Source: a virus. Taken from it: a stretch of DNA of 64,000 bases. The notes beneath the pieces are model-generated. The model was not told where the DNA came from. It saw only the letters and a program-made list of their open reading frames with translations, and searched no databases. The number at the start of each line of letters is the position of its first letter. The stretch's first letter is position 1. The position numbers and the translations under genes are program-made. This document shows positions 1 to 64,000 of this stretch, one piece after another. The stretch is from positions 1 to 64,000 of the IMG/VR virus record IMGVR_UViG_3300030294_000005; one strand, 5' to 3'.

Positions 1-110
1 GCCCCTCAACCTATCTATCTGGTAAGGATGCGGTTAAAAAATATAAAGATGATGGATATATAGAAAAAGATAATAAGAAAGTTATAAGATTTGTAGAAGA
101 TCCTAAATAA
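1..110 (+). CDS. C-terminal end of an unidentified protein (partial)
   Basis: An open frame enters from the left edge (first full codon at base 3) and stops with TAA at 108-110. The visible 35 residues are lysine and aspartate rich and end in VIRFVEDPK. That ending resembles the tail of the next protein (PIRFIE), so this may be the end of another homing-endonuclease-type protein with a C-terminal DNA-binding segment. Too little is present to assign a function. Confidence 0.5.
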   Translation, partial: PSTYLSGKDAVKKYKDDGYIEKDNKKVIRFVEDPK

Positions 111-127
111 CAATGAAGGTGAATTAA

Positions 128-955
128 TTGGATAAAGAAGTAGAATATTCGATATATGGAGATTGGGAAATGATAGAGCGTAATTCTGGAATTAAAAAAT
201 TTAATTCCATACTGGCTACTTATAAATGTAAAAGATGTGGGAATCTAAAAAATATGATTCCCTCTCAACTAATTCATTATAGAGTTGTTTGTGAAACTTG
301 TAAAAATAAATTCTATAAAAATCATTATATAGGAATGACATTTGGTAAATTAAAAATAGTAGAATATTTGGGTTTGAAAGATAAATATTATTATTATAAA
401 TGTATATGTTCTTGTAAAACAGATATATCGGATAGGGAATTTAGACTTTCTAATCTATTAAATGGCAATAGTGAATCATGTGGATGCGAACAAAATAAAC
501 AAACTCATGGATTAACAAATACTAGAATATATAAAATATATAGAGGAATGATAAGAAGATGTTATAATTTAAATGAAAGTAACTATGATAGATATGGTGG
601 TAGAGGAATATTTATTTGTGATGAATGGCTAATAGAAGAGAATGATCAAGGTCTTAAGAACTTTTATAATTGGTCTATTAGGAATGGATATAATGAAGAT
701 CTATCTATAGATAGAATTGATAATGATGGCCCATATGCACCATGGAATTGTAGGTGGACTACTGATAATGTACAAGCAAATAATACTAGTACAAATCATA
801 TTATAAATATTAATGGATATGATTATACTATATCACAGATTGCTTATAGATATTCTATAGAGTATAACTGGTTGTCAAATAAAATAAACAAAGGAATATC
901 TATAAATGAAATTATAAAAGATAAAAAAGAAAAACCTATACGTTTTATTGAATAA
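128..955 (+). CDS. HNH-like endonuclease with zinc-binding N-terminus
   Basis: A free-standing endonuclease-type protein of 275 residues starting at TTG, 7 bases after an AAGGTGA ribosome binding site. The N-terminal half has Cys pairs CKRCG and CETC, then CSCK and CGC, consistent with zinc knuckles. The C-terminal half has the phage family signature RYGGRGIFICDEW, then LSIDRIDNDGPYAPWNCRW followed by QANN, an HNH-like core, and ends in a helix-turn-helix-like tail (TISQIAYRYSIEYNWL). A clear paralog lies at 62501-63406. It is not inside a recognisable intron, so it may act as a free-standing homing endonuclease. Family assignment is firm; target unknown. Confidence 0.8.
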   Translation: MDKEVEYSIYGDWEMIERNSGIKKFNSILATYKCKRCGNLKNMIPSQLIHYRVVCETCKNKFYKNHYIGMTFGKLKIVEYLGLKDKYYYYKCICSCKTDISDREFRLSNLLNGNSESCGCEQNKQTHGLTNTRIYKIYRGMIRRCYNLNESNYDRYGGRGIFICDEWLIEENDQGLKNFYNWSIRNGYNEDLSIDRIDNDGPYAPWNCRWTTDNVQANNTSTNHIININGYDYTISQIAYRYSIEYNWLSNKINKGISINEIIKDKKEKPIRFIE

Positions 956-975
956 AAATAGTAGAGGGTGATATT

Positions 976-1380
976 ATGGAATTTTTAATTATAGATGATG
1001 ATAATAGCAAGATAGAAAAAGTATCTAAATATATGGGCAGTAATACTTTATATGCTGCCCGTTCTTTTAATAGTGCATTACAAACTATATATGCCAGTAT
1101 ATGTACTAACATATATGATGGGGTTATATTAGATATGTCATTTCCTAGATTTGATAATGAACCATGGACTATAAAAAGTAATATGGGACTTCAAATACTA
1201 CATAGAATGAAGCATCGTAAAATAGATATTCCAGTATTAATATACTCATCTGAAAATAATAATGATACAAGTGAGTATAAAAATGTAAAAGGGTTTGTAT
1301 GCAATGATAATCATTGTATAGAGAAAGAGATTCTAGATTTTATTGATATATGCAATAAGATTAAAGAAAATAAATCATAA
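976..1380 (+). CDS. Stand-alone receiver-like (CheY-type) protein
   Basis: The 134-residue protein has the landmarks of a response-regulator receiver domain and nothing else: an acidic pocket DDD at 7-9 after a hydrophobic strand, a candidate phosphoacceptor Asp53 in GVILDMSFP, a Ser at 91 after the strand IPVLIYSS, and Lys105 followed by Gly-Phe. No output domain or histidine kinase is visible nearby. The start ATG follows GAGGGTGAT. It could be a CheY-like partner of a host kinase or a degenerate receiver fold used for protein binding. The fold is inferred from motifs only. Confidence 0.6.
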   Translation: MEFLIIDDDNSKIEKVSKYMGSNTLYAARSFNSALQTIYASICTNIYDGVILDMSFPRFDNEPWTIKSNMGLQILHRMKHRKIDIPVLIYSSENNNDTSEYKNVKGFVCNDNHCIEKEILDFIDICNKIKENKS

Positions 1381-1412
1381 CTGCATTATATTATATCAAA
1401 AGGAGTAAACTA

Positions 1413-1748
1413 ATGATTGAAGTTGGCAAAAAAGTAGTAATAAGAGATGCAATGGATAATAGCTTAATTGGTAAACCAGGAATTGTACAAGAGATGAGTG
1501 GAGGAGATAGTAGTAGTGGTCGTATTACATGTTGTAGATTAGAAATTGATGGTAAAAAAGGCTCATGGCTAAATGCATGGTCATTAGATAGTATTGAAGA
1601 AGTACTTGAAGTTAAAAACACATTATTCAATACATTTAGTTATGATGAAAGTAGGAGCACTGCTAAAAAACTTAGATATAAATATTTTGAGTTTAATGGA
1701 AATATTTATAATGTAGAGGATACTGAAATGAAAAGAATATTTAAATAA
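1413..1748 (+). CDS. Small protein, possible SH3/KOW-like barrel
   Basis: A 111-residue protein with AAAAGGAG upstream. The first 70 residues have a beta-rich pattern with GKKVVIRD, GKPGIVQEM and a Gly-Ser rich turn, then LEIDGKKGSWLNAWSLDSIEEV, which is what small SH3 or KOW-like barrels look like. No catalytic motif is visible and the function is unknown. Confidence 0.6.
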   Translation: MIEVGKKVVIRDAMDNSLIGKPGIVQEMSGGDSSSGRITCCRLEIDGKKGSWLNAWSLDSIEEVLEVKNTLFNTFSYDESRSTAKKLRYKYFEFNGNIYNVEDTEMKRIFK

Positions 1749-1754
1749 TAAATT

Positions 1755-1780
1755 AGCATACAAGTTAATACTTGTATGCT
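1755..1780 (+). other. Intergenic RNA hairpin
   Basis: A perfect 10-bp inverted repeat, AGCATACAAG and CTTGTATGCT, with a 6-base loop, sits between two genes. No T-run follows, so an RNA processing or stability element is more likely than a strong terminator. Confidence 0.5.
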
Positions 1781-1807
1781 AGAATATCTTTAAAGGAAGT
1801 GATATCA

Positions 1808-1987
1808 ATGACTATTGGAATAAAAATAATGATATGTATAATAGCTTTACTACTTACTATAATAATGAAACGTGGAACACCAGCAAAAATTATGAGATAT
1901 GATATAATAGCATTTGTAATAATTTTTATAATTTATTTAATTATAATAGGGGTATTAGATATGGGTATATTTACCAAACTTGTTTAA
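1808..1987 (+). CDS. Small two-helix membrane protein
   Basis: A 59-residue protein with two hydrophobic stretches, IGIKIMICIIALLLTIIM and IIAFVIIFIIYLIIIGVL, separated by a short basic loop. The ATG at 1808 is chosen over an upstream in-frame TTG because AAAGGAAGTGA lies just before it. It is probably an inner-membrane protein; role unknown. Confidence 0.6.
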   Translation: MTIGIKIMICIIALLLTIIMKRGTPAKIMRYDIIAFVIIFIIYLIIIGVLDMGIFTKLV

Positions 1988-1993
1988 TCTAAT

Positions 1994-2024
1994 TATTATA
2001 ATTATATATTATAAATATGAGTAA
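1994..2024 (+). promoter_or_regulatory. Phage promoter motif
   Basis: The segment contains AATTATATATTATAAATATG followed by AGTAATAAAA, a good match to the motif repeated upstream of many genes in this window. It lies about 30 bases before the next start codon. Confidence 0.55.
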
Positions 2025-2052
2025 TAAAAAAATTAAAGAAAGGTTGTAGTGA

Positions 2053-2514
2053 ATGAAAAATAAATCAACACTAATTTTAGTTATATCATTTCTTATATTC
2101 TTCTTTACACCGTTATCTAATAATTTTATATTTACTATTAGTATTACTCAATGGTTTTGTGTTTTATTCATATATTTTAAAATAAATAAAAGAGAGGCTG
2201 TACAAATGAAAGATAAAGCAATAACAATTTTAATTATTTCATCTATTATATTTTTATTAAGCATTGCTGGTAGTCATTATGTATTTGCTATTGGAGTAAC
2301 CCAGTGGGTTATTGTATTAGTTATAATTATGATATCAAAATTACATTGGTATCCATTAGATTTAATGAAGTTCAATGATACTAAATTAGATAAGGCATTA
2401 AAAGAACGAAAATATTTATCAGTTTTTGCTTATGCAATGTCTATGCCAGCTGTTGCTATAGGAGTTATATGGGTAGTAGTATTGGTTGTAATGGTTTGGT
2501 TTATTCAATTTTAA
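2053..2514 (+). CDS. Membrane protein with internal duplication
   Basis: The 153-residue protein has at least four membrane segments. Residues 1-45 and 52-96 look like two copies of one unit: MKNKSTLILVISFLIFFFTP against MKDKAITILIISSIIFLLSI, and FTISITQWFCVLF against FAIGVTQWVIVLV. The second copy begins with an ATG (2206) that has GAGAGG upstream, as if two small membrane-protein genes had fused or the second could be made separately. A further hydrophobic segment follows near the C-terminus. Function unknown. Confidence 0.65.
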   Translation: MKNKSTLILVISFLIFFFTPLSNNFIFTISITQWFCVLFIYFKINKREAVQMKDKAITILIISSIIFLLSIAGSHYVFAIGVTQWVIVLVIIMISKLHWYPLDLMKFNDTKLDKALKERKYLSVFAYAMSMPAVAIGVIWVVVLVVMVWFIQF

Positions 2515-2536
2515 AGATAAAAGGAGATGTTTTTTA

Positions 2537-2914
2537 ATGGATAATAATAAAGAAATTACTATAGGCGATAATAAATTATTAAACTCTAGTATTAATATTA
2601 GAATTGCTGAATTAAAAAAATTAAAAGCAAGTAATCCAGATTTAGAAAAAGATATTGATGAAAAAATCTGGGAATATAAAACAATGTTATATAAGTATCA
2701 ACAAGCTATTATGCCAGATCATGATCACGATGGACCAAAGTATATTAATGAAACTATTAAATCTGCCAATCCTAATAATAAAATAATAATAATGGAAGAG
2801 CCTAGCAATATTGAAAATATGCTTATACGATTTGCTAAACTTTTTGTACAGGATATGGCCAAGGGTGATAATCAAACCTTCATTCCTAAGATTATTGATG
2901 AAGTTAAAGAATAA
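2537..2914 (+). CDS. Unknown protein
   Basis: A 125-residue hydrophilic protein preceded by AAAGGAGATG. The first half is helical and probably coiled-coil (IRIAELKKLKASNPDLEKDI), followed by a short DHDHDG stretch that could bind metal. I recognise no family. It ends just before a bidirectional terminator shared with the converging protease gene. Confidence 0.55.
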   Translation: MDNNKEITIGDNKLLNSSINIRIAELKKLKASNPDLEKDIDEKIWEYKTMLYKYQQAIMPDHDHDGPKYINETIKSANPNNKIIIMEEPSNIENMLIRFAKLFVQDMAKGDNQTFIPKIIDEVKE

Positions 2915-2922
2915 AATATAAA

Positions 2923-2960
2923 AAACTAGTATCCAAATCGGATACTAGTTTATTTTTTAT
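2923..2960. terminator. Bidirectional intrinsic terminator
   Basis: A 12-bp stem (AAACTAGTATCC, loop AAATC, GGATACTAGTTT) is followed by TATTTTTTATT on the plus strand. It lies between two convergent genes and has A-rich sequence on the other side, so it can serve both. Confidence 0.8.
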
Positions 2961-3781
2961 TAAAAATTCTTATCGCAATAATTCATTATCTCATTCTGAA
3001 TATGAGATTCAAGATTTATAACTAAAATAGAACCATTCTTATCTACAAGTTGAACTCTTCTTCCTTTATCAACAATACCTATTGATTCATATAAAAGTTC
3101 AAACGATTCTAATACATTATTAAGATTACCTGATTCCATTTTTATATAATCAATAACTGATTGATTAGTTATAGGAATTATAAGTCCTGGATCATTATTT
3201 TGTAGTAATACGTTAGTACCGCTTATACCAGCAGATTCACTAACTACTTTTGTCATATATGCAGATTCATGTGATGGATAAATTACTCTATCCCATGTTA
3301 TGATTTTTATGTTCTTTACTTCAGCACCTCTACCTGTATTTTGTATAGTACCTAAAGCTCGTAATGACCATGATGGGAATTCTCCATCCATTATGTCATC
3401 ATTAAAATCTCTACCTAAATCATTATTACAGCCTCTAACATGAGCCATTATGTTGTTGCCATCAACCCATAATTTTAAGATCTTAGAACATGTATTATTA
3501 GGATCAATTGTTTGTTGTCGTCCTATATCTTTAAGCATTGGATGCCCATTTTCATTTTTCATATTACCTGTTTTTATTAATTCAAGAATTCTTGGACTTT
3601 TAGTTTCTGGTATTAATTCTTCTCCAGCATAGAATCTTCCATTTCTATTTTTTTTATTAATATCTTGTAATATTACTTCTACTGTTAATTTATCACTTTT
3701 ATCTCCAATGATAGTTGCTTCTTTTCTTTCAGAGGCAGCAGTTTCATTTATAATAAATCCTATTTTACTATCTAACATCAT
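2960..3781 (-). CDS. Prohead core protease (T4 gp21-like serine protease)
   Basis: The 273-residue protein matches the capsid maturation proteases of myoviruses. It opens with the strand VEVILQDINKKNRNGRFY, the usual N-x-N-G-R-x-Y entry motif, has the candidate catalytic His80 in NENGHPML, and the candidate catalytic Ser139 in PSWSLRALG. In the family this enzyme cleaves the scaffold and the capsid N-terminus inside the prohead. The C-terminal 100 residues are extra and may be a targeting or pro-segment. Start ATG follows GGGAGG; two adjacent ATGs are possible. The capsid gene lies 12 kb away on the other strand. Confidence 0.75.
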   Translation of the reverse strand: MMLDSKIGFIINETAASERKEATIIGDKSDKLTVEVILQDINKKNRNGRFYAGEELIPETKSPRILELIKTGNMKNENGHPMLKDIGRQQTIDPNNTCSKILKLWVDGNNIMAHVRGCNNDLGRDFNDDIMDGEFPSWSLRALGTIQNTGRGAEVKNIKIITWDRVIYPSHESAYMTKVVSESAGISGTNVLLQNNDPGLIIPITNQSVIDYIKMESGNLNNVLESFELLYESIGIVDKGRRVQLVDKNGSILVINLESHIQNEIMNYCDKNF

Positions 3782-3845
3782 ATACCTCCCTTTTACTTAT
3801 TTACTATGATGTTATTTTGATAAGAATTGTAAAAGCATATATTTT

Positions 3846-3930
3846 CAACTATATACTATAAATATGAATAAAAGTTTAATAGTATCTTTTGTTTAAAAAA
3901 ATATAAACTATTTAATTTAAGGAGGATTAT
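3846..3930 (+). promoter_or_regulatory. Phage promoter motif with structured 5' leader
   Basis: The segment has CTATATACTATAAATATGAA followed by TAAAAG, close to the repeated promoter motif, then an imperfect inverted repeat TTTAATAGT and ACTATTTAA around a 25-base loop, ending at an AAGGAGG site. The same arrangement is found at 6371, 9565, 36971 and 48044. Confidence 0.55.
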
Positions 3931-3934
3931 TAAT

Positions 3935-4003
3935 ATGAAAAAAGTATCAATTCTTATTAAAAATATTCAGGAACCTAGAAAAAGAAGATGTGGAACAAAA
4001 TGA
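3935..4003 (+). CDS. 22-residue leader peptide
   Basis: A short ORF, too small for most gene finders, starts at ATG after a very strong TTAAGGAGG site and reads MKKVSILIKNIQEPRKRRCG then two more residues. Its TGA overlaps the ATG of the next gene as ATGA, so it probably drives translation of that gene by coupling. It could also be a functional micropeptide. Confidence 0.5.
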   Translation: MKKVSILIKNIQEPRKRRCGTK

Positions 4004-4323
4004 AAATGCAAATTGAGTTATCAGAGATAGAAGAGTTTGCTAGAAACAAGATGCTCTTTGATGCTGGTAAAGTAATAAACAAAGACATAATGAATATGTT
4101 TATGGATATTACTAATAAATGTACTCAATATAGTTTTGGTAAAATATCTATTACTGAAGAATCTATTATTGTAGATATTGATCCAAAATGTTTTACTGAA
4201 TTTTTTGAATTACTAAATAAATTTCTAGTATTAATATTACCATCTGTTGAATATGGTATGGAACTAGGGGATATGGTAATAGAATCGATGCAATTATTTA
4301 ATAAAAAATGGGGAGGAAAATAA
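4000..4323 (+). CDS. Unknown small protein
   Basis: A 107-residue protein of mixed helical character (MKMQIELSEIEEFARNKM at the start, a hydrophobic stretch FLVLILPSVEYGMEL near the end). The ATG at 4000 is preferred because it overlaps the stop of the preceding leader peptide; an ATG at 3988 is also in frame. The following gene has similar size and a similar late hydrophobic patch, so the two may be diverged relatives. Confidence 0.5.
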   Translation: MKMQIELSEIEEFARNKMLFDAGKVINKDIMNMFMDITNKCTQYSFGKISITEESIIVDIDPKCFTEFFELLNKFLVLILPSVEYGMELGDMVIESMQLFNKKWGGK

Positions 4324-4325
4324 TA

Positions 4326-4694
4326 ATGAGAATTAAAATTGACATGACAATTAAAGAGAGGGAGCATTTATTTAAATTATGTAGTTTGTTAAAAATTAAG
4401 ATGGCTCCTACTAAAGGAAAGTGGGGATGTATAACTCCAAGTTATGCATTTGTTGAAGAAAAATGTTTTATTGATTTTATAAAAATCCTAACAGCAATGG
4501 CACCTAAGATTATTAGTTTGTTTGACTTTGTATCAGCATTGCTTCCAATAATCAAAGATGCTTTTACTAAATTTGGTAATACATGGTATACTGATACTAC
4601 AAGTGTATCAGCAGTTGAATTTGATCAATATCAAACTGAATCAAATCCTGAAGATAAAAAACAAAGTAAGGATAAAGATAAAAAGAAATCTTAA
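4326..4694 (+). CDS. Unknown small protein with charged tail
   Basis: A 122-residue protein starting at ATG 4326 behind GGGGAGG. It has a central hydrophobic helix (IDFIKILTAMAPKIISLF) and ends with a lysine and aspartate tail, DKKQSKDKDKKKS. No family recognised. It follows the preceding gene by two bases, so the two are likely co-translated. Confidence 0.5.
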   Translation: MRIKIDMTIKEREHLFKLCSLLKIKMAPTKGKWGCITPSYAFVEEKCFIDFIKILTAMAPKIISLFDFVSALLPIIKDAFTKFGNTWYTDTTSVSAVEFDQYQTESNPEDKKQSKDKDKKKS

Positions 4695-4706
4695 TAAAAA
4701 AGAGAT

Positions 4707-4745
4707 AAACTAGTCATTGCTAGTTTATTTTTTATTTTTTATATA
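4707..4745 (+). terminator. Intrinsic terminator
   Basis: Stem AAACTAG and CTAGTTT with a 6-base loop, followed by a long T-rich tail, closes the three-gene unit upstream. Confidence 0.75.
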
Positions 4746-4784
4746 TCTTCCAACATTATAATAATTAGAAAGAGGTGAGTTTAT

Positions 4785-6362
4785 ATGCCAAGAATTATAG
4801 TTAAACATTCTTCTATAGTATTAGAAGATTATAAATTGGGAGATTGCCAGAAATTAGAAAATTATTTTATGATATATAATCCTGTTACTCATGATTATGA
4901 ATATAGAGGATTAGATTATTCTGAAGAAGAAAATAGATTAATAATACCAAGAGGAATAGATGTTAATTTTATAGAGAAGTTAGTTGGAGTTACTGCAACT
5001 CTAGATACAAAATATGATGACTTTACTTATACGGATCAAACTATGATAAAGTTTCTTCCTAGAGATGCTACACAAAAACAAGCATTAAGATTTACATTAG
5101 GTGAAGGAGAATATAAGACTAATAAATTAAAGTCTCAATTATGTTTAAATCTTTCAACTGGTAAAGGAAAATCATATGTTGCTATAATGACATTGGCCTA
5201 TTCATCTATGAGAGGCATTGTTATAGCATCATCTCTAAATGTACTTCAACAATGGAAGAATTATATATTAGAATATACGGATATATCTGCTAAACAAATA
5301 TTTTTACTATCAGGAGTTGGTAGTATATTTAGTTTATTAAGAAAAGATATTTCTACTTATAAAATTATATTAGCATCGCATAATACAATAAAATCATATG
5401 GTGATACATATGGCTGGGATAAAGTTGGAGAATTATTTAAGTTTATGAAGATAGGAATTAAGTTTTATGATGAAGCACATCTTAATTTTGATAATATATA
5501 TAAGATAGATTATCATACTAATACTAAATATACTATGTATATAACAGCTACTCCAGCTAGGAGTAGTAAAGAACAAAATTTTATATATCAACTATACTTT
5601 AGAAATGTTCCATCAATAAATTTATTTGATGAAGATGAAGATCCACATACTAAATACATTGCTATAAAATATAATAGTCATCCATCTCCAAGAGATTTAA
5701 GTACATGTAAAAATCAATATGGTTTAGATAGGAATAAGTATGTAGGATATATTATTCAAAATGAAAATTATTATAAAATGCTTCATATAATATTAGAATT
5801 AGCATTGAAGCACGATGGAAAAAATCTATTTTATATAGGTACAAATAATGGTATAAAAATTACTAAAGCTTGGATCATAGAAAATTATCCAGAGTTAGAA
5901 CCTATGATAGGAGTTTATACTAGTGATGATTCTTTACGTAATCCTAGTGAAACAAAAGATCAACAATTAGATAAAAAGATAATATTATCAACTACAAAGT
6001 CATGTGGTACGGCTATGGATATAAAAGGCTTAAAAATGACTGTAGTACTAGCTGAACCATTCAAATCTGAAGTCTTAGCAAAGCAAACTTTAGGTAGAAC
6101 TAGAGACAGAGATACATTCTATATAGAAATAGTAGATGCAGGATTCTATCATATTAATAAATATTATAATCAGAAAAAAGATATATTTACAAAATATGCA
6201 ACGGAATGTTCTGATATATTTATGAGTGATGCTGAATTAGATAGTAAGGTTGCTAATATACTTAATAAGAGAACATTAGCTAGATTGAGAGGTTTAAGAG
6301 TTTCTCCTATAAGATTCCTTGAAGATGAAGAAAAAATAAGAGTAATTAAATTTGTAATATAA
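4785..6362 (+). CDS. SF2 DNA helicase (UvsW-like)
   Basis: The 525-residue protein has the ordered motifs of superfamily 2 helicases: Walker A STGKGKS at about 123-130, DEAH box YDEAH at about 228-232, motif III ITATPARS near 255, and an arginine-finger motif QTLGRTRDRD near 440. The N-terminal 100 residues resemble the accessory domain of UvsW-type enzymes, which in T4 remodel branched DNA and clear R-loops. ATP-dependent nucleic-acid unwinding is firm; the exact role is inferred. Start ATG follows AAAGAGGTGA. Confidence 0.8.
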   Translation: MPRIIVKHSSIVLEDYKLGDCQKLENYFMIYNPVTHDYEYRGLDYSEEENRLIIPRGIDVNFIEKLVGVTATLDTKYDDFTYTDQTMIKFLPRDATQKQALRFTLGEGEYKTNKLKSQLCLNLSTGKGKSYVAIMTLAYSSMRGIVIASSLNVLQQWKNYILEYTDISAKQIFLLSGVGSIFSLLRKDISTYKIILASHNTIKSYGDTYGWDKVGELFKFMKIGIKFYDEAHLNFDNIYKIDYHTNTKYTMYITATPARSSKEQNFIYQLYFRNVPSINLFDEDEDPHTKYIAIKYNSHPSPRDLSTCKNQYGLDRNKYVGYIIQNENYYKMLHIILELALKHDGKNLFYIGTNNGIKITKAWIIENYPELEPMIGVYTSDDSLRNPSETKDQQLDKKIILSTTKSCGTAMDIKGLKMTVVLAEPFKSEVLAKQTLGRTRDRDTFYIEIVDAGFYHINKYYNQKKDIFTKYATECSDIFMSDAELDSKVANILNKRTLARLRGLRVSPIRFLEDEEKIRVIKFVI

Positions 6363-6370
6363 TATTATTT

Positions 6371-6455
6371 CAATTATATATTATAAATATGAATAAAAGT
6401 TTATAATAGTATCTTTTATTTATAAAAATTAAAAAACTATTTATTTTAAGGAGGA
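6371..6455 (+). promoter_or_regulatory. Phage promoter motif with leader
   Basis: The segment has CAATTATATATTATAAATAT then GAATAAAAG, the best-conserved form of the repeated motif. Its leader is close in sequence to the one at 3846 (AGTTTATAATAGTATCTTTT), with weak inverted-repeat arms, and ends at AAGGAGG. Confidence 0.6.
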
Positions 6456-6462
6456 TATTAAT

Positions 6463-6843
6463 ATGGAAAAGACAATTCAAGAACCAATTAATTTAGCACA
6501 TGTGTATTCACAGAAAACATTAAATGAGGCTAAGGGTATAATATGTAATTCATTAAATAATCTATTTGGTAAAAATGTATTAGAACTCAAGAGTTCTATA
6601 GCTGAGGTTTCAAATGCAAATATGGGTGGTGTAAATAATCAGGTAATCAATTATGATTTACTTACTGGTAAACCATATTATCCAAATCAACAAGTTGCAC
6701 CACAGAACTTAACTGGAGCTAACAATGAAATGCCAACAACATTAATAACAAATCAAACCGATGATGTTAATAGTGATCTTTATCTAAGTATAGATAGATT
6801 GAATAAACTTGCACCAATAACAATTGATGAAGATTTAAAGTAA
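6463..6843 (+). CDS. Unknown Asn/Gln-rich protein
   Basis: A 126-residue protein with its own promoter and terminator. The first 50 residues are helical; the middle is rich in Asn, Gln and Pro (YYPNQQVAPQNLTGANNEMP), typical of flexible virion or assembly proteins. No family recognised. Single-gene transcription behind a conserved promoter suggests it is needed in quantity. Confidence 0.55.
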   Translation: MEKTIQEPINLAHVYSQKTLNEAKGIICNSLNNLFGKNVLELKSSIAEVSNANMGGVNNQVINYDLLTGKPYYPNQQVAPQNLTGANNEMPTTLITNQTDDVNSDLYLSIDRLNKLAPITIDEDLK

Positions 6844-6852
6844 AAATTAAAG

Positions 6853-6885
6853 ATAATATGGAAGCAATTCCATATTATTTTTTTA
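6853..6885 (+). terminator. Intrinsic terminator
   Basis: An 11-bp stem, ATAATATGGAA and TTCCATATTAT, with a GCAA tetraloop, is followed by seven Ts. Confidence 0.8.
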
Positions 6886-6896
6886 GGAGGTAAGAT

Positions 6897-7664
6897 ATGG
6901 AGGTCATAAAATTTATGCATCAGCAATATGAGAAGATATCCGATGATGTATATTATATAGGAAATAATGCGGTTTTAAAATTTAATGTATCATTGGCTCA
7001 TAAAGCAGAAGATGGTACTAGATATCCATATCATAAGGAATATGAATATTCATCAAGCAAGTATTCAAATATAGATTACAATCTAGTAACTATGAAAAGG
7101 AACTTTGATTATTTTATTTCTATAGAAAATGCAAAAAAAACAGATAGCAATGATAAAGAATATATTATGATACGTATAGAAGATATGTATTATGTACTTA
7201 ATCAATTAAAAATGGCATATAGATGGTTTACGGATAAAGAGTTTATTAACTTGTATAAATATGATGATAAGAAGAAAATGATAATATTTAATAGACCAGA
7301 TTCTATATGTATAAGTAATTTAGCTATGGATAAATATATTAAACTGGACCCTATAGTATTAGAATATTCTAATGGAGTTCAACAGGGTGGAATAAGAATG
7401 ACATTATCTAATGAAGGTAATTATGTAGATATTGGTATTCCAAAATTTGAAGGATTATTATATACATTAAGTACATTTAATATGTATGAGTGTGCTCAGA
7501 ATGTTATTAATTATCTTCAAAGACCTGAGTTAGGTACAAACTCTTATAAATTTAATAATGCTCAAGACACATCTAATAGTGGATATGTTGAAGGTGGAAA
7601 CAATAGACAAATAAAAGCTAATTCAAAGGGTAAATCATTCTTTGATAAAATGGATGAAATATAA
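6897..7664 (+). CDS. Conserved phage-type protein, possibly nucleic-acid binding
   Basis: A 255-residue protein starting after TTAGGAGG. The body is rich in aromatic beta strands (YYIGNNAVLKFNVSLAHK, YIMIRIEDMYYVLNQL), and the C-terminus is a flexible polar linker ending in an acidic tip, FFDKMDEI. That layout, a folded core plus acidic tip, is shared with the protein at 19138 and is seen in single-strand DNA binding proteins, but no diagnostic motif is present. Function is a guess. Confidence 0.5.
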   Translation: MEVIKFMHQQYEKISDDVYYIGNNAVLKFNVSLAHKAEDGTRYPYHKEYEYSSSKYSNIDYNLVTMKRNFDYFISIENAKKTDSNDKEYIMIRIEDMYYVLNQLKMAYRWFTDKEFINLYKYDDKKKMIIFNRPDSICISNLAMDKYIKLDPIVLEYSNGVQQGGIRMTLSNEGNYVDIGIPKFEGLLYTLSTFNMYECAQNVINYLQRPELGTNSYKFNNAQDTSNSGYVEGGNNRQIKANSKGKSFFDKMDEI

Positions 7665-7677
7665 GGTGGTGTATAAA

Positions 7678-8043
7678 ATGAGAATTAGAACTTTAATAAA
7701 AATGTATAATAATAAATTAGAGATCTATAGTGATGAGACTATTGATTTTACATTTGATATAATTCATAATAAAGTAGCTAAGACTATCATATATCATAAA
7801 GATGACGATAAATTTAAAGCTATTTTAATTTTACATGATGGAGATGTAATACACATCAGTGGTCTAATAAATTCTTATGTATTTATTAAAACAGATAATA
7901 CTAAATGGATTGTTCATGGTACTATAAAAGATAAAATATTAAAAAATAATAAGAAATATTTATTAGCAATAACTCCTGGATCAGCAATAAATGGATTATT
8001 TCATAATATTCAAAAACAGATAAAACTAGAGAGCGATCTCTAG
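7678..8043 (+). CDS. Unknown small protein
   Basis: A 121-residue protein starting at ATG 7678 behind AAGGTGGTG; an upstream in-frame start would overlap the previous gene and lacks a binding site. It is beta-rich (ILILHDGDVIHISGLINSYV) with no recognised motif. Its last codons form the left arm of the terminator, and its stop TAG lies in the right arm. Confidence 0.5.
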   Translation: MRIRTLIKMYNNKLEIYSDETIDFTFDIIHNKVAKTIIYHKDDDKFKAILILHDGDVIHISGLINSYVFIKTDNTKWIVHGTIKDKILKNNKKYLLAITPGSAINGLFHNIQKQIKLESDL

Positions 8044-8057
8044 TTTTATTTTTTATT
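8020..8057. terminator. Bidirectional intrinsic terminator
   Basis: A 13-bp stem, ATAAAACTAGAGA and TCTCTAGTTTTAT, with a GCGA loop, followed by TTTTTTATTT on the plus strand and TTTTTG on the minus, between convergent genes. It overlaps the end of the plus-strand gene. Confidence 0.8.
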
Positions 8058-8703
8058 TAGTTTTATATTCTTTAATTTGAAAACTATTAATTAATTTATT
8101 CATTGGTTTAAATGTTTCGGTTCCTATAGTGGTTGAAGTAGTTAAATCATTAAGATTGTCAAATCCATATAAATCTATATCAGCTTTATTAGGTACTAAT
8201 CCTCCAGATAATGCTAATGGAATATATATCTTATTACTTGCATCATAATATGCTGGTTTAATAGAATAATAGGTTGAATATTGTTTAATTAGATATAGAT
8301 TATTACTTATTTTAATTGTTTGATATCCAAATATATTACCCATAGTACCAGATAATTTTAATTTCCAATTAACGTCAGTATATGATAATAAAGTTTTACT
8401 TACATATAATGAAAAATCTTTTATTATAGCACCATTAGCAATTTGACCATATCCACAATTAATATTTAGATTAGATACTAATACATTTGATGAAAATATT
8501 AAATAAGCTGGAAACATATAAGTTCTAGCCCACCATGAAGTGCCTGAACCATTAAATATTCCACTTCCATTATAAGAATCATATGCATTAACTGATACAT
8601 ATTGCAATCCCGCATTAGCAGTAGTTGTATTTATTAAATTTAAAACTACCATATCAAGACTAGTTTGATAAATACTAGTTATTTTTAGCATGTAATAATA
8701 CAT
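8053..8703 (-). CDS. Probable virion surface or fibre protein
   Basis: A 216-residue protein rich in Ser, Thr, Asn, Tyr and Gly (YNGSGIFNGSGTSWWARTYM, then LYVSKTLLSYTDVNWKLKLS), a composition typical of beta-sandwich virion decoration or tail proteins. The start ATG is 8 bases from GAGGAGG. It lies 14 bases downstream of the structural-type gene at 8718 on the same strand, so they are co-transcribed. No named family recognised. Confidence 0.5.
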   Translation of the reverse strand: MYYYMLKITSIYQTSLDMVVLNLINTTTANAGLQYVSVNAYDSYNGSGIFNGSGTSWWARTYMFPAYLIFSSNVLVSNLNINCGYGQIANGAIIKDFSLYVSKTLLSYTDVNWKLKLSGTMGNIFGYQTIKISNNLYLIKQYSTYYSIKPAYYDASNKIYIPLALSGGLVPNKADIDLYGFDNLNDLTTSTTIGTETFKPMNKLINSFQIKEYKTK

Positions 8704-8717
8704 AGATTATTCCTCCT

Positions 8718-9485
8718 CTATACTGTATACATTATAGGCTGATTTTGATTACCAGCTGATACGTAAGATTCTTTCAATGTAGCCATTACATCATCTCTCT
8801 TAGAAGCTTTATCTTGTAAATCTGATAATTTTAAATCTATATTTGCATATACGGTTTCTAATTGATCATACCATTTTAATTCATTATATAAATATCCAGC
8901 AACATCAGCAGTTGCTAAATCTTCAAAAAGTTCCATTTGTGTTGGAGATATAGTCATTAGATTGTCTGGATGTTTTAAGAAAACATCTATTTTAAATTCA
9001 GGAACTGTCATTGACATATCTGCTCCAGCTGAACTTAATAATTTAACTTTATTTGGAGCTTCAAATTCAAGAAATATTCCATTATTAAATAAAGATACCT
9101 GATCTGCTTTCATTTGAACCATTGCAATATCATCTAATGCAAATGAACTTGCATTAGCAAAGAAATCATATATACCAAATGATTGTGTATTAGATACTGA
9201 ACTTGCACCAAATTCTTGCCATCTTATATCCCTTACTCCTAGTATCTTCATATCACTAGGTATTAAATCTTCATCAATTAAAAAATATCCATTCTTTCTA
9301 TTTGATTGACTTAATGTTACTGGAAATTTATGAGGTATATATCTACTAAAAGTTGTTAATGATAATAAACTTATTATATCAGGCCATTTATCTTTTCTAA
9401 GATATTCTGGTAAATTTAATGGTCTAGTCCCAAGTTTAATTTCTATTTTTGAAATTAATTCACTCATATTATTAGTGTATGCCAT
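8718..9485 (-). CDS. Virion structural protein, possibly neck or connector
   Basis: A 255-residue protein. The N-terminal part, LRKDKWPDIISLLSLTTFSRYIPHKF, then YFLIDEDLIPSDMKILGVRD, resembles neck or adaptor proteins of large myoviruses, which join the portal to the tail. This is from family likeness, not from a catalytic motif. ATG at 9485 is chosen because AAGGAG lies 10 bases before it; a GTG three codons upstream is too close to that site. A helical C-terminus (LKLSDLQDKASKRDDVMATL) follows. Confidence 0.5.
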   Translation of the reverse strand: MAYTNNMSELISKIEIKLGTRPLNLPEYLRKDKWPDIISLLSLTTFSRYIPHKFPVTLSQSNRKNGYFLIDEDLIPSDMKILGVRDIRWQEFGASSVSNTQSFGIYDFFANASSFALDDIAMVQMKADQVSLFNNGIFLEFEAPNKVKLLSSAGADMSMTVPEFKIDVFLKHPDNLMTISPTQMELFEDLATADVAGYLYNELKWYDQLETVYANIDLKLSDLQDKASKRDDVMATLKESYVSAGNQNQPIMYTV

Positions 9486-9564
9486 ATTATTCACTCTCCT
9501 TAAGTTATTATATTGATTATTATATAGTTTAAATATAAAAACTATAATTTGTAAGACTTAATCA

Positions 9565-9650
9565 TTATAATTATATATTATAATAATGAATAAAAGTTAG
9601 TAGTTATCTTTATTCATAAAAAAATTATAAACTACTAAGAGGAGATATTA
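9565..9650 (+). promoter_or_regulatory. Phage promoter motif with 5' hairpin leader
   Basis: The segment has TTATAATTATATATTATAAT then AATGAATAAAAG. It is followed by TTAGTAGTT at 9597-9605 and its exact complement AACTACTAA at 9630-9638, enclosing a 24-base loop, with the ribosome binding site directly after the second arm. Confidence 0.65.
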
Positions 9651-9652
9651 AA

Positions 9653-10186
9653 ATGTATTTTATACAAAATGAACTATACAATATAAAAGAAAAAAAGATA
9701 CCATCTTTAAAGTATAATGAAGAAGATTTTTTAAAATGGTTAGTTAATATTGCATGGCAAAATGCAGAAATGGAAACTGAAGCTCTTTGGAATATGCATC
9801 GTTTTTCAATACAGCCAATATATGAAATGATACAAATGCTAATACATATATATGGATTAAATATTGAGACTTTTGAAAAAATAATATCATCTATTGATGA
9901 TCAAAAACAAGCAAAATTAGAAGAGCAATATTATAAGGTATATGATAGAAATAAAAATGATAATGTTTCTATATATAGTTTTGAATTATTTTCTGGATTT
10001 AGATTTTTATTTGAATATTTCATTACTGAATATGTAAATGGTGAAATATTTACATTAATTGTTTGTAAAGATTGTAGAGAAGTATTTTTTGAAAGAGAAT
10101 CATACTGGCATATTAAAGATTTATGCGTTCCTAAGAGATGCTATAAATGTAGACAGAAAAGAAAGAAACATAATAAAGATATTTAA
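9653..10186 (+). CDS. Unknown protein with C-terminal zinc ribbon
   Basis: A 177-residue protein. The first 130 residues are helical and rich in aromatic residues; the C-terminus has CKDC and, 27 residues later, CYKC followed by a basic tail KRKKHNKDI. Four cysteines in two CxxC pairs indicate a zinc-binding ribbon, and the basic tail suggests nucleic-acid contact. It has its own promoter and leads a run of small genes. Function unknown. Confidence 0.55.
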   Translation: MYFIQNELYNIKEKKIPSLKYNEEDFLKWLVNIAWQNAEMETEALWNMHRFSIQPIYEMIQMLIHIYGLNIETFEKIISSIDDQKQAKLEEQYYKVYDRNKNDNVSIYSFELFSGFRFLFEYFITEYVNGEIFTLIVCKDCREVFFERESYWHIKDLCVPKRCYKCRQKRKKHNKDI

Positions 10187-10203
10187 TTAATGGGGGAATT
10201 CTA

Positions 10204-10620
10204 ATGGAAGAATTAAATGAAATTCAAATACAAGGGCTATGTGTAATGTATGATATTATAAATAATCTAATAAAAAATAATTATAAAATAATAAATGATC
10301 GTACAGCATTACCATTAACATATACTCCTGAAGCATTAGCAATAACTACTTTAGGTGATGTTGTATTATTAATAGACTATATAGGTATATATACTTTATA
10401 TGTAGTTTATGTAGATGTTGATAATATAGTTCATTTATCAACAACTGATATTGGAGGTATAATACATGGTGGAGATAGAAGATTAAATGTTGAAGAATAT
10501 AATAGAAGATGTGTATTTGAAAAGAGTAAAATTGTAAAAGTAATATATTTAAAAGATGATTTTACTGGAAAATTTAAAAGTATTATTGAATTTAATAGAT
10601 TTATTAGTAAATATAATTAA
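10204..10620 (+). CDS. Unknown protein
   Basis: A 138-residue protein after GGGGGAAT. It has a beta-rich middle (LGDVVLLIDYIGIYTLYVVY) that is hydrophobic but interrupted by acidic residues, so it is likely a soluble core rather than a membrane segment. No family recognised. Confidence 0.5.
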   Translation: MEELNEIQIQGLCVMYDIINNLIKNNYKIINDRTALPLTYTPEALAITTLGDVVLLIDYIGIYTLYVVYVDVDNIVHLSTTDIGGIIHGGDRRLNVEEYNRRCVFEKSKIVKVIYLKDDFTGKFKSIIEFNRFISKYN

Positions 10621-10640
10621 AATTTTAGGAGGAGTTTATT

Positions 10641-11177
10641 ATGGAAAATACAATATTCTGTAGAAAATGTGGTAAAGAGGTTACTAAATCAGCAGCATTC
10701 TGCCCTAAGTGTGGTAAAGAATTAATAACTACATCATCACCAGTACAATCATTAGAATTTGCTTTTATGAGGCATAAAAGTTTAGGTAGACTTGATATTA
10801 GTCATATGTGTTCTGAAGTAAGTATAATTAATTCAACATTAAAACTTCAACAACAAAAAATACATCTTTATTGGTTTAAAAGTAAACCTATAGCTACGAT
10901 TCATAATATAATGGATATTGCTTCAATAAGAGTAGTAAGGATCTTTGATATCAGTGATATGATATTTGGTATTATATTTGCACTACTTGGATTTATTAAT
11001 CCACTATTTTTCATTGGTGCTGCATTATTGATTTGGGTAGGCATAGGCAAAAAGATTGAAATAAGGAAATCTAATGGTGCTGTTTTATCAATACCTAGTG
11101 GTAACAGTTCTGCATGTATGCAATTAGCACAGGTAATATCTTCTATCAATAGAGGTATTGTTGTTGATATAAAATAA
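10641..11177 (+). CDS. Zinc-ribbon membrane protein
   Basis: The 178-residue protein begins with a classic double CxxC zinc ribbon (FCRKCGKEV, FCPKCGKEL), as found in host zinc-ribbon membrane proteins. A PH-like beta region follows, then two adjacent hydrophobic helices (DMIFGIIFALLGFINPLFFI, GAALLIWVGIG) and a short cytoplasmic-type tail. Probably membrane anchored with the ribbon in the cytoplasm. Role in infection unknown. Confidence 0.65.
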   Translation: MENTIFCRKCGKEVTKSAAFCPKCGKELITTSSPVQSLEFAFMRHKSLGRLDISHMCSEVSIINSTLKLQQQKIHLYWFKSKPIATIHNIMDIASIRVVRIFDISDMIFGIIFALLGFINPLFFIGAALLIWVGIGKKIEIRKSNGAVLSIPSGNSSACMQLAQVISSINRGIVVDIK

Positions 11178-11192
11178 TAGGAGATGCTGCAT

Positions 11193-11477
11193 ATGAGGGT
11201 TAAAGTAACACTTAATGAATTAATTAAATCACCATATACTGAAAATAATTATAATTATGTAACAGGGACTATTATTGATGAAATTTCTAGCACTGATTTA
11301 ATTACTTATATTAATTCACCAGCAGAGTTAGCTAAAATGTTAGAATCAAAACAATTTATTCTAATTCAAGAAGAGCATGATTATGAACATAGAATAAAAG
11401 ATTGTATAAGTAAAATACGATTCTATTCAATGCTATCGATAAGAAAAATAGAAATAATAGTACCAGATATTGACTAA
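11193..11477 (+). CDS. Unknown small protein
   Basis: A 94-residue protein. ATG 11193 is preferred over ATG 11184 because TAGGAG ends immediately before 11184, leaving no spacing. Mixed alpha and beta, no recognised motif. A strong terminator follows directly. Confidence 0.5.
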   Translation: MRVKVTLNELIKSPYTENNYNYVTGTIIDEISSTDLITYINSPAELAKMLESKQFILIQEEHDYEHRIKDCISKIRFYSMLSIRKIEIIVPDID

Positions 11478-11486
11478 AGTATTTAT

Positions 11487-11520
11487 AATAAAGTAGCTGT
11501 AGTAAGCTACTTTATTTTTT
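11487..11520 (+). terminator. Intrinsic terminator
   Basis: A 12-bp stem, AATAAAGTAGCT and AGCTACTTTATT, with a 6-base loop, then TTTTC, ends the small-gene run. Confidence 0.8.
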
Positions 11521-11598
11521 CTACGTTCCTGATGAAGATTAGGATATATATGATTAACAATATATTAAAGAAAAAATACTCAGAAAGGGATGATTAAA

Positions 11599-14232
11599 AT
11601 GGTATCTATTGGAGATATAAGAAAAAGACAAATGTGTTTAAATATTAAAAACACATCAAGAGATTCTTCAGTTGATTTATTAATAGAAAATTGTAATAAA
11701 ACAAAATCAGTTGATGTTATAGAATCATATTTTAAGAATTGGCCATATAGTAGGAAAGAGAATTGTTATGAATTTACAGAAGCTGTAAATATATTAGAAA
11801 GCTTTAGTAAGAGAGTTAATAATGCGTCTATAACAAATAAAGCAATTAATTTATTTTCGGAGATGGTTTTAACTAAAACTGTAAATATGAAGACTGCTAA
11901 AAAAGTATTGGAATCAGTAAGTATTGATTCATCTTCTTTATTAGAAGAATGCAATAAATATATTGTATGTGATAGAATACTTTCTAATCATGATAAATTA
12001 GTTAAAAAAGGAATTAATGATTTAATGTCAAATACTGGATTACTATCTGAAAGTAAGATAGATGATTACGTTACAGTAGTATGCGAATTTATAGATAATA
12101 TTGATATGAAATTTCCAACAAAATATAATGTTGCATTAGAGAATACACTATATCTATTAGATAAACGTGGAGTTAAATATAATAGAAAAAGTGTATTAGA
12201 AAGTATCAATGATTATTTTTTTATTAATTTAGATGAAGAAAAATCAAGTGCTATGACTATAGTTTTAAAAGAAAGTGCAACATATTCAGATGAGGACAAG
12301 AAATCTATTATTATTGAATCAGCATATACAGATTTAGAAAAAGAAGATGAAGAACTAGGAATAGATTTAGATTTGAATGATGATGGAGAATTAGAATTCT
12401 CTACAGAGTCTGTTGCTGATGAAGTAAAAAATATATTAACTCAATTAAAAGCATTACCTAAGAAAACTCCAGAAGCTTTAAAAGAATTTATTAAGAAACT
12501 ATATACAAAATCAGCTGATAATATAATAGAGGAAACTCCTAACTTTTTAACTTGGATGAGAAAGTTTTTAATTTTTGGTACTATTGCTATATCGCCATAT
12601 CTCACAGTAATATCTTTCTTTGCAGATTTAGCAATGCAGGCTAAATTACAGAGATCCGAAACTGAAAAGATTGTAAAATCATATAAGAAAGAAAAAGAAA
12701 AATCAGAATCTAAGATGGCTAATTGTACTAATGAAAAAGAAAAAGAGAAACTAAAACAATATATAAAAGAACTAGATAAAGATATAGATAAATTAGAAGA
12801 GTATCAAGATACACTATTTAGTGAAAAAGAAATAGAGCAGAGAAATGATGAAGAAATGAATGAATCAGGTGAACTTGATATTCAAAATGCTATTACTCTA
12901 AAAGAATATATCACTATCTATCATCCTAAAGTTACAGCTCAAATGTATACATTAAGATCACAATTAGATGAATTCTTAAAATCAAAATATAAGAAGATAT
13001 ATGAGGCACAATGTGTATTATTAAATTCAATAGAAGAACTTAAGAGTTTTGAACATGCTAATATAGATTCAATATTATCTTATATTGGTTCTGATAATAA
13101 AGTATATGTAGATATAGCTAAGTTCTTAGGATTAAGATATAATGAATTAAATGATACAGATATTAATCAAGAAGATGTATTAAGTGATATATGCGATACA
13201 CTTCAATTAGATGTGGATTTCGATTTCTGTGTAATGTATGATGGAGAAGAAGATATGTATAATATATACCTATCATATAATAAACCAATTTTACTAGCAG
13301 ATGATAGTGATACAGAAATAGAAGAGCAAGTTCATATTAGTATATTAAAAGCATGTGCAATTATTAATATACTATCAGAACAATCATCAAAGATATCAGA
13401 AAAAGATGTAGACTACCTTCTAGATTTTATAGATGATAATATAGATATATTTGATATGGAAACAGTTAGTTGTATTGGTCAGTTTAGTGTTGTGGCTTCA
13501 GATATAATAAGTCCAAAAGTTATAGCTAATTTCTTTGAAGAAAGTGCTAATCTTATAAGAGAAAAAGAATCAGGTAATAATAAATATGTAAAACTAGCAA
13601 AGATTCAAGAAGGAATTAATGGAATGAAAATCTCCAAACCTAGAAGTACAAAATATCTTGGCATATATGATACCTATACTGATAATAAATTATTGCAAGA
13701 ATCTATGGAGTTACTTGATCAATTAACTATTAATGAAACATCAGTAGTTAATATTATGAAAATGGCTCAAGCCAAATTAAAAGATAATATGCAAAAGTTA
13801 TCAGATAAAGATAAATCTGTATCAAGACAATTAGATTTTGCTGTTGATCAAATGGTACAGAAAATGCAAAGGTCTGTTACCAATGATAATAGAGAAGCTG
13901 TTATTAAAGGATCTTTAATACCTTCTGCTTCTAAAGCATTAAAGATTGCACTTGTTAGTGGAGCAGCATTTGCTGTAGCTCCAGCAATAGCAATAATAGG
14001 AGTACTAGGTGGTATAGCTGCATCTAAACATGCAACAGATAAAGAAAGGCAATATATCCTAGATGAAATAGATGTTGAAAGCAAAGTTGTAGAAAAGAAA
14101 ATTCAACTAGCTGATAGATCAGATGATATGGCATCTATGGAAGAACTATTAAAAATACAACAGAAATTAAGAAGAGAAAAATCTAGAATACAATATAAGA
14201 AAAAAGATTACGTCCCTGGAAGAAAAGAATAA
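11599..14232 (+). CDS. Large helical virion or internal head protein
   Basis: An 877-residue protein, mostly helical. An acidic middle (EKEDEELGIDLDLNDDGELE) precedes a hydrophobic helix (FLIFGTIAISPYLTVISFFA) and a long coiled coil (about 360-420). A second hydrophobic segment (LVSGAAFAVAPAIAIIGVLG) lies near residue 800, then a charged helical tail (SKVVEKKIQLADRSDDMASM). Similar tails occur in structural proteins of large phages, as far as I recall. Its place before the scaffold-like and capsid genes supports a head or internal virion role. GGGATGATTAAAATG gives the start at 11599; the ATG at 11590 is too close to the AAAGGG. Confidence 0.55.
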   Translation: MVSIGDIRKRQMCLNIKNTSRDSSVDLLIENCNKTKSVDVIESYFKNWPYSRKENCYEFTEAVNILESFSKRVNNASITNKAINLFSEMVLTKTVNMKTAKKVLESVSIDSSSLLEECNKYIVCDRILSNHDKLVKKGINDLMSNTGLLSESKIDDYVTVVCEFIDNIDMKFPTKYNVALENTLYLLDKRGVKYNRKSVLESINDYFFINLDEEKSSAMTIVLKESATYSDEDKKSIIIESAYTDLEKEDEELGIDLDLNDDGELEFSTESVADEVKNILTQLKALPKKTPEALKEFIKKLYTKSADNIIEETPNFLTWMRKFLIFGTIAISPYLTVISFFADLAMQAKLQRSETEKIVKSYKKEKEKSESKMANCTNEKEKEKLKQYIKELDKDIDKLEEYQDTLFSEKEIEQRNDEEMNESGELDIQNAITLKEYITIYHPKVTAQMYTLRSQLDEFLKSKYKKIYEAQCVLLNSIEELKSFEHANIDSILSYIGSDNKVYVDIAKFLGLRYNELNDTDINQEDVLSDICDTLQLDVDFDFCVMYDGEEDMYNIYLSYNKPILLADDSDTEIEEQVHISILKACAIINILSEQSSKISEKDVDYLLDFIDDNIDIFDMETVSCIGQFSVVASDIISPKVIANFFEESANLIREKESGNNKYVKLAKIQEGINGMKISKPRSTKYLGIYDTYTDNKLLQESMELLDQLTINETSVVNIMKMAQAKLKDNMQKLSDKDKSVSRQLDFAVDQMVQKMQRSVTNDNREAVIKGSLIPSASKALKIALVSGAAFAVAPAIAIIGVLGGIAASKHATDKERQYILDEIDVESKVVEKKIQLADRSDDMASMEELLKIQQKLRREKSRIQYKKKDYVPGRKE

Positions 14233-14244
14233 TTAAATATTAAT

Positions 14245-14278
14245 ATTGTACTGATAAATTTAGGTTTATCAGTACAAT
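14245..14278 (+). other. Intercistronic RNA hairpin
   Basis: A perfect 14-bp inverted repeat, ATTGTACTGATAAA and TTTATCAGTACAAT, with a 6-base loop, lies between two structural genes and ends 3 bases before AAGGAGG. There is no T-run. It may be a partial terminator or a processing site that sets the ratio of the two proteins. Confidence 0.6.
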
Positions 14279-14294
14279 AAAAGGAGGAAATATT

Positions 14295-15236
14295 ATGGGA
14301 ATATATTCTAGTAAAGTAATTTTAGAAGTAAAGAAAACTGTTAAAGGAAAAACTGAAGATTTAGATAAAGATCCAGAAGATGAGCATAAAGACGATACTA
14401 CCCCTGCAACAGATTATAATATAGATGATACTGGTACTTCTAAAGATGATGATGAACCTGAAAAAGATCCAGACACTTCCGATGAAGATAATAAAGATAA
14501 TACCGATACTGATACCAATGATGATACAAATGACGAACATAAGAGTGATAGTACTTCTGCAACCGACTATAATGCAGATAGTGATACTAATAATGATAAT
14601 ACTGAAGATAATAATGATAATACTTCAGAAGATAATGATTATGATATACCTAATGATACAGACGAAAAAACAGATGATACTTCAGATAATGCTGAAGGTG
14701 ATAATGATCAATCAACAGATGCTAATGATTCTTCTACTGATTATTCAGTAGGTAATTCTGGAGAAGATAGTCAATCAGCAACTACATCTGGAGACGGTAC
14801 TGAACAAGACACAGATACTGCTGGACAAGAAGATCCAGGCGATGGGTCTGAAGATAATTTACAGGGAGGTGAAGGTGACACATCAGATTTACAAGGTTTA
14901 GAAACATCATTATTTAAAGATTTATCACAAGAGCAAATTAATATTAAAACTATGGAATTAAAAAATCAGTATTTAGAAATTTATAATGCTATTATAAATA
15001 TTATAAATAGATTAAATAGGGTTGCTAAGACCAGTGATAATATTAAGATTCTAGAATTTGTAATAAAGAAATTATTAGAGCTTAAAGATATATTATATTT
15101 CTATATGGTAAATACATTTGATACTAAAACCTATATAGAGAACTCGATAAACTATGAAGAATATTTAGCAACGTTAAATACTATGAACAAAATACTAGCT
15201 GAATTAAAATCACAGGATGGTAAGGAAAAGTCATAA
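14295..15236 (+). CDS. Acidic scaffold-like protein upstream of capsid
   Basis: A 313-residue protein in two parts. Residues 20-200 are low complexity, dominated by Asp, Asn, Thr, Ser and Glu. Residues 205-313 are a helical domain (LEIYNAIINIINRLNRVAKT, LEFVIKKLLELKDILYFYMV). It lies directly upstream of the major capsid gene, the position held by the prohead core scaffold gp22 in T4. A scaffold or core role is inferred from position and composition, not homology. The N-terminus MGIY is shared with three other proteins here. Confidence 0.55.
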   Translation: MGIYSSKVILEVKKTVKGKTEDLDKDPEDEHKDDTTPATDYNIDDTGTSKDDDEPEKDPDTSDEDNKDNTDTDTNDDTNDEHKSDSTSATDYNADSDTNNDNTEDNNDNTSEDNDYDIPNDTDEKTDDTSDNAEGDNDQSTDANDSSTDYSVGNSGEDSQSATTSGDGTEQDTDTAGQEDPGDGSEDNLQGGEGDTSDLQGLETSLFKDLSQEQINIKTMELKNQYLEIYNAIINIINRLNRVAKTSDNIKILEFVIKKLLELKDILYFYMVNTFDTKTYIENSINYEEYLATLNTMNKILAELKSQDGKEKS

Positions 15237-15240
15237 TAAT

Positions 15241-15360
15241 TGCCATTTTGGTATATTATAGAATAAACTTACAGTTGTTTATTTATAACAATATAATAAA
15301 TTGATAATACAATATTAATACAAATATTAACCAAATTTAAATTGGAAAGGAGATAATATT
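15241..15360 (+). promoter_or_regulatory. Capsid gene leader with promoter-like motif
   Basis: A 124-base gap upstream of the capsid gene contains GTATATTATAGAATAAAC, a variant of the repeated promoter motif, overlapping a hairpin (AATAAAC, loop, GTTTATT). The leader continues AT-rich to GGAAAGGAG. A dedicated promoter would fit the high demand for capsid protein. Confidence 0.45.
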
Positions 15361-17046
15361 ATGCCAATAGTAGGAACCAGAAAAGTTTCAGACCTAGGTA
15401 GAGGATATGTAAATGATCCTATCAATACCTATGCTGCTTCTTTTAGAGATTTAGCCAAAGATATTTTAAATGAATCAGGTACTGATTTATTTACAGAGCC
15501 TTCAAAAGCTTTGCTATTACAAGGATCAAATGAAACAATGAGGAACTTCTTCGTTGAGAATTCTGCAGATCCAAAGAGTATGACTACATCAGAATATGAA
15601 GATCATATTCAAATGATGAATGAACAGTATTTAAATGATAGAGAGGCAATATTAGAGTATTCACCAGTTGGAGGATTTAACCCAGTAATAGGTATGTCTT
15701 TCCCAATTCATAAAAATATTCTAATGAACAATATCTTCGATAAAGGAGCTATTCAAAAAGTAGTAGCATCTTCACCTAAATTTACCATTTCAATGGAGAC
15801 AAGATTACTTATCACTCCAGATGGTAGAGAAATAGATATGTTTAAAAACCAGGATCAAATGACAGCAGCTATGGATGCAACAGTACCAGTTAAGGAAATT
15901 ACAGTTCCACTTCCAGAATTAGGTACTACTGATATGCTTGCTGCAATTGGAGCCGCTTCTACAGACAATTTATCTATAGAAACAAGAGTATCTTATGTAA
16001 AGATAGTTGATTCATATGAAATTGGAGACACTCTTCCTGATAAAACTGTTGCTACAGCAGCAACAACACTTGATAGATGGATTCCAACAAATCATCTTAA
16101 ATTTGCACCAAATTATGGTGGATTAGAAAGAGTTTTTGTTGAATCAGTTTCATATACAGATGTAAAAGGAATTGTTCAAGAAGATGTAATTTCTGGAGTT
16201 ATGAATAAGAATAAGATTCAAATATCCTCATTAAAAGGTCTTGTTAAAGCTGTAAAGATTTCAGCTAGAAAAGATGCTTCTAGTGCTATGCTTCAAACTT
16301 GTAGCGTATCATGGAAAGTTAAGACTGACATAGTTGAGATACCTAGTGCTATTCCAATAAATACACCAATATCTCCTGATGAAGTTAAAGATATCGGTGC
16401 TTTGTATCAGGTAAATCAATTATCAAAAATTATGAGTTTATTTAAAACAGTTCTTGAGAACTATAAAGATGATAAAATCAGACAGAGCTTGGATACTTCA
16501 TTTGAAACAATGGACCCAACTCAAAGGATTCAATCAAACTTTGACTTTGCTCCAAGATCTGGATACGCTTTGGACCATGTTGAATGGAGACATAAGACAT
16601 TCTTCGATTATCTTGATACTCATGTAACTAAGTTACTTCAGGTATTGAATGATCCTAATATGACAGTAACTGTATTTGGTAGACCTGATCTTATCAGAAA
16701 GATTACCCCAACTGAATATACTTACCAATCCCCAAGTGCTATCGGACCTGTTGAACTTGACTTTGTAAAGACAGTTACAACTTCCGATAAGAGAGTATAT
16801 CAATTTATTTCATCTCAGAAAATGAAGGGTTCAGATAATCTTATTATAGTTCTAAATCCAAGAAACACTGATAGAATTATCTATAGGATTTATGATTACC
16901 AGATGTATGTAAGTAATGAAATAAGAAATGCTCAAAACTATGCTCTTCCTGCAATCCATGCTTTTGAAAGATGGAAGTTTGTAGAATATCAGCCAGTACA
17001 GGGTCGTATGAATATACTAAACCCTACTGGATTAATAGAAGTATAA
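15361..17046 (+). CDS. Major capsid protein (T4 gp23-like, HK97 fold)
   Basis: A 561-residue protein that forms the head shell. It has features of gp23-like capsid proteins in large myoviruses: an N-terminal helical region that is usually removed by the prohead protease, a central block (GGFNPVIGMSFPIHKNILMN, then a long beta region), and a C-terminal domain with VTVFGRPDLIRKITPTEYTY and ending MNILNPTGLIEV. Codons are less AT-biased than in neighbouring genes, as expected for a very highly expressed gene. It is followed by a strong terminator. The exact cleavage site cannot be read with confidence. Confidence 0.85.
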   Translation: MPIVGTRKVSDLGRGYVNDPINTYAASFRDLAKDILNESGTDLFTEPSKALLLQGSNETMRNFFVENSADPKSMTTSEYEDHIQMMNEQYLNDREAILEYSPVGGFNPVIGMSFPIHKNILMNNIFDKGAIQKVVASSPKFTISMETRLLITPDGREIDMFKNQDQMTAAMDATVPVKEITVPLPELGTTDMLAAIGAASTDNLSIETRVSYVKIVDSYEIGDTLPDKTVATAATTLDRWIPTNHLKFAPNYGGLERVFVESVSYTDVKGIVQEDVISGVMNKNKIQISSLKGLVKAVKISARKDASSAMLQTCSVSWKVKTDIVEIPSAIPINTPISPDEVKDIGALYQVNQLSKIMSLFKTVLENYKDDKIRQSLDTSFETMDPTQRIQSNFDFAPRSGYALDHVEWRHKTFFDYLDTHVTKLLQVLNDPNMTVTVFGRPDLIRKITPTEYTYQSPSAIGPVELDFVKTVTTSDKRVYQFISSQKMKGSDNLIIVLNPRNTDRIIYRIYDYQMYVSNEIRNAQNYALPAIHAFERWKFVEYQPVQGRMNILNPTGLIEV

Positions 17047-17057
17047 TTTTAATAACT

Positions 17058-17095
17058 AGTCTACAGTCTCTTGACTGTAGACTGTTATTTTTAAA
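17058..17095 (+). terminator. Strong intrinsic terminator after capsid gene
   Basis: An 11-bp GC-richer stem, AGTCTACAGTC and GACTGTAGACT, with a TCTT loop, then GTTATTTTT. Confidence 0.8.
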
Positions 17096-17111
17096 AAAGG
17101 AGGTTATTTAA

Positions 17112-18266
17112 GTGAACACTATAGATTATGATTTCGGTTCTACATTAGAAGAAGTTATGTTTGCTATAAAAACAAATCCAGTATCTTCTGAATTAAAAAA
17201 GCTTAAGTATGAATTAAATAAGTTTTTTAAAGATTCTGAATGTAGAGAGATAATATACACAGAAAATGTTGATAAGTTGTTTTTTGGTATGTGTGTTATT
17301 CCTATGGTAACAGGTGATGATGCAATGAAAATACTAACTTCTAATGATAAGATAAGAATACAATCATATTATCTAGAATTGGACTCTAAATTATTTTCAA
17401 TTGGATTTACTTCTAGGGAGTTAGTTGCTATATTATTACATGAGATAGGTCATGTGGTAAATACATCAGAACCAGTTGAAGATGTAAGAAGATCTATTGA
17501 TATATATCTGGATAAAAATGATACAACAATTAAATTATCAGATGCTGCTCAATATAAAGATATATTAGCATTTGCAGTAAAAGATAGTATTAGAAAGTTT
17601 ACATCATTATTTTTAATGAATGATGATGAAATAATAGCAGATGAGTTCGCAGTAAGATGTGGATATGCTGCAGATTTAGAATCAGCATATGATAGAGTTC
17701 TTAAAAATATTGGAAGAGTTAATAGAGATGTAGATAATAAACTTATGGCTCTACAATGGACATTAAGATTATATACTGATGTAAAGTTTAAAAGAATTGG
17801 ATCTATTCATGTATTACAGAGGGCGAAGAAGATTACTGCCTCCGAATTAATGAATAGAGAAATGAGTATTGTAATTAGAGCATTAAATCAAATTGATGAT
17901 GATACTTTAATACAAGAATCATTAGATATATTGAAGCGTTCAAGCGACATCTATAAGAATTTCAAATATAAAGGCATGAGATCTTTAGAAGATGATTTAT
18001 ATGAGATTCAAATAAGAGTAAAAAATGTAGATGTTGAAGATGAAGCTTTATCTGTATTAAGAGAGATAAATTCACGATTAGCTATCATAGATGATTATGT
18101 AACATCTGAAAAATTGGATGAAGCTGATATGAATAGATGGTGGCAGTTAAAGAATAAGTATTTATTATTAAGAGATGAGTTATCTAAGAAGACAACTTAT
18201 GACTCAAAATATTATGGTTTATTTGTTCAAACCCCTACTGTTAAAAGTAGATCGGCTATGATGTAA
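17112..18266 (+). CDS. HExxH zinc metallopeptidase
   Basis: A 384-residue protein starting at GTG after AAAGGAGG. It carries the zinc-protease signature LLHEIGH at about 108-114, followed about 60 residues later by DEIIADEFA, whose Glu or Asp can be the third zinc ligand as in gluzincin (M48-like) enzymes. The C-terminal half is helical and probably coiled-coil. It sits right behind the capsid gene. Possible roles are cleavage of a virion or host protein, or a structural protein with a peptidase fold. The motif is clear; substrate unknown. Confidence 0.7.
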   Translation: MNTIDYDFGSTLEEVMFAIKTNPVSSELKKLKYELNKFFKDSECREIIYTENVDKLFFGMCVIPMVTGDDAMKILTSNDKIRIQSYYLELDSKLFSIGFTSRELVAILLHEIGHVVNTSEPVEDVRRSIDIYLDKNDTTIKLSDAAQYKDILAFAVKDSIRKFTSLFLMNDDEIIADEFAVRCGYAADLESAYDRVLKNIGRVNRDVDNKLMALQWTLRLYTDVKFKRIGSIHVLQRAKKITASELMNREMSIVIRALNQIDDDTLIQESLDILKRSSDIYKNFKYKGMRSLEDDLYEIQIRVKNVDVEDEALSVLREINSRLAIIDDYVTSEKLDEADMNRWWQLKNKYLLLRDELSKKTTYDSKYYGLFVQTPTVKSRSAMM

Positions 18267-18282
18267 TTACAAAAGTTATTTT

Positions 18283-18337
18283 AATCATATATTATATTAA
18301 TGAATAAATCTGTAGTAGAATTATCTACTACAGATTT
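18283..18337 (+). promoter_or_regulatory. Phage promoter motif followed by a perfect hairpin
   Basis: The promoter motif AATCATATATTATATTAATG then AATAAA is followed at once by a 13-bp perfect stem, AAATCTGTAGTAG (18306-18318) and CTACTACAGATTT (18325-18337). The hairpin would sit at or near the 5' end of the transcript. Confidence 0.65.
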
Positions 18338-18355
18338 TATATGTTAAATTAGGAG

Positions 18356-18643
18356 ATGATTATTATAGATAAAAATATTAATGATATAGTCGACTTTGTA
18401 TCTAATCATTTAGATTCAATTGTATTTGCTGATGATTTAGTATTGGTACAATTAAAAGATAATAGTGGGTTTATTATATGTAAAAGTAGTACAAAAACTA
18501 TTTGTACAATAATGTCTAATAAAGAATATAATGAATTAATTAATTTAGTAAAATATCCATTAGAAATATCTATGATTATAATGAGTGAAGAATCAATACA
18601 TAATACTATGAAACATTGTTTAGAAGGTGATATATATGATTAA
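18356..18643 (+). CDS. Unknown small protein with odd start
   Basis: A 95-residue protein (VDFVSNHLDSIVFADDLVLV near its start) of unknown function. The only nearby ATG (18356) directly abuts TAGGAG, with no spacer. Compared with the usual local pattern AGGAGATGATTATTATG, the expected start position holds ATA (18365). Either the tight ATG or a non-standard ATT or ATA codon is used. The gene overlaps the macro-domain gene by 8 bases. Confidence 0.5.
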   Translation: MIIIDKNINDIVDFVSNHLDSIVFADDLVLVQLKDNSGFIICKSSTKTICTIMSNKEYNELINLVKYPLEISMIIMSEESIHNTMKHCLEGDIYD

Positions 18644-19079
18644 AATAATAAAAGGAAACTTATTAGAAGCTGAGGAGAATATAATAGGTCATCAGGTCAA
18701 TTGTTTTACTCTTGGTAGTGGAATAGCAAAGCAAATAATAGATAAATATCCAGAGGTTTTATTTCAATTTAAAAAAGAAGTAAAAAATAACAATATAAAT
18801 ATGCTTGGAAGATGCCAATTTATAGAGATTGGTAAAGATAAGTATATAGCAAATGTATTTGCTCAATATAGATATGGATTAGATAAGCAGTATACTAGAT
18901 ATGATTGTTTATTACGATCTTTAAGTGAATTAAAAACAGAAGCTCAGTTTTATAATTATACAATAGCATTACCATATTATATAGGTTCTGGAAGAGGAGG
19001 AGGTGATACTGATGAAATACATCAAATCATATCACAAGTATTCTGGGACTATAATGTCTCATTGTACCGTTTGAAGTAA
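18636..19079 (+). CDS. Macro-domain protein (ADP-ribose binding)
   Basis: A 147-residue protein made of a single macro domain. It opens with a beta strand and NIIGHQVNCFTLGSGIAKQI, which fits the ADP-ribose binding loop of Appr-1-p processing enzymes, and later has IALPYYIGSGRGGGDTDEIH, the second glycine-rich loop. Such domains bind or remove ADP-ribose. In a phage this could counter ADP-ribosylation-based defence or handle tRNA-splicing by-products; that is inference. ATG 18636 follows GAAGGTGA inside the end of the upstream gene. Confidence 0.75.
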   Translation: MIKIIKGNLLEAEENIIGHQVNCFTLGSGIAKQIIDKYPEVLFQFKKEVKNNNINMLGRCQFIEIGKDKYIANVFAQYRYGLDKQYTRYDCLLRSLSELKTEAQFYNYTIALPYYIGSGRGGGDTDEIHQIISQVFWDYNVSLYRLK

Positions 19080-19137
19080 TAAAATATTATATGTATAACT
19101 ATAATATAAATTAAATATATTTAGGAGGATTAAGATT

Positions 19138-19911
19138 ATGGCTTTAGGAAATTATAATAATAATAGTAATGAGAAGAAAAATTATTCACCAACGGTATAT
19201 TCATCGTATGGTATGGGTAATCCAGAATCGACTGTAGATGCAAGTTTATTTTCAGCATCGTTTTGGAACAATATGATAAAGTTATCAATATCACCAAGAA
19301 AAAAAACAGATGATACTACTGTTAAATACGATACTGATAATGCTATAGCAATTTACTTAGCACATACAAAAGCTAATATATTTTATCAAGAAATTTGCAA
19401 ATTCCAAGAAAATCCAGATTTGTATGAGAATCAAGGAGTTGCATCTGGAGAAGGCTTAATATCAATTTCTAATGGAAAAGAATATGGAATTAATTGCCCA
19501 TGTATTATAATTAGAAAGATTGATGGAGAAACTGGAGCTTGTAAAAGTTCTTATGCATATCAGATAAAACAAGATTATCATTATGGTATAAGAAACTTTG
19601 ATCAGAAAACAAATGACTTTGATAAAGTGTTTTATAATAGTATAGAAATTGAAGAATTAAAAATATTATTGAAAACTTATTATGAATCAATGTCAGGAGC
19701 TGCTGCATACTCAGTTATAGATAATTTGAAGTATGATTTCTCAAGAGTTAATACTAAACTGGAACTCATTGGAGATAAAGTTGGAGTTGATTTTACTAGA
19801 AAAGGTGGAAATGCTGGTAATGGTAAATCATCATCTTCAATATTCAATACTAAAGAACCAAGAAACTTCTCATCATCTACATTGAATGATATAGAAGATC
19901 AGATAAACTAA
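19138..19911 (+). CDS. Possible single-stranded DNA binding protein
   Basis: A 257-residue protein with strong TTAGGAGG. The core includes FSASFWNNMIKLSISP, TDNAIAIYLAHTKANIFYQE and GLISISNGKEYGI. The last 50 residues are a Gly, Ser and Asn linker ending in an acidic tip, LNDIEDQIN. A folded core plus acidic tip is the layout of phage ssDNA binding proteins, and similar proteins occur in large phages as far as I recall. It has its own terminator. Assignment is tentative. Confidence 0.5.
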   Translation: MALGNYNNNSNEKKNYSPTVYSSYGMGNPESTVDASLFSASFWNNMIKLSISPRKKTDDTTVKYDTDNAIAIYLAHTKANIFYQEICKFQENPDLYENQGVASGEGLISISNGKEYGINCPCIIIRKIDGETGACKSSYAYQIKQDYHYGIRNFDQKTNDFDKVFYNSIEIEELKILLKTYYESMSGAAAYSVIDNLKYDFSRVNTKLELIGDKVGVDFTRKGGNAGNGKSSSSIFNTKEPRNFSSSTLNDIEDQIN

Positions 19912-19922
19912 TTTAATAGTAG

Positions 19923-19960
19923 ATCAGATATGATTATACATATCTGATTTATTTTTTTTT
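19923..19960 (+). terminator. Intrinsic terminator
   Basis: A 10-bp stem, ATCAGATATG and CATATCTGAT, with a 6-base loop, followed by ten Ts with one A interruption. Confidence 0.8.
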
Positions 19961-19983
19961 ATTATAATAGGAAGTGAGGCTAA

Positions 19984-20238
19984 ATGACTGAAGACAAACT
20001 TAATATAGCTAATGATTTAGATAAAAAAATAAAAGATTTGCAGTTGTTTATAAATAAAGCTGAAAATAATTGGACTGGAAAGTTAATACAAAAATCGACA
20101 TATTGTATATTTAAAGTAGAGGCTTATGATTCGTCTATGGAAGCAGAATATTATTTAACCACAGATGAAAAGAATAAAATGATACAGGTTTTAAAAGATC
20201 GTTTAAGAGAATTAAAATTACAATTAGAAAGTTTGTAA
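19984..20238 (+). CDS. Small coiled-coil protein
   Basis: An 84-residue protein with helical ends (DLDKKIKDLQLFINKAENNW and LKDRLRELKLQLESL) around a short beta hairpin. Start ATG follows GGAAGTGAGG. The heptad-like leucine spacing suggests dimerisation. Function unknown. Confidence 0.5.
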   Translation: MTEDKLNIANDLDKKIKDLQLFINKAENNWTGKLIQKSTYCIFKVEAYDSSMEAEYYLTTDEKNKMIQVLKDRLRELKLQLESL

Positions 20239-20269
20239 TTTATTTTTTTGTTTGAAAGGATGGTTATAT

Positions 20270-20935
20270 ATGGAATATGGAAATAATATTTTAATTCCAT
20301 TTGATATGATATATGATATTGATATTGGAATTTTTAAATTAATGAAAAGTAGTTATAAGAATCCAATATATATACATGCAATGATGTTGTGCATATCTAA
20401 TAATAATTTTAAATATTTTATAATAAATTCTAAAACTTATGATCCATTAAATATATTACTAAGAGATGATTGCAAAGGTGAATCTATTGATATATTAAAT
20501 GATTTAATAGAAGAGGATTATGAAAGAATAGTAGAATTATCTGAACCTACAGATATCTTAGGATTGTTATCAGTATATTTAAAGAGTTCATTAGTTAAGA
20601 TCACTATTCTATGTACTACTGAAGAAGAAAGTAATAAAATAAAAAATACTAAGTTATTAGAGAATGCTAAAGTCATTATACAAAAAGATTATTCAAAAAT
20701 AAATATGGATGAATATGATTCTTTATTTATTAAGAAATATACTGAAGTTTTAAGATTCAAAAAGTTACAAGGAAAATCTATATTCATTGGGAATTATAAA
20801 TTTAATCAAGATGAAGAAAATACAACTAAATCTATTTATCCGCTAAAAGATATATCAATGCTAGTAGGAGACACTAATAGATTATATTTTATAGACTTAT
20901 ACACAACTGATGATACATATCCTATATATGGATAA
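20270..20935 (+). CDS. Unknown protein
   Basis: A 221-residue protein starting at ATG 20270 behind GAAAGGATGG. It looks like a mixed alpha-beta soluble fold (IHAMMLCISNNNFKYFIINS, SSLVKITILCTTEEESNKIK). No family recognised. It precedes the chaperonin gene by 35 bases and may share its transcript. Confidence 0.5.
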   Translation: MEYGNNILIPFDMIYDIDIGIFKLMKSSYKNPIYIHAMMLCISNNNFKYFIINSKTYDPLNILLRDDCKGESIDILNDLIEEDYERIVELSEPTDILGLLSVYLKSSLVKITILCTTEEESNKIKNTKLLENAKVIIQKDYSKINMDEYDSLFIKKYTEVLRFKKLQGKSIFIGNYKFNQDEENTTKSIYPLKDISMLVGDTNRLYFIDLYTTDDTYPIYG

Positions 20936-20970
20936 TATTATAAATAAATTTTAATTGGAGAGTGTTATAA

Positions 20971-22674
20971 ATGATAATATCAAACGTAGTAGCAAAAACA
21001 AAACTAAGACAAGTCCAATCTGAAACTTTAAGATTGATAAAAGAATATTTAATTACATCTTTTGGGCCAATGGCTTCTAATTCTATAATTGTTAAAGCTA
21101 CAGGTAATGCAGATGTAGTAACCCACTATTCTAAAGATGGACATACTATACTAAAAAGTATATTATTTAATGGTATAGTTGAACGAGCTGTTAGAGGAGA
21201 TTTAGAAGATTTGACTAGATATATAGTTAAAGAAGTTGGAGATGGAACAACATCTGCTATTGTATTATCATCATTAATATTTGATGAATTAATAAAAATG
21301 GAAACATCTGATTCACCATATGAAATTGTAAGAAATTTTAAAGAATGTACTGAACAAATTAAAAAAAATATTAAAAAAGAAGCACAAGTATTCGATATTG
21401 AAGCAGCATATAAAATAGCATTAATATCTACAAATGGAAATGAAACAGTTGCTGCTAATATTAAAAATATATATAAAGAATATGGTAATGATGTATTTAT
21501 TGATGTATCAACTTCTACCACAGATAAGACATATTTAAAATCATATGATGGTATGACATTAGAAAATGGATATAGTGATACAGCATTCATAAACAATTCT
21601 AAAAAAGGTGTAGCATCATTAAGAAATCCAAGAATATATGCATTTGAAGATCCTATTGATACTCCAGAAATGATAGCATTATTTAATTCTATTATAGAGC
21701 AGAATATTGTGACTCCATATGGTTCTACAGATGTAGAAGGTGCAGGGCCAATTCCTACAGTTATATTAGCACCTATGATATCTAAAGATTTAACTTCTTA
21801 TATGGATCAATTAGTTCAATTTATGTATAGATTTAAAGATGAAAATACAAGACCACCATTTTTATTAATATCAAACATCTATCAAAAAGAGCAATTTGTT
21901 GATGTTTGTAGATTATGCGGATGTAAAATGATAAAGAAATATATAAATCCAGATCAACAAGCTATTGATGTTGAAAAAGGATTAGCTCCTACATTAGATA
22001 CTATTGTTGATTTTTATGGACAAGCTGATGTTGTTGAGTCTGATGTTGTTAAAACTAAATTTATAAATCCAATGTTAATGCATGATAAGAGTAGTGGAGA
22101 ATTATCTCAAACATTTACTACATTGGTAAGTTTTTTAGAAAGTGAATTAAAGAAATCTCATGAAGAAGGACAAGATAATAAAGTAATAGGAACTTTGAAA
22201 AGAAGAATACATTCTTTAAAAGCTAATATGGTAGAATATCTTGTTGGTGGAGTTTCTACAACAGATAGAGATAGTGTTAGAGATTTAGTTGAAGATGCAG
22301 TATTAAATTGCAGATCAGCTGCTAAAAATGGTGTTGGTAGAGGTGCAAATTTTGAAGGATTAATTGCAACACAATATCTAAAAGATCAATATTATGATGA
22401 TAAAATATATGATTTAATATTTAATTCTTATGAAGAATTAGTTCGTATTTTATATAGAACTAAATATAGTGAAAAAGATACTGAAGTTAAATTAGCAACT
22501 GGTCTTAGAAATGGAATACCAATAAATTTAAGAACAGACATGTTTGAAAAAGATGTATTATGCTCAATAGATACAGATATAGTTATACTGGAAACCATAT
22601 CTAAAATAATAACTTTAATGTTTACATCTAATCAGTTTATTTGCCCAAGTCCAGCAGATAACCAATATCTATAA
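20971..22674 (+). CDS. groEL: Phage GroEL-like chaperonin (Cpn60)
   Basis: A 567-residue chaperonin of the Cpn60 family, which forms double-ring ATP-driven folding chambers. The nucleotide site is visible: SFGPMASN near 30, YSKDGHTI near 53, GDGTTSA at 90-96, and LVEDAVLNCRSAAKNGVGRG near 435, whose Asp matches the catalytic aspartate of GroEL. It lacks the Gly-Gly-Met tail. No co-chaperonin (GroES) gene is seen in the window. Phage chaperonins may fold the capsid protein; that link is inferred. Followed by a strong terminator. Confidence 0.9.
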   Translation: MIISNVVAKTKLRQVQSETLRLIKEYLITSFGPMASNSIIVKATGNADVVTHYSKDGHTILKSILFNGIVERAVRGDLEDLTRYIVKEVGDGTTSAIVLSSLIFDELIKMETSDSPYEIVRNFKECTEQIKKNIKKEAQVFDIEAAYKIALISTNGNETVAANIKNIYKEYGNDVFIDVSTSTTDKTYLKSYDGMTLENGYSDTAFINNSKKGVASLRNPRIYAFEDPIDTPEMIALFNSIIEQNIVTPYGSTDVEGAGPIPTVILAPMISKDLTSYMDQLVQFMYRFKDENTRPPFLLISNIYQKEQFVDVCRLCGCKMIKKYINPDQQAIDVEKGLAPTLDTIVDFYGQADVVESDVVKTKFINPMLMHDKSSGELSQTFTTLVSFLESELKKSHEEGQDNKVIGTLKRRIHSLKANMVEYLVGGVSTTDRDSVRDLVEDAVLNCRSAAKNGVGRGANFEGLIATQYLKDQYYDDKIYDLIFNSYEELVRILYRTKYSEKDTEVKLATGLRNGIPINLRTDMFEKDVLCSIDTDIVILETISKIITLMFTSNQFICPSPADNQYL

Positions 22675-22688
22675 ATAAATTATAAGTT

Positions 22689-22727
22689 ATAAGGAAAGCA
22701 GCTTTTGCTTTCCTTATATTTTATTTA
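22689..22727 (+). terminator. Intrinsic terminator after chaperonin
   Basis: A 12-bp stem, ATAAGGAAAGCA and TGCTTTCCTTAT, with a 5-base loop, then ATTTTATTT. Confidence 0.8.
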
Positions 22728-22796
22728 TAAATACATAAAAGTATATTTTAATTTAACTAATAACTATTCAATAATGAATTCCTAGGGGGTTTTAGT

Positions 22797-23624
22797 ATGG
22801 AAATTACATTAGATCAATACATTGTTAATCCAATGGGTATCAAGAACTCTGTTTATTCAAATAAAGAAATGTATAGACAGTTATATGTAGAAAAACTTGA
22901 TAAAATATTAGTTAGAGAGGTTGGTAACGTAAAGTATTCCCTATTCTATGATAAAGATGGATCTTATTATATATTAATGAAAATTCCGTCAGAAGTATTA
23001 AAAGATTTTTATTATGACACAGTTATAATGTTTTATACTAATGATGAGACAATAAGATTACAAAGAACATTAAAAAATTATTTTGTTAAATTCTATTCAA
23101 ATGATCCATCATTTGTATATACCTTTGCACATGCTATGCTAAAGAATGATTTATTTATAAGAGATTTAGTACCTAGGATGTCCAAAGAAGCAGTCCAAAA
23201 AGTAGCAGCTCAAAAAAATCCAAAGAGTGAAGTAGGATACGTTAAATCATTATATTTTGAATATCTTTTAATAACTAATTATAATCTTTTGCAAAAAATT
23301 AAATTTGAATCAGAAGGTAAACCTTATGATAAGAAATCATTTTTAGCATTAATTACTCATGCTGATATTAAAGTACAAGATAGACAAGTTAAAGGTGAAG
23401 AGCTAGGAAAACAGAAAAGACTAGAAAAAGAAAAAGCTAAAAGAGATAAAATTCATAATGATAATTTTAATAGAACTGTTAGTCATCGTATTAACGGCCC
23501 TAATACTAATAATGACTTAATGATAAAGAAAACAAGAACAACATCTATAATTGGTAGATCAACTATTGATCATAATATATCAATAAAGAAAACAAAAATA
23601 ACGTCTAAGATAAAGAATAAATAA
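22797..23624 (+). CDS. Unknown phage protein with basic tail
   Basis: A 275-residue protein after CTAGGGGG. The body is a compact mixed fold (LFYDKDGSYYILMKIPSEVL, YFVKFYSNDPSFVYTFAHAM). From about residue 195 it becomes a charged helix (KRLEKEKAKRDKIHND) and a basic Ser/Thr/Asn tail with two similar repeats (KKTRTTSIIGRSTIDHN, KKTKITSKIKNK). The tail suggests nucleic-acid or virion packing contact. No family name recognised. Confidence 0.5.
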   Translation: MEITLDQYIVNPMGIKNSVYSNKEMYRQLYVEKLDKILVREVGNVKYSLFYDKDGSYYILMKIPSEVLKDFYYDTVIMFYTNDETIRLQRTLKNYFVKFYSNDPSFVYTFAHAMLKNDLFIRDLVPRMSKEAVQKVAAQKNPKSEVGYVKSLYFEYLLITNYNLLQKIKFESEGKPYDKKSFLALITHADIKVQDRQVKGEELGKQKRLEKEKAKRDKIHNDNFNRTVSHRINGPNTNNDLMIKKTRTTSIIGRSTIDHNISIKKTKITSKIKNK

Positions 23625-23650
23625 TCATATATTATATAAATGTATAAAAT
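23621..23650 (+). promoter_or_regulatory. Phage promoter motif
   Basis: ATAATCATATATTATATAAA then TGTATAAAA matches the repeated motif. It overlaps the stop of the upstream gene and lies 30 bases before the next start. Confidence 0.5.
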
Positions 23651-23680
23651 ATTCTTTATGGGAAGAAGGGGTTACACACT

Positions 23681-24607
23681 ATGAAAATTATTAAGTTTGT
23701 AGAAAGGGAATTCGTTACTGTAGATGATTGGGTTCCTGAGCCAGAGGATAAGATTTTTAGACACACTAAAGATTTTGTTATTTTACCAGTATCTAAGTAT
23801 TATAATATAGATAATGATGCATTAGATTATTTTAATATTTCTAAGAAAAGATGTTATAATGAGTATAAGATGAGAGAGCATATAACCCATTATATAAATT
23901 ATTTTCTAAAATTTTATGATACTCAACAAGAACTATTCTATATATATTCTAATTTAAAGTATTTAATAAGTTTAGATGAGTATGATAAGAAAGCATTCTT
24001 TTATGATTTAGACAAATATGTATTCTCATTGTCTATGAAAATAAAGATAAATCAAATGAATAGAGATAATTATTCTCTATCTCTTAAATATAAAAATAAG
24101 AAAGATCCATGTCTACAGTATACAAACAAACATGGATATATAATGATGGAAATGAGTTTGATGATGAATTTAATAATTCCATTGCTTACTCATTTTATAT
24201 ATACTAAAAAAATTAATGATTCTAATAAATTTTTATTAGAAGCGTTTGATTTAATTATAAGCAAATTTGGAATGGACTTATACAGTAAACTATATGAAAC
24301 ATCACTTACTAATATAAATAAGAATAAAGATAAAAATCCAATATGGAATAAACAAGATATCAGAGGTATAAATACAACCACACATGCAATTGATTCTGTA
24401 GAAAATATTATTTTACAAATAATGCCAAAATATGAATATTGCCAAAATATAATAGTATTTAATTATCAGGCAATAAAAAATAATATAGGATATAGAGTTA
24501 CTACAAGTGGTTATGAATTTACATTTATTCCATTGTCATCATCTAAGAGGGATGAGGATATGAATAGTGAATTTGATAAATTTGAATCCTATTTAACTAA
24601 GGCGGAT
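23681..24607 (+). CDS. Intron-split phage protein, exon 1
   Basis: First exon (309 codons) of a conserved phage-type protein, starting at ATG after GAAGAAGGGG. Unspliced, the frame would stop 3 codons later at TAG 24614-24616. Joining base 24607 to 25206 keeps the frame and gives a 492-residue product. The end of exon 1 (SSSKRDEDMNSEFDKFESYL) is polar and charged. I do not recognise an enzyme motif; it may be a virion protein. The splice site is supported by a GGAU/GUCC P1 pairing with a U-G pair at the cut. Confidence 0.6.
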
Positions 24608-25205
24608 TTTAAGTAGTCCCATTAATGTAGTAACACATTAATGAAAACTCTTTGAATTGCTGGAATACTCTAATAGCTTAATTAACTACAACGTGATCTG
24701 TAAAGATGAGCGTGAATGTGATCGAAAGATAGAAAAAATAATTAAGATGAGGTATGATGATAGTAAATCTAACCCTTGATAACAATGAGTAACCGTAGCA
24801 GCGAAGTATATTTAATAATACATCCATATAGTAAATTTAATATCTAAAAGGAATAAAAATATGATAGCAATAAAAAATAGAGCTAGATTTACTGCTATAT
24901 CTAAAGATTATAATTTTTAATATTATTAAATATAAACGTTCAACGACTATCGAAAACTAATATACTAGTAAAGTCTAGTTAAAAATAAGGTATAGAAATA
25001 TACACGAAGTGAGTAGAGTACAGCCCAAGTGGGTAGATGCATTTTAGCCAATATAAGACATCTTTAAATGGAAGTGAAGAGTATCCTACTTATATATTAA
25101 ATATAAGGGATAATGATATAGTCTAGTCTTCTAGGGAAATCCTAGAGAAGTTCATAAGAGAACTGCATTAGAGTTGCGATCTAGTGTGAATATTCGGAAA
25201 GTCTG
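24608..25205 (+). ncRNA. Group I self-splicing intron (ORF-less)
   Basis: A group I intron of about 598 bases between two exons of one protein. Core elements can be read: P at GAATTGCTGGAATACTCT (24653 on), Q at ACCGTAGCAGCGAAG (24792-24806), with GCTG and CAGC pairing as P4, R at GTTCAACGACTATCG (24940-24955) and S at GATATAGTCTAG, with ACTA and TAGT pairing as P7. P3 can form between TTTGA and TCGAA. P10 can form between TAAGTA in the guide region and exon 2 TATTTA. It is closely similar to the minus-strand intron at 31332-32621 but carries only a remnant endonuclease ORF. Confidence 0.8.
24861..24920 (+). pseudogene. Remnant of intron-encoded HNH endonuclease
   Basis: A 19-codon ORF inside the intron reads MIAIKNRARFTAISKDYNF. 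Its end matches the C-terminus of the intact endonuclease in the other intron (RRRDAYLDISKDYNW) in the same place relative to the intron core. This is best read as what remains after deletion of the endonuclease gene. Confidence 0.7.
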
Positions 25206-25757
25206 TATTTACAAAATAAAGTAAATTGTCAAGAAACAATGAATAAGATAACTAATCATTTTGGCCCATTTGATCAAAAAGAAATAGATTTCTATATGGG
25301 ACAATTAACACAAGATGGAAAAACAATAATAAATGATTTCCAAAAGAATTTAATATTTAATCTATTCTATAAATATTTTGGAGACTCTGTTAGTATAAAA
25401 GCTATTAATAAAGAAGACTATGTTAAATTAATGATAACAGCTAAAAGAATTTTATCATCTAATAATATGGTAATATTACCCTATATAGTCAGCGGTAGAG
25501 TTAATAGACTTCCACAAAGAAAAAATATAAATAAAAAAGAATTAAATAAAATACAGAGTTCGCCATATTTTGATTACATTACTAAGAAATATAACAATCC
25601 TAAGATAGAGAAGTATATATTCTCTGTGATAGCAACGATATTGGTATCTGATTTTCAAATAATTGATTATTATGATAAAGAACTTAATGGTAAGCATATA
25701 GAAATGATACCAGATATAGTATGTGAAGAAATTCTTATGTATATAATGAGTATATAG
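25206..25757 (+). CDS. Intron-split phage protein, exon 2
   Basis: Second exon (183 residues plus stop) of the gene begun at 23681. Its frame is open from 25185, upstream of the first ATG at 25239, which has no ribosome binding site; this argues for entry by splicing. It begins YLQNKVNCQETMNKITNHFG and includes FQKNLIFNLFYKYFGD and KLMITAKRILSSNNMVILPY. Function unknown. The preceding base is G, as expected for the last base of a group I intron. Confidence 0.6.
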   Translation, partial: YLQNKVNCQETMNKITNHFGPFDQKEIDFYMGQLTQDGKTIINDFQKNLIFNLFYKYFGDSVSIKAINKEDYVKLMITAKRILSSNNMVILPYIVSGRVNRLPQRKNINKKELNKIQSSPYFDYITKKYNNPKIEKYIFSVIATILVSDFQIIDYYDKELNGKHIEMIPDIVCEEILMYIMSI

Positions 25758-25798
25758 CCTTATTGCGAGAGTATAGGTATTTATTAATTTAATTACTC

Positions 25799-25832
25799 AT
25801 CCAGATAGGACAACCTATCTGGATATTTTTTA
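25799..25832 (+). terminator. Intrinsic terminator
   Basis: An 11-bp stem, ATCCAGATAGG and CCTATCTGGAT, with an ACAA loop, then ATTTTTTATT. Confidence 0.8.
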
Positions 25833-25856
25833 TTAAGAAAGGATGATAGTGATTAT

Positions 25857-26159
25857 ATGAAAAAATTAATAATAGCAATACTATTATTAATACTAGTATT
25901 TTTTGGAGGTTATGAAGGATACTTTATTTATAGTAGATATCAAGAAAATAATTGTAGTATTAAGATTGAAACAGTTTCTGCACAAATAATTAATAGACAG
26001 CAACCTGATAAAGTTACTATAGAATATAAGGATACTATAGTTATAATTAATAATAAAGAACTATATAATCAAGACATTCATCTAATGGTAAAAATGAAAT
26101 TAAAAACATATACTCAACCTAACAAAGAAGTATATAAAAAAGAACTATCTATAAATTAA
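25857..26159 (+). CDS. Membrane-anchored or exported small protein
   Basis: A 100-residue protein whose first 25 residues (MKKLIIAILLLILVFFGGYE) are a signal anchor or signal peptide without a clear cleavage site. The rest is a short hydrophilic domain, probably outside the membrane. Spacing to the next gene is short. Role unknown. Confidence 0.55.
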   Translation: MKKLIIAILLLILVFFGGYEGYFIYSRYQENNCSIKIETVSAQIINRQQPDKVTIEYKDTIVIINNKELYNQDIHLMVKMKLKTYTQPNKEVYKKELSIN

Positions 26160-26182
26160 TTATAAGAAAGGATGATAGAAAA

Positions 26183-26380
26183 ATGCATATGCTAAGTAAT
26201 GAGGGAATTATAAAGATTGAGAAAAAATCATTTATTAAAAGATTATTTTGTAAACACCTTGATATTATTACTGGAGAAAGTTGTAGTTCAATGGGACTTA
26301 TGCGTATCTCTGGACAAGATATTATTACAGCTTGTAAAAAATGTGGAACGATTATAAATCGTCAATCTACAAATTATTAG
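26183..26380 (+). CDS. Small putative zinc protein
   Basis: A 65-residue protein after AAAGGATGATAG. It has CKH, a lone Cys, and CKKCG near the end, enough for one zinc site. The same short leader and first codons (GAAAGGATGATAGAAAAATG) reappear at 49224 before a dead-end mini ORF. Confidence 0.5.
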   Translation: MHMLSNEGIIKIEKKSFIKRLFCKHLDIITGESCSSMGLMRISGQDIITACKKCGTIINRQSTNY

Positions 26381-26397
26381 ATAGGAGGATATATTAA

Positions 26398-26700
26398 ATG
26401 GATATAGTAATAAAATTTAATGATAAAAAAATAGGGGTTAAAGATGTAATACAAGTTAAACCTGAGGAAATAGAAGAGTTATTAACTAAAATAATAGATG
26501 AGTTGGTAACTGAATATACAAAAGGCGATTACGAAATACATGATTTATTAAATTCAATATGTATTAATGATCTATCTATATCTGATGTAACTACTATTTA
26601 TGCTAGATTATATCATATAATAGAAAGTGATACAATTTTAAGAAAATATTGTGAAGGAGGATATGTAAACGTAGCTACTAATACTATATATCCTAGATAA
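26398..26700 (+). CDS. Unknown small protein
   Basis: A 100-residue acidic protein following TAGGAGG by 8 bases. It begins with a beta strand (MDIVIKFNDKKIGVKD) and is then helical (EEIEELLTKIIDELVTEYTK). It lies 18 bases before the primase gene and is probably co-transcribed with it. No family recognised. Confidence 0.5.
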   Translation: MDIVIKFNDKKIGVKDVIQVKPEEIEELLTKIIDELVTEYTKGDYEIHDLLNSICINDLSISDVTTIYARLYHIIESDTILRKYCEGGYVNVATNTIYPR

Positions 26701-26718
26701 AGAAAAGAAGGTGCCTGA

Positions 26719-27762
26719 GTGGATATCTCTAGTAGATTAAAAGAAGTATTATTACAGATTCCTTCAGCTAGATTAGCAGCTGGAGGACATGAAGTTATTA
26801 TGATTTGTCCATATTGTGGCGGATCTAAAACAGATAAAAATGCAAGAAAGTTTTATGTAAGTTTACCAACAGATGATACTCCAAGCCTATTTCATTGTTA
26901 TTATGTTAACTGCCTTGTTGGGGGAGTTACGACTAAAGATAAATTATTAGAATGGGGTGTATATGATCAAGAAACTGCAATAGAATTAACTAAATATAAT
27001 AAGTATTCACTATCTTTAGATAAAAATAAAAAATTTAAAGATAGTGAAGTATATAAATTAGATAATAGATTTGTTTCAGATAATCAATTATCGCAGACTA
27101 AATTAAAATATATAAATAATAGATTGGGAATAAATCTATCTTATAATGATTTATTAGATAAGAAGATTGTATTAAACTTAAGAGATTTATTAGATTCTAA
27201 TAATATATCAGAATATACAAGAGATGTTAGAATTGTAAATGAGTTAGATCAATCTTTTATTGGATTTATATCTCAAGATAATGCGTTTGTAAATCTAAAG
27301 AATTTAAGACCTGGTAAAGTATATAAGTCAATAGATACAAGATTTGTTAATTATAATATATTTGGTAAGATAGATAACACACAAATGTATTATACTATAC
27401 CAACACAGATAGATTTAGCAAATCCTAATAGAATAAAGGTGCATGTAGCAGAAGGTGGTTATGATATATTATCAATATATTATAACATGTATCCTAATCA
27501 TGAGCATTCAATCTATTCTGCTATACTAGGTGGAGGATACCTAGGAATATGCAAACATTTTATTCATACAATGAAATTGATAAATATTGAATTTCATATT
27601 TTTATTGATAATGATGTTGATGATTATATTATATATACTATAAATGAATATTTAAAAGTATATAACATACCATTATATCTTCATAAAAATATGTATCCAA
27701 AAGAAAAAGATTTTGGAGTTAGAATTACCAATATAAAAGAGCAAATATCTTTAATAAGATGA
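26719..27762 (+). CDS. DnaG-type DNA primase
   Basis: A 347-residue primase starting at GTG after AGAAGGTG. It has an N-terminal zinc-binding domain with CPYCGG and HCYYVNC, then a Toprim domain with the acidic motif VAEGGYDIL near 247 and the Asp pair in FIDND near 295. These make short RNA primers for replication. The protein is shorter than cellular DnaG and lacks a helicase-binding domain, as in many phage primases. The chain ends before a strong terminator. Confidence 0.75.
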   Translation: MDISSRLKEVLLQIPSARLAAGGHEVIMICPYCGGSKTDKNARKFYVSLPTDDTPSLFHCYYVNCLVGGVTTKDKLLEWGVYDQETAIELTKYNKYSLSLDKNKKFKDSEVYKLDNRFVSDNQLSQTKLKYINNRLGINLSYNDLLDKKIVLNLRDLLDSNNISEYTRDVRIVNELDQSFIGFISQDNAFVNLKNLRPGKVYKSIDTRFVNYNIFGKIDNTQMYYTIPTQIDLANPNRIKVHVAEGGYDILSIYYNMYPNHEHSIYSAILGGGYLGICKHFIHTMKLINIEFHIFIDNDVDDYIIYTINEYLKVYNIPLYLHKNMYPKEKDFGVRITNIKEQISLIR

Positions 27763-27778
27763 TAACTTAATGTCATTA

Positions 27779-27822
27779 AAATATATAAGAGTTAATTCTC
27801 TTATATATTTTTATTTTTTATG
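27779..27822 (+). terminator. Intrinsic terminator
   Basis: A 13-bp stem, AAATATATAAGAG and CTCTTATATATTT, with a 6-base loop, then TTATTTTTTAT. Confidence 0.75.
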
Positions 27823-27865
27823 TACTAATAACATTAACAATTAAATAAGAAGGAGATGATATTAT

Positions 27866-29089
27866 ATGAGTAGTAAGTTTACGAATACAAAAAGAATGGA
27901 CACAATATCATCATTAGTAGATGGTATTAAAACTAGATTGAATAATCCATACTATATAAATACAGATCAGAAACCAACTGTAACAACTTATTATAATCAA
28001 GATATAAAAAAGTCAACATTAGACGAAGGCTCTAAAACAACCTATTCTAATATAGGAGAAAATAGTTCTATAAAGCTTAATAAAATAAACAATATGTTTA
28101 TATATGGAATAAGTAAAATAAGTATTAATTTAGGAAATGGAGATTTTGGATTAGAGTCAGATCCTATAGAAGGTGAAGGCACTATACTACCTAATACTAT
28201 TATACCATATCCAAATGATTATTTTTCTATAAACTATATAGAGAGAAATCTATTATTCAAAGTAACTTCTGTGTCATTTGATACTATAGAAAATGGTTCT
28301 AACTTATATAAAATTGAATATAAATTAGATCAAGTAACAGATGATAATATAAAGAATCAAATAGTAAATGAATTTGATTTTATAGTAGATAATACTGGAA
28401 CTGTATTCAATCCTATAATTAAAAGTACAGATTTTAAAATAATAAAAGAATTAGAGGATGTAGTTCAAAGATTAATTAAATATTATAAAGACTTATTTTT
28501 TAATTCAAGAGTACAAGCTTTCACATTTACTTATAATAACAGTTATTTCTATGATCCTTATATGATAGAGTTTATTATACGTAATAGATTATTGGATAAG
28601 GATGATGATAATTTTCTATATGTAACTCATCAAACAATAATTACTAGTACTTTTTCTATAGATTATGATAAAACATTCTTTAGATATGTAGAAGTAAATG
28701 ATAGAAATGGATTTACTCCTAAGATATCATCACAAGCTATAGTAATAGATAATCCATTATCAATGTTATCATCAAGATTAGAAGATTACTTTGAGATACA
28801 ATATACTTATCCACAGAACTTAGTAAGAGAAACTATCTCAAATTATAGTATAGATTTGCTTAATAAAATTAAATCAAATAAAAAATATGATATATTAGAT
28901 GATAATAATTATTTAAATATATTTATAAAATATTTTAATAATGAGGATCTATTAATTGATGATATAAAATATTTAAACAAAGTAGATTACAAATCTAGTA
29001 TACAATTATTCTATAATATACCTATTATAATTTATATAATTAATAAACAAATAGAAAGATTGTTGCTGAAAAACCAAGATATTGATTAA
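27866..29089 (+). CDS. Probable virion structural (neck or connector type) protein
   Basis: A 407-residue protein after AAGGAGATG. It has a beta-rich middle (LLFKVTSVSFDTIENGSNLY, KIEYKLDQ) and a C-terminal region with YFYDPYMIEFIIRNRLL and YVTHQTIITSTFSIDYDKTF. In my recollection, similar proteins in large myoviruses are annotated as virion or neck proteins. There is no catalytic motif. The assignment rests on family likeness and is moderate at best. Confidence 0.5.
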   Translation: MSSKFTNTKRMDTISSLVDGIKTRLNNPYYINTDQKPTVTTYYNQDIKKSTLDEGSKTTYSNIGENSSIKLNKINNMFIYGISKISINLGNGDFGLESDPIEGEGTILPNTIIPYPNDYFSINYIERNLLFKVTSVSFDTIENGSNLYKIEYKLDQVTDDNIKNQIVNEFDFIVDNTGTVFNPIIKSTDFKIIKELEDVVQRLIKYYKDLFFNSRVQAFTFTYNNSYFYDPYMIEFIIRNRLLDKDDDNFLYVTHQTIITSTFSIDYDKTFFRYVEVNDRNGFTPKISSQAIVIDNPLSMLSSRLEDYFEIQYTYPQNLVRETISNYSIDLLNKIKSNKKYDILDDNNYLNIFIKYFNNEDLLIDDIKYLNKVDYKSSIQLFYNIPIIIYIINKQIERLLLKNQDID

Positions 29090-29171
29090 TTAAAATAATT
29101 TTTATGTAATTATTGATTTATAAATAGTTAACAAGTATGTAATAAGAATTTATGAAAGGAGTGATACCTGA

Positions 29172-29342
29172 ATGAACGAGTTACTAAGCAGTTTAGATGG
29201 TATATTATTTTTAGAAACAGCTACAGAATTGCAAGAAGAAGCTGAAGATGCAGATTTCAATTTTATAGATAGTATGATGCTAGATAGCGATGATAGTGAT
29301 TTTACAGAAGAAGATGATGAGGAGGAAAGTCCATATGTATAA
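29172..29342 (+). CDS. Small acidic protein
   Basis: A 56-residue ORF after GAAAGGAGTG, ending in a strongly acidic tail (DSDDSDFTEEDDEEESPYV). It overlaps the next gene by 8 bases and supplies that gene's ribosome binding site within its acidic codons. The acidic tail may mimic DNA or bind a basic partner. Function unknown. Confidence 0.55.
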   Translation: MNELLSSLDGILFLETATELQEEAEDADFNFIDSMMLDSDDSDFTEEDDEEESPYV

Positions 29343-29904
29343 AATAGTTAATATTAAACCAAGTGGTCCAGTTTATTCTTTACGAGTACCAATTATATCT
29401 CCAGTAATGGGTGTCCAAATGAGTGTTGGTGATATATTAAGATGTATCCATTCTAGAGCGGCTGTAACAGAAATACTTCCTAATGGTGAAAAAATTGCAT
29501 TGAATTTATCTAATTATGATAAAGATAATTCTAAAGAAGTAGTTCCTGTTGAAGTAAAAGAATTAGAGATAACTGTACTTGATAAAGAACCAGTTCAGAT
29601 AAAAAAAGAAGATCCTATTAAACATAAGATTAAAAAAGAAGTGCCTGTTGAAAGTATAGAAGATTTGAAAGCAAAGATACAAGATAAAGTTCAAGAAATA
29701 CCTAAAAAAGAAATAGTTCCTGAACCTATTAAAAAAGAAATAGTTCCTGAAATTATAGAAGATTTAAAGGTAGAAACTAAAGAACCTGAACAAATAGTAG
29801 TTACTACTGTTGAAAATACATCTAAAGAAGATGTAAAATCTATAGATTCAGATCCAGCTTATTTCAAAGAAGTTGAAAAGCAAAAAGAAAAAATAAAAAA
29901 ATAA
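29335..29904 (+). CDS. Protein with KEIVPEPIKKE-type repeats
   Basis: A 189-residue protein. ATG 29335 is chosen because GATGAGGAGG lies 9 bases before it. The N-terminal 70 residues form a small beta domain (SLRVPIISPVMGVQMSVGDI, then AAVTEILPNGEKIALNL). The rest is a Lys/Glu/Pro/Val-rich extended tail with short repeats (KKEIVPEPIKKEIVPEIIED). Such tails are flexible spacers. It may be a virion or host-interaction protein; no family recognised. Confidence 0.5.
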   Translation: MYKIVNIKPSGPVYSLRVPIISPVMGVQMSVGDILRCIHSRAAVTEILPNGEKIALNLSNYDKDNSKEVVPVEVKELEITVLDKEPVQIKKEDPIKHKIKKEVPVESIEDLKAKIQDKVQEIPKKEIVPEPIKKEIVPEIIEDLKVETKEPEQIVVTTVENTSKEDVKSIDSDPAYFKEVEKQKEKIKK

Positions 29905-29915
29905 AATATAAAAAC

Positions 29916-29952
29916 TCAGAAGATAGCAATTGCTATCTTCTGAATTATTTAT
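29916..29952. terminator. Bidirectional intrinsic terminator
   Basis: A 12-bp perfect stem, TCAGAAGATAGC and GCTATCTTCTGA, with an AATT loop, lies between convergent transcription units. It has ATTATTT on one side and T-rich sequence (A-rich on plus) on the other. Confidence 0.75.
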
Positions 29953-29981
29953 CATTATTAATATCATCATATCACCTTTAA

Positions 29982-30017
29982 TTAATCTTCAGTGCCTATA
30001 GTCATATTATCATCCAT
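29982..30017 (-). CDS. Possible 11-residue leader peptide
   Basis: After a strong AAGGTGGTG site, a minus-strand ATG opens an 11-codon ORF reading MDDNMTIGTED. It lies in the gap between the gene at 30086 and the terminator. It may be a leader peptide or chance. Confidence 0.2.
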   Translation of the reverse strand: MDDNMTIGTED

Positions 30018-30085
30018 CGTTATCACCACCTTAAGTGGCGATATAATGCTATATCATAATGTCATCAATTTGTATAATTGATTAA

Positions 30086-30529
30086 TTAAAATATAGCATT
30101 CAAATGGGATAATTTTGATATAGTAGAACCAGAAAATACTACTATTTTCTTACTAAGTATTATTTTTTTACATACATTATCTTTAGTAATGAGTTTGCAC
30201 TCTTCAATATAAGCTATACAATTCGAATCTATCTCTGATACAAAGTAATTAGTTTCAATAAACCCATCTAGTGATTTTACTACTGCATTATCTTTATATT
30301 TAATTTTACCAAATAGTGGTGTAACTGATTTTTTAATGATAGTATCCATTTTCTTTGATTCAAATTTATACATTGATAATTCTTTTTCAATGTAATTAAT
30401 ATCTGTTTCGAATGTTAATGGACATTCCTCATCATTTAGAATCTCACGAATAAAGTTGATTTTATCCTCCGTAAAATCATCGCTCTTACCTTTTACCATC
30501 TTTAATCTTTTGATAGTTGTTTTTTCCAT
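30086..30529 (-). CDS. Unknown protein
   Basis: A 147-residue protein starting at ATG after AAGGAGAGCG. The first half is helical and charged, the second beta-rich (VCKKIILSKKIVVFSGSTIS). Its frame ends at 30086 on the minus strand. No family recognised; it follows the repeat protein at 30593 on the same strand. Confidence 0.5.
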   Translation of the reverse strand: MEKTTIKRLKMVKGKSDDFTEDKINFIREILNDEECPLTFETDINYIEKELSMYKFESKKMDTIIKKSVTPLFGKIKYKDNAVVKSLDGFIETNYFVSEIDSNCIAYIEECKLITKDNVCKKIILSKKIVVFSGSTISKLSHLNAIF

Positions 30530-30592
30530 TACTGCATCGCTCTCCTTCGTAATTTTGTTAAATCAATATTGCTACAATTATATAATATATGT

Positions 30593-31045
30593 TTAAAAAT
30601 TAGCAGTTTTACAATATAGATTATTTACATAATTCCAATCTATTTTATCTTTATAATCATTTATAAACTTATCAGATACGTTTTGTCTAATTATAATATC
30701 ATCAATCTCAACCTTATCTATAACTTTTCTTATTAATTCTTCAGGTATATCTTGAGATATAGACATTGTTTTCCAATCTAATATATCTTTATATTTAAAC
30801 ATAAATCTTACAGATAATTTTTGGTTCTCACATATAATACTAACTAAGCTCTCTCTATTTATATATTTTTCAATAAAAGTCTCAGGTAATTCCTGATATG
30901 TAAATAATACCCTCATAGAGATTCTAGATAAATTATCTATTATAATAGGTCTAGGAACATAGTATTCTTTACATAATTCATTCCAATTTATTATACTTGG
31001 GTCTTCCTTAATTAATTTTGATAGTTTATTACTTAATTCTTTCAT
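30593..31045 (-). CDS. Phage repeat protein (P-E-x-F-I / D-W helical repeats)
   Basis: A 150-residue protein built of about five short helical repeats of the type LPETFIEKY, LSVRFMFKYKDILDW, IPEELIRKVID, VSDKFINDYKDKIDW. Repeats of this kind are common in phage proteins of unknown function and probably make a solenoid for protein binding. It has its own promoter motif and a 5' hairpin on the minus strand, separate from the RNA polymerase gene upstream. Confidence 0.55.
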   Translation of the reverse strand: MKELSNKLSKLIKEDPSIINWNELCKEYYVPRPIIIDNLSRISMRVLFTYQELPETFIEKYINRESLVSIICENQKLSVRFMFKYKDILDWKTMSISQDIPEELIRKVIDKVEIDDIIIRQNVSDKFINDYKDKIDWNYVNNLYCKTANF

Positions 31046-31081
31046 AACCCCTTCATCTCCCGTTAATTATATTAATATATA

Positions 31082-31134
31082 ATGTATATATGATTTCTCA
31101 TATATACATTACTATCATATTTATAATATATAAT
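31082..31134 (-). promoter_or_regulatory. Minus-strand phage promoter motif with perfect hairpin
   Basis: Read on the minus strand, TTAATTATATATTATAAATA then TGATAG matches the repeated promoter motif. It is followed by a perfect 12-bp hairpin, ATGTATATATGA (31109-31098) and TCATATATACAT (31093-31082), with a GAAA tetraloop. It directly follows the stop of the RNA polymerase gene and serves the gene at 30593. Confidence 0.65.
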
Positions 31135-31331
31135 TAAAAAATTGGATCTGACACTTTTGTTTCAGGTAGAATTAATGTAAGATTATATAATGATTGAATA
31201 GCTTCATTTGATGATGTTCTTATATTTAACCCACCTAAAGATATATAATGAGATTTAGCCTGCATATGCTCTTCTAATTCTTGATTAGCTTCTATTGTAT
31301 ATGCTGCTTTTACTGTAACCTGATCTCCATC
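31134..31331 (-). CDS. RNA polymerase beta-prime fragment, exon 2
   Basis: Second exon (65 residues plus stop) of the polymerase gene. It begins DGDQVTVKAAYTIEANQELE, which lines up with the beta-prime sequence around the catalytic [20 protein letters not shown]. It continues with a conserved-looking HMQAKSHYISLGGLN and stops after VSDPIF. There is no ATG or ribosome binding site at its start, so it is reached only by splicing. The remaining C-terminal part of beta-prime must be encoded elsewhere, as in other jumbo phages with split subunits. Confidence 0.75.
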   Translation of the reverse strand, partial: DGDQVTVKAAYTIEANQELEEHMQAKSHYISLGGLNIRTSSNEAIQSLYNLTLILPETKVSDPIF

Positions 31332-32621
31332 TATTTAACGCCCTTATTCTGGATGCTGAGCACTTATATTTTTATATAAGATTGGACTATATTATACCTT
31401 TCGGCCCGCCTCTTTCGATTTAAAGGATTTAATACCTACCACAAAGTGGCCCTACTCTACTCACTTCAGAAGTGTATCCACCTCTTAATTTTAACTAGAA
31501 GTATTACTAGTATATCAGCTTTCGATAGTCTCTGAACCTTCTACCAATTATAATCTTTAGATATATCGAGATAAGCATCTCTTCGTCGTATTCGTCCTAT
31601 GAATCCACGACATTGTTCATAAGTTCCAGGTAAATTTAATTCACGTATTATCTCACCAGTTCTTTTACCATCTTGCAATAATTTACATACTCCAATAATA
31701 TATTCATCATAATTCATAAACTTTTTAGCAGAAGGGATATTATATAAGCATGATATTGATTGCCACCTTAAACCTTGAGCTATATGACTTACAATAAATC
31801 TATTATTTTCATTAACCTCTAATCCAGCTATTTCAAGTGTATTTCCATAATTAAATCCATCTTCTAATGCTTTGCATATAAAATGAATTTGTTTATTTGT
31901 TAATCTTGACATACCATTATCTTCACCAGCAGTAATTTCACCATGGCTCCAATTATGATTATTTATATATGGAGTGCTATAATCTATTTCTCTTGCTCCA
32001 TTTTCTATGGCATGATCTACATTTTCTTGTGGTGTAATCCATTCAAGATTTTCAATTCTATTATTGAATTTACATAGATCCTTATGATTAACAAATATTT
32101 TATTTTCTGGATCTGAATTTATTATAAACATTATTGCAACTAATACATGAATTCTATATGTAGATCTTGTATTATTATTGTTCATTAATTGTGTTGATAA
32201 ATAAGTATCTACAATAGTTGATAATAGTTTACCTGATTTCTTATTCATAATTTTACCGAAATTACTTATTTGATATAAATCATGTTTTATATTTAAACAT
32301 TCTAAATCTACCCAAATAACTTCATTTTCAAATGTTATCGGTCTATACATAATTAATCACCTCTTAATGTATAGTTACTTGATCGGTAGACTAGTATTAT
32401 AATTGATAGCTTGGCTGCTGATTATCCATTGTTTATAAGGGTTAGGAATGTTTCACCATACCTCATCTTAATTATTTTTCTTATCTTTCGATTACATTCA
32501 CGCCTATCCATTACAGATTACGTTGTAGTATAATTAAGTTTTAGAGTATTCCAGCAGTTTAAGCGGTTTTTGTTTTAGGGAATTTCGCCCAAGGTAGACT
32601 ACAATGTATAAGATTAGGTTC
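31332..32621 (-). ncRNA. Group I intron with homing endonuclease ORF
   Basis: A 1,290-base group I intron within the polymerase gene. Minus-strand core elements are CTGCTGGAATACTCT (P), AATCAGCAGCCAAG (Q), GGTTCAGAGACTATCGAAAGC (R) and ATATAGTCC (S). P1 is strong: exon AGACUAU pairs with guide GUAGUCU (32596-32602), placing the cut after GAC TAT with a terminal U-G pair. P10 can form between CAUU and exon 2 GAUG. A G occurs at both borders, so the exact 3' base is ambiguous by one position. It shares long stretches with the intron at 24608. Confidence 0.85.
31541..32350 (-). CDS. NUMOD4-HNH homing endonuclease (intron-encoded)
   Basis: A 269-residue endonuclease inside the intron. The N-terminus has a NUMOD4-like segment (EVIWVDLECL, YQISNFGKIMNKKSGKLL). 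An HNH domain follows with VNHKDLCKFNNRIENLEWIT then NVDHA, carrying the expected His, Asn and Glu-Trp signature. The C-terminal half is likely a DNA-recognition region with helix-turn-helix-like repeats. Such enzymes cut intron-less alleles and promote intron spread. The polymerase exon would be the target. Confidence 0.85.
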   Translation of the reverse strand: MYRPITFENEVIWVDLECLNIKHDLYQISNFGKIMNKKSGKLLSTIVDTYLSTQLMNNNNTRSTYRIHVLVAIMFIINSDPENKIFVNHKDLCKFNNRIENLEWITPQENVDHAIENGAREIDYSTPYINNHNWSHGEITAGEDNGMSRLTNKQIHFICKALEDGFNYGNTLEIAGLEVNENNRFIVSHIAQGLRWQSISCLYNIPSAKKFMNYDEYIIGVCKLLQDGKRTGEIIRELNLPGTYEQCRGFIGRIRRRDAYLDISKDYNW

Positions 32622-34106
32622 ATAGTCTCCACCTATAGCAGTAAGATATAGATTACATATATTCAATGTATCTATAAATTTATTACTTGTATCCTTTTCT
32701 ATATCTTCTTTTCTTATCTTAGGATAATACTTATAAAACTTATTATCATACCACATAGGTTCTATATCTTTCGTAGAAGATACAACTATTTTTGAAGGAT
32801 ATTGATTAAAATAACTATCCATAGGATATCTTGTTATTAATATTTTTTTATCACTTGAGCATTCAATACAAGCCATATATATTAAATCACACCAAGTTAG
32901 ATTTCTTCCTATTAATGGAGTTTTTAATATTTCTTCATTTGTAGCATCATCAATATCTAAATTTCTTCCTTTAAAATTCATATGAATAGTTTTCTTTTCA
33001 TCATTAGGAACTTCTATAGCAATAAATCTATTTGAATATCCATGTATAAATCTATCAAGTTCTTTCTTTATTCTAATATCAGAGAATTCTATTAATGGAT
33101 CTTTTACTTTTATATATTTTACTTCAGTACTATCCTTTTCTATATAAGGATACATTCCATTTCCAGAGAATTCATTTTCAAAGAATCTTCTTATCCAAAA
33201 TTCTACATAAGGATATAAATTTGTACATAATGATGATAGTGGAACTGCAGTATGATCTAGATCTACCATCAAGTCCTCTAATCTTTCTACTCTTAAATTT
33301 GGAGCAGATAAAACTAATCTTGAAGAATAATCGGCAGTCTTAGACATTACTGATCTTTTTATTATACCTTTTTTTCCATATATATTTGGTTCTTGTGATA
33401 ACCAAGCATATATTGCTAATAATATTTCTTGAACTCTTCCTTTAGAAGCAGTTGACATTGTTAAACCATAATCAGCAGTTTCTTTTAAAGATCTAACCGC
33501 TATTATTAGATTATCATATAACTTATTAATTTCTCCTACTCCTATTACAGTTGCTTCAGTATTTACATCTCTATAATATGCTGGTATTACTATACATTTC
33601 TTTACAAATAATTTATCTTTATTATTTTTTATGAATTGTATTTTAGTGTCTCTTTTATCTGAATCAGTAGTTCCTATTTTAATGATATCAATATTATCTT
33701 TTAAGAACTTAATACCATTTTTTCCATTCTCTTCATCTTCTACAAAATCACCTTTTGAATTTATAGAATACTTTTTTGTACCATGAACAATCTCTCTAAC
33801 TCTTTTATCCATTTGACACCATAATTTATATACTAATGGATGTAGAAAGTATTCGGTGAGGTCTATATATGCATATTTATTAGCTCTCTCATCTGTTGAT
33901 ATACCGAATATAGTATTAGATAGGAGTCCCCTTTCTGTTGGTACACCCTTTCTTACAAAATACACAGGATCAGTCACTTCTTCTATATCATTTGCTTTAA
34001 CAAATATATCTGGTTCCAATATTTCTAATTTAAAATGTTCTTCTATTGCACTTTCTAATGCAGTTTGTAATATATTAAACTTAAAATCATCTTTCAATTT
34101 TCTCAT
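32622..34106 (-). CDS. Phage multisubunit RNA polymerase beta-prime fragment, exon 1
   Basis: First exon (495 codons) of a 560-residue beta-prime N-terminal fragment. Residues around 250-270, KRSVMSKTADYSSRLVLSAP, match the beta-prime segment GKRVDYSGRSVIVVGP. Later, LITRYPMDSYFNQYPSKIVV fits the RAPTLHRLGIQAF region. Exon 1 ends at GGDY, and splicing adds DGDQ, rebuilding the catalytic DxDGD metal site at 494-498. Such phage polymerases transcribe phage genes independently of the host enzyme. AAAGGAG abuts ATG 34106; TTG at 34097 has better spacing and may be the true start. Confidence 0.8.
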
Positions 34107-34134
34107 CTCCTTTATAAATATGTTTAAACAAATT

Positions 34135-34162
34135 AAGGTATCTGGTAAATACCAGATACCTT
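34135..34162. terminator. Hairpin, possible terminator
   Basis: A 12-bp stem, AAGGTATCTGGT and ACCAGATACCTT, with an AAAT loop, lies between two minus-strand genes. The tail is only moderately T-rich (TAATTTGTTT on the minus strand), so it may be a partial terminator ahead of the polymerase gene. Confidence 0.6.
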
Positions 34163-34166
34163 TTAT

Positions 34167-34475
34167 TTAATTTAATTTATCTATAAGCTTTACATTTAAA
34201 ATATTATAATTTAAAGTCAATATTGGGATAAAGATATGTCCATATTTAGATACTTCTTTACGCTGTATTACATTATAAAGTCTTGAAGCATCATCGCATC
34301 CTTTAAATATAACATCAAATGATATATGATTATTATTATCATTGGCATTTACATCTACATTTTTATATTCAACTATCAGATCATGTAATGCCATTATCTC
34401 ATCAAAATAATGTATAATATCTTTTATATCATCTATATTATTTATAGTAACATTATTGGCTAATATTAAAGACAC
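34167..34475 (-). CDS. Unknown protein
   Basis: A 102-residue protein that starts at GTG after GAAGGGGTG, 6 bases past the stop of the 54-residue gene. Two halves of mixed alpha-beta character (DDIKDIIHYFDEIMALHDLI, GHIFIPILTLNYNILNVKLI). Its place in the baseplate cluster suggests a small tail component. No family recognised. Confidence 0.5.
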   Translation of the reverse strand: MSLILANNVTINNIDDIKDIIHYFDEIMALHDLIVEYKNVDVNANDNNNHISFDVIFKGCDDASRLYNVIQRKEVSKYGHIFIPILTLNYNILNVKLIDKLN

Positions 34476-34481
34476 GATTTA

Positions 34482-34646
34482 TCACACCCCTTCTGTAATA
34501 GTTTCAACTAATGTTTGTGCTGCTGCTTCTTTTTGACCTTCTTCAGTTGACAACCGTTGTACCATTCTACAATATAACCCATGGAATAACCAATTGGGCA
34601 TATCTATTACTTCGGTTATACTAGCTTTACCTTTAAAATTAGACAT
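34482..34646 (-). CDS. Small protein of the baseplate cluster
   Basis: A 54-residue ORF not usually called because of its size. It starts at ATG 34646, 8 bases after the end of the preceding gene, and stops at TGA just before the next start. The sequence ITEVIDMPNWLFHGLYCRMV then a charged helix is unlike random translation and resembles small tail or hub assembly proteins. Coding is supported by tight packing between two genes on the same strand. Confidence 0.55.
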   Translation of the reverse strand: MSNFKGKASITEVIDMPNWLFHGLYCRMVQRLSTEEGQKEAAAQTLVETITEGV

Positions 34647-34654
34647 GAATCTGT

Positions 34655-36121
34655 CTAGTTTGTCGATGTATTCGCTATACCCGCCAACTGATGACGTGTA
34701 AAAAGTAATGTTTCAGCAGACATTTCTTGTTCAGGTATTACAGTTTTACATTTAGGACATTCGACTTCTGGTAATATATATACTATCTCATCATGCTTTT
34801 CATTAATTACGTTTATAAGAGAATTAAATGAATAAAATTGGTCGGATGTTAGAGTTTGTAATATTTGTGAATACTTTCTAATTTTACCCTTAATGGTCTT
34901 TACTGCATTATCAGGGTATTGTTTTATATCTATTGGTTGTAAATCATTTTCTTCTCTATTAATATAATAGATACAATCTACATAAGATATTAATGATAAT
35001 AAATCGCTGTATGTTGTAGTAAACTTCTCATCTAATATAACATTTTCAAATATTATATTATAAATAGATGGTTCTCTTAATCCTATTACATAGTCATCAG
35101 ATACTTGAACTAGCTCAACATCGTATTTATTTACACTTGCAGTATCTTTAGCAAATATATCTGCAACTAACTTCTTAGCAGCATCATTTTTATATTTTAC
35201 CATATCATCTATTTCAGTATCTTTCATAAAGATATTTGAACAATGTGGACAATTGTATGGTATTGAATTTACACCCTCAAAACTAGCTTTATAAGCTGTA
35301 AAGTATATATGATTTATATCAAAGAAATTAAGTAATTTAACCCATTCTTCTATAGTCTTAGGTTTATTAGGATCAATAACATGATCAAATAAGATACCAT
35401 AAATTTCTCTATAAGTATCAAATCTATTTTTAGAAGAGGATTTTGGATCTAATTTCTGAATCTCTAATCCACCAAATGATTCCATTGATATAGGAATACC
35501 TGTAGCTGGAAGAACCCAACTGATTGTTCTCTTAGTTGATAGATTTGTTTTAAGTGAATTTAATACTGATATTGGTTTTTTTGATATAGAGAATGATGCT
35601 AAATCTATTATATTAATAACTGGTTTTATTTTACTTTTTATTACTGATTTAACTTCTGCTAATTGTTTATTAGATTCAGCTTCTAATTCTTCATCATCTT
35701 CATCATCTAAATCTTCATTCTTTATAAATATACTACTACCAGCAGCTTTATCTATCATTACATGAGATTCTTTAATTTTAGTCTCTTCTTCATTATCTTC
35801 ATCATCTTCACCCTCAGCCATTCTCATTAATGAAGATTTATCATGATGTTCTTCTGGGAAAATTACTTTTTCATCTTCATCAGAAGCTAAAGTTTCAATT
35901 ATTTCATCCCTTCTAATATCTACTTCTTTTTCTTTTCTTTCTATTGCTTTATTAACATTACCTAATATATCATCTAGTCTTTTTTCCATTGGATCTTTCT
36001 TTGATGAATTAGGTCTTATTTCTGCTGCAGATACCTCTTTTAATTTTTTACTACTAGTTACCTTTGCAGTATCAGTAGTTGATTTTAAATCTTTTAAAGT
36101 TACAACTTTTTTATCGTCCAT
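34655..36121 (-). CDS. Putative baseplate or tail assembly protein with zinc knuckles
   Basis: A 488-residue protein. The first 170 residues are disordered and charged with acidic runs (EGEDDEDNEEETKIK). The C-terminal domain begins near WVLPATGIPISMESFGGLEI and has two CxxC pairs, NCPHCSNIF near 303 and ECPKCKTVIP near 463, which probably bind one zinc together. It lies directly after the gp25-like wedge gene on the same strand, so a role in tail or baseplate assembly is likely. Specific identity unknown. ATG follows GGGAGG. Confidence 0.55.
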   Translation of the reverse strand: MDDKKVVTLKDLKSTTDTAKVTSSKKLKEVSAAEIRPNSSKKDPMEKRLDDILGNVNKAIERKEKEVDIRRDEIIETLASDEDEKVIFPEEHHDKSSLMRMAEGEDDEDNEEETKIKESHVMIDKAAGSSIFIKNEDLDDEDDEELEAESNKQLAEVKSVIKSKIKPVINIIDLASFSISKKPISVLNSLKTNLSTKRTISWVLPATGIPISMESFGGLEIQKLDPKSSSKNRFDTYREIYGILFDHVIDPNKPKTIEEWVKLLNFFDINHIYFTAYKASFEGVNSIPYNCPHCSNIFMKDTEIDDMVKYKNDAAKKLVADIFAKDTASVNKYDVELVQVSDDYVIGLREPSIYNIIFENVILDEKFTTTYSDLLSLISYVDCIYYINREENDLQPIDIKQYPDNAVKTIKGKIRKYSQILQTLTSDQFYSFNSLINVINEKHDEIVYILPEVECPKCKTVIPEQEMSAETLLFTRHQLAGIANTSTN

Positions 36122-36140
36122 TTTAATTTCCTCCCTTATT

Positions 36141-36509
36141 TTATAGATCTGATAATTTTAATATTTGATTGTTAAAATCAGTATTAAATATATATAAGGT
36201 ATTATCTACCTTTATACTTATTCTAATATCAAGTGAAGATATTTGTTCTACTTGAACTGTTACCGCATTTAAACTTGGTAAATATTTTGCTATTTGATTA
36301 GATACTTCTGTTTGTAAATCATTTAGTTTATCCATATCCATATATCTATATCGTTCTATAAGTCCTACACCCATATCTGGATGGGTTTGGCTTGATCCTG
36401 GTATTCTTAATAGTAGTCTTATTAGTAATAAATAAATTGCATCATTACCTGTTTTTATATTAGGTCGTTTAAACTTATCTACAGAAAGAGTATATTCATT
36501 TAGGTTCAA
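36141..36509 (-). CDS. gp25-like baseplate wedge protein
   Basis: A 122-residue protein matching the gp25/W family of contractile-tail baseplates: YLLLIRLLLRIPGSSQTHPD then MGVGL, followed by a helix and a strand (VTVQVEQISSLDIRISIKV). The family bridges baseplate wedges to the tail tube and sheath and is a hallmark of myoviruses. Starts at TTG, 9 bases from AAGGAGGG. First gene of the minus-strand cluster that runs through to the polymerase. Confidence 0.7.
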   Translation of the reverse strand: MNLNEYTLSVDKFKRPNIKTGNDAIYLLLIRLLLRIPGSSQTHPDMGVGLIERYRYMDMDKLNDLQTEVSNQIAKYLPSLNAVTVQVEQISSLDIRISIKVDNTLYIFNTDFNNQILKLSDL

Positions 36510-36666
36510 GATTCTTATCCCTCCTTATATGCTAATTTATTTTATAGTTTAATTTATATATTTATACAGTAGGCTAATTTAATATATAATGTAAAACTTA
36601 ATATGATAATATATTATATACTTAGATAGTAATAAATATTTAAAAAATAAAGGGGATGTATTAAAA

Positions 36667-36960
36667 ATGTTATTAAAAACTAAACAATTCTGTGAATTAG
36701 CAAAAGAAGGTAAATTGAAAATATTAATGCCTATGTCAAAAATACATTATGAATTAGGATTAATACCTTACAGCATTTCTAGCGATAAAAAAGATATGGT
36801 ACAATGTACTGTAGAAAAGTATAAAGATGTAAAAATAGAAAGTTGCTATAAAATTGTTTTAAAAGCTACAGATAAAAGATATGGAAAAGAAAATTTCTAT
36901 ATAGAAGATTTGTTGGGTCTTATAGATTCTGGATATATTAAGTGTAGCATACATTTGTAA
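36667..36960 (+). CDS. Unknown small protein
   Basis: A 97-residue protein after AAAGGGGATG. Begins LLKTKQFCELAKEGKLKILM and ends with a short alpha-beta segment (YIEDLLGLIDSGYIKCSIHL). No family recognised. It is the first gene of the accessory plus-strand region. The 157 bases upstream are AT-rich and separate it from the divergent baseplate operon. Confidence 0.5.
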   Translation: MLLKTKQFCELAKEGKLKILMPMSKIHYELGLIPYSISSDKKDMVQCTVEKYKDVKIESCYKIVLKATDKRYGKENFYIEDLLGLIDSGYIKCSIHL

Positions 36961-36970
36961 AACTTATTCA

Positions 36971-37055
36971 TTATAATTATATATTATAATAATGAATAAT
37001 AGTTAGTAGTAATCTATTATTCAAACAAAAATATAAAAACTGCAAACAAAGGAGA
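36971..37055 (+). promoter_or_regulatory. Phage promoter motif with leader
   Basis: TTATAATTATATATTATAAT then AATGAATAATAG matches the repeated motif. The leader GTTAGTAGTAATC and a later AAACTGC keep part of the inverted-repeat arms seen at 9565 and 48044, but degenerate. Confidence 0.6.
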
Positions 37056-37064
37056 ATACATATT

Positions 37065-37259
37065 ATGGAACGTAGAAATAATGTAGTAAAAGTACAAGGT
37101 ATAGTAGATACTAGGAAACGTGTAAGAATATTTGGAAAAAGATACATACTTAAAGAATCTGCTAGAAAAAGATATTGGGTTATAGCTAATGTATTAGGAT
37201 GGTTAATAGCAATAGGCATATTAGGAACATTATCATATATGGTATGGTCAAGAATATAA
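37065..37259 (+). CDS. Small basic single-pass membrane protein
   Basis: A 64-residue protein. The N-terminal 40 residues are strongly basic (RKRVRIFGKRYILKESARKR) and face the cytoplasm by the positive-inside rule; residues 41-60 form one membrane helix (VIANVLGWLIAIGILGTLSY). Under a conserved promoter. Function unknown. Confidence 0.6.
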   Translation: MERRNNVVKVQGIVDTRKRVRIFGKRYILKESARKRYWVIANVLGWLIAIGILGTLSYMVWSRI

Positions 37260-37279
37260 TTTAATTGGAGGTTTTAATA

Positions 37280-37507
37280 ATGACAATTACAGTACCAGAT
37301 CCTAAATATAAAGTTGGTCAACTCGTTAAATTTGATGCTAGTATGTTATCATGCACTATAACTGTAAAGATAACTAAAGCAACATTAGTAGTAGATGTTA
37401 CTACTAAAGAATCTTATTATAAATATGATATTAAACATCATGCTGTAACTAATGGATGGTCTTGGGATAATATAGAAGAAAAGATTTTAGATTTGGCTAA
37501 TAATTAA
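37280..37507 (+). CDS. Small SH3-like protein
   Basis: A 75-residue protein starting at ATG 37280 behind TTGGAGG. YKVGQLVKFDAS then three further strand-like stretches suggest a small SH3 or KOW-like barrel. No enzyme motif. Similar barrels may be at 1413, 47811 and 49821. Confidence 0.5.
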   Translation: MTITVPDPKYKVGQLVKFDASMLSCTITVKITKATLVVDVTTKESYYKYDIKHHAVTNGWSWDNIEEKILDLANN

Positions 37508-37529
37508 TTAAAATTGGAGTGATTTATTA

Positions 37530-37772
37530 ATGAATTGGAATGAAGATAAATGGCAAAATGGAGAAGCGGAGCATCCTAATTATATAGTTAAATCAGATAA
37601 TGTAGCAGTTCCATTTTTTGATTTAGTATATGCTAATGCTTGGAAAAATAAACTTTGTAAATGTAATACTGAAGTTAGTATATTGGATTTAACTAAATAT
37701 GATTGGGTTGCCAATCCTGCACATATTAAATTTCATAAATTAAATAAGGAGAAAAACTATGGCAAGATATAG
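37530..37772 (+). CDS. Unknown small protein
   Basis: An 80-residue Trp- and Asn-rich protein (MNWNEDKWQNGEAEHPNYIV). Its end overlaps the start of the following paralog set by 14 bases, so translation is coupled. No family recognised. Confidence 0.5.
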   Translation: MNWNEDKWQNGEAEHPNYIVKSDNVAVPFFDLVYANAWKNKLCKCNTEVSILDLTKYDWVANPAHIKFHKLNKEKNYGKI

Positions 37773-38031
37773 TGATAAGGATTTAAAAATACTAAAAAGA
37801 TTAAGATTCCAATTTAAAATTATTAATTTTATTTGGAAGTTAACCTATAGACTCAATTCTAGAATTGAGCATCTTAAAGATAAAAATAGAAACACTAAAT
37901 TAGCAATTGCTCGTAAATATCAAAATGAAGATTTGGCAAATGCTATAAAGTTATTAGCTGATGTATGTGATGGTGATAATAAGTATGGCAATAAAAGTAT
38001 AGTTTCTGAGATAAGTCATGACAAAATATAA
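37759..38031 (+). CDS. Paralog set member 1
   Basis: A 90-residue basic helical protein, the first of three tandem relatives. Shared start: KYSxKDLK, then KKLRFQFKIINFI. This member is the shortest and lacks the C-terminal SKSLAEKL segment of the others. Preceded by AAGGAGAAAAAC. Overlaps the next gene by 14 bases. Family unknown. Confidence 0.55.
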   Translation: MARYSDKDLKILKRLRFQFKIINFIWKLTYRLNSRIEHLKDKNRNTKLAIARKYQNEDLANAIKLLADVCDGDNKYGNKSIVSEISHDKI

Positions 38032-38422
38032 TAGTGATAAAGATTTAAAAGCAATCATTAGTAATGAGGAATTCAAAAAAGTAAAAAAATTAAGATTTAA
38101 ATTTAAAATTATTTATTTCATTTCTAAATTAATTAATGAAAAAAGTTCTAAAATTGAAAATCTTAAATATAAAACTTTTGATGCTATGTTATCAATTGCT
38201 GATAAACATAAAAAGAAAGAATTAAAAAATGAAGTTGATTCATTGACATCATATTTGTTAGATCAAGATAACAAAAATGGAATAAATTCAAAAATAGTAT
38301 ATTTGCCACAAGATAAAGAAAGCACTGATTATATAATGAGTAAATCTTTAGCTGAAAAATTATCAAATCCATTAGTAAAACCTTGTAAAATAGAAATAAA
38401 AGAAGAGGATAAATTGAAATAA
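38018..38422 (+). CDS. Paralog set member 2
   Basis: A 134-residue protein related to its neighbours. N-terminal helical region KVKKLRFKFKIIYFISKLIN, a short middle, then a C-terminal block DYIMSKSLAEKLSNPLVKPC that is nearly the same as in member 3. It shows the ancestral layout without repeats. Family unknown. Confidence 0.55.
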   Translation: MTKYNSDKDLKAIISNEEFKKVKKLRFKFKIIYFISKLINEKSSKIENLKYKTFDAMLSIADKHKKKELKNEVDSLTSYLLDQDNKNGINSKIVYLPQDKESTDYIMSKSLAEKLSNPLVKPCKIEIKEEDKLK

Positions 38423-38436
38423 TAAGGAGAAAAATT

Positions 38437-39114
38437 ATGGCAAAATATAGTAATAAAGATTTAAGAGCAATTACTAATAATAAGGAATTTAAAGAAATAA
38501 AAAAATTAAGATTTCAACTAAAAATTATTAATTTTATTTCTAGATTAACCAATGAGAACAATTTTAAAATTCAGGAACTTAAAAATAAAAATTTCAATTC
38601 TATACTATTATTTATTGATAAGTATAAAAAGAATGAATTACCAAGTAGAATAAATTTATTAACATCATATTTATTGAATGAGAAAAAAGTAATTAATAAA
38701 TATGATGAAAGAGGAAATCTAATTCATTATAAAGATTATAAGAATACTGAATATTGGAAACAATATGATGAAAAAGGAAACTTAATTCATTATAAAGATT
38801 CTAGGAATATTGAGTATTGGATGGATTATGATGAGAAAGAAAATATAATTCATTATAAAGATTGCGATGAAGAATGTTGGAGAGGGTATGATGATAAAAG
38901 AAATATAATTTATTATAAAAATTCCCGCAATTTTGAATATTGGAAACAATATGATGAAAAAGGAAATCTAATCAATTATAATTGTTATGATATGTATGGA
39001 TTAGAAGCTGATTATATAATGATGAGTAAATCTTTTGCTGAAAAAATATCAAAACCATTAGTAAAAAATTGTATACTAAAACCATCTTATATGCTATCAC
39101 ATTGGCACTATTAA
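38437..39114 (+). CDS. Paralog set member 3 with inserted YD-type repeats
   Basis: A 225-residue protein with the same N-terminus (KYSNKDLRAI, KKLRFQLKIINFISRL) and C-terminus (DYIMMSKSFAEKISKPLV) as member 2. Between them, residues 89-184 hold four full and one partial 20-21 residue repeats of the type YDEKGNLIHYKDSRNIEYW. The repeats resemble MORN or RHS-type strand repeats and would form a beta structure. The family is unknown; likely a binding surface. Confidence 0.6.
   Translation: MAKYSNKDLRAITNNKEFKEIKKLRFQLKIINFISRLTNENNFKIQELKNKNFNSILLFIDKYKKNELPSRINLLTSYLLNEKKVINKYDERGNLIHYKDYKNTEYWKQYDEKGNLIHYKDSRNIEYWMDYDEKENIIHYKDCDEECWRGYDDKRNIIYYKNSRNFEYWKQYDEKGNLINYNCYDMYGLEADYIMMSKSFAEKISKPLVKNCILKPSYMLSHWHY
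38701..38988 (+). repeat. Tandem coding repeat, about 63 bases per unit
   Basis: Four full units and one partial unit encode YDEKGNLIHYKDSRNIEYW-like repeats. Nucleotide identity between units is high (for example TATGATGAAAAAGGAAA recurs), pointing to recent expansion. Confidence 0.65.
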
Positions 39115-39136
39115 GATAATAAAGGGGATATATATT

Positions 39137-39703
39137 ATGGCATTATTAAGAATACCTATGGAAAAGGTTGTAGAATTTTTAAATATATTTGCAATTAATG
39201 GTACTGAATTTGTTGTCAAGGAAATTAAGATTTTTAAAAATATAGAAGTGTTTGATGGCCATTATAGTCCATTAAGTTCTATAAAAGTTATAACTTCTAA
39301 TAAAAATTTAAAAGGATTAGAAGCTGCTAGAGATAATCATAGAAATCTAATTTATGAAAAAATTATTGATGGAGATAATAATGAACCAATAATAATTTTT
39401 AATAAAAATAAAATTGATAAAAATGAGGTAATTATCTTTGAAATAAATATGGATGGATATATTCATGGACAAGATTTATTAGCAGCATTAAAATTTGGAA
39501 CACCTTTATTTAGTAATTATTTAAAATTTAATCCAGAAGATTTGAATAAATTTCTAACATCAGAATCTAATGCTCAATGGCATTTAGCATTTAATGCTAA
39601 AAAAGAAAAATTTGAAAATACTCTTTCTTATGGTATTAGATCTGAGACAGCAAAATTAGCTGCTGAATTAATTGAATTAGAATATGGTTTTAATATTTAT
39701 TAA
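39137..39703 (+). CDS. Unknown protein
   Basis: A 188-residue protein after AAAGGGGATA. Mixed alpha-beta, with strand-rich stretches (EVIIFEINMDGYIHGQDLLA) and a helical C-terminus (SETAKLAAELIELEYGFNIY). No family recognised. Followed by a terminator. Confidence 0.5.
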   Translation: MALLRIPMEKVVEFLNIFAINGTEFVVKEIKIFKNIEVFDGHYSPLSSIKVITSNKNLKGLEAARDNHRNLIYEKIIDGDNNEPIIIFNKNKIDKNEVIIFEINMDGYIHGQDLLAALKFGTPLFSNYLKFNPEDLNKFLTSESNAQWHLAFNAKKEKFENTLSYGIRSETAKLAAELIELEYGFNIY

Positions 39704-39709
39704 ATAATA

Positions 39710-39742
39710 AATAGACTGGTGTGTAAGCCAGTTTATTTTTTT
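39710..39742 (+). terminator. Intrinsic terminator
   Basis: Stem ATAGACTGG and CCAGTTTAT (one G-U pair), followed by TTTTTTTAATT. Confidence 0.7.
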
Positions 39743-39795
39743 AATTCAAATATTATTAAACATAAGAATAATATAATAATTAGGAGTTGATTAAT

Positions 39796-41280
39796 ATGGG
39801 AATTTACAATCCTACAAATAATATAATTCATTTAAATGAACTAGCTATATTATTAGAAACGACTGGTGTAGAAAGAAAATGGAAATGTCCTTATTGTGAT
39901 TATCATGATACAAGAGAAAGATTAGTAAGTCATGTTGATGATGAACATGAAGATATGTTATCAGAAGATTATCCTGCATCAAGAGCTGTATTTAATTATA
40001 TAAATAAAAAGGATCATGGTTCTTGTATTGTATGTAAAAAAGAAACTAAATGGAATGATGAGACTTGGAGATATGAAAGATTATGCGAAATGCCAAAATG
40101 TGAGAAAGAATATATAGCTGGAATGAGAGCTAATATGGTTGGTGTATTTGGTAAAGAGAATTTATTAAATGATCCAGAACAACAAAAAAAGATGTTATCT
40201 AATAGAAAAATCTCAGGAACATATAAATTTGAAGATGGTGGTATTAGATCATACTGTGGTTCTTATGAAAAGAAATTATTAGAGTTTTATGATAAAGTTG
40301 TACGTGCTCATTCTAAAGATGTAATCACTCCTGGTCCTGTAATACAATATCAATATCAAGGAAAAACATTGAATTGGATTACTGATGTATACTATGTGCC
40401 AGCAAATCTGGTCCATGATGTAAAAGATGGTGGAGATAATCCTAACAATAGGCAAATGGATGACTATAGAGCTAAGCAAGATGCAAAAGAAGACGATATT
40501 TCTAAATTAAACAAATATAACTATATAAGATTAACTAATAATAATTTTGATCAATTACTATTGATACTTGCTGAAATAAAATATCAAATGATTGATCCGA
40601 ATAAAGAAAATAATACTGATTATATTATAAGAATAAATGAATCTGAATTAGGAGGGGCTATGCCAAATCAAAATAACCAATCAGACAATGCTTATATCAT
40701 ACCATATCTAATGGATAATTCTTTTAATATTGCTTTATCTACTGATAAGTATTTCTCTAATATGTATAAGATAAAAGATAATAAAATAGAAAAAGGATCT
40801 ATCAAAGATTTATATGAGAGTAAATATAATGTATACAAATATACTGGAGATAATTTTAAAGAAGTATATAAAAGTATATTAGAAGATTATAATAATAAAA
40901 CAAATATAGATAATAGATTCTATCTATATGAAAAAGTATGTGGGAAAAACTTATTAAGTATGGATCAATTAATATTTGATGAAAACTTAGAAGACTGTGC
41001 TGACGCATTTATTGAATCAGTATTAGATACTCAGATAAATGAAGCTACACTTATTCATCTTGCTAATAAAGAAACCCATAGTTTATTATACACAGAGTTA
41101 ACTGATATGCTAGATATAAATAGTAAGAAAAGGATATTATTCAATAATGAAAATACAAATATATTACAAGACATGAATGGATACTTTATATATAATGAAC
41201 AAAGTGATAGAAGAACAAAATCTTATGATAGTATATCATCAATACCTTATATAAATATTATGATTAATAGACTAGCTTAA
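39796..41280 (+). CDS. Putative nuclease with C2H2 finger and PD-(D/E)XK-like core
   Basis: A 494-residue protein starting at ATG 39796 (AGGAGTTG). It has a C2H2 finger (KCPYCDYHDTRERLVSHVDD then EH) near 35, further Cys pairs (CIVCKKE, CEMPKC) and then a region GGIRSYCGSYEKKLLEFYDK, LNWITDVYYVPANLVHDVKDG. The D (17 residues earlier) and D-V-K pattern fits a PD-(D/E)XK nuclease centre. The C-terminal half has no clear motif and may be a separate domain. Nuclease activity is inferred. It begins MGIYN like three other proteins here. Confidence 0.55.
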   Translation: MGIYNPTNNIIHLNELAILLETTGVERKWKCPYCDYHDTRERLVSHVDDEHEDMLSEDYPASRAVFNYINKKDHGSCIVCKKETKWNDETWRYERLCEMPKCEKEYIAGMRANMVGVFGKENLLNDPEQQKKMLSNRKISGTYKFEDGGIRSYCGSYEKKLLEFYDKVVRAHSKDVITPGPVIQYQYQGKTLNWITDVYYVPANLVHDVKDGGDNPNNRQMDDYRAKQDAKEDDISKLNKYNYIRLTNNNFDQLLLILAEIKYQMIDPNKENNTDYIIRINESELGGAMPNQNNQSDNAYIIPYLMDNSFNIALSTDKYFSNMYKIKDNKIEKGSIKDLYESKYNVYKYTGDNFKEVYKSILEDYNNKTNIDNRFYLYEKVCGKNLLSMDQLIFDENLEDCADAFIESVLDTQINEATLIHLANKETHSLLYTELTDMLDINSKKRILFNNENTNILQDMNGYFIYNEQSDRRTKSYDSISSIPYINIMINRLA

Positions 41281-41300
41281 TTGCTAGTCTTTTTTTTTTG
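41269..41300 (+). terminator. Terminator overlapping gene end
   Basis: Stem AGACTAGC and GCTAGTCT with loop TTAATT, then ten Ts. The left arm is the last coding sequence (Arg-Leu-Ala) and the stop TAA is in the loop. The same loop and stem recur at 41781, 49994 and, with changes, 42910. Confidence 0.8.
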
Positions 41301-41305
41301 TTGAT

Positions 41306-41350
41306 ATTATAATTTTTAATTATATATTATATATATGAATAAAATATAAG
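41306..41350 (+). promoter_or_regulatory. Phage promoter motif before WG island
   Basis: TTTAATTATATATTATATAT then ATGAATAAAATATAAGGAG. The motif runs straight into the ribosome binding site, so the leader is very short. Confidence 0.6.
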
Positions 41351-41364
41351 GAGATGTTTTTATT

Positions 41365-41775
41365 ATGAAAGATTATAAAAATATACATAGTTTTAGTGAA
41401 GGACTAGCAGCTGTAGAATCAAAACATAAATGGGGATTTATTAATAAAGAAGGAGAAGAAGCTATACCATGTAAATATTGGCAAGTATATGATTTTTGTG
41501 AAGGATTAGCATCGGTAGAATTAGATAATAAGTATGGATGTATAGATAAGACTGGTAAAGAAGTTATACCGTTTAAATATGATTTTATATCTAGTTTTAA
41601 AGAAGGATTAGCATTGGTAGAATTGAATAATAAGATGGGATTTATTAATACAAAAGGAGAGGAGGTTGTACAATTAATATATAATAAAGTATATGATTTC
41701 AAAGAAGATTTAGCAGTTGTAATATCATTAGAGGGGGAATTTTGTGTTATAAATAGGAATGGTAAAAGATTATAA
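41365..41775 (+). CDS. WG-repeat protein 1
   Basis: A 136-residue protein consisting of four WG beta repeats of about 34 residues (FSEGLAAVESKHKWGFINKE then GEEAIPCKY). No signal peptide, no added domain. First gene of a nine-gene WG island. WG repeats occur in bacterial proteins of largely unknown role and are thought to form beta structures for protein contact. Confidence 0.75.
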   Translation: MKDYKNIHSFSEGLAAVESKHKWGFINKEGEEAIPCKYWQVYDFCEGLASVELDNKYGCIDKTGKEVIPFKYDFISSFKEGLALVELNNKMGFINTKGEEVVQLIYNKVYDFKEDLAVVISLEGEFCVINRNGKRL

Positions 41776-41780
41776 TTAAT

Positions 41781-41812
41781 AGACTAGCTTAGTTGCTAGT
41801 TTATTTTTTTTT
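41781..41812 (+). terminator. Intrinsic terminator
   Basis: Stem AGACTAGC and GCTAGTTT with loop TTAGTT, followed by ATTTTTTTTTTG. Near copy of the one at 41269. Confidence 0.75.
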
Positions 41813-41824
41813 GTTAAATTTAAT

Positions 41825-41860
41825 AATAATTATATATTATATACATGAATAAAATATAAT
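41825..41860 (+). promoter_or_regulatory. Phage promoter motif
   Basis: AATTATATATTATATACATG then AATAAAATATAA, nearly identical to the motif at 50040 and 41306. Confidence 0.6.
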
Positions 41861-41881
41861 TTATAAGGAGATGTTTTTATT

Positions 41882-42226
41882 ATGGAAAAAGAATTAAATT
41901 TAAAACAATTATTATTAACTAAAGATATTAAGAAAGGATTAAATTCTGATCTATTTAGTGATAAATCAGAATTAAAAGCTGCATTAAACAAAGTCATATC
42001 ATTTGATGGCGATAATCAAATACGTGTAGATGCGGTTGTTGATGGAAAAGATGTATCATTTGAAAATACCCTATATAAAAAAGAACTATATCTATTAGAG
42101 TCAAGAGTGTTTGATAAAAAAACTGATAGTTTTATTGGTGCATATTTAAAGGTTGTTGAATCTGATGGACATGTATTAGATTTAAATAATGTATGGGGAA
42201 CTACTGATTGGAATGTAGTAAAATAA
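41882..42226 (+). CDS. Unknown protein inside WG island
   Basis: A 114-residue protein without WG repeats. Helical start (LNLKQLLLTKDIKKGLNSDL), then beta-rich (NQIRVDAVVDGKDVSFENTL). Behind AAGGAGATG and a conserved promoter. No family recognised. Confidence 0.5.
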   Translation: MEKELNLKQLLLTKDIKKGLNSDLFSDKSELKAALNKVISFDGDNQIRVDAVVDGKDVSFENTLYKKELYLLESRVFDKKTDSFIGAYLKVVESDGHVLDLNNVWGTTDWNVVK

Positions 42227-42250
42227 AATTTATAAGGAGATGTTTTAATT

Positions 42251-42901
42251 ATGAAAGAATACGATAAATCATTTGGATTTTTTGAAGGATTAGCATCAGT
42301 ATCATTAGATGGAAAATGGGGATTTATTAATAATAAAGGTGAAGAGATAATACCATTAATATATGATTATGGATTTAATTTCAATGAAGGACTAGCTAAA
42401 ATAACATTGAATGGCAAATACGGATATATTAATACTATAGGTAAAGAAATAATACCATGTAAATATGATATGTTAACTAGAATTTCTGAAGGATTAACTG
42501 CAGTAAGGGGGAATGATTATAAATGGGGATATATTAATATAAAAAATGAATTAGTAATACTATATAAATATGATTTTGCGGGAAATTTTAGAGAAGGGTT
42601 TGCCCGTATAAGAATAGGCCACGAATGGGGATATATTAATACTAAAGGTGAAGAGATAATACCATGTAGATATAGTATGGCAAGAAAATTTTCAAATGGT
42701 ATAGCTAAGGTTCGTATAGGTAAATTGTGGGGATTAATCAATAAAGAAGGAAAAGAATTAGCTCCTATTATATATAAAACTATATCTGATTTTAAAGATG
42801 GTATTGCTGAAATAGAAATAGATGATAAATTTGGATTTATGAATACTGAAGGAAAAGTAATAGCAATATATAAATATACTATATCAGATACTAGAGATTA
42901 G
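42251..42901 (+). CDS. WG-repeat protein 2
   Basis: A 216-residue protein with six WG repeats, several very regular (FNEGLAKITLNGKYGYINTI then GKEIIPCKYD). No other domain. The ribosome binding site AAGGAGATGTTTTAATT is the same as that of other island genes. Confidence 0.75.
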   Translation: MKEYDKSFGFFEGLASVSLDGKWGFINNKGEEIIPLIYDYGFNFNEGLAKITLNGKYGYINTIGKEIIPCKYDMLTRISEGLTAVRGNDYKWGYINIKNELVILYKYDFAGNFREGFARIRIGHEWGYINTKGEEIIPCRYSMARKFSNGIAKVRIGKLWGLINKEGKELAPIIYKTISDFKDGIAEIEIDDKFGFMNTEGKVIAIYKYTISDTRD

Positions 42902-42907
42902 ATTAAT

Positions 42908-42945
42908 TAATAGACTGGCTTAACTGTTAGTCTATTTTTTTTGTT
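42908..42945 (+). terminator. Intrinsic terminator
   Basis: Stem AATAGACTGGC and GTTAGTCTATT with loop TTAACT (one G-U and one mismatch), then TTTTTTG. Diverged copy of the terminator at 41269. Confidence 0.65.
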
Positions 42946-43007
42946 AAATTTAATAATAATTATAATATAAACAATTATATAAATAAAGATTATAGGAGGA
43001 ATATGAT

Positions 43008-43622
43008 ATGAGGGAATATGATAGTATACATGATTTTCAAGATGGATTAGCATCAGTAAAATTAGGTAATAAATGGGGTTTTATCAATACTAAAGGTGAA
43101 GAAATAATTCCATTTATATATGATTATGGATTTAATTTTAAAGATGGTCTAGGAATGGTAGAATTGAATGGTAAATGGGGATGTATAGATAAGAATGGTA
43201 AAGAAATAATATCATGTAAATATGATCAGATATTTACATTTTATAATGGCTTAGCATCTATAGAATTGAATAATAAATATGGGTATATAGATAAAACTGG
43301 TAAAGTAATAATTCCAATAATGTATGATTATGTATATGACTTTACCGAAGAATTAATACGAGTACAATTAAATAATAAAACAGGGTTTATTAATATAGAA
43401 AATAAAATAATAATACCATTAATATATGATCATACTTATAGTTTTATTAAAGATGGAATGATTTCAGTAGAATTGAATGGTAAATGTGGATATATAAATA
43501 TAAAAGGCGAAGAAGTAATACCTTGTATATATGATGAAATATATGATTTTCAAGAAGGTTTAGCAGGTGTTAAATTAAATAATAAATTCTATTTTATAGA
43601 TAAAAGTGGTAAAAAATTATAG
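43008..43622 (+). CDS. WG-repeat protein 3
   Basis: A 204-residue protein of six WG repeats (FQDGLASVKLGNKWGFINTK and variants). Begins MREYDSIHDF. ATAGGAGG precedes the start. The upstream motif is degenerate (AATTATAATATAAACAATTA). Confidence 0.75.
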   Translation: MREYDSIHDFQDGLASVKLGNKWGFINTKGEEIIPFIYDYGFNFKDGLGMVELNGKWGCIDKNGKEIISCKYDQIFTFYNGLASIELNNKYGYIDKTGKVIIPIMYDYVYDFTEELIRVQLNNKTGFINIENKIIIPLIYDHTYSFIKDGMISVELNGKCGYINIKGEEVIPCIYDEIYDFQEGLAGVKLNNKFYFIDKSGKKL

Positions 43623-43664
43623 TATTAACAACTATATAAAATAAAATTTATTGGGGGAATTAAT

Positions 43665-44039
43665 ATGAATGAAAAAATCAAAGCTCAAATCTGTTTTGCA
43701 GGAACTGCAAATCTAGAAAAGGTAAAAGAACAACTAGTACAATTAAAGAATGAAAATAAATATGAATTTCATTGTTGCTTTTTACCAAGGCATATAGTAG
43801 TTGAAAAAGGATTTACAACAGATATAATTGATATGCTTGAAAATACATTAGGTGATGATCTTATATGGGAACTAAAAGAATATAAATCATTTGATGATAT
43901 TATGAAAGATTTATATACTGTAAGAGAGCACGTTGCTAATACAGTAAATAGAATGTTTGTTTTAGATTCAGGTACTGCTAGAGGTGTTGCTAAAGAAATT
44001 GAGCTATTCACTTCTGCAAAAGTTATAATGATGCCTTAA
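43665..44039 (+). CDS. Unknown protein inside WG island
   Basis: A 124-residue protein without WG repeats. It begins with a strand (IKAQICFAGTANLEKVKEQL) and ends SGTARGVAKEIELFTSAKVI, a pattern seen in nucleotide-binding alpha-beta folds, but no specific motif is present. Followed by a terminator. Confidence 0.5.
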   Translation: MNEKIKAQICFAGTANLEKVKEQLVQLKNENKYEFHCCFLPRHIVVEKGFTTDIIDMLENTLGDDLIWELKEYKSFDDIMKDLYTVREHVANTVNRMFVLDSGTARGVAKEIELFTSAKVIMMP

Positions 44040-44046
44040 GAAAGTT

Positions 44047-44080
44047 AAACTAGAGATTGATTTCTCTAGTTTATTTTTTG
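44047..44080 (+). terminator. Intrinsic terminator
   Basis: A 10-bp stem, AAACTAGAGA and TCTCTAGTTT, with a 6-base loop, then ATTTTTTG. Confidence 0.8.
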
Positions 44081-44094
44081 CCAAATTTAATAAT

Positions 44095-44125
44095 AACCAT
44101 ATATTATACATATGAATAAATTTAT
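44095..44125 (+). promoter_or_regulatory. Phage promoter motif
   Basis: ATAACCATATATTATACATA then TGAATAAATTTATAAGGAG; same short-leader form as at 41306. Confidence 0.55.
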
Positions 44126-44142
44126 AAGGAGATGTTTTAATT

Positions 44143-44292
44143 ATGAATATATATGATAATATACTTAGTGAAGGATTAATAAGATCAAGACGAGATAATA
44201 AATGGGGGTTTAGTAATAAAGAAGGAGAAGAAGTAATACCCTGTATGTGCCACGATCCTATATTATATTTAAATAAGGAGACATCTAAATGA
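44143..44292 (+). CDS. Mini WG-repeat protein (truncated)
   Basis: A 49-residue ORF with one WG repeat (LSEGLIRSRRDNKWGFSNKE then GEEVIPC) followed by an unrelated tail. It has the standard AAGGAGATGTTTTAATT start region. Its TGA overlaps the next ATG as ATGA. Probably a WG gene truncated by deletion that now acts as a coupled leader for the next gene. Confidence 0.6.
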   Translation: MNIYDNILSEGLIRSRRDNKWGFSNKEGEEVIPCMCHDPILYLNKETSK

Positions 44293-44822
44293 AAGAATAT
44301 GATATTAAAAATGGATTAATAATAGTAATGCTAAATGATAAATGGGGATTAATGAATAAAGATAATGAAGAAATTATACCATGTATATATGATCATATAT
44401 TTAAATTCGAAGAAGGGATAGCTCCAGTTTCATTAAATGGTAAGATGGGGTTTATTAATACAAAAGGCGAAGAAATAATTCCATGTAAATATATATATAA
44501 TTCATATAATACTATTTTTCATGATGGGCTTTCCCCAGTAAGAGTAGATAATAAATTTGGATATATTAATAAAAAAGGTGAAGAAATAATACCATTAAAA
44601 TATGATATGGCTTGTTATTTTAGAGAAGGATTAGCATCTGTAAATCTAAATGATAAATGGGGATTTATTAATACAAAAGGTGAAGAAGTAGTACCATTGA
44701 TATATGAAAATGCATTATTTAGTTTTGATAAAAAAATATTATGTGTAAGAACAAAGAGTGGATGGGGTACTATTAATAAGGATGATATATTATTTGATAA
44801 AGAGGATGTTCTAAATGAATGA
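44289..44822 (+). CDS. WG-repeat protein 4
   Basis: A 177-residue protein with about five WG repeats (FEEGIAPVSLNGKMGFINTK then GEEIIPCKY). It overlaps the preceding mini gene by 4 bases and the next WG gene by 8, so three are translated from one message. Confidence 0.75.
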   Translation: MKEYDIKNGLIIVMLNDKWGLMNKDNEEIIPCIYDHIFKFEEGIAPVSLNGKMGFINTKGEEIIPCKYIYNSYNTIFHDGLSPVRVDNKFGYINKKGEEIIPLKYDMACYFREGLASVNLNDKWGFINTKGEEVVPLIYENALFSFDKKILCVRTKSGWGTINKDDILFDKEDVLNE

Positions 44823-45420
44823 ATTAGGATTTGTATCTACTTATCATGAAGGACTTTTTAGAACGATAAAGGATGGTAAATGGGGTTTTATTGATAAAAC
44901 TGGTAAAATAATAATACCATATAAATATGATTTTGCATATAATTTTATGAATGGAATTGCATTTGTAAAACTAAATGGTAAATGTGGATTTATTAATAAG
45001 AAAGATAAAGAAATTGTATTAATAAAATATGACGATATATCTGATTTTAATGAAAAAATATCTATAGTAAAGCTTAATGATAAGTGGGGATTAATAGATA
45101 ATCGTGGAAGAGAAATAATACCATTAAGATATGATTGGATATCTAGATTAGAAAGGGTATTTAAAATAGGAAAGGTATCTAAATTTGATGATTATATTGC
45201 AACAGTAAGGCTAGACAATAAATATGGATTAATAAATGTAAAAGGGGAGGAGATAACACCTATAAAATATGATGATGTATTTGAATTTGATAAGAATGGA
45301 TTTGCAATAGTAAAAGCAAATGATAAATTTGGAGCTATTAATAAAGAAGGCAAAGAAGTTATACCATGTGAATATGATAAAACATCTAATTTTAATGATA
45401 TGGTTAAAGGGGGATATTAA
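44815..45420 (+). CDS. WG-repeat protein 5
   Basis: A 201-residue protein with five WG repeats and one irregular spacer (LERVFKIGKVSKFDDYIATV). It overlaps the previous gene and its TAA is directly followed by the next ATG. The weak final segment (FNDMVKGGY) suggests a frame break within a longer ancestral gene. Confidence 0.75.
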   Translation: MNELGFVSTYHEGLFRTIKDGKWGFIDKTGKIIIPYKYDFAYNFMNGIAFVKLNGKCGFINKKDKEIVLIKYDDISDFNEKISIVKLNDKWGLIDNRGREIIPLRYDWISRLERVFKIGKVSKFDDYIATVRLDNKYGLINVKGEEITPIKYDDVFEFDKNGFAIVKANDKFGAINKEGKEVIPCEYDKTSNFNDMVKGGY

Positions 45421-46248
45421 ATGAAAAAATATGACTATGTATTTAGTTTTAATGATGGATTAGCAAAAGTAGTATTGAATGATAAATGGGGATTTATTAA
45501 TAAAAAAGAAGAAGAAGTAATACCATTAATATATGATATCGTATCTAAATTTAATAAAAGATTAATAGCTGTAAACATTAATAATAAATGTGGAATTATT
45601 AACAGAAAAGGTAAAATAATAATTCCATTAATATATGATAATATGTCTCAATATATTAATAATGATCATATGATAAAAGTAACACTTAATGGTGGTTGGG
45701 GATTTATCAACACTAATAATAAAGTTGTAGTCCCATTAAAATATGATGATATAAGTGAATTTAGTAAAGGGCTTTGCTCATTTAGACTGGATGAAAAATG
45801 GGGTATTATAAATAGAAGGGGTAAAGAAACAGTTTCATGTAAATATGATGATATAGATGAGTTTGAAAATGGATTAGCAGCTGTAAAACTAAATAATAAA
45901 TGGGGTGTTATTAATAAACGAGATAAAGAAATAATACCAATAAAATATGATGATATATTTAGTTTTGATAAAAAAAGACTTCTAGTAGTATTGAATAATA
46001 AATATGGATTAATTAATAGAAATGATGAAGAAATAGTTTCATGTAAATATGATTATATAGATGATTTTATTGATGGATTATCAATGGTGAAATTAAATGA
46101 TAAATTTGGATTCATTGATAGAAATGGTAAAGAAGTTATACCATTAATATATAATGAAGCACATAATTTTCATAATAAGCATACTATAGTAAAATTAAAT
46201 GATAAGTGGATATATATAAATAAAGCTGGTAAAGAAATACAATTATAA
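45421..46248 (+). CDS. WG-repeat protein 6 (longest)
   Basis: A 275-residue protein with eight WG repeats (FENGLAAVKLNNKWGVINKR and variants). Its ATG follows the previous stop with no gap; GGGGGATATTAAATG supplies the ribosome binding site. Repeats are more diverged than in the outer genes. Confidence 0.75.
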   Translation: MKKYDYVFSFNDGLAKVVLNDKWGFINKKEEEVIPLIYDIVSKFNKRLIAVNINNKCGIINRKGKIIIPLIYDNMSQYINNDHMIKVTLNGGWGFINTNNKVVVPLKYDDISEFSKGLCSFRLDEKWGIINRRGKETVSCKYDDIDEFENGLAAVKLNNKWGVINKRDKEIIPIKYDDIFSFDKKRLLVVLNNKYGLINRNDEEIVSCKYDYIDDFIDGLSMVKLNDKFGFIDRNGKEVIPLIYNEAHNFHNKHTIVKLNDKWIYINKAGKEIQL

Positions 46249-46261
46249 GGGGATGTATTAA

Positions 46262-46771
46262 ATGAAAAAATATGATGATCTAGGTAGTTTTAGTGAAGGT
46301 TTAGCTGAGATTAGATTAGGTAGTAAATGGGGGTTTATTAATAGAGAATTAGTAGAGGTTATACCATGTAAATATAGTTCTGCAGAACTTTTTAGTGAAG
46401 GTTTAGCAGTGGTATCATTAGATGGTAAATTTGGATATATAGATAAGGCTGGTAAAGAAGTTATACAGTGTAAGTATGATTATGCATATGATTTTATTGA
46501 AGGAATGGCATTAGTAAGATTAGATGATAATATAGGATATATTAATAAAGAAGGTAAAGAAGTTATATCGTTAATATATGCTAATGGTTATGAATTTTGT
46601 GGTGGCTTAGCAATAGTAGAATCAGGTTGTAGAATGGGATTTGTTGATAAAAAAGGTGAAGAAGTAATTCCATTAATATTTGATGAAGTATATGATTTCA
46701 AAGAAGATTTAGCAGTTGTAAAATTAAATGGTAAATGTTATTTCATAAATAAAGTTGGTGAAGAAATATAA
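46262..46771 (+). CDS. WG-repeat protein 7
   Basis: A 169-residue protein of five WG repeats. It is a close duplicate of the next gene: same length, same start (MKKYDDL) and the same end (LNGKCYFINKVGEEI against LNSKCYFINKAGKEI). Confidence 0.75.
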   Translation: MKKYDDLGSFSEGLAEIRLGSKWGFINRELVEVIPCKYSSAELFSEGLAVVSLDGKFGYIDKAGKEVIQCKYDYAYDFIEGMALVRLDDNIGYINKEGKEVISLIYANGYEFCGGLAIVESGCRMGFVDKKGEEVIPLIFDEVYDFKEDLAVVKLNGKCYFINKVGEEI

Positions 46772-46795
46772 TATAAAAAAGGTGGTATATATTAA

Positions 46796-47305
46796 ATGAA
46801 AAAATATGATGATCTTAATAGATTTTATGAAGGATTAGCAGAAATTAGATTGGGTGATAAATATGGATTTATTAATAAAGAATTGATAGAAGTTGTTCCA
46901 TGTAAATATGATTTCATATCTAGTTTTAGTGAGGGATTAGCAATAGTTGGATTAGATAAGAAATATGGCTTTATTAATAAAGATGGTGAAGAAGTTATAC
47001 CATTAAAATATGATTATGTGTGTGATTTTAATGAAGAACTTGCTTTAGTAAAATTGAATGATAAGATGGGATATATTAATAAAGAAGGTAAAGAAGTTAT
47101 ACCATTGATATATGATGATGTATATGATTTTCATAAAGGATTAGCCATAGTAGTATTGGATAATAAATGGGGATTTATTGATAAAGAAGGTAAAGTAATC
47201 ATATCCTTAATATATGATGAAGCATATGATTTTCATAAAGGTTTAGCAGTTGTAAGATTAAATAGTAAATGTTATTTTATAAACAAAGCTGGTAAAGAAA
47301 TATAA
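46796..47305 (+). CDS. WG-repeat protein 8
   Basis: A 169-residue protein of five WG repeats and a recent duplicate of the previous gene, including the downstream spacer (AAAAAAGGTGGTATATATTA against AAAAAAGGTGGTATGTATTA). Last WG gene of the island. Confidence 0.75.
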   Translation: MKKYDDLNRFYEGLAEIRLGDKYGFINKELIEVVPCKYDFISSFSEGLAIVGLDKKYGFINKDGEEVIPLKYDYVCDFNEELALVKLNDKMGYINKEGKEVIPLIYDDVYDFHKGLAIVVLDNKWGFIDKEGKVIISLIYDEAYDFHKGLAVVRLNSKCYFINKAGKEI

Positions 47306-47328
47306 TATAAAAAAGGTGGTATGTATTA

Positions 47329-47781
47329 ATGTATAAAGTAATAGGTAAATTTCAAGAATTAGATGGAATAGAAAAAGAAAGTCTTAGTGAAATTAAAAAA
47401 GAACTAGGTCTTATTGGTTCATTATCTGCAGATGTAGGAAATATTGAATTATATTATACAGATGATGGTAACACATATGCTATAACTAAAGACAGTGAGT
47501 ATTATTATGGTAATAAGGGTGATACAGAAGATATTATTATTGCAAGGAATAAGCAAGGAAGACCTAGAGATACTATGACATTAGGAGATGTATCTAATAT
47601 ATTAAAAGAGCAAAATCCTAATGTATTATTAAATGATGTAAAATTATATGATAAATTTCTTAATCCCATTATGAGTATTGCTATTAATAATAAAAAGAAA
47701 CTTATTAGTTTATTAACAGATAGTGATTTTGTTGGAATTAATAAGCCAGCAAAAGTTTTAAGTGATATCAACTTTAAATAA
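47329..47781 (+). CDS. Unknown protein
   Basis: A 150-residue protein with no WG repeat, following a spacer copied from the WG genes. It has a strand-rich first half (VGNIELYYTDDGNTYAITKD) and an unusual segment NKQGRPRDTMTLGDVSNILK. No family recognised. Confidence 0.5.
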   Translation: MYKVIGKFQELDGIEKESLSEIKKELGLIGSLSADVGNIELYYTDDGNTYAITKDSEYYYGNKGDTEDIIIARNKQGRPRDTMTLGDVSNILKEQNPNVLLNDVKLYDKFLNPIMSIAINNKKKLISLLTDSDFVGINKPAKVLSDINFK

Positions 47782-47810
47782 TATATTTTAATTATAAAGG
47801 AGTAAAGTTT

Positions 47811-47990
47811 ATGGACGAAGATAGTATAAAAGTAGGAGATATCATTATAGGGACTGGTGATACTATGGAGATGGTATGTTCAGTAAAAGATAATATGATA
47901 TATACATTTGATGATAATACGTACAATACAAATGATGTCATAAAAGTAAAACCTAATTTAAATAAAACTAGACCAACTCCTAATATATAA
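47811..47990 (+). CDS. Small SH3-like protein, copy 1
   Basis: A 59-residue ORF after AAAGGAGTAAAG. Pattern IKVGDIIIGTGDTMEMV, then YTFDDNTYNTNDVIKVKP, is shared with the protein at 49821 (DIIIGVGDVKEVV, YTCEGNKYNIGDVIKVRS). Both look like tiny SH3 or KOW-type barrels. Confidence 0.6.
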   Translation: MDEDSIKVGDIIIGTGDTMEMVCSVKDNMIYTFDDNTYNTNDVIKVKPNLNKTRPTPNI

Positions 47991-47995
47991 ATATA

Positions 47996-48030
47996 ATAAA
48001 CCAGCTTAATTGCTGGTTTATTTTTTTGTC
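47996..48030 (+). terminator. Intrinsic terminator
   Basis: A 10-bp stem, ATAAACCAGC and GCTGGTTTAT, with loop TTAATT, then TTTTTTG. Confidence 0.8.
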
Positions 48031-48043
48031 AATTGTATATTTT

Positions 48044-48120
48044 TTAATTATATATTATAATAATGAATAAAAGTTAGTAGTAAATCTGTATTCAATAAAA
48101 TTATAAACTACTAAAAGGAG
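48044..48120 (+). promoter_or_regulatory. Phage promoter motif with 5' hairpin leader
   Basis: TTTAATTATATATTATAATA then ATGAATAAAAG, followed by TTAGTAGT (48074-48081) and its complement ACTACTAA (48107-48114), then AAAGGAG. Nearly the same leader as at 9565. Confidence 0.65.
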
Positions 48121-48127
48121 ATATTAA

Positions 48128-49222
48128 ATGATTAATAATAAAAAAAGAAACATGGAAATATATAATTTAAAAAATGAAGGAAAAACTTATAAAGAAATAG
48201 CGATTATATATAAATTAACTCCAGAAAGAATACGTCAAATATGGTATAGAGTTGATAGACAGATTAATTATATAAAAACACCAAATTTAAATATAGATAT
48301 TGATCAATTATGTGATAATATGTATAAAATATCAAATTCAAATGTAGATGAGGATATATTAAAAACTTACATTGATATTTGTCACTATGATAGAAATATA
48401 GTGAGTGAAATAGCAAAAGATTTTAATATATCTATATATAGTAATGATCAATTAGATGAAAAATATTTTTCAAGTTTAGATAGTAAGGTATATAATTACA
48501 ATTATACTGGAAATGATTATTTAAAACGATTGGAACCTTACGGATTCATTTCTAATTCTAAGCATAATGATGAAATGTATATTTATAATTTAATAGAAAT
48601 AGATAAGTATTTCGAGATATATACTATAAATGAATTAGTCTCTGTATTAGGAATTACTGATAGTATAAATAATTATAAAAGAGAATATCTTATAAATAAA
48701 TTACAAAATAGTATAATTGAAAAATCAGATATTCTTAGATTAGTAGATGCATTGATAATATATTTAAATAATGATAAAATAAAAATATATGGTAGTTCAT
48801 TAAAATATAATATTTTAAAAGAAAAATTAAATTCAGCTTTAGGAAATCATATATATTTAGATAGTATTTATAAATTAGTTAAAGCTGGTCATTTAAAAGA
48901 ATTTGTTAAACCAATAAATAAACCTTTATATAAATGTATAACAGTAAATACTAGTATAGAATTCAATAAATGTTTTTATGATAGTTATACTACATTTACT
49001 GATAACTTAGAACAGTGTAAAAAAGAGTGTAATAATAGAGAAGTTGCACCTCTTGGATATCCTCAATTTTTATATGATATACAGCATATGCATAGTATAA
49101 TAACATTAAAACATGGAGTATATGTTGATATAGTAGAATTGAAAGAACAATTTAAATTAGATGAACCAAAATTTGATATTAATAAATATAGATATTTTTG
49201 CATATATGATAAAACAATATAA
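48128..49222 (+). CDS. DNA-binding protein with sigma-region-4-like helix-turn-helix
   Basis: A 364-residue protein. Residues 8-45, LKNEGKTYKEIAIIYKLTPE then RIRQIWYRVDRQI, match the sigma-70 region 4 helix-turn-helix (family pattern EGxTxxEIAxxxxLTxERVRQI). The remaining 320 residues are helical and unrecognised, and no region 2 is seen. It could guide the phage polymerase or act as a regulator; that is inference. It sits alone behind a strong promoter and structured leader. Confidence 0.6.
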   Translation: MINNKKRNMEIYNLKNEGKTYKEIAIIYKLTPERIRQIWYRVDRQINYIKTPNLNIDIDQLCDNMYKISNSNVDEDILKTYIDICHYDRNIVSEIAKDFNISIYSNDQLDEKYFSSLDSKVYNYNYTGNDYLKRLEPYGFISNSKHNDEMYIYNLIEIDKYFEIYTINELVSVLGITDSINNYKREYLINKLQNSIIEKSDILRLVDALIIYLNNDKIKIYGSSLKYNILKEKLNSALGNHIYLDSIYKLVKAGHLKEFVKPINKPLYKCITVNTSIEFNKCFYDSYTTFTDNLEQCKKECNNREVAPLGYPQFLYDIQHMHSIITLKHGVYVDIVELKEQFKLDEPKFDINKYRYFCIYDKTI

Positions 49223-49241
49223 TAGAAAGGATGATAGAAAA

Positions 49242-49274
49242 ATGCATATAGAATATAATGAATTAAAGAAATAA
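49242..49274 (+). pseudogene. Mini ORF, copied gene start
   Basis: An 11-codon ORF (MHIEYNELKK) whose leader GAAAGGATGATAGAAAAATG is identical to that of the gene at 26183 and shares its first two codons. It is probably a dead copy of that gene's beginning. Confidence 0.35.
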
Positions 49275-49295
49275 AATTATAAAGGAGTATTTAAT

Positions 49296-49790
49296 ATGGG
49301 TATATACAATGTAAATAAAATTATAACTGAATCTTATGACACTAATGCTGATATAAATAAAATTATAACAAGTTTATCTAGTAAGGAAAGAGACAATCTC
49401 CTTAAGCGTCCTGGATCTATAGAACAATCATATACAACTGTATATGAAAAAATAGAAAAGGTAGATAGGGTTGTTGCAGGTTATATTAGATTAAATAAAC
49501 CAGAGGAAGGTCCAATATATTGCTTAGAGTTTGCAATACGTTCAGAGTTTAGGCATCGTGGCTTAGCATATAACATGCTAAAAGAAGCATTAGAAAGCAA
49601 TTCTAAACAACGTTTTATAATATCTCATCCAGATAATGATAATATAGGTTCTCAGAAAGTAGTAGAGAAGGCTGGATTTAAATTACTAGAAAGACAAAAA
49701 TATGTATCTATTTATCTTTATGATAAAAAGTTTCCAAATCATACAGCAAAGCAAATCTATAGTAGTATAGAAGGTGAGACTAAAGACTGA
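49296..49790 (+). CDS. GNAT-family acetyltransferase
   Basis: A 164-residue protein. After an N-terminal helical part, the acetyl-CoA binding motif LEFAIRSEFRHRGLAYNMLK has the family R/Q-x-x-G-x-A/G pattern, and the fourth motif region VVEKAGFKLLERQKYVSIYL closes the fold. Substrate unknown. It begins MGIYN, like the nuclease-type protein at 39796 and close to the multidomain GNAT protein at 53519. RBS AAAGGAG. Confidence 0.7.
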   Translation: MGIYNVNKIITESYDTNADINKIITSLSSKERDNLLKRPGSIEQSYTTVYEKIEKVDRVVAGYIRLNKPEEGPIYCLEFAIRSEFRHRGLAYNMLKEALESNSKQRFIISHPDNDNIGSQKVVEKAGFKLLERQKYVSIYLYDKKFPNHTAKQIYSSIEGETKD

Positions 49791-49820
49791 TATTAATAAA
49801 TTATAAAGGGGTAAGGTTGT

Positions 49821-50003
49821 GTGGATAGAAATGATATAAAAATAGCAGATATTATTATAGGGGTAGGCGATGTTAAAGAAGTAGTATATCTAATAAAAAA
49901 TAATATCGTATATACTTGTGAAGGTAATAAATATAATATAGGCGATGTTATAAAAGTAAGATCTAATATAATCAAAAGTAAATTCGTTCCTATAATAGAC
50001 TAG
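49821..50003 (+). CDS. Small SH3-like protein, copy 2
   Basis: A 60-residue protein starting at GTG after AAAGGGGTAAGG. Clear paralog of the protein at 47811. Its last codons and stop overlap the left arm of the terminator. Function unknown. Confidence 0.55.
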   Translation: MDRNDIKIADIIIGVGDVKEVVYLIKNNIVYTCEGNKYNIGDVIKVRSNIIKSKFVPIID

Positions 50004-50027
50004 CTTAATTGCTAGTCTATTTTTTTT
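49994..50027 (+). terminator. Intrinsic terminator
   Basis: Stem ATAGACTAGC and GCTAGTCTAT with loop TTAATT, then TTTTTTTG. Copy of the one at 41269. Confidence 0.8.
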
Positions 50028-50039
50028 GTCAAATTATAT

Positions 50040-50070
50040 AATAATTATATATTATATACATGAATAAAAT
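50040..50070 (+). promoter_or_regulatory. Phage promoter motif
   Basis: ATAATTATATATTATATACA then TGAATAAAATATAA, nearly identical over 30 bases to 41825, including the downstream TTTATAA. Confidence 0.6.
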
Positions 50071-50097
50071 ATAATTTATAAATGGAGATGTATTAAA

Positions 50098-50472
50098 ATG
50101 GAAAAAGAAACTGAAGTAAAGAAAATTAATTTTGTAGATAATATAAAAGATAAGGAACTTAATACAATTAATATTATAGCTTATATTGCTTTTAATACTA
50201 GTACTATAGAATTATTAAAGACAATAATAATTCCTGATTTAGAAGCTATAATATCGAGTTATAAGGCTGAATTAGGATATGATTATGAACATAATATCCA
50301 AATTGATGATATGTATTCATCAAATATATCTCTATCTCAAATATTTAAAATACAAGAGATGATATTTGGATCTAATTTATCATATGATGATAAACTTATA
50401 TATTATGCAACTATGTATAATATAGCTTGTAAATTATTAAATAAATTAAGTAAGCAAAAAATATTTAGTTAG
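50098..50472 (+). CDS. Unknown protein
   Basis: A 124-residue mainly helical protein (ELLKTIIIPDLEAIISSYKA, YATMYNIACKLLNKLSKQKI). Its own promoter and terminator. No family recognised. Confidence 0.5.
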   Translation: MEKETEVKKINFVDNIKDKELNTINIIAYIAFNTSTIELLKTIIIPDLEAIISSYKAELGYDYEHNIQIDDMYSSNISLSQIFKIQEMIFGSNLSYDDKLIYYATMYNIACKLLNKLSKQKIFS

Positions 50473-50482
50473 ATATAGTGTT

Positions 50483-50520
50483 AAGACTAGAGATTAATCT
50501 CTCTAGTTTTATTTTTTATT
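50483..50520 (+). terminator. Intrinsic terminator
   Basis: An 11-bp stem, AAGACTAGAGA and TCTCTAGTTTT (one G-U), with a 6-base loop, then ATTTTTTATTT. Confidence 0.8.
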
Positions 50521-50566
50521 TAGTATTTAACTTATTAATAAAATATAAGTTTAGGGGTGTTGGGAT

Positions 50567-51613
50567 ATGAAAAATATATATTATGATTACCAGACTAATA
50601 ACAAAACTTTTTTAGATATGTATTCGCATCTAAAAAAATTAGGAATAACTAACAATAATTTCTTTCTTATTATTCTTAATAAAGATTTAGTAGGAGTAGA
50701 TCCTTTTAATGAAAATCTTTCTACTTCACAAAAAATTGAAATTATAGAAGAATGTAGGTTAAACTATTGGTATTTCTTAAGAGAAGTTATAAGATTTAAT
50801 TATTCGTCTTCTATTGATATTAAGCCATATATTTTAAATAGTGCAAATTTAGCATTTAATTTCTGTGTAGATATGAATATGAATATATTTTATGAATCTC
50901 CTTCTGTAGAAACTGGTAAAACAACATCAGTAATAGCACGTTTATTATGGGAATATATGTTTGCGTTAAATAGCAAATGTACTATGAGTAATAGTACGTT
51001 TAACAATGTAAAATTAAGTTTGGAATATATTAAAAAATATAAATCAATGCTTCCAATATATATACGTGATTCAGATAATATAGATATAGCTACAAGTAGA
51101 TTTGTTATAAATAAATTAAATGCAAATTGTATTAAAGTAATACCTGTTGCTAGTAGCGAAACTTCTGCAAGTAATTTAGGTAGAGGTGTATTTGGAAGAG
51201 TATTCTTAGATGAGTTTGCATTTACTCCATTTAATAAATTATTATATAAAGCAATGTGTCCATATATAGCAGAATTTAGATTGCGTGATACTAATAATAG
51301 ACATAATTATACTCCTAGTGGTATTATAATTGCTACAATGCCAGCCGATATAGCTGATGATACTGCATTATTTGCATATCAATTAGAACAAGAAGCTGTT
51401 AAATTTGATGAGTCTTGGTATGATATTAGTTATGAAAATTTACAACAATTGATTGAAAAAAACACATTAGAAATATCATTCGTACTTATAAGATTTAATT
51501 ATAAAGATTTAGGTTTAGATAAGGAATGGTTCGAATCTAGATGTAAAGATTTCAATAATGATTATAAATCTATACAAAGAGAGACTCTTCTAAACTGGGA
51601 TAATTGTAACTAA
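50567..51613 (+). CDS. Terminase large-subunit ATPase domain, no nuclease
   Basis: A 348-residue protein matching the N-terminal ATPase of gp17-like terminases: Walker A SVETGKTTS near 113-121, Walker B and catalytic Glu in RVFLDEFAF near 215, and coupling motif IIIATMPAD near 260. Full-length enzymes continue for about 200-250 residues into an RNase H-like nuclease. Here the frame stops at TAA straight after the ATPase (RETLLNWDNCN), and a terminator follows. It may be a decayed duplicate, a split subunit, or a remodelled ATPase. The start ATG follows AGGGGTGTTGGG. Confidence 0.7.
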   Translation: MKNIYYDYQTNNKTFLDMYSHLKKLGITNNNFFLIILNKDLVGVDPFNENLSTSQKIEIIEECRLNYWYFLREVIRFNYSSSIDIKPYILNSANLAFNFCVDMNMNIFYESPSVETGKTTSVIARLLWEYMFALNSKCTMSNSTFNNVKLSLEYIKKYKSMLPIYIRDSDNIDIATSRFVINKLNANCIKVIPVASSETSASNLGRGVFGRVFLDEFAFTPFNKLLYKAMCPYIAEFRLRDTNNRHNYTPSGIIIATMPADIADDTALFAYQLEQEAVKFDESWYDISYENLQQLIEKNTLEISFVLIRFNYKDLGLDKEWFESRCKDFNNDYKSIQRETLLNWDNCN

Positions 51614-51629
51614 TTTTTATAACACTCAA

Positions 51630-51664
51630 AACTAGAGATTTAAGGTCTCTAGTTCTATTTTTTA
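51630..51664 (+). terminator. Intrinsic terminator after terminase-like gene
   Basis: Stem AACTAGAGA and TCTCTAGTT with a 7-base loop, then CTATTTTTTAC. Confidence 0.75.
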
Positions 51665-51752
51665 CATAACATAAAAATAATCTGAATAATGTGATGTATT
51701 CGGATTTGTTATTATAATACCTTGACTGGTGTTCAGCTATCCCCCTCTTAAT
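51665..51752. other. Unassigned segment between two terminators
   Basis: About 90 bases with locally higher GC (TTGACTGGTGTTCAGCTATC) and no credible ORF or tRNA fold. It lies between the terminase terminator and a second terminator-like hairpin. It may be a small RNA or the scar of a deleted gene. Confidence 0.3.
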
Positions 51753-51785
51753 CAAGAGAACCTTATGGGTTCTCTTGGTTTTGTT
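51753..51785 (+). terminator. Terminator-like hairpin
   Basis: A 10-bp stem, CAAGAGAACC and GGTTCTCTTG, with a 5-base loop, then GTTTTGTTT. No gene ends immediately upstream. Confidence 0.6.
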
Positions 51786-51800
51786 TATTGTATATTTACA

Positions 51801-51835
51801 AAATTATAATGATATATTATAAATATACAATAAAC
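51801..51835 (+). promoter_or_regulatory. Phage promoter motif (variant)
   Basis: TTATAATGATATATTATAAA then TATACAATAAAC. The core TATATTATAAATA is kept but the ATGAATAAA block is altered. Confidence 0.45.
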
Positions 51836-51864
51836 AAAATATATAATAAAAAAGGAGGATTGTT

Positions 51865-52251
51865 GTGGGAGTAAAGTTTGGATATTTAATAAAACCAGAC
51901 AAAATAAAAACATCAGCTATATATATTCATACACCAGAGTGCTACGAAACTAATTTAATAATTTCTAAAGAAACTACATCTGAGGAAATAGAAGGCTATG
52001 TACTCTATAATACTACAAAAGATAATAAGGATTTATGTTTCACACCTGAATTAGACAATGGAATGTCTGAATCTGATTGTGATAATATAATCGTAATAAT
52101 AGATATGATATGTCAGAATGAACAAAGCATTAGTAAATTTATTTCATTGGAGGAGATTAATAAAATAAAGAAAGAAAAGTATGAATTATCAATTATAAAA
52201 CAAGCTAAGAAGAATGTAAATATTATAATGGAGGAGCATAGATTAATATGA
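51865..52251 (+). CDS. Unknown protein
   Basis: A 128-residue protein starting at GTG behind AAAGGAGG. The first half is beta-rich, the second helical (SLEEINKIKKEKYELSIIKQ). It overlaps the next gene by 4 bases as ATGA. First of a three-gene coupled unit. No family recognised. Confidence 0.5.
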   Translation: MGVKFGYLIKPDKIKTSAIYIHTPECYETNLIISKETTSEEIEGYVLYNTTKDNKDLCFTPELDNGMSESDCDNIIVIIDMICQNEQSISKFISLEEINKIKKEKYELSIIKQAKKNVNIIMEEHRLI

Positions 52252-52625
52252 AAAGAAAATTTGCAAGAATAAGAATTTGTAAAAGAGGAATGACAGAAAA
52301 ACATCCTAATCAGCATATAGATGGAGATTTAATGTGCACTAATAAAATTTATAATGAAGCTATAACTTTTGTTGTTAATTGGAAACCTGATAAAGAAATT
52401 AAACAGTTTGTTGATCTATACTGCCCTGATTATATAAACAAAATAATAAATAACAATATAGAGGTCAGCATCTATTATCCAATTGATATCACAGATCTTA
52501 TAATTTATCTAGAGTCCGAATCTATATTAAAACTAGATAGTGTTAGCAAAAGAAATATAATAAAAAACAAAGATATAAAAAAATTATCATTAATGTATAG
52601 GAGGGATAAAAATGTTATCGGTTAA
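52248..52625 (+). CDS. Unknown protein
   Basis: A 125-residue protein with a basic start (MKRKFARIRICKRGM). It overlaps the upstream gene by 4 bases and the next by 14. Four cysteines are spread without a clear zinc pattern. No family recognised. Confidence 0.5.
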   Translation: MKRKFARIRICKRGMTEKHPNQHIDGDLMCTNKIYNEAITFVVNWKPDKEIKQFVDLYCPDYINKIINNNIEVSIYYPIDITDLIIYLESESILKLDSVSKRNIIKNKDIKKLSLMYRRDKNVIG

Positions 52626-52830
52626 AGATCTAGCACTCATAAAATATTTTAATAAAGCAATATTGAGTTTAAGATATGGTAAAAAAATAGAGTATCAATT
52701 AATTGATACTGAAGAACTTGTTAAAGAGCATATAATCAGTATTCATAAATTAGATGATGAGCATTTTATCGTAAAGCTCATTTATAAATTATCAATAGAT
52801 GATGTGTGTAGTATAAATAAATCAGCTTAG
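52612..52830 (+). CDS. Unknown small protein
   Basis: A 72-residue protein, last of the coupled trio, with AGGAGG 7 bases before its ATG. Its final codons and stop TAG lie within the terminator hairpin. Function unknown. Confidence 0.5.
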   Translation: MLSVKDLALIKYFNKAILSLRYGKKIEYQLIDTEELVKEHIISIHKLDDEHFIVKLIYKLSIDDVCSINKSA

Positions 52831-52852
52831 TTGCTGATTTATTTTTTAATAC
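52819..52852 (+). terminator. Terminator overlapping gene end
   Basis: Stem AAATCAGC and GCTGATTT with loop TTAGTT, then ATTTTTT. The stop codon of the trio's last gene is in the loop. Confidence 0.8.
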
Positions 52853-52870
52853 TAATCTAATAATATAACT

Positions 52871-52900
52871 TTATTATAATTATATATTATAGTATTGGAT
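52871..52900 (+). promoter_or_regulatory. Phage promoter motif
   Basis: TTATAATTATATATTATAGT then ATTGGATGAAAAAA. The core is intact; the ATGAATAAA block is altered to TGGATGAAA. Confidence 0.5.
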
Positions 52901-52927
52901 GAAAAAAATAAGGGGGAATTAAATATT

Positions 52928-53419
52928 ATGATAATAAAAAAATTATCAGGACATACTAATTATAATCATAATAATATACAAGAATCATGCTTAGATTGTG
53001 AAGAATGTAGACATGAAAATTGTAAATGGTGTAAAGAAGAATTTTATATTCAAGACAAAAAATTTAATAGTTTTAAAGACGCTACAGATTTTGAAAATGA
53101 ATTAATAAAATTAATACCATTTAATAAAGAAGGATACTTACCTATAGGAGATAATTATTTCTTTATTAAAGATAAGACATTATTTATCCACCTATTTTTG
53201 GAAAATAAATCTATAGATGCCAGATGTAGTAAAAAGTCATCTTTATATGCTGAAAAGTTTGTAATGGTAACTAACAGACAATTGCTTTATAGTAAATGTA
53301 CATGTAAAGATAAAAATTATGATGATGGGAATTCTTGTCATAGATATGGTTGTAATAATAATATTTGTTATGATAAAATGAGTATTAGTGAAACTGCTGG
53401 AAAACAATGGATTATATAA
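52928..53419 (+). CDS. Cysteine-rich putative zinc protein
   Basis: A 163-residue protein starting at ATG 52928 behind AAGGGGGAA. Two Cys clusters are visible: CLDCEECRHENCKWC near 22-36, and CTCK, C-x3-GC, C near 130-150. They could bind two or more zinc ions. The middle is alpha-beta. No family recognised. Confidence 0.55.
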   Translation: MIIKKLSGHTNYNHNNIQESCLDCEECRHENCKWCKEEFYIQDKKFNSFKDATDFENELIKLIPFNKEGYLPIGDNYFFIKDKTLFIHLFLENKSIDARCSKKSSLYAEKFVMVTNRQLLYSKCTCKDKNYDDGNSCHRYGCNNNICYDKMSISETAGKQWII

Positions 53420-53432
53420 ATGTATTTATATT

Positions 53433-53470
53433 AAAACTAGAGATTCTATTCTCTAGTTTTATTTTTTGTT
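53433..53470 (+). terminator. Intrinsic terminator
   Basis: An 11-bp stem, AAAACTAGAGA and TCTCTAGTTTT, with a 6-base loop, then ATTTTTTG. Confidence 0.8.
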
Positions 53471-53518
53471 GAATATTAGGTAAACATAAGGATAATATTA
53501 TATAAGGAGATGATTTAT

Positions 53519-56500
53519 ATGGGAGTTTATGATGCAACTAAATTTCATGAAATAAAAACGAATGAAAGAGAAATAGAAAAGTATAAAGTTCAATATCCTA
53601 AATTATCACATGTAAGATGTGATAAAGAAAATGAAGGAATAATACTAGATAATAATGGAGCATTTGTAGCAATTATTCAATGGGATAACAAGTCTAAATA
53701 TATAGTAGCTTTAGAAGTTGCTCCAGAGTATCGTAAAAATGGAATTGGTAAATACTTATTAAAAAAAGCCTATTCTAAAGGTATAAATAAATTATCAGTA
53801 AATAAGAGTAATACATCTGCTATAAAGTTATATATTAAGAGTGGATATAAAGAAGAAAAAACCGATAAGACTATGATATATATGATTAAAGAATCCACTA
53901 TAAATGAAAACTATTTTTTTAGTGGCGATGATATAGTATTAAATATAGAAAAATGGAAAGCAGATTCACCGAATAATATACTATATGTAACTGGATTAAG
54001 TGGTAGTGGAAAGACTACACTAGCAGCAGAATATGAAAAAAAGTATAATGCTGAAATGTTTGAAATAGATGGTTTGGAATATAGTTATGACGCATCTAAA
54101 AGTAAATTATTACAAAAAGCAAAAGATAAATATCCAGAATATGCTGAAGCATTAAAAAATGACTGGAAAGATTTAAAAGGAAATCCAGGAGTAGATTTAT
54201 TAATAAGAGTTTTATTATATGTAATTAAAGAAATGAAGGATTCTGGAAAATTATATATATTAGATGGGGTACAAATATTTCAATGGTTAGATCCTGATAC
54301 TTTAAAAAGTCAACCATTAATTATTAAAGGAACATCTATGACTAAAAGTATATATCAAAGATTTAAAAGAAATGGTGGAGATAAAATAGATTGGATTGCT
54401 GAACTACGTAATAAATTTCCACAATTGTTTAAAAGATATCTAAAAGATGAAAAGGAAGTTAGTACATTTAAAAAATCAATAAAAGAATCATATAATATAG
54501 GAGATCAATTTAGTTGGGAAACTTTTGGTGGAAACAAATATTCTGGAATAATCTCAGAAATAGATAGCAATGTTTTAATTGTTAAATTAAAAGATGGAAC
54601 ACAGAAAGCTGTTGAGATGAGAGAATCTTCTACTGCTGATACAGATGATATTAATGATTGGGAAAAGAATACTAATTCAGAATTGATTGGTGATGATTCA
54701 AACAATCTATCAGAGTTAGAGAAGGAAAAGAATAATTATGATATGCTTATTTATAAACAAAAAAGAGTAGCAGATTGGAAGAGTGAAGAATTATTTGGTA
54801 AAGATAATACTGAAAGATATGATGAATTAAAAGATAAATATTTAAAAACTATTGATAATTTTGATGATGTATATAATACTCCACAAATAAATACCGAAGC
54901 ATCTATATCATCAGCAGATGGATTTGAAATAGACGATTCTAAAGATAATGAATATACTAAATTAAGCGATGATCCAAATAATGAAGTTCCAGGATATGAT
55001 TCAGCTACTTTAAAACAAGCTATAATGTGGTGCAATAATACAATGGTAAGTATGATATTACCAGTTGGATCTTTAAAAGAATTAGAAGATTCTTATGTTA
55101 AATGGAGATCAATGACTAGAAAGCATCAAAGAGATAGTGATAATAAAAGTATAGAATTATTTGGAATGAATAATTTAGAACATTTTGATTATTTAAAATC
55201 AAAATTTATTGGTACTCAAAGTAGTGGAGATAAATCATATGATACTACATCAGTACTAGATGTGTCTGGTAAAGCAATAGAAATAGATCAGATACGAGAT
55301 GATTTAACTGCAAATGGCAATACGAATGGAAATGCAAATGGAGACATGCATGAATCATCTATGTTGGATTATGGTATATCATTATTAAGAATAAATAATA
55401 TTATAACAGAAGATATCTGTTCTAATATAGTAAAAGAAAATGCTATAAAAGATATAAAAAATAAACTTAATAACGCATATGATAAATCATATGATTCACT
55501 TCCAACACAATTACCATACTTTTCATTTAATGAAATACAATCTAGAATAGACACCTCTAACCCATACAAATATGCTGGTCTTAGTAAAGATATAAGTTTA
55601 AAAACATGGTTAGAGAGTTATTCCTTGATATGTAGTGGGATACTCGATTCTAGAATGAAAGAGTATACTCCATTATGGATAACTAAACTAGATAGTCTAT
55701 ATAGAGATTTATATAAAGCAACGGATGATACAAAGATACATCAATTAAAAGAAAATATATTATTATTAGGATGGAATCCAGAAGTTAATTTTACTTATGA
55801 AAATAGAATTAAGGCTACTGATAGATGCATGTCTATCATATCAGAGTATTATAAAGATAATTCTATAAATTTATCTCCATTAATTAATAATATAAATTTA
55901 AATAATAATGTAATAACTGAGCAAAATAAAAAAGATGAATTATATCCAATATATATATTATTATCATATACTAGTACTATTGCAGGAAAGGTAATATCAA
56001 GAGTTACAGATAGTATATATTCTCATGCTTGTTTAAGTCTTGATTCATCACTTCAAAAACTATATAGTTTTAATGCAAACGTGCATGGGTTCTCACTAGA
56101 ATCTATAACTGAGTATCTGAAGTATAATAAGAATAGTATAATACAACTCAGTTGTGTATTTGTTAAAGCTCCAGACTTATCTATTATAGAATCTGGATTA
56201 AATGATTTATTATTGAATATAAGAAATACATCATATAGCTTTTTAAATATACTTGGAATAATGTTAGACAAATCTATACAGCTAAATAATTCTATGATAT
56301 GTTCTCAATTTGTAGATTATATGTTTAAATCAATAAATGTAGATATAACTAATAAACCAAGTGGATTAGTAATGCCTAAAGATTTTCAAGTGTTAAAGAA
56401 TAATAAAGTATATAAATTATATGAAGGAAAGATAGCTGACTATAATAGTCAGAAGATTAATTCAATGATGAATGTACTAATAAAGAAAGCTATATATATA

Positions 56501-57097
56501 AAAGAGAGTTTAAATATAATAAATGAGTCACAATTTATAGACACACTATCAAAGAACTCCAATGACATTAATATTATAGCATACTTGAATCAATCACATG
56601 ATATACTGGAAGCTAGTAATCAATTAATATATAATGATTATATAGATCCATATATAAATATATCTTGCATGACTGAATCAAAAGAATTTCCAGTTCAATT
56701 TGATAAAGATGGTAATCTTCTAATTAGAAATAAGAAAAATATAGATTTTGAAGTTGAATACTCTAAAGCACATAAGCTATTAAAGATATATGATAGCACT
56801 GATAATACAGAAGGTATGAAATATGAACTATCTAAACTATGGTTTCTAAATTTATTACTAGAAGATATGATCTATACTCAAAAGAATAAAGATCCAGAAT
56901 ATTTAAAAGTAAGAGCAAGATCTTTAAATGATTTTAATAAGTATATTATTGTAGTGTCTAAACAAGATAAAGATTTTAATTTTACTGAGTACTATAATAA
57001 TACTCCATTTAGTGATGAGACAACAAAGATAAATAGTAGCACATTAAAATATACTGGAGAAATACTAGAAAAGATATTAAAACATTTAATCCATTAA
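53519..57097 (+). CDS. Giant fusion: acetyltransferase, P-loop kinase, cysteine-peptidase-like domain
   Basis: A 1,192-residue protein starting at ATG 53519 behind AAGGAGATG. In order: a GNAT acetyltransferase (VALEVAPEYRKNGIGKYLLK, about 65-120); a P-loop domain with GLSGSGKTT at 159-167 and ILDGVQ near 250, like small-molecule or zeta-toxin-type kinases; an SH3-like strand region near 330; an acidic linker; and a C-terminal permuted-papain-like domain with His in SHACLSLD near 836 and Cys in MICSQFVDYM near 928. The last 200 residues are helical. Domain set suggests a virion-packaged, injected protein. Each activity is inferred from motifs. Confidence 0.65.
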   Translation: MGVYDATKFHEIKTNEREIEKYKVQYPKLSHVRCDKENEGIILDNNGAFVAIIQWDNKSKYIVALEVAPEYRKNGIGKYLLKKAYSKGINKLSVNKSNTSAIKLYIKSGYKEEKTDKTMIYMIKESTINENYFFSGDDIVLNIEKWKADSPNNILYVTGLSGSGKTTLAAEYEKKYNAEMFEIDGLEYSYDASKSKLLQKAKDKYPEYAEALKNDWKDLKGNPGVDLLIRVLLYVIKEMKDSGKLYILDGVQIFQWLDPDTLKSQPLIIKGTSMTKSIYQRFKRNGGDKIDWIAELRNKFPQLFKRYLKDEKEVSTFKKSIKESYNIGDQFSWETFGGNKYSGIISEIDSNVLIVKLKDGTQKAVEMRESSTADTDDINDWEKNTNSELIGDDSNNLSELEKEKNNYDMLIYKQKRVADWKSEELFGKDNTERYDELKDKYLKTIDNFDDVYNTPQINTEASISSADGFEIDDSKDNEYTKLSDDPNNEVPGYDSATLKQAIMWCNNTMVSMILPVGSLKELEDSYVKWRSMTRKHQRDSDNKSIELFGMNNLEHFDYLKSKFIGTQSSGDKSYDTTSVLDVSGKAIEIDQIRDDLTANGNTNGNANGDMHESSMLDYGISLLRINNIITEDICSNIVKENAIKDIKNKLNNAYDKSYDSLPTQLPYFSFNEIQSRIDTSNPYKYAGLSKDISLKTWLESYSLICSGILDSRMKEYTPLWITKLDSLYRDLYKATDDTKIHQLKENILLLGWNPEVNFTYENRIKATDRCMSIISEYYKDNSINLSPLINNINLNNNVITEQNKKDELYPIYILLSYTSTIAGKVISRVTDSIYSHACLSLDSSLQKLYSFNANVHGFSLESITEYLKYNKNSIIQLSCVFVKAPDLSIIESGLNDLLLNIRNTSYSFLNILGIMLDKSIQLNNSMICSQFVDYMFKSINVDITNKPSGLVMPKDFQVLKNNKVYKLYEGKIADYNSQKINSMMNVLIKKAIYIKESLNIINESQFIDTLSKNSNDINIIAYLNQSHDILEASNQLIYNDYIDPYINISCMTESKEFPVQFDKDGNLLIRNKKNIDFEVEYSKAHKLLKIYDSTDNTEGMKYELSKLWFLNLLLEDMIYTQKNKDPEYLKVRARSLNDFNKYIIVVSKQDKDFNFTEYYNNTPFSDETTKINSSTLKYTGEILEKILKHLIH

Positions 57098-57103
57098 GTA
57101 CTG

Positions 57104-57138
57104 TAGTAGGGGTAACTCCCTACTATAATATTTTTTTA
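57104..57138 (+). terminator. Intrinsic terminator
   Basis: Stem TAGTAGGG and CCCTACTA with a 6-base loop, then TAATATTTTTTT. Confidence 0.75.
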
Positions 57139-57189
57139 CAATATAATCAACAAGTTAATAATATAATAGATATGGGGGTTGAATAATAA

Positions 57190-57711
57190 ATGATATTAAC
57201 AGGAATGCAAATTAAAAAAGAAATAGAGGCTGGTAATATATTTATATCAGACTTTGATGAAAAAAGATTAGGTCCTAATTCATACAATTTAAGATTATAT
57301 AATAAGCTAATGATATATGCAAATGACGTATTAGATATGAAAAGAAAAAATAACTGTATAGAACTAACAATACCAAAAGAAGGACTTATATTAGAACCTG
57401 GAGAATTATATCTAGGTAAGACAATAGAATATACTGAATGTGGTAATTTTGTTCCAATGATTGAAGGCAGATCTAGTGTAGCTAGATTGGGTCTTAAGGT
57501 CCATTTAACTGCAGGATTCGGCGATATAGGAAATAAACTTTCATGGACATTAGAGTTAGAAGCTACTAAACGTATTAGAATATATCCTGATGTAGAGGTA
57601 TGTCAGATATATTATAATACAGTTATGGGAGATACCTCAATACGATATGATGGTAAGTATCAAAATGGTAAAGAAATAGAACCTAGTAAACTATATAAAG
57701 ATTTTGAATAA
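57190..57711 (+). CDS. dcd: dCTP deaminase
   Basis: A 173-residue enzyme of the dCTP deaminase/dUTPase family. Diagnostic segments are LGPNSYNLRL near 28, IEGRSSVARLGL near 96, HLTAGFGDIG near 111 and WTLELEA near 122, the last holding the catalytic Glu. It deaminates dCTP to dUTP; some members also hydrolyse dUTP to dUMP, which cannot be decided here. It feeds dTMP synthesis or, in phages with uracil DNA, supplies dUTP. Single-gene unit with its own terminator. Confidence 0.88.
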   Translation: MILTGMQIKKEIEAGNIFISDFDEKRLGPNSYNLRLYNKLMIYANDVLDMKRKNNCIELTIPKEGLILEPGELYLGKTIEYTECGNFVPMIEGRSSVARLGLKVHLTAGFGDIGNKLSWTLELEATKRIRIYPDVEVCQIYYNTVMGDTSIRYDGKYQNGKEIEPSKLYKDFE

Positions 57712-57745
57712 AAGAGTAGGAGAAATCCTACTCTTTATTTTTTTA
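57711..57745 (+). terminator. Intrinsic terminator
   Basis: A 10-bp stem, AAAGAGTAGG and CCTACTCTTT, with a 6-base loop, then ATTTTTTTAT. Confidence 0.8.
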
Positions 57746-57766
57746 TAATCATATAAACTTATAAAT

Positions 57767-57795
57767 AATCATATATTATAATAATGAATAAAAAT
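57767..57795 (+). promoter_or_regulatory. Phage promoter motif before tandem array
   Basis: AATCATATATTATAATAATG then AATAAAAATTAAGGAG, directly ahead of the operon of related genes. Confidence 0.6.
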
Positions 57796-57809
57796 TAAGG
57801 AGTGATATA

Positions 57810-58217
57810 ATGACTGAATTTATTTATAAAAATGGAGAAGATAATGCAACAAATTTTTTCATATCAAAACAATTAGAAAAATATAAAGTTAAAACTATAT
57901 TAGAATTATACAAAACTCTATCTAAAGAAATTATTAATACATCTTCTTTTATTAAGTCTGATGATGAAAAAAGATTTATTCTTTTAAGTACATTTAAATT
58001 AGTATTTAATGAATATAATAGATTAGAATCGTATAAGTGTATTAATTATTCAAATATTATTTCAAAAGAAGAATTTAAAAATACAATGATTAAAATTAAT
58101 AATATTGATAGTATTAAGATTAGATGTAAAGAAGCAGATAATTTGATGATAAAAACATTATCTAGTCTAGGGTATGATGAAGGAATAAATATATATAAAA
58201 ATAGAGAGGGTATTTAA
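57810..58217 (+). CDS. Unknown protein heading the tandem array
   Basis: A 135-residue helical protein (KYKVKTILELYKTLSKEIIN, EEFKNTMIKINNIDSIKIRC) under the promoter motif. It is not related to the array that follows, one base later, but is co-transcribed with it. Confidence 0.5.
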   Translation: MTEFIYKNGEDNATNFFISKQLEKYKVKTILELYKTLSKEIINTSSFIKSDDEKRFILLSTFKLVFNEYNRLESYKCINYSNIISKEEFKNTMIKINNIDSIKIRCKEADNLMIKTLSSLGYDEGINIYKNREGI

Positions 58218-58218
58218 A

Positions 58219-58710
58219 ATGAAAATAATATTAGTTAAAGAAGAAAATGGTCTTTTATATGAAGTTGCAAAGATTGTCTATAAGAATAAACCTACAGGAT
58301 TTATCTTTAAACCTTCAACTCAGTTAGATATAATTGGTAAAATGATAACTGATGAAACTGATAAAGATAAGCAAGATATTATAATAAGAGATTTTAGTTA
58401 TATTAAAAATTTATTTAGTCCATTATTAGAAAAAAATAATGAGATTATTAAAAAGGATGAAAATGAAACTAGAATAAAAATAATTAATAGATATCTAGCA
58501 ATGATGGCTTGTAGATATGGTTTAACAATTATTGATTTGAATAAAGATGGAAGATATTATGAGTTACATAAAAGATACATATATAGAAGAGTTAAACCAT
58601 TTACTAGGCCAGCTATGATGCATGAAAATCTATCATATCCTATATCTGCATTAAATGAATGTATTAAAAAAAATAATGAAGCTTTTTTTGGCACTAAAAA
58701 AGTTAAATAA
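58219..58710 (+). CDS. Tandem family member 1 (MKIILVKE family)
   Basis: A 163-residue protein, first of five tandem relatives. Shared N-terminal domain: MKIILVKEENGLLYEVAKIV, YKNKP, FKPSTQLDIIGKMI, DETDKDKQ, DFSYIKNLF, then YLAMMACRYGLTIIDLNKD. About 130 residues of alpha-beta fold. The C-terminal tail is variable between members. Family unknown. Confidence 0.6.
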   Translation: MKIILVKEENGLLYEVAKIVYKNKPTGFIFKPSTQLDIIGKMITDETDKDKQDIIIRDFSYIKNLFSPLLEKNNEIIKKDENETRIKIINRYLAMMACRYGLTIIDLNKDGRYYELHKRYIYRRVKPFTRPAMMHENLSYPISALNECIKKNNEAFFGTKKVK

Positions 58711-58724
58711 GGGAGATATGTAAA

Positions 58725-59120
58725 ATGAAAATAATATTAGTTAAAGAAAAAGAAGACGGCTTTTTCTATGAAGTTGTAAAAGTTATTTATAGAAAAAAGG
58801 CTATAGGATTCACTTTTAAAGTTTCAACTAAATTAAATATATTTGGTAGAATGATAGCAGATGAGACTGATAAAGATAAGCAAAATGAAATAATAAATGA
58901 TTTTAATAATATTAAAGATATCTTTTATTCCCATATTGGAGAAGATATAGATATTGGTGAAGAAAATAAAAGTATGAAGGAAATTATTAATACATACTTA
59001 ACAAAAATAACTACTAAGTATGGTTTAATACTTATTGATTTTAAAAAAGATAAAGATTTTTATCAATGTTATAAAAAAGGTATATATAAAAGAGTTGAAC
59101 CAATTACTCAAAAAATCTAA
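58725..59120 (+). CDS. Tandem family member 2 (short)
   Basis: A 131-residue protein consisting only of the shared N-terminal domain (MKIILVKEKEDGFFYEVVKV, DETDKDKQ, LTKITTKYGLILIDFKKDKD). It defines the minimal domain. Preceded by AGGGAGATATG like the others. Confidence 0.6.
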   Translation: MKIILVKEKEDGFFYEVVKVIYRKKAIGFTFKVSTKLNIFGRMIADETDKDKQNEIINDFNNIKDIFYSHIGEDIDIGEENKSMKEIINTYLTKITTKYGLILIDFKKDKDFYQCYKKGIYKRVEPITQKI

Positions 59121-59146
59121 ATAAAGATCTAAGGGAGCATATAAAA

Positions 59147-59755
59147 ATGAAAATAATATTAGTTAAAGAAACAGAAAATGGATTCTTACATGAAGTAGTA
59201 AAGGTTGTTTATAAAGACTATCCTTCTAAATTTACTTTTAGAGGCGTGGTTCAATTACAGATAGTTGGAAAGATGATAGCTAATGAAACTGATAAAAATA
59301 AACAAAATATAATAATATCAGATTTTAGTAATATTCAAGATATACTAGGATTTTATTTAGGAAGGGATTATGATTATGATAATATCAATTCTAATAAAAA
59401 TATTAATAGAGAAGATTTGATAAGAACATATTTAGCAATGATAGCTAGTAAATATGGATTATCATTAATTGATTTGAAAAAAGATAAAGATCTTTATGAA
59501 TTATATAAAGAAGGAATTTATATAAAGAAGCAATTTAATAATGATAATAAAGGTATTAGAGATAATTTAATACCAAAATTAATATTTAGTTATAGAGTTG
59601 GTGGTATTCCAATAATGAATATTGAATATGATAAAGAAACATCGCAACGCCCTATACCTGTTTCAGCATTTGCTAATGCAAAAGAATTAGTTTATACTAT
59701 AAATCCAATTACTGGACAAAAAGCTTATTTTGCTATTAAAAATAAATCTAAATAA
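59147..59755 (+). CDS. Tandem family member 3
   Basis: A 202-residue protein: shared domain (MKIILVKETENGFLHEVVKV, NETDKNKQ, LAMIASKYGLSLIDLKKDKD) plus a 60-residue C-terminal part (RVGGIPIMNIEYDKETSQRP) unlike the other members. Confidence 0.6.
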   Translation: MKIILVKETENGFLHEVVKVVYKDYPSKFTFRGVVQLQIVGKMIANETDKNKQNIIISDFSNIQDILGFYLGRDYDYDNINSNKNINREDLIRTYLAMIASKYGLSLIDLKKDKDLYELYKEGIYIKKQFNNDNKGIRDNLIPKLIFSYRVGGIPIMNIEYDKETSQRPIPVSAFANAKELVYTINPITGQKAYFAIKNKSK

Positions 59756-59775
59756 AAATTAAGGAGATATGTAAA

Positions 59776-60492
59776 ATGAAAATAATATTAGTTAAAGAAA
59801 AAGAAGATGGTTTTTTATATGAAGTTGCAAGGATTGTCTATAAAAATAAGCCTGTAGGATTTACTTTTAAACCTTCAACTCAATTAGATGTGATTGGTAA
59901 AATGATAACTGATGAAATTGATAAAGATAAACAAAATGATATAATAGGTGACTTTAGTTGTATTAAAGATCTATTTTATTCATATTTAGGAGATGATTAT
60001 GAGATTAATAGTGAGTTTGCAAATGAGAATAGAATGCAAACAATTAGGATGTATCTATCAGTAATAGCTAATAAATATAATTTAATAATTATTGATTTGA
60101 AAAAAGATAAAGATTTTTATGAATTATATAAAAAAGGTATATATAGAAAAATTAAAACTAAACCAGTCGATTTACCCAAAGATAAGGAAGTTAAAACAAA
60201 TGCAATAAATTTAATAGATAAACTAATCACTCGCAGTCCTAAAATGGGAGGAGACCCTAGTTATACGTCAGTTAGTCTTAAGCATATACAACCACCTTTA
60301 CCAGAATATTTGATGTATAAAAAACAAGATAAAATAATAGATGATTTTATAGAAAAGGTAATAACTAGTATATATTCTTATGCAGGAATACCACCATCAT
60401 TACTTGATAATCCTATAAAACAAGATATAGTAAGTATATCAAAAAATGATATAGTTTTAGCAATGACTAAAGCTTATAAAAATGAAAATTAA
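59776..60492 (+). CDS. Tandem family member 4
   Basis: A 238-residue protein: shared domain (MKIILVKEKEDGFLYEVARI, DEIDKDKQ) plus a C-terminal part with SLKHIQPPLPEYLMYKKQ and SIYSYAGIPPSLLDNP. The same C-terminal type occurs in member 5. Confidence 0.6.
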   Translation: MKIILVKEKEDGFLYEVARIVYKNKPVGFTFKPSTQLDVIGKMITDEIDKDKQNDIIGDFSCIKDLFYSYLGDDYEINSEFANENRMQTIRMYLSVIANKYNLIIIDLKKDKDFYELYKKGIYRKIKTKPVDLPKDKEVKTNAINLIDKLITRSPKMGGDPSYTSVSLKHIQPPLPEYLMYKKQDKIIDDFIEKVITSIYSYAGIPPSLLDNPIKQDIVSISKNDIVLAMTKAYKNEN

Positions 60493-60506
60493 GGGAGATA
60501 TGTAAA

Positions 60507-61226
60507 ATGAAATTAATATTAGTTAAAGAAAAAGAAGATGGTTTTTTATATGAAACTGCAAAGATTGTCTATAAGAATAAACCTATAGGTTTTGTTTTTA
60601 AAGTTTCAATTGAATTAAGTGTTGTAGGAAGAATGATAGCAGATGAAATTAATAAAACTAATCAAACTAGAATAATAGATGATTTTAATTATATTAAAGA
60701 TGTATTACATGATTATTCAAAAACAGATGATGGTGATATAATTATTGGAAATATTAGAACTCTTATAATTACTAGGTATTTGGAATTTATAGCTAATAAA
60801 TATGGATTAGTATTGATTAATTTAAACAAAGATAAAAAAATCTATCAATTATATAAAAAAGGTATATATAAAAAAGGCAAGATTAATCCAATTGATTGTT
60901 TTAAAGATGAAGAAGTTAGAAAAAATACAGTAGATTTAATAAATAAGAAAGTTATTCGTAATCCTAAAATAGAAACTGGGCCTAGTTATATTAGTAAAAT
61001 AGATCCCGCTTCTATATTATCAACTAATCTTAAGTATATACAACCTTCACTTGAGCACATGTATGAAAATACTAATCTTTCAGATGATATGATTAAGAAT
61101 ATATATTCTTATATTGGAATACCTCAACCAATACTTGATGATATTAAAAAAGGGAAGGATTATTCATATTCTATTGATACACTTTCAGATGAAATAAAAC
61201 AATGTATAACAAATTTACCACAATGA
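60507..61226 (+). CDS. Tandem family member 5
   Basis: A 239-residue protein: shared domain (MKLILVKEKEDGFLYETAKI) plus a C-terminal part with YISKIDPASILSTNLKYIQP and NIYSYIGIPQPILDD, related to member 4. It is the most complete long form. Confidence 0.6.
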   Translation: MKLILVKEKEDGFLYETAKIVYKNKPIGFVFKVSIELSVVGRMIADEINKTNQTRIIDDFNYIKDVLHDYSKTDDGDIIIGNIRTLIITRYLEFIANKYGLVLINLNKDKKIYQLYKKGIYKKGKINPIDCFKDEEVRKNTVDLINKKVIRNPKIETGPSYISKIDPASILSTNLKYIQPSLEHMYENTNLSDDMIKNIYSYIGIPQPILDDIKKGKDYSYSIDTLSDEIKQCITNLPQ

Positions 61227-61235
61227 AAATGTAAT

Positions 61236-61484
61236 ATGCTCTCAGTAATGATTAAAAATTATAAAGATATTATTAAAAATGAAAATAATATAAACTCTGA
61301 CGAATCTAGTGGTGAGCAAGGGACCTATTCTGTAAGTAATAAAATAGAACCTGATACTAATTATATTAGTAAAAAAGATTTTATTAATACATCAATTAAT
61401 CTTAAACCTGCACAAGATCCTAATCATGGTATTTACAAAGGTGATAAATTTTTAGAACCAGATAAGAATAATAAAAAAGAATAG
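61236..61484 (+). pseudogene. Degraded tandem family copy (C-terminal part)
   Basis: An 82-residue ORF with no clear ribosome binding site. NYISKKDFINTSINLKPAQD matches the C-terminal segment of member 5 (SYISKIDPASILSTNLKYIQ). It lacks the N-terminal domain and looks like a decayed copy, though translation from ATG 61236 is not excluded. Confidence 0.45.
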
Positions 61485-61544
61485 TTTGTACCATTTTACT
61501 TTTATTTAAACATATCTATAATAATATAGATAGGAGTGATTAAT

Positions 61545-62462
61545 GTGAAAATAACTTTAGGTGACAAATATTATAAAGCAGATGAAGAAGGTAATATAGA
61601 AATAATAAGAGTTCAAAAAATAAAAACAGGTTCGATTATTGTATTGGATGATAAAAAAGAAAGACATTCTATATCAGAAATTGAGCTTGATGATTATACA
61701 AGATTAAAACCAGATGCATATATAACTTTTAGTATTGTAACTTTGGAACAAAATATGAGAGATATTATTGTTAGTATGCATAGAAGAAAAGATATTGATG
61801 AGGGTATTGAAGCACCATATGCCGCTTGTAGACAAAATATATTAGATATATTTGCAAATCAAATTGTTAAAAATGATACGTATTATATTGGATGTAGTAT
61901 GAGTAAAGATACATGTCCTTCTGATGTTGATTTTGGTATTATCATTGCCTGTAATTCTATACATAAAATGTATATGGTTTCAGCATATATAGATGATAGA
62001 TTAACTGATTGGTTGGATATTGTACCTTCAAAACAATTTGATACTGTTCTTGTAAATATTTTTGGAAACATAGCTAATGCTAATTTACAAGGATATTCTA
62101 AAACTTTAAAAGAGTTATTAGAAGTTAATTGCTTTATGTATGATTTTCATAAAGGATTTAATATAGATCAAGTTCCATTTAATATAAAATATAACGAAGA
62201 TACATTTGAATTAGACTTTAAACAAACTAAATACTTAGAAGACTTATATAAAGTTGAAATAAGTAGAACGTATGTTGCTAAGTTTACTAAAGAAATAAGT
62301 TTATCAAAAATAAAAAGATATTATGTTTTAATAAATGATATGAATGATAATTTATTTGTAATAGCTTATGATATGGGTAAGTATATAAATAGAACGTTCA
62401 AAGAAAATTTAGTTAATAAAAAAGATTTGGTTGAACTCTTAAAATATAAAATGAGAAAATAG
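61545..62462 (+). CDS. Conserved-looking phage protein
   Basis: A 305-residue protein starting at GTG 61545, 8 bases from TAGGAG; an in-frame GTG at 61536 sits on the binding site itself. Segments such as APYAACRQNILDIFANQIVK and YIGCSMSKDTCPSDVDFGII look like a well-folded alpha-beta core. No catalytic motif recognised. Similar proteins may be virion components, but I cannot confirm this. Confidence 0.5.
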   Translation: MKITLGDKYYKADEEGNIEIIRVQKIKTGSIIVLDDKKERHSISEIELDDYTRLKPDAYITFSIVTLEQNMRDIIVSMHRRKDIDEGIEAPYAACRQNILDIFANQIVKNDTYYIGCSMSKDTCPSDVDFGIIIACNSIHKMYMVSAYIDDRLTDWLDIVPSKQFDTVLVNIFGNIANANLQGYSKTLKELLEVNCFMYDFHKGFNIDQVPFNIKYNEDTFELDFKQTKYLEDLYKVEISRTYVAKFTKEISLSKIKRYYVLINDMNDNLFVIAYDMGKYINRTFKENLVNKKDLVELLKYKMRK

Positions 62463-62500
62463 ATTAATGAGTATATTATTATATTAGGAGGTGATTATTA

Positions 62501-63406
62501 ATGAGTAGACAAGTGGTTATTGACTACGATGATGATAAAAAATGCAGAAGAGGTATATATGGAGAATGGGAATTAATAAAAGAATATTGTAATGATAGAG
62601 CTAATGATGGTTCTATATTATCTAAATACAAATGTAAAATATGTAATAATATTATATTTGTAACTAAGCATAGAATGGATAAATCAAGACATGTATGCAA
62701 AATATGTACTGAAAATTATTATAAATATAACTTTATAGGAAAAACATATAATAGATTAACTATTATAAAGTATGCATATACTGATAAAGATAGTAATCAT
62801 TATTATTATTGTAAATGCTCATGTAATAATCTAATGCTAGAAACTCCAATTAGATTATCTCATTTAAAAGATGAAGATATACAATCATGTGGATGTATAA
62901 GATTAGAAAAGATTAAAGAAAAATTAACAACACATGGATTATCTAATACTAGATTATATAGTATATATGATGCAATGATACGAAGATGCTATGATATTAA
63001 TAATCCAAATTATTATAGATATGGGAAAAGAGGAATTTATGTATGTAATGAATGGTTAGAAGATGATGGATTAAATAATTTTTATAATTGGGCTATTGAA
63101 AATGGCTATAGAGATGACTTGACTATAGATAGAATGGATAATGATGAAATATATGCTCCTTGGAATTGTAGATGGGCAACAAAGATTGAACAAGCAAATA
63201 ATAGAAGTAGTTGCACTTCTATAAATATAATGGGAACCAATTATACTAAAACCGAAATTTCTAGAAAATATAGTATAAATAAATATATATTAAATAAGCA
63301 TATTAATAATGGTGAGCGAATAGAAGATTTAGTAAATGCTATATGTAAATTAAAAATACCTATATCAATTAATACTAAACAAAAAGTTATCAGTTTTTAC
63401 AAGTAA
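62501..63406 (+). CDS. HNH-like endonuclease with zinc-binding N-terminus
   Basis: A 301-residue paralog of the protein at 128. Same order: GIYGEWELIKEY, Cys pairs (CKICN, CKICTEN), CKCSC and SCGC, then LSNTRLYSIYDAMIRRCYDI, RYGKRGIYVCNEWL, LTIDRMDNDEIYAPWNCRW and QANNRS, and a basic C-terminus. RBS TAGGAGGTG. Not within a detectable intron. Likely a free-standing homing endonuclease. Confidence 0.8.
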   Translation: MSRQVVIDYDDDKKCRRGIYGEWELIKEYCNDRANDGSILSKYKCKICNNIIFVTKHRMDKSRHVCKICTENYYKYNFIGKTYNRLTIIKYAYTDKDSNHYYYCKCSCNNLMLETPIRLSHLKDEDIQSCGCIRLEKIKEKLTTHGLSNTRLYSIYDAMIRRCYDINNPNYYRYGKRGIYVCNEWLEDDGLNNFYNWAIENGYRDDLTIDRMDNDEIYAPWNCRWATKIEQANNRSSCTSINIMGTNYTKTEISRKYSINKYILNKHINNGERIEDLVNAICKLKIPISINTKQKVISFYK

Positions 63407-63460
63407 TATTAAATGTCATTAATGTGTATAATTATAAAATATTTTATAAAGTAAATAAAA

Positions 63461-63520
63461 TTATAATTATATATTATTATAATGAAAACAATAATATATT
63501 ACCAATAATAATATATTATT
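63461..63520 (+). promoter_or_regulatory. Phage promoter motif followed by a perfect hairpin
   Basis: TTATAATTATATATTATTAT then AATGAAAA, followed by a 12-bp stem AATAATATATTA (63490-63501) and TAATATATTATT (63509-63520). Same promoter-plus-hairpin design as at 18283 and 31082. Confidence 0.6.
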
Positions 63521-63579
63521 AGAAAAGTACTAAGACAGAAACATTAGTATAATAATAAAAAAAGGGAGAGATTAAAATT

Positions 63580-64000
63580 ATGCAAAATCAAAACCAAGCT
63601 CAAGCACAGAAAACAACAACAACACCAGCCCAGGAGGAACCATTAAGTTTAGATGTAGAACCAATCAAATTTGATGGGCTAATTAAATCAAAATTAATCA
63701 CAACTATAGGTATTGGAAAATTAGTTTGGGAATTATTTAAACCAGTATTCCCAGAGTATGAAGGATGCATTATTCAGCCAGATCAATATGGCCAGTTACA
63801 AATAACTTTATACTTTAAAGATAAAGGAAAATTAACTGATACTAATGCACTTAAGGCTGTCACTCCTATTGGATTGAATCAGCATAGTAGTAGTGCTTAT
63901 GAAAAAATTGCAGCAATTAATCAGAGATTTTCTGCTAGTAAATTTGAACTTACTAAAGATGCCAAGGAAATTCTTGGAGAGTTTTATTGGGTAAGAAACA
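63580..64000 (+). CDS. Partial gene, Gln-rich start (runs off the window)
   Basis: An ORF starts at ATG 63580 behind AAAGGGAGAG and remains open for 140 codons to the right edge. It begins with a Gln/Thr-rich stretch (MQNQNQAQAQKTTTTPAQEE), then a folded part (FDGLIKSKLITTIGIGKLVW, IIQPDQYGQLQITLYFKDKG). GC content is higher than in the neighbours, as in the capsid gene, suggesting high expression. No family recognised. Confidence 0.6.
   Translation, partial: MQNQNQAQAQKTTTTPAQEEPLSLDVEPIKFDGLIKSKLITTIGIGKLVWELFKPVFPEYEGCIIQPDQYGQLQITLYFKDKGKLTDTNALKAVTPIGLNQHSSSAYEKIAAINQRFSASKFELTKDAKEILGEFYWVRN

What the first reader, a model, noticed from the sequence alone, without database searches (positions are those of the whole stretch)
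53519..57097. Multidomain protein joining acetyltransferase, P-loop kinase and papain-like domains
One 1,192-residue chain carries a GNAT motif, a GLSGSGKTT P-loop, an SH3-like segment, an acidic linker and a His/Cys pair in contexts typical of permuted NlpC/P60-like peptidases. This combination resembles bacterial polyvalent effectors delivered with DNA. It may enter the cell with the genome and modify host targets.
Basis: partly seen in the sequence, partly recalled or inferred. Interest (0 to 1): 0.75.

Follow-up and report, generated by a model that had tools for sequence, protein, structure and literature searches.

The report
Phage head-protease-cut effector precursor
A giant phage seems to make several host-attacking enzymes as one long chain that its own capsid-assembly protease is predicted to cut apart inside the new virus particle, a packaging trick like that of animal-virus polyproteins but not described before, as far as I could find, for proteins a phage carries in its head.

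Summary
In detail: one 1,192-residue late gene (53519-57097) joins a RimI-like GNAT, a P-loop kinase, a small beta (SH3-like) segment, an acidic repeat region, a helical region, a permuted papain-like (YiiX/C92) domain with invariant His839/Cys931, and a helical C-terminal domain. The effector reading is supported but incomplete. Between the modules lie [ILMV]xE|[S/A/G] motifs, the T4-gp21-type prohead-protease consensus. The phage encodes that S77 protease (2960-3781), and the same motif occurs in its capsid and internal head proteins. In 30 homologues the motif is enriched over shuffled sequence (123 against 38), its mirror image is not, and it sits at module edges (49%) rather than inside modules (10%). 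The same modules recur, reshuffled between such sites, in a neighbouring endonuclease polyprotein and inside the virion RNA polymerase beta subunit. The gene has an AR9-type late promoter and an N-terminal MG[IV]Y leader otherwise found in this genome only on head/core proteins and two other cargo candidates. Best reading: a capsid-targeted precursor of several injected effectors, cut by the head protease during assembly. It has no proteomic proof yet. New variant of polyvalent proteins / T4-type internal proteins.

The parts
53483..53494 (+). AR9-type late promoter AACA-N6-TA
   Evidence: AACATAAGGATA 27 nt upstream of ORF; motif before 65 of 257 genes vs ~15 in shuffles and in shifted/permuted controls; consensus from PMC5312081
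53432..53461 (+). terminator of the preceding gene
   Evidence: 12-pair hairpin plus T run
53519..57097 (+). effector precursor (polyprotein) gene, 1192 aa from ATG 53519 (1195 aa from 53510)
53519..53893 (+). fragment 1: MGVYD leader + RimI-like GNAT (residues 4-128)
   Evidence: Pfam GNAT above cut-off; NCBIfam rimI 3.9e-10, below cut-off; leader
53885..53896 (+). predicted site IKE128|S129
   Evidence: motif [ILMV]xE[SAG]; lies in low-pLDDT linker
53894..54487 (+). fragment 2: P-loop kinase (129-326), GLSGSGKTT at 53993-54019
54479..54490 (+). predicted site IKE326|S327
54488..54625 (+). fragment 3: small beta / SH3-like module (327-372)
   Evidence: three predicted strands, low confidence; 51%-identical stretch in phage G
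54617..54628 (+). predicted site MRE372|S373
54626..55354 (+). fragment 4: acidic linker with two copies of a DxKSxELFGxxNxxxYxxLK repeat
   Evidence: repeats at ~425 and ~547; shared by relatives
55346..55357 (+). predicted site MHE615|S616
55355..56506 (+). fragment 5: helical region + permuted papain-like (YiiX/C92) domain, His839 at 56024-56026, Cys931 at 56300-56302
56498..56530 (+). predicted sites IKE999|S1000 and INE1006|S1007
   Evidence: equivalent linker carries a site in most homologues
56603..56614 (+). possible extra site ILE1034|A1035
   Evidence: motif match, not in a low-confidence segment
56669..56680 (+). predicted site MTE1056|S1057
   Evidence: equivalent FGEA/VLEA/VEEA/VKEA in homologues
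56678..57094 (+). fragment 6: conserved helical C-terminal domain
57102..57127 (+). terminator after the gene
   Evidence: 11-pair hairpin plus T7
2960..3781 (-). S77 (T4 gp21-type) prohead protease, the proposed processing enzyme
   Evidence: PF03420 E=1.2e-11, PHROG head maturation protease 3.5e-20
15361..17046 (+). major capsid protein with ILNE|S near the N-terminus
   Evidence: phrog_20655; xE conserved at the aligned site in 25 relatives, hydrophobic at P3 in nearly all
39796..41280 (+). companion cargo: zinc-finger endonuclease-like protein with MGIYN leader, same promoter, several motif sites
   Evidence: phrog_15137 6e-42; adjacent to the homologous gene in many relatives
49296..49790 (+). 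companion cargo: stand-alone GNAT with MGIYN leader and IITE|S
   Evidence: Pfam GNAT
14295..15236 (+). MGIYS-leader acidic protein next to the capsid gene (core/scaffold-like)

Best explanation
The gene encodes a late-expressed precursor that is taken into the prohead core through its N-terminal MGVYD leader. During head maturation the phage's S77 protease cuts it after Glu at [ILMV]xE|[S/A/G] sites in the linkers. This releases a GNAT (~14 kDa), a P-loop kinase (~22 kDa), a small beta module (~5 kDa), the acidic repeat region (~27 kDa), a helical + permuted papain-like amidase (~43 kDa) and a C-terminal helical domain (~16 kDa). The fragments leave with the DNA and act on host proteins, nucleotides or defence components in the first minutes of infection. 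Shown here by sequence: domains, sites and their specificity, late promoter, leader, protease gene, reshuffling of modules at sites. Inferred: actual cleavage, packaging, injection, host targets.
For: (1) [ILM]xE[SA] occurs 123 times in 30 family members vs 37.8 +/- 6.5 in shuffles; mirror motif 27; D, Q or K instead of E not enriched. (2) Same P3/P1/P1' preferences in this group's head proteins, none in cytosolic phage proteins: 10.3 and 9.0 vs 3.25 sites per 1000 aa. (3) Motif within 20 aa of 95/192 module edges vs 26/250 interior windows (p=5e-20), mirror 22/192 vs 17/250. (4) S77 protease in every P0001-homologue-bearing relative genome searched; T4 gp21, same family, cuts after L/I-X-E (PMC9026906); capsid proteins of all relatives carry an xE site at the aligned place. 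(5) Leader MG[IV]Y/MSVY in only 6 of 246 ORFs: two internal head proteins, the scaffold-like gene and three cargo genes. (6) AR9-type late promoter and own terminators. (7) Kinase, GNAT, NUDIX and phosphoesterase modules also sit in the N-terminal part of the homologue of phiKZ gp178, taken as virion RNAP beta. (8) Fusobacterium phage has the papain-like domain alone, starting with a leader ending IAE|S, beside the endonuclease gene; bacterial homologues lack leader and site.
Against: No virion proteomics exists for this metagenomic phage. Within P0001 alone the sites' preference for low-confidence linkers is not significant (7/10 vs 31/68 other Glu, p=0.19). One site (IIE894|S) lies inside the folded papain domain and LYE972|G looks structural. 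The leader of P0001 itself lacks a good site (FHE|I). Family members are related, so counts are not independent. [quoted passage not shown]
Confidence: 0.75

Rival explanations
1. A classical polyvalent protein: one uncut multidomain effector, packaged and injected whole.
For: Disparate enzymatic domains in one chain, as defined in PMC5512222; N4 vRNAP-like precedents are packaged unprocessed.
Against: Strong, P1/P1'-specific enrichment of head-protease motifs at module edges; S77 protease encoded.
Confidence: 0.12
2. The papain-like domain itself cuts the chain (autoprocessing polyprotein, picornavirus style).
For: It is a cysteine-peptidase-like fold with intact His/Cys; autoprocessing by embedded metallopeptidases was proposed for polyvalent proteins.
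Against: The same sites occur in capsid and internal head proteins and in endonuclease polyproteins that lack the papain domain; bacterial homologues have no such sites.
Confidence: 0.06
3. The papain-like domain is a cell-wall or tail lysin used for entry and the other domains are passengers.
For: NlpC/P60 relatives are often tail lysins in jumbo phages (PMC7824862).
Against: Nearest folds are permuted YiiX/C92 amidases; no tail or wall-binding domain found; leader and sites are head-type.
Confidence: 0.05
4. Motif enrichment is a by-product of linker composition or shared ancestry and the protein is an intracellular late protein.
For: AT-rich genome rich in E, S, I, N; homologues are not independent; P0001-only test is modest for the broader motif (p=0.007).
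Against: Mirror motif and P1 substitutions are not enriched; cytosolic proteins show no excess; leader and vRNAP fusions are independent lines.
Confidence: 0.05

Closest known systems
Polyvalent proteins (Iyer et al. 2017, PMC5512222)
   Same: Several unrelated enzymatic domains, including RimI-like GNATs, in one chain predicted to be injected with DNA; domain shuffling.
   Different: There processing was proposed to be by embedded zincin metallopeptidases or a C-terminal assemblin-like peptidase in cis; here many linker sites fit the separate S77 prohead protease in trans, and none of the hub zincin domains was seen.
T4 internal proteins IPI-III and Alt
   Same: Short N-terminal capsid-targeting leader, gp21-type L/I-X-E cleavage, diverse anti-host cargo; gp22/gp67 are cut into several fragments.
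   Different: T4 cargo proteins are single units; here several enzymes are strung together between sites.
phiKZ/SPN3US inner-body (ejection) proteins
   Same: Jumbo-phage head proteins cut after Glu by an S77/S80-type protease and ejected.
   Different: Those lose propeptides; no effector arrays were reported in the papers read.
YiiX/3kw0 permuted papain-like peptidases (MEROPS C92 type)
   Same: Fold and His-then-Cys order.
   Different: Stand-alone in bacteria; here embedded between protease sites.
AR9/PBS1 virion RNAP beta subunit with HD nuclease fusion (PMC7598289)
   Same: An extra enzymatic domain fused to an injected RNAP subunit.
   Different: Here several interchangeable modules also found in P0001-type chains.

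Membership tests
Polyvalent proteins | two or more domains of disparate biochemical activity in one chain | tested here: met
   GNAT + P-loop kinase + permuted papain-like
Polyvalent proteins | packaged and injected with DNA | not testable with these tools
   only indirect: leader, late promoter, head-protease sites, vRNAP fusions
Polyvalent proteins | typical hub domains (zincin MPTase, ART, ParB-like) | tested here: not met
   no such domain by Pfam or PHROGs; MPTase is common but not obligatory in the class, so the claim made here is 'works like', not 'is a typical member'
S77 prohead-protease substrate | L/I-X-E cleavage motifs at exposed linkers | tested here: met
   consensus from PMC9026906
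S77 prohead-protease substrate | cognate protease in the same phage | tested here: met
S77 prohead-protease substrate | demonstrated cleavage | not testable with these tools
   needs mass spectrometry
T4-type capsid-targeted internal protein | short N-terminal targeting leader shared with core proteins | tested here: met
   6 of 246 ORFs, all head/core or cargo; targeting function itself untested
T4-type capsid-targeted internal protein | leader ends in a cleavage site | tested here: inconclusive
   clear in GNAT 49296 (IITE|S), head protein 69600 and G010 (FNE|A), but only FHE|I in P0001
Permuted papain-like (YiiX/C92) | His motif before Cys motif, both invariant | tested here: met
   H839, C931
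Permuted papain-like (YiiX/C92) | fold | tested here: met
   Foldseek 3kw0 E=4e-5, 2if6 E=4e-3, probability 1.0
Permuted papain-like (YiiX/C92) | amidase/peptidase activity | not testable with these tools
   needs a biochemical assay
NlpC/P60 tail or wall lysin | tail or wall-binding context | tested here: not met
   no such domain; head-type leader and sites

The most novel reading that the evidence does not exclude
A whole group of jumbo phages uses its head-maturation protease as a cargo-release enzyme: interchangeable effector modules are inserted between xE|S sites in at least three carrier chains (endonuclease carrier, papain carrier, virion RNAP beta carrier), making a swappable payload system, with site-to-site recombination as the way new effectors are gained.
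Probability: 0.6. Interest if true: 0.85.

Novelty: new variant of a known kind. Interest (0 to 1): 0.75.

Why it matters
It would give DNA phages a true polyprotein strategy for delivering many anti-host enzymes in fixed ratio, explain how large cargo is accommodated in and leaves a capsid, and give a simple sequence rule (head-protease sites plus MGxY leader) for finding the injected effectors of uncultured giant phages, most of which are annotated as hypothetical. The modules found (GNAT, kinase, NUDIX, transglutaminase/glutamine-deamidase-like, phosphoesterase, endonuclease, permuted papain) would be ready candidates for early takeover or counter-defence.

Tried and rejected
Whole-protein tblastn against isolated phages found nothing; only the papain part has weak hits. 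Single-sequence scans of IMG/VR returned only a near-identical contig; the profile scans worked. The PHROG label 'enoyl-CoA hydratase' (phrog_1128, phage G gp212) was rejected as a misannotation: that protein has the papain His/Cys motifs. A first shuffle test was run on the wrong ORF by a name clash and was redone. Sites within P0001 vs low-pLDDT linkers: not significant on its own. The exact word AACATAAN3TA is not more frequent than in reversed sequence; the spaced AR9 consensus upstream of genes is. Full-length AlphaFold gave a poor GNAT and no confident kinase match. The transcript class of P0001 is inferred from the promoter only. IIE894|S and LYE972|G are judged not to be cut.

Full report
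WHAT IS THERE. The window is the first 64 kb of a 236-kb virus record. The genome has a jumbo-phage core: a major capsid protein related to phiR1-37, Listeria LPJP1 and Staphylococcus jumbo phages, multisubunit RNA polymerase, TerL at 213489-215621 and an S77 prohead protease at 2960-3781 minus strand (PF03420 E=1.2e-11; PHROG head maturation protease). It stands alone between two terminators.

DOMAINS. GNAT residues 4-128 (closest NCBIfam model rimI, below its cut-off). P-loop kinase 129-326, weakly APS-kinase/AAA_33-like, with GLSGSGK(T/S)T, an aspartate and IIKGTS motifs conserved in relatives. A ~46-residue beta module resembling a 68-aa frame in phage G. An acidic region with two copies of a DxKSxELFGxxNxxxYxxLK repeat, shared with relatives. 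A helical region plus papain-like domain: H839 and C931 are invariant, a profile search finds PDB 3kw0 at 1e-10, the model (pLDDT 88) matches 3kw0 and YiiX, and viral matches are named permuted papain-like amidase, YaeF/YiiX, C92. Last, a conserved helical C-terminal domain.

THE LINKERS. Eight [ILM]xES motifs occur in P0001 against 1.5 expected from shuffling: IKE128|S, IKE326|S, MRE372|S, MHE615|S, IIE894|S, IKE999|S, INE1006|S, MTE1056|S. All but IIE894 fall between modules. The motif is the consensus of the T4 gp21 protease family, cut after L/I-X-E (PMC9026906); phiKZ and SPN3US relatives also cut after Glu (PMC5694885). In this phage group the capsid protein has an xE at the same aligned N-terminal place in all relatives, usually [IL]xE, and internal-head-protein-like genes at 67-74 kb and the 880-aa gene at 11590 are dense in the motif (weak phiKZ_IP matches).

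STATISTICS. A profile scan gave 35 viral loci; with other relatives this makes 30 distinct homologues of the C-terminal half. In them [ILM]xE[SA] occurs 123 times against 37.8 (sd 6.5) in shuffles; the mirror motif [SA]Ex[ILM] occurs 27 times; replacing E by D, Q or K removes the excess; P1' S, A and G are favoured. Head proteins of the group show the same P3/P1/P1' preferences and cytosolic phage proteins do not (10.3, 9.0 and 3.25 sites per 1000 aa). Around 96 non-redundant module instances, 95 of 192 edges have the motif within 20 residues against 26 of 250 interior windows (Fisher p=5e-20), mirror 22/192 and 17/250. The conserved C-terminal domain, which should need no site at its end, has 0 of 18 there. 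Caveat: homologues share ancestry, so these p-values overstate independence, and the motif was noticed in P0001 before it was tested. Within P0001 alone the link between sites and low-pLDDT segments is not significant.

MODULE SHUFFLING. BLAST hits of P0001 in relatives begin and end near the predicted sites and lie in other large ORFs. Examples: endonuclease-kinase-kinase; kinase-endonuclease; endonuclease-transglutaminase-like-kinase-GEIHN-GNAT; leader domain-kinase-three GNATs; and a 1879-aa chain with endonuclease, kinase, glutamine-deamidase/transglutaminase-like, NUDIX and GNAT domains. In most relatives an endonuclease-type gene lies directly upstream of the papain-type gene; in the window the two (39796 and 53519) are about 12 kb apart but both carry the MGxY leader and nearly the same promoter. 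In Fusobacterium phage JD-Fnp4 the two are separate neighbouring genes and the papain protein begins MSILKEIAE|S. Bacterial relatives of the papain domain start directly at the domain without leader or site; the one exception with a leader, a Herbinix MAG contig, comes from a genome bin that also holds a related jumbo-phage capsid gene.

LINK TO THE VIRION. The same kinase, GNAT, NUDIX and phosphoesterase modules are inserted in the N-terminal part of a large RNAP beta subunit (98537-103780 here; 1984 aa and 2443 aa in relatives). Its C-terminal part aligns with phiKZ gp178 (PHIKZ178) and with proteins annotated as virion-associated RNAP beta. That gp178 is a virion RNAP subunit is from my own knowledge; that one RNAP set of these phages is packaged and must be injected is from PMC7598289, which also reports an HD nuclease fused to the AR9-type virion RNAP subunit. 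The leader M[GS][IV]Y occurs in 6 of 246 ORFs of at least 100 aa here: two internal head proteins, an acidic protein beside the capsid gene, the endonuclease, a GNAT and P0001. T4 internal proteins use a 10-residue N-terminal targeting sequence in which residues 4 and 7 matter most. The gene has an AACA-N6-TA promoter; that motif lies before 65 of 257 genes against about 15 expected and is the AR9 late consensus (PMC5312081), although some early/middle-type genes have it too.

MECHANISM. Late synthesis; co-assembly into the prohead core through the leader; cutting after Glu by the S77 protease during maturation; DNA packaging; ejection of the freed modules with the DNA; action in the host. Sequence evidence supports the first three steps; ejection and action are inferred from the virion RNAP link and from T4 and phiKZ precedents. 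Substrates are unknown: the GNAT could acetylate host protein N-termini or lysines, the papain-like domain could cut amide or isopeptide bonds, and the kinase resembles small-molecule or polynucleotide kinases.

NOVELTY. The nearest concept, polyvalent proteins, already compares such chains with polyproteins but proposes cutting by peptidases embedded in the chain (PMC5512222). P1 DarA and the T4 and phiKZ internal proteins lose propeptides to the head protease. I found no report of several enzymes released from one chain by the head protease in trans (searches, open-access papers only). Hence: new variant of a known kind.

Noticed in passing
50567-51613: A 348-aa truncated paralogue of the large terminase lies near the finding although the full TerL is at 213489-215621 of the record.
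   Followed up: partly
42251-47305: Tandem family of WG-repeat (KYGYINxxGEEVIPxxYD) proteins in six or more consecutive genes, inserted between the endonuclease cargo gene and P0001.
   Followed up: no
58219-61226: Five tandem paralogues beginning MK(I/L)ILVKE, function unknown, shortly after the dCTP deaminase gene.
   Followed up: no
98537-103780 of the record; L192:7668-14999; L074:12616-18570: Virion-RNAP-beta-like subunit with interchangeable effector modules (DUF6582, kinase, GNAT, NUDIX, phosphoesterase) in its N-terminal part.
   Followed up: partly
whole record, e.g. 53483, 39759, 57149: AR9-type late promoter AACA-N6-TA upstream of about a quarter of the genes, suggesting an AR9-like non-virion RNAP.
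   Followed up: yes
67152-74251 of the record: Cluster of minus-strand internal-head-protein-like genes with very dense protease motifs and, in two of them, M[GS]VY leaders.
   Followed up: partly
L016:6013-6486 (phage G gp212) and phrog_1128: Annotated 'enoyl-CoA hydratase/carnithine racemase-like' but carries the permuted papain His/Cys motifs; looks like a propagated misannotation.
   Followed up: partly
L159:913-6552: 1879-aa chain with endonuclease, kinase, glutamine-deamidase/transglutaminase-like, NUDIX and two GNAT domains.
   Followed up: partly
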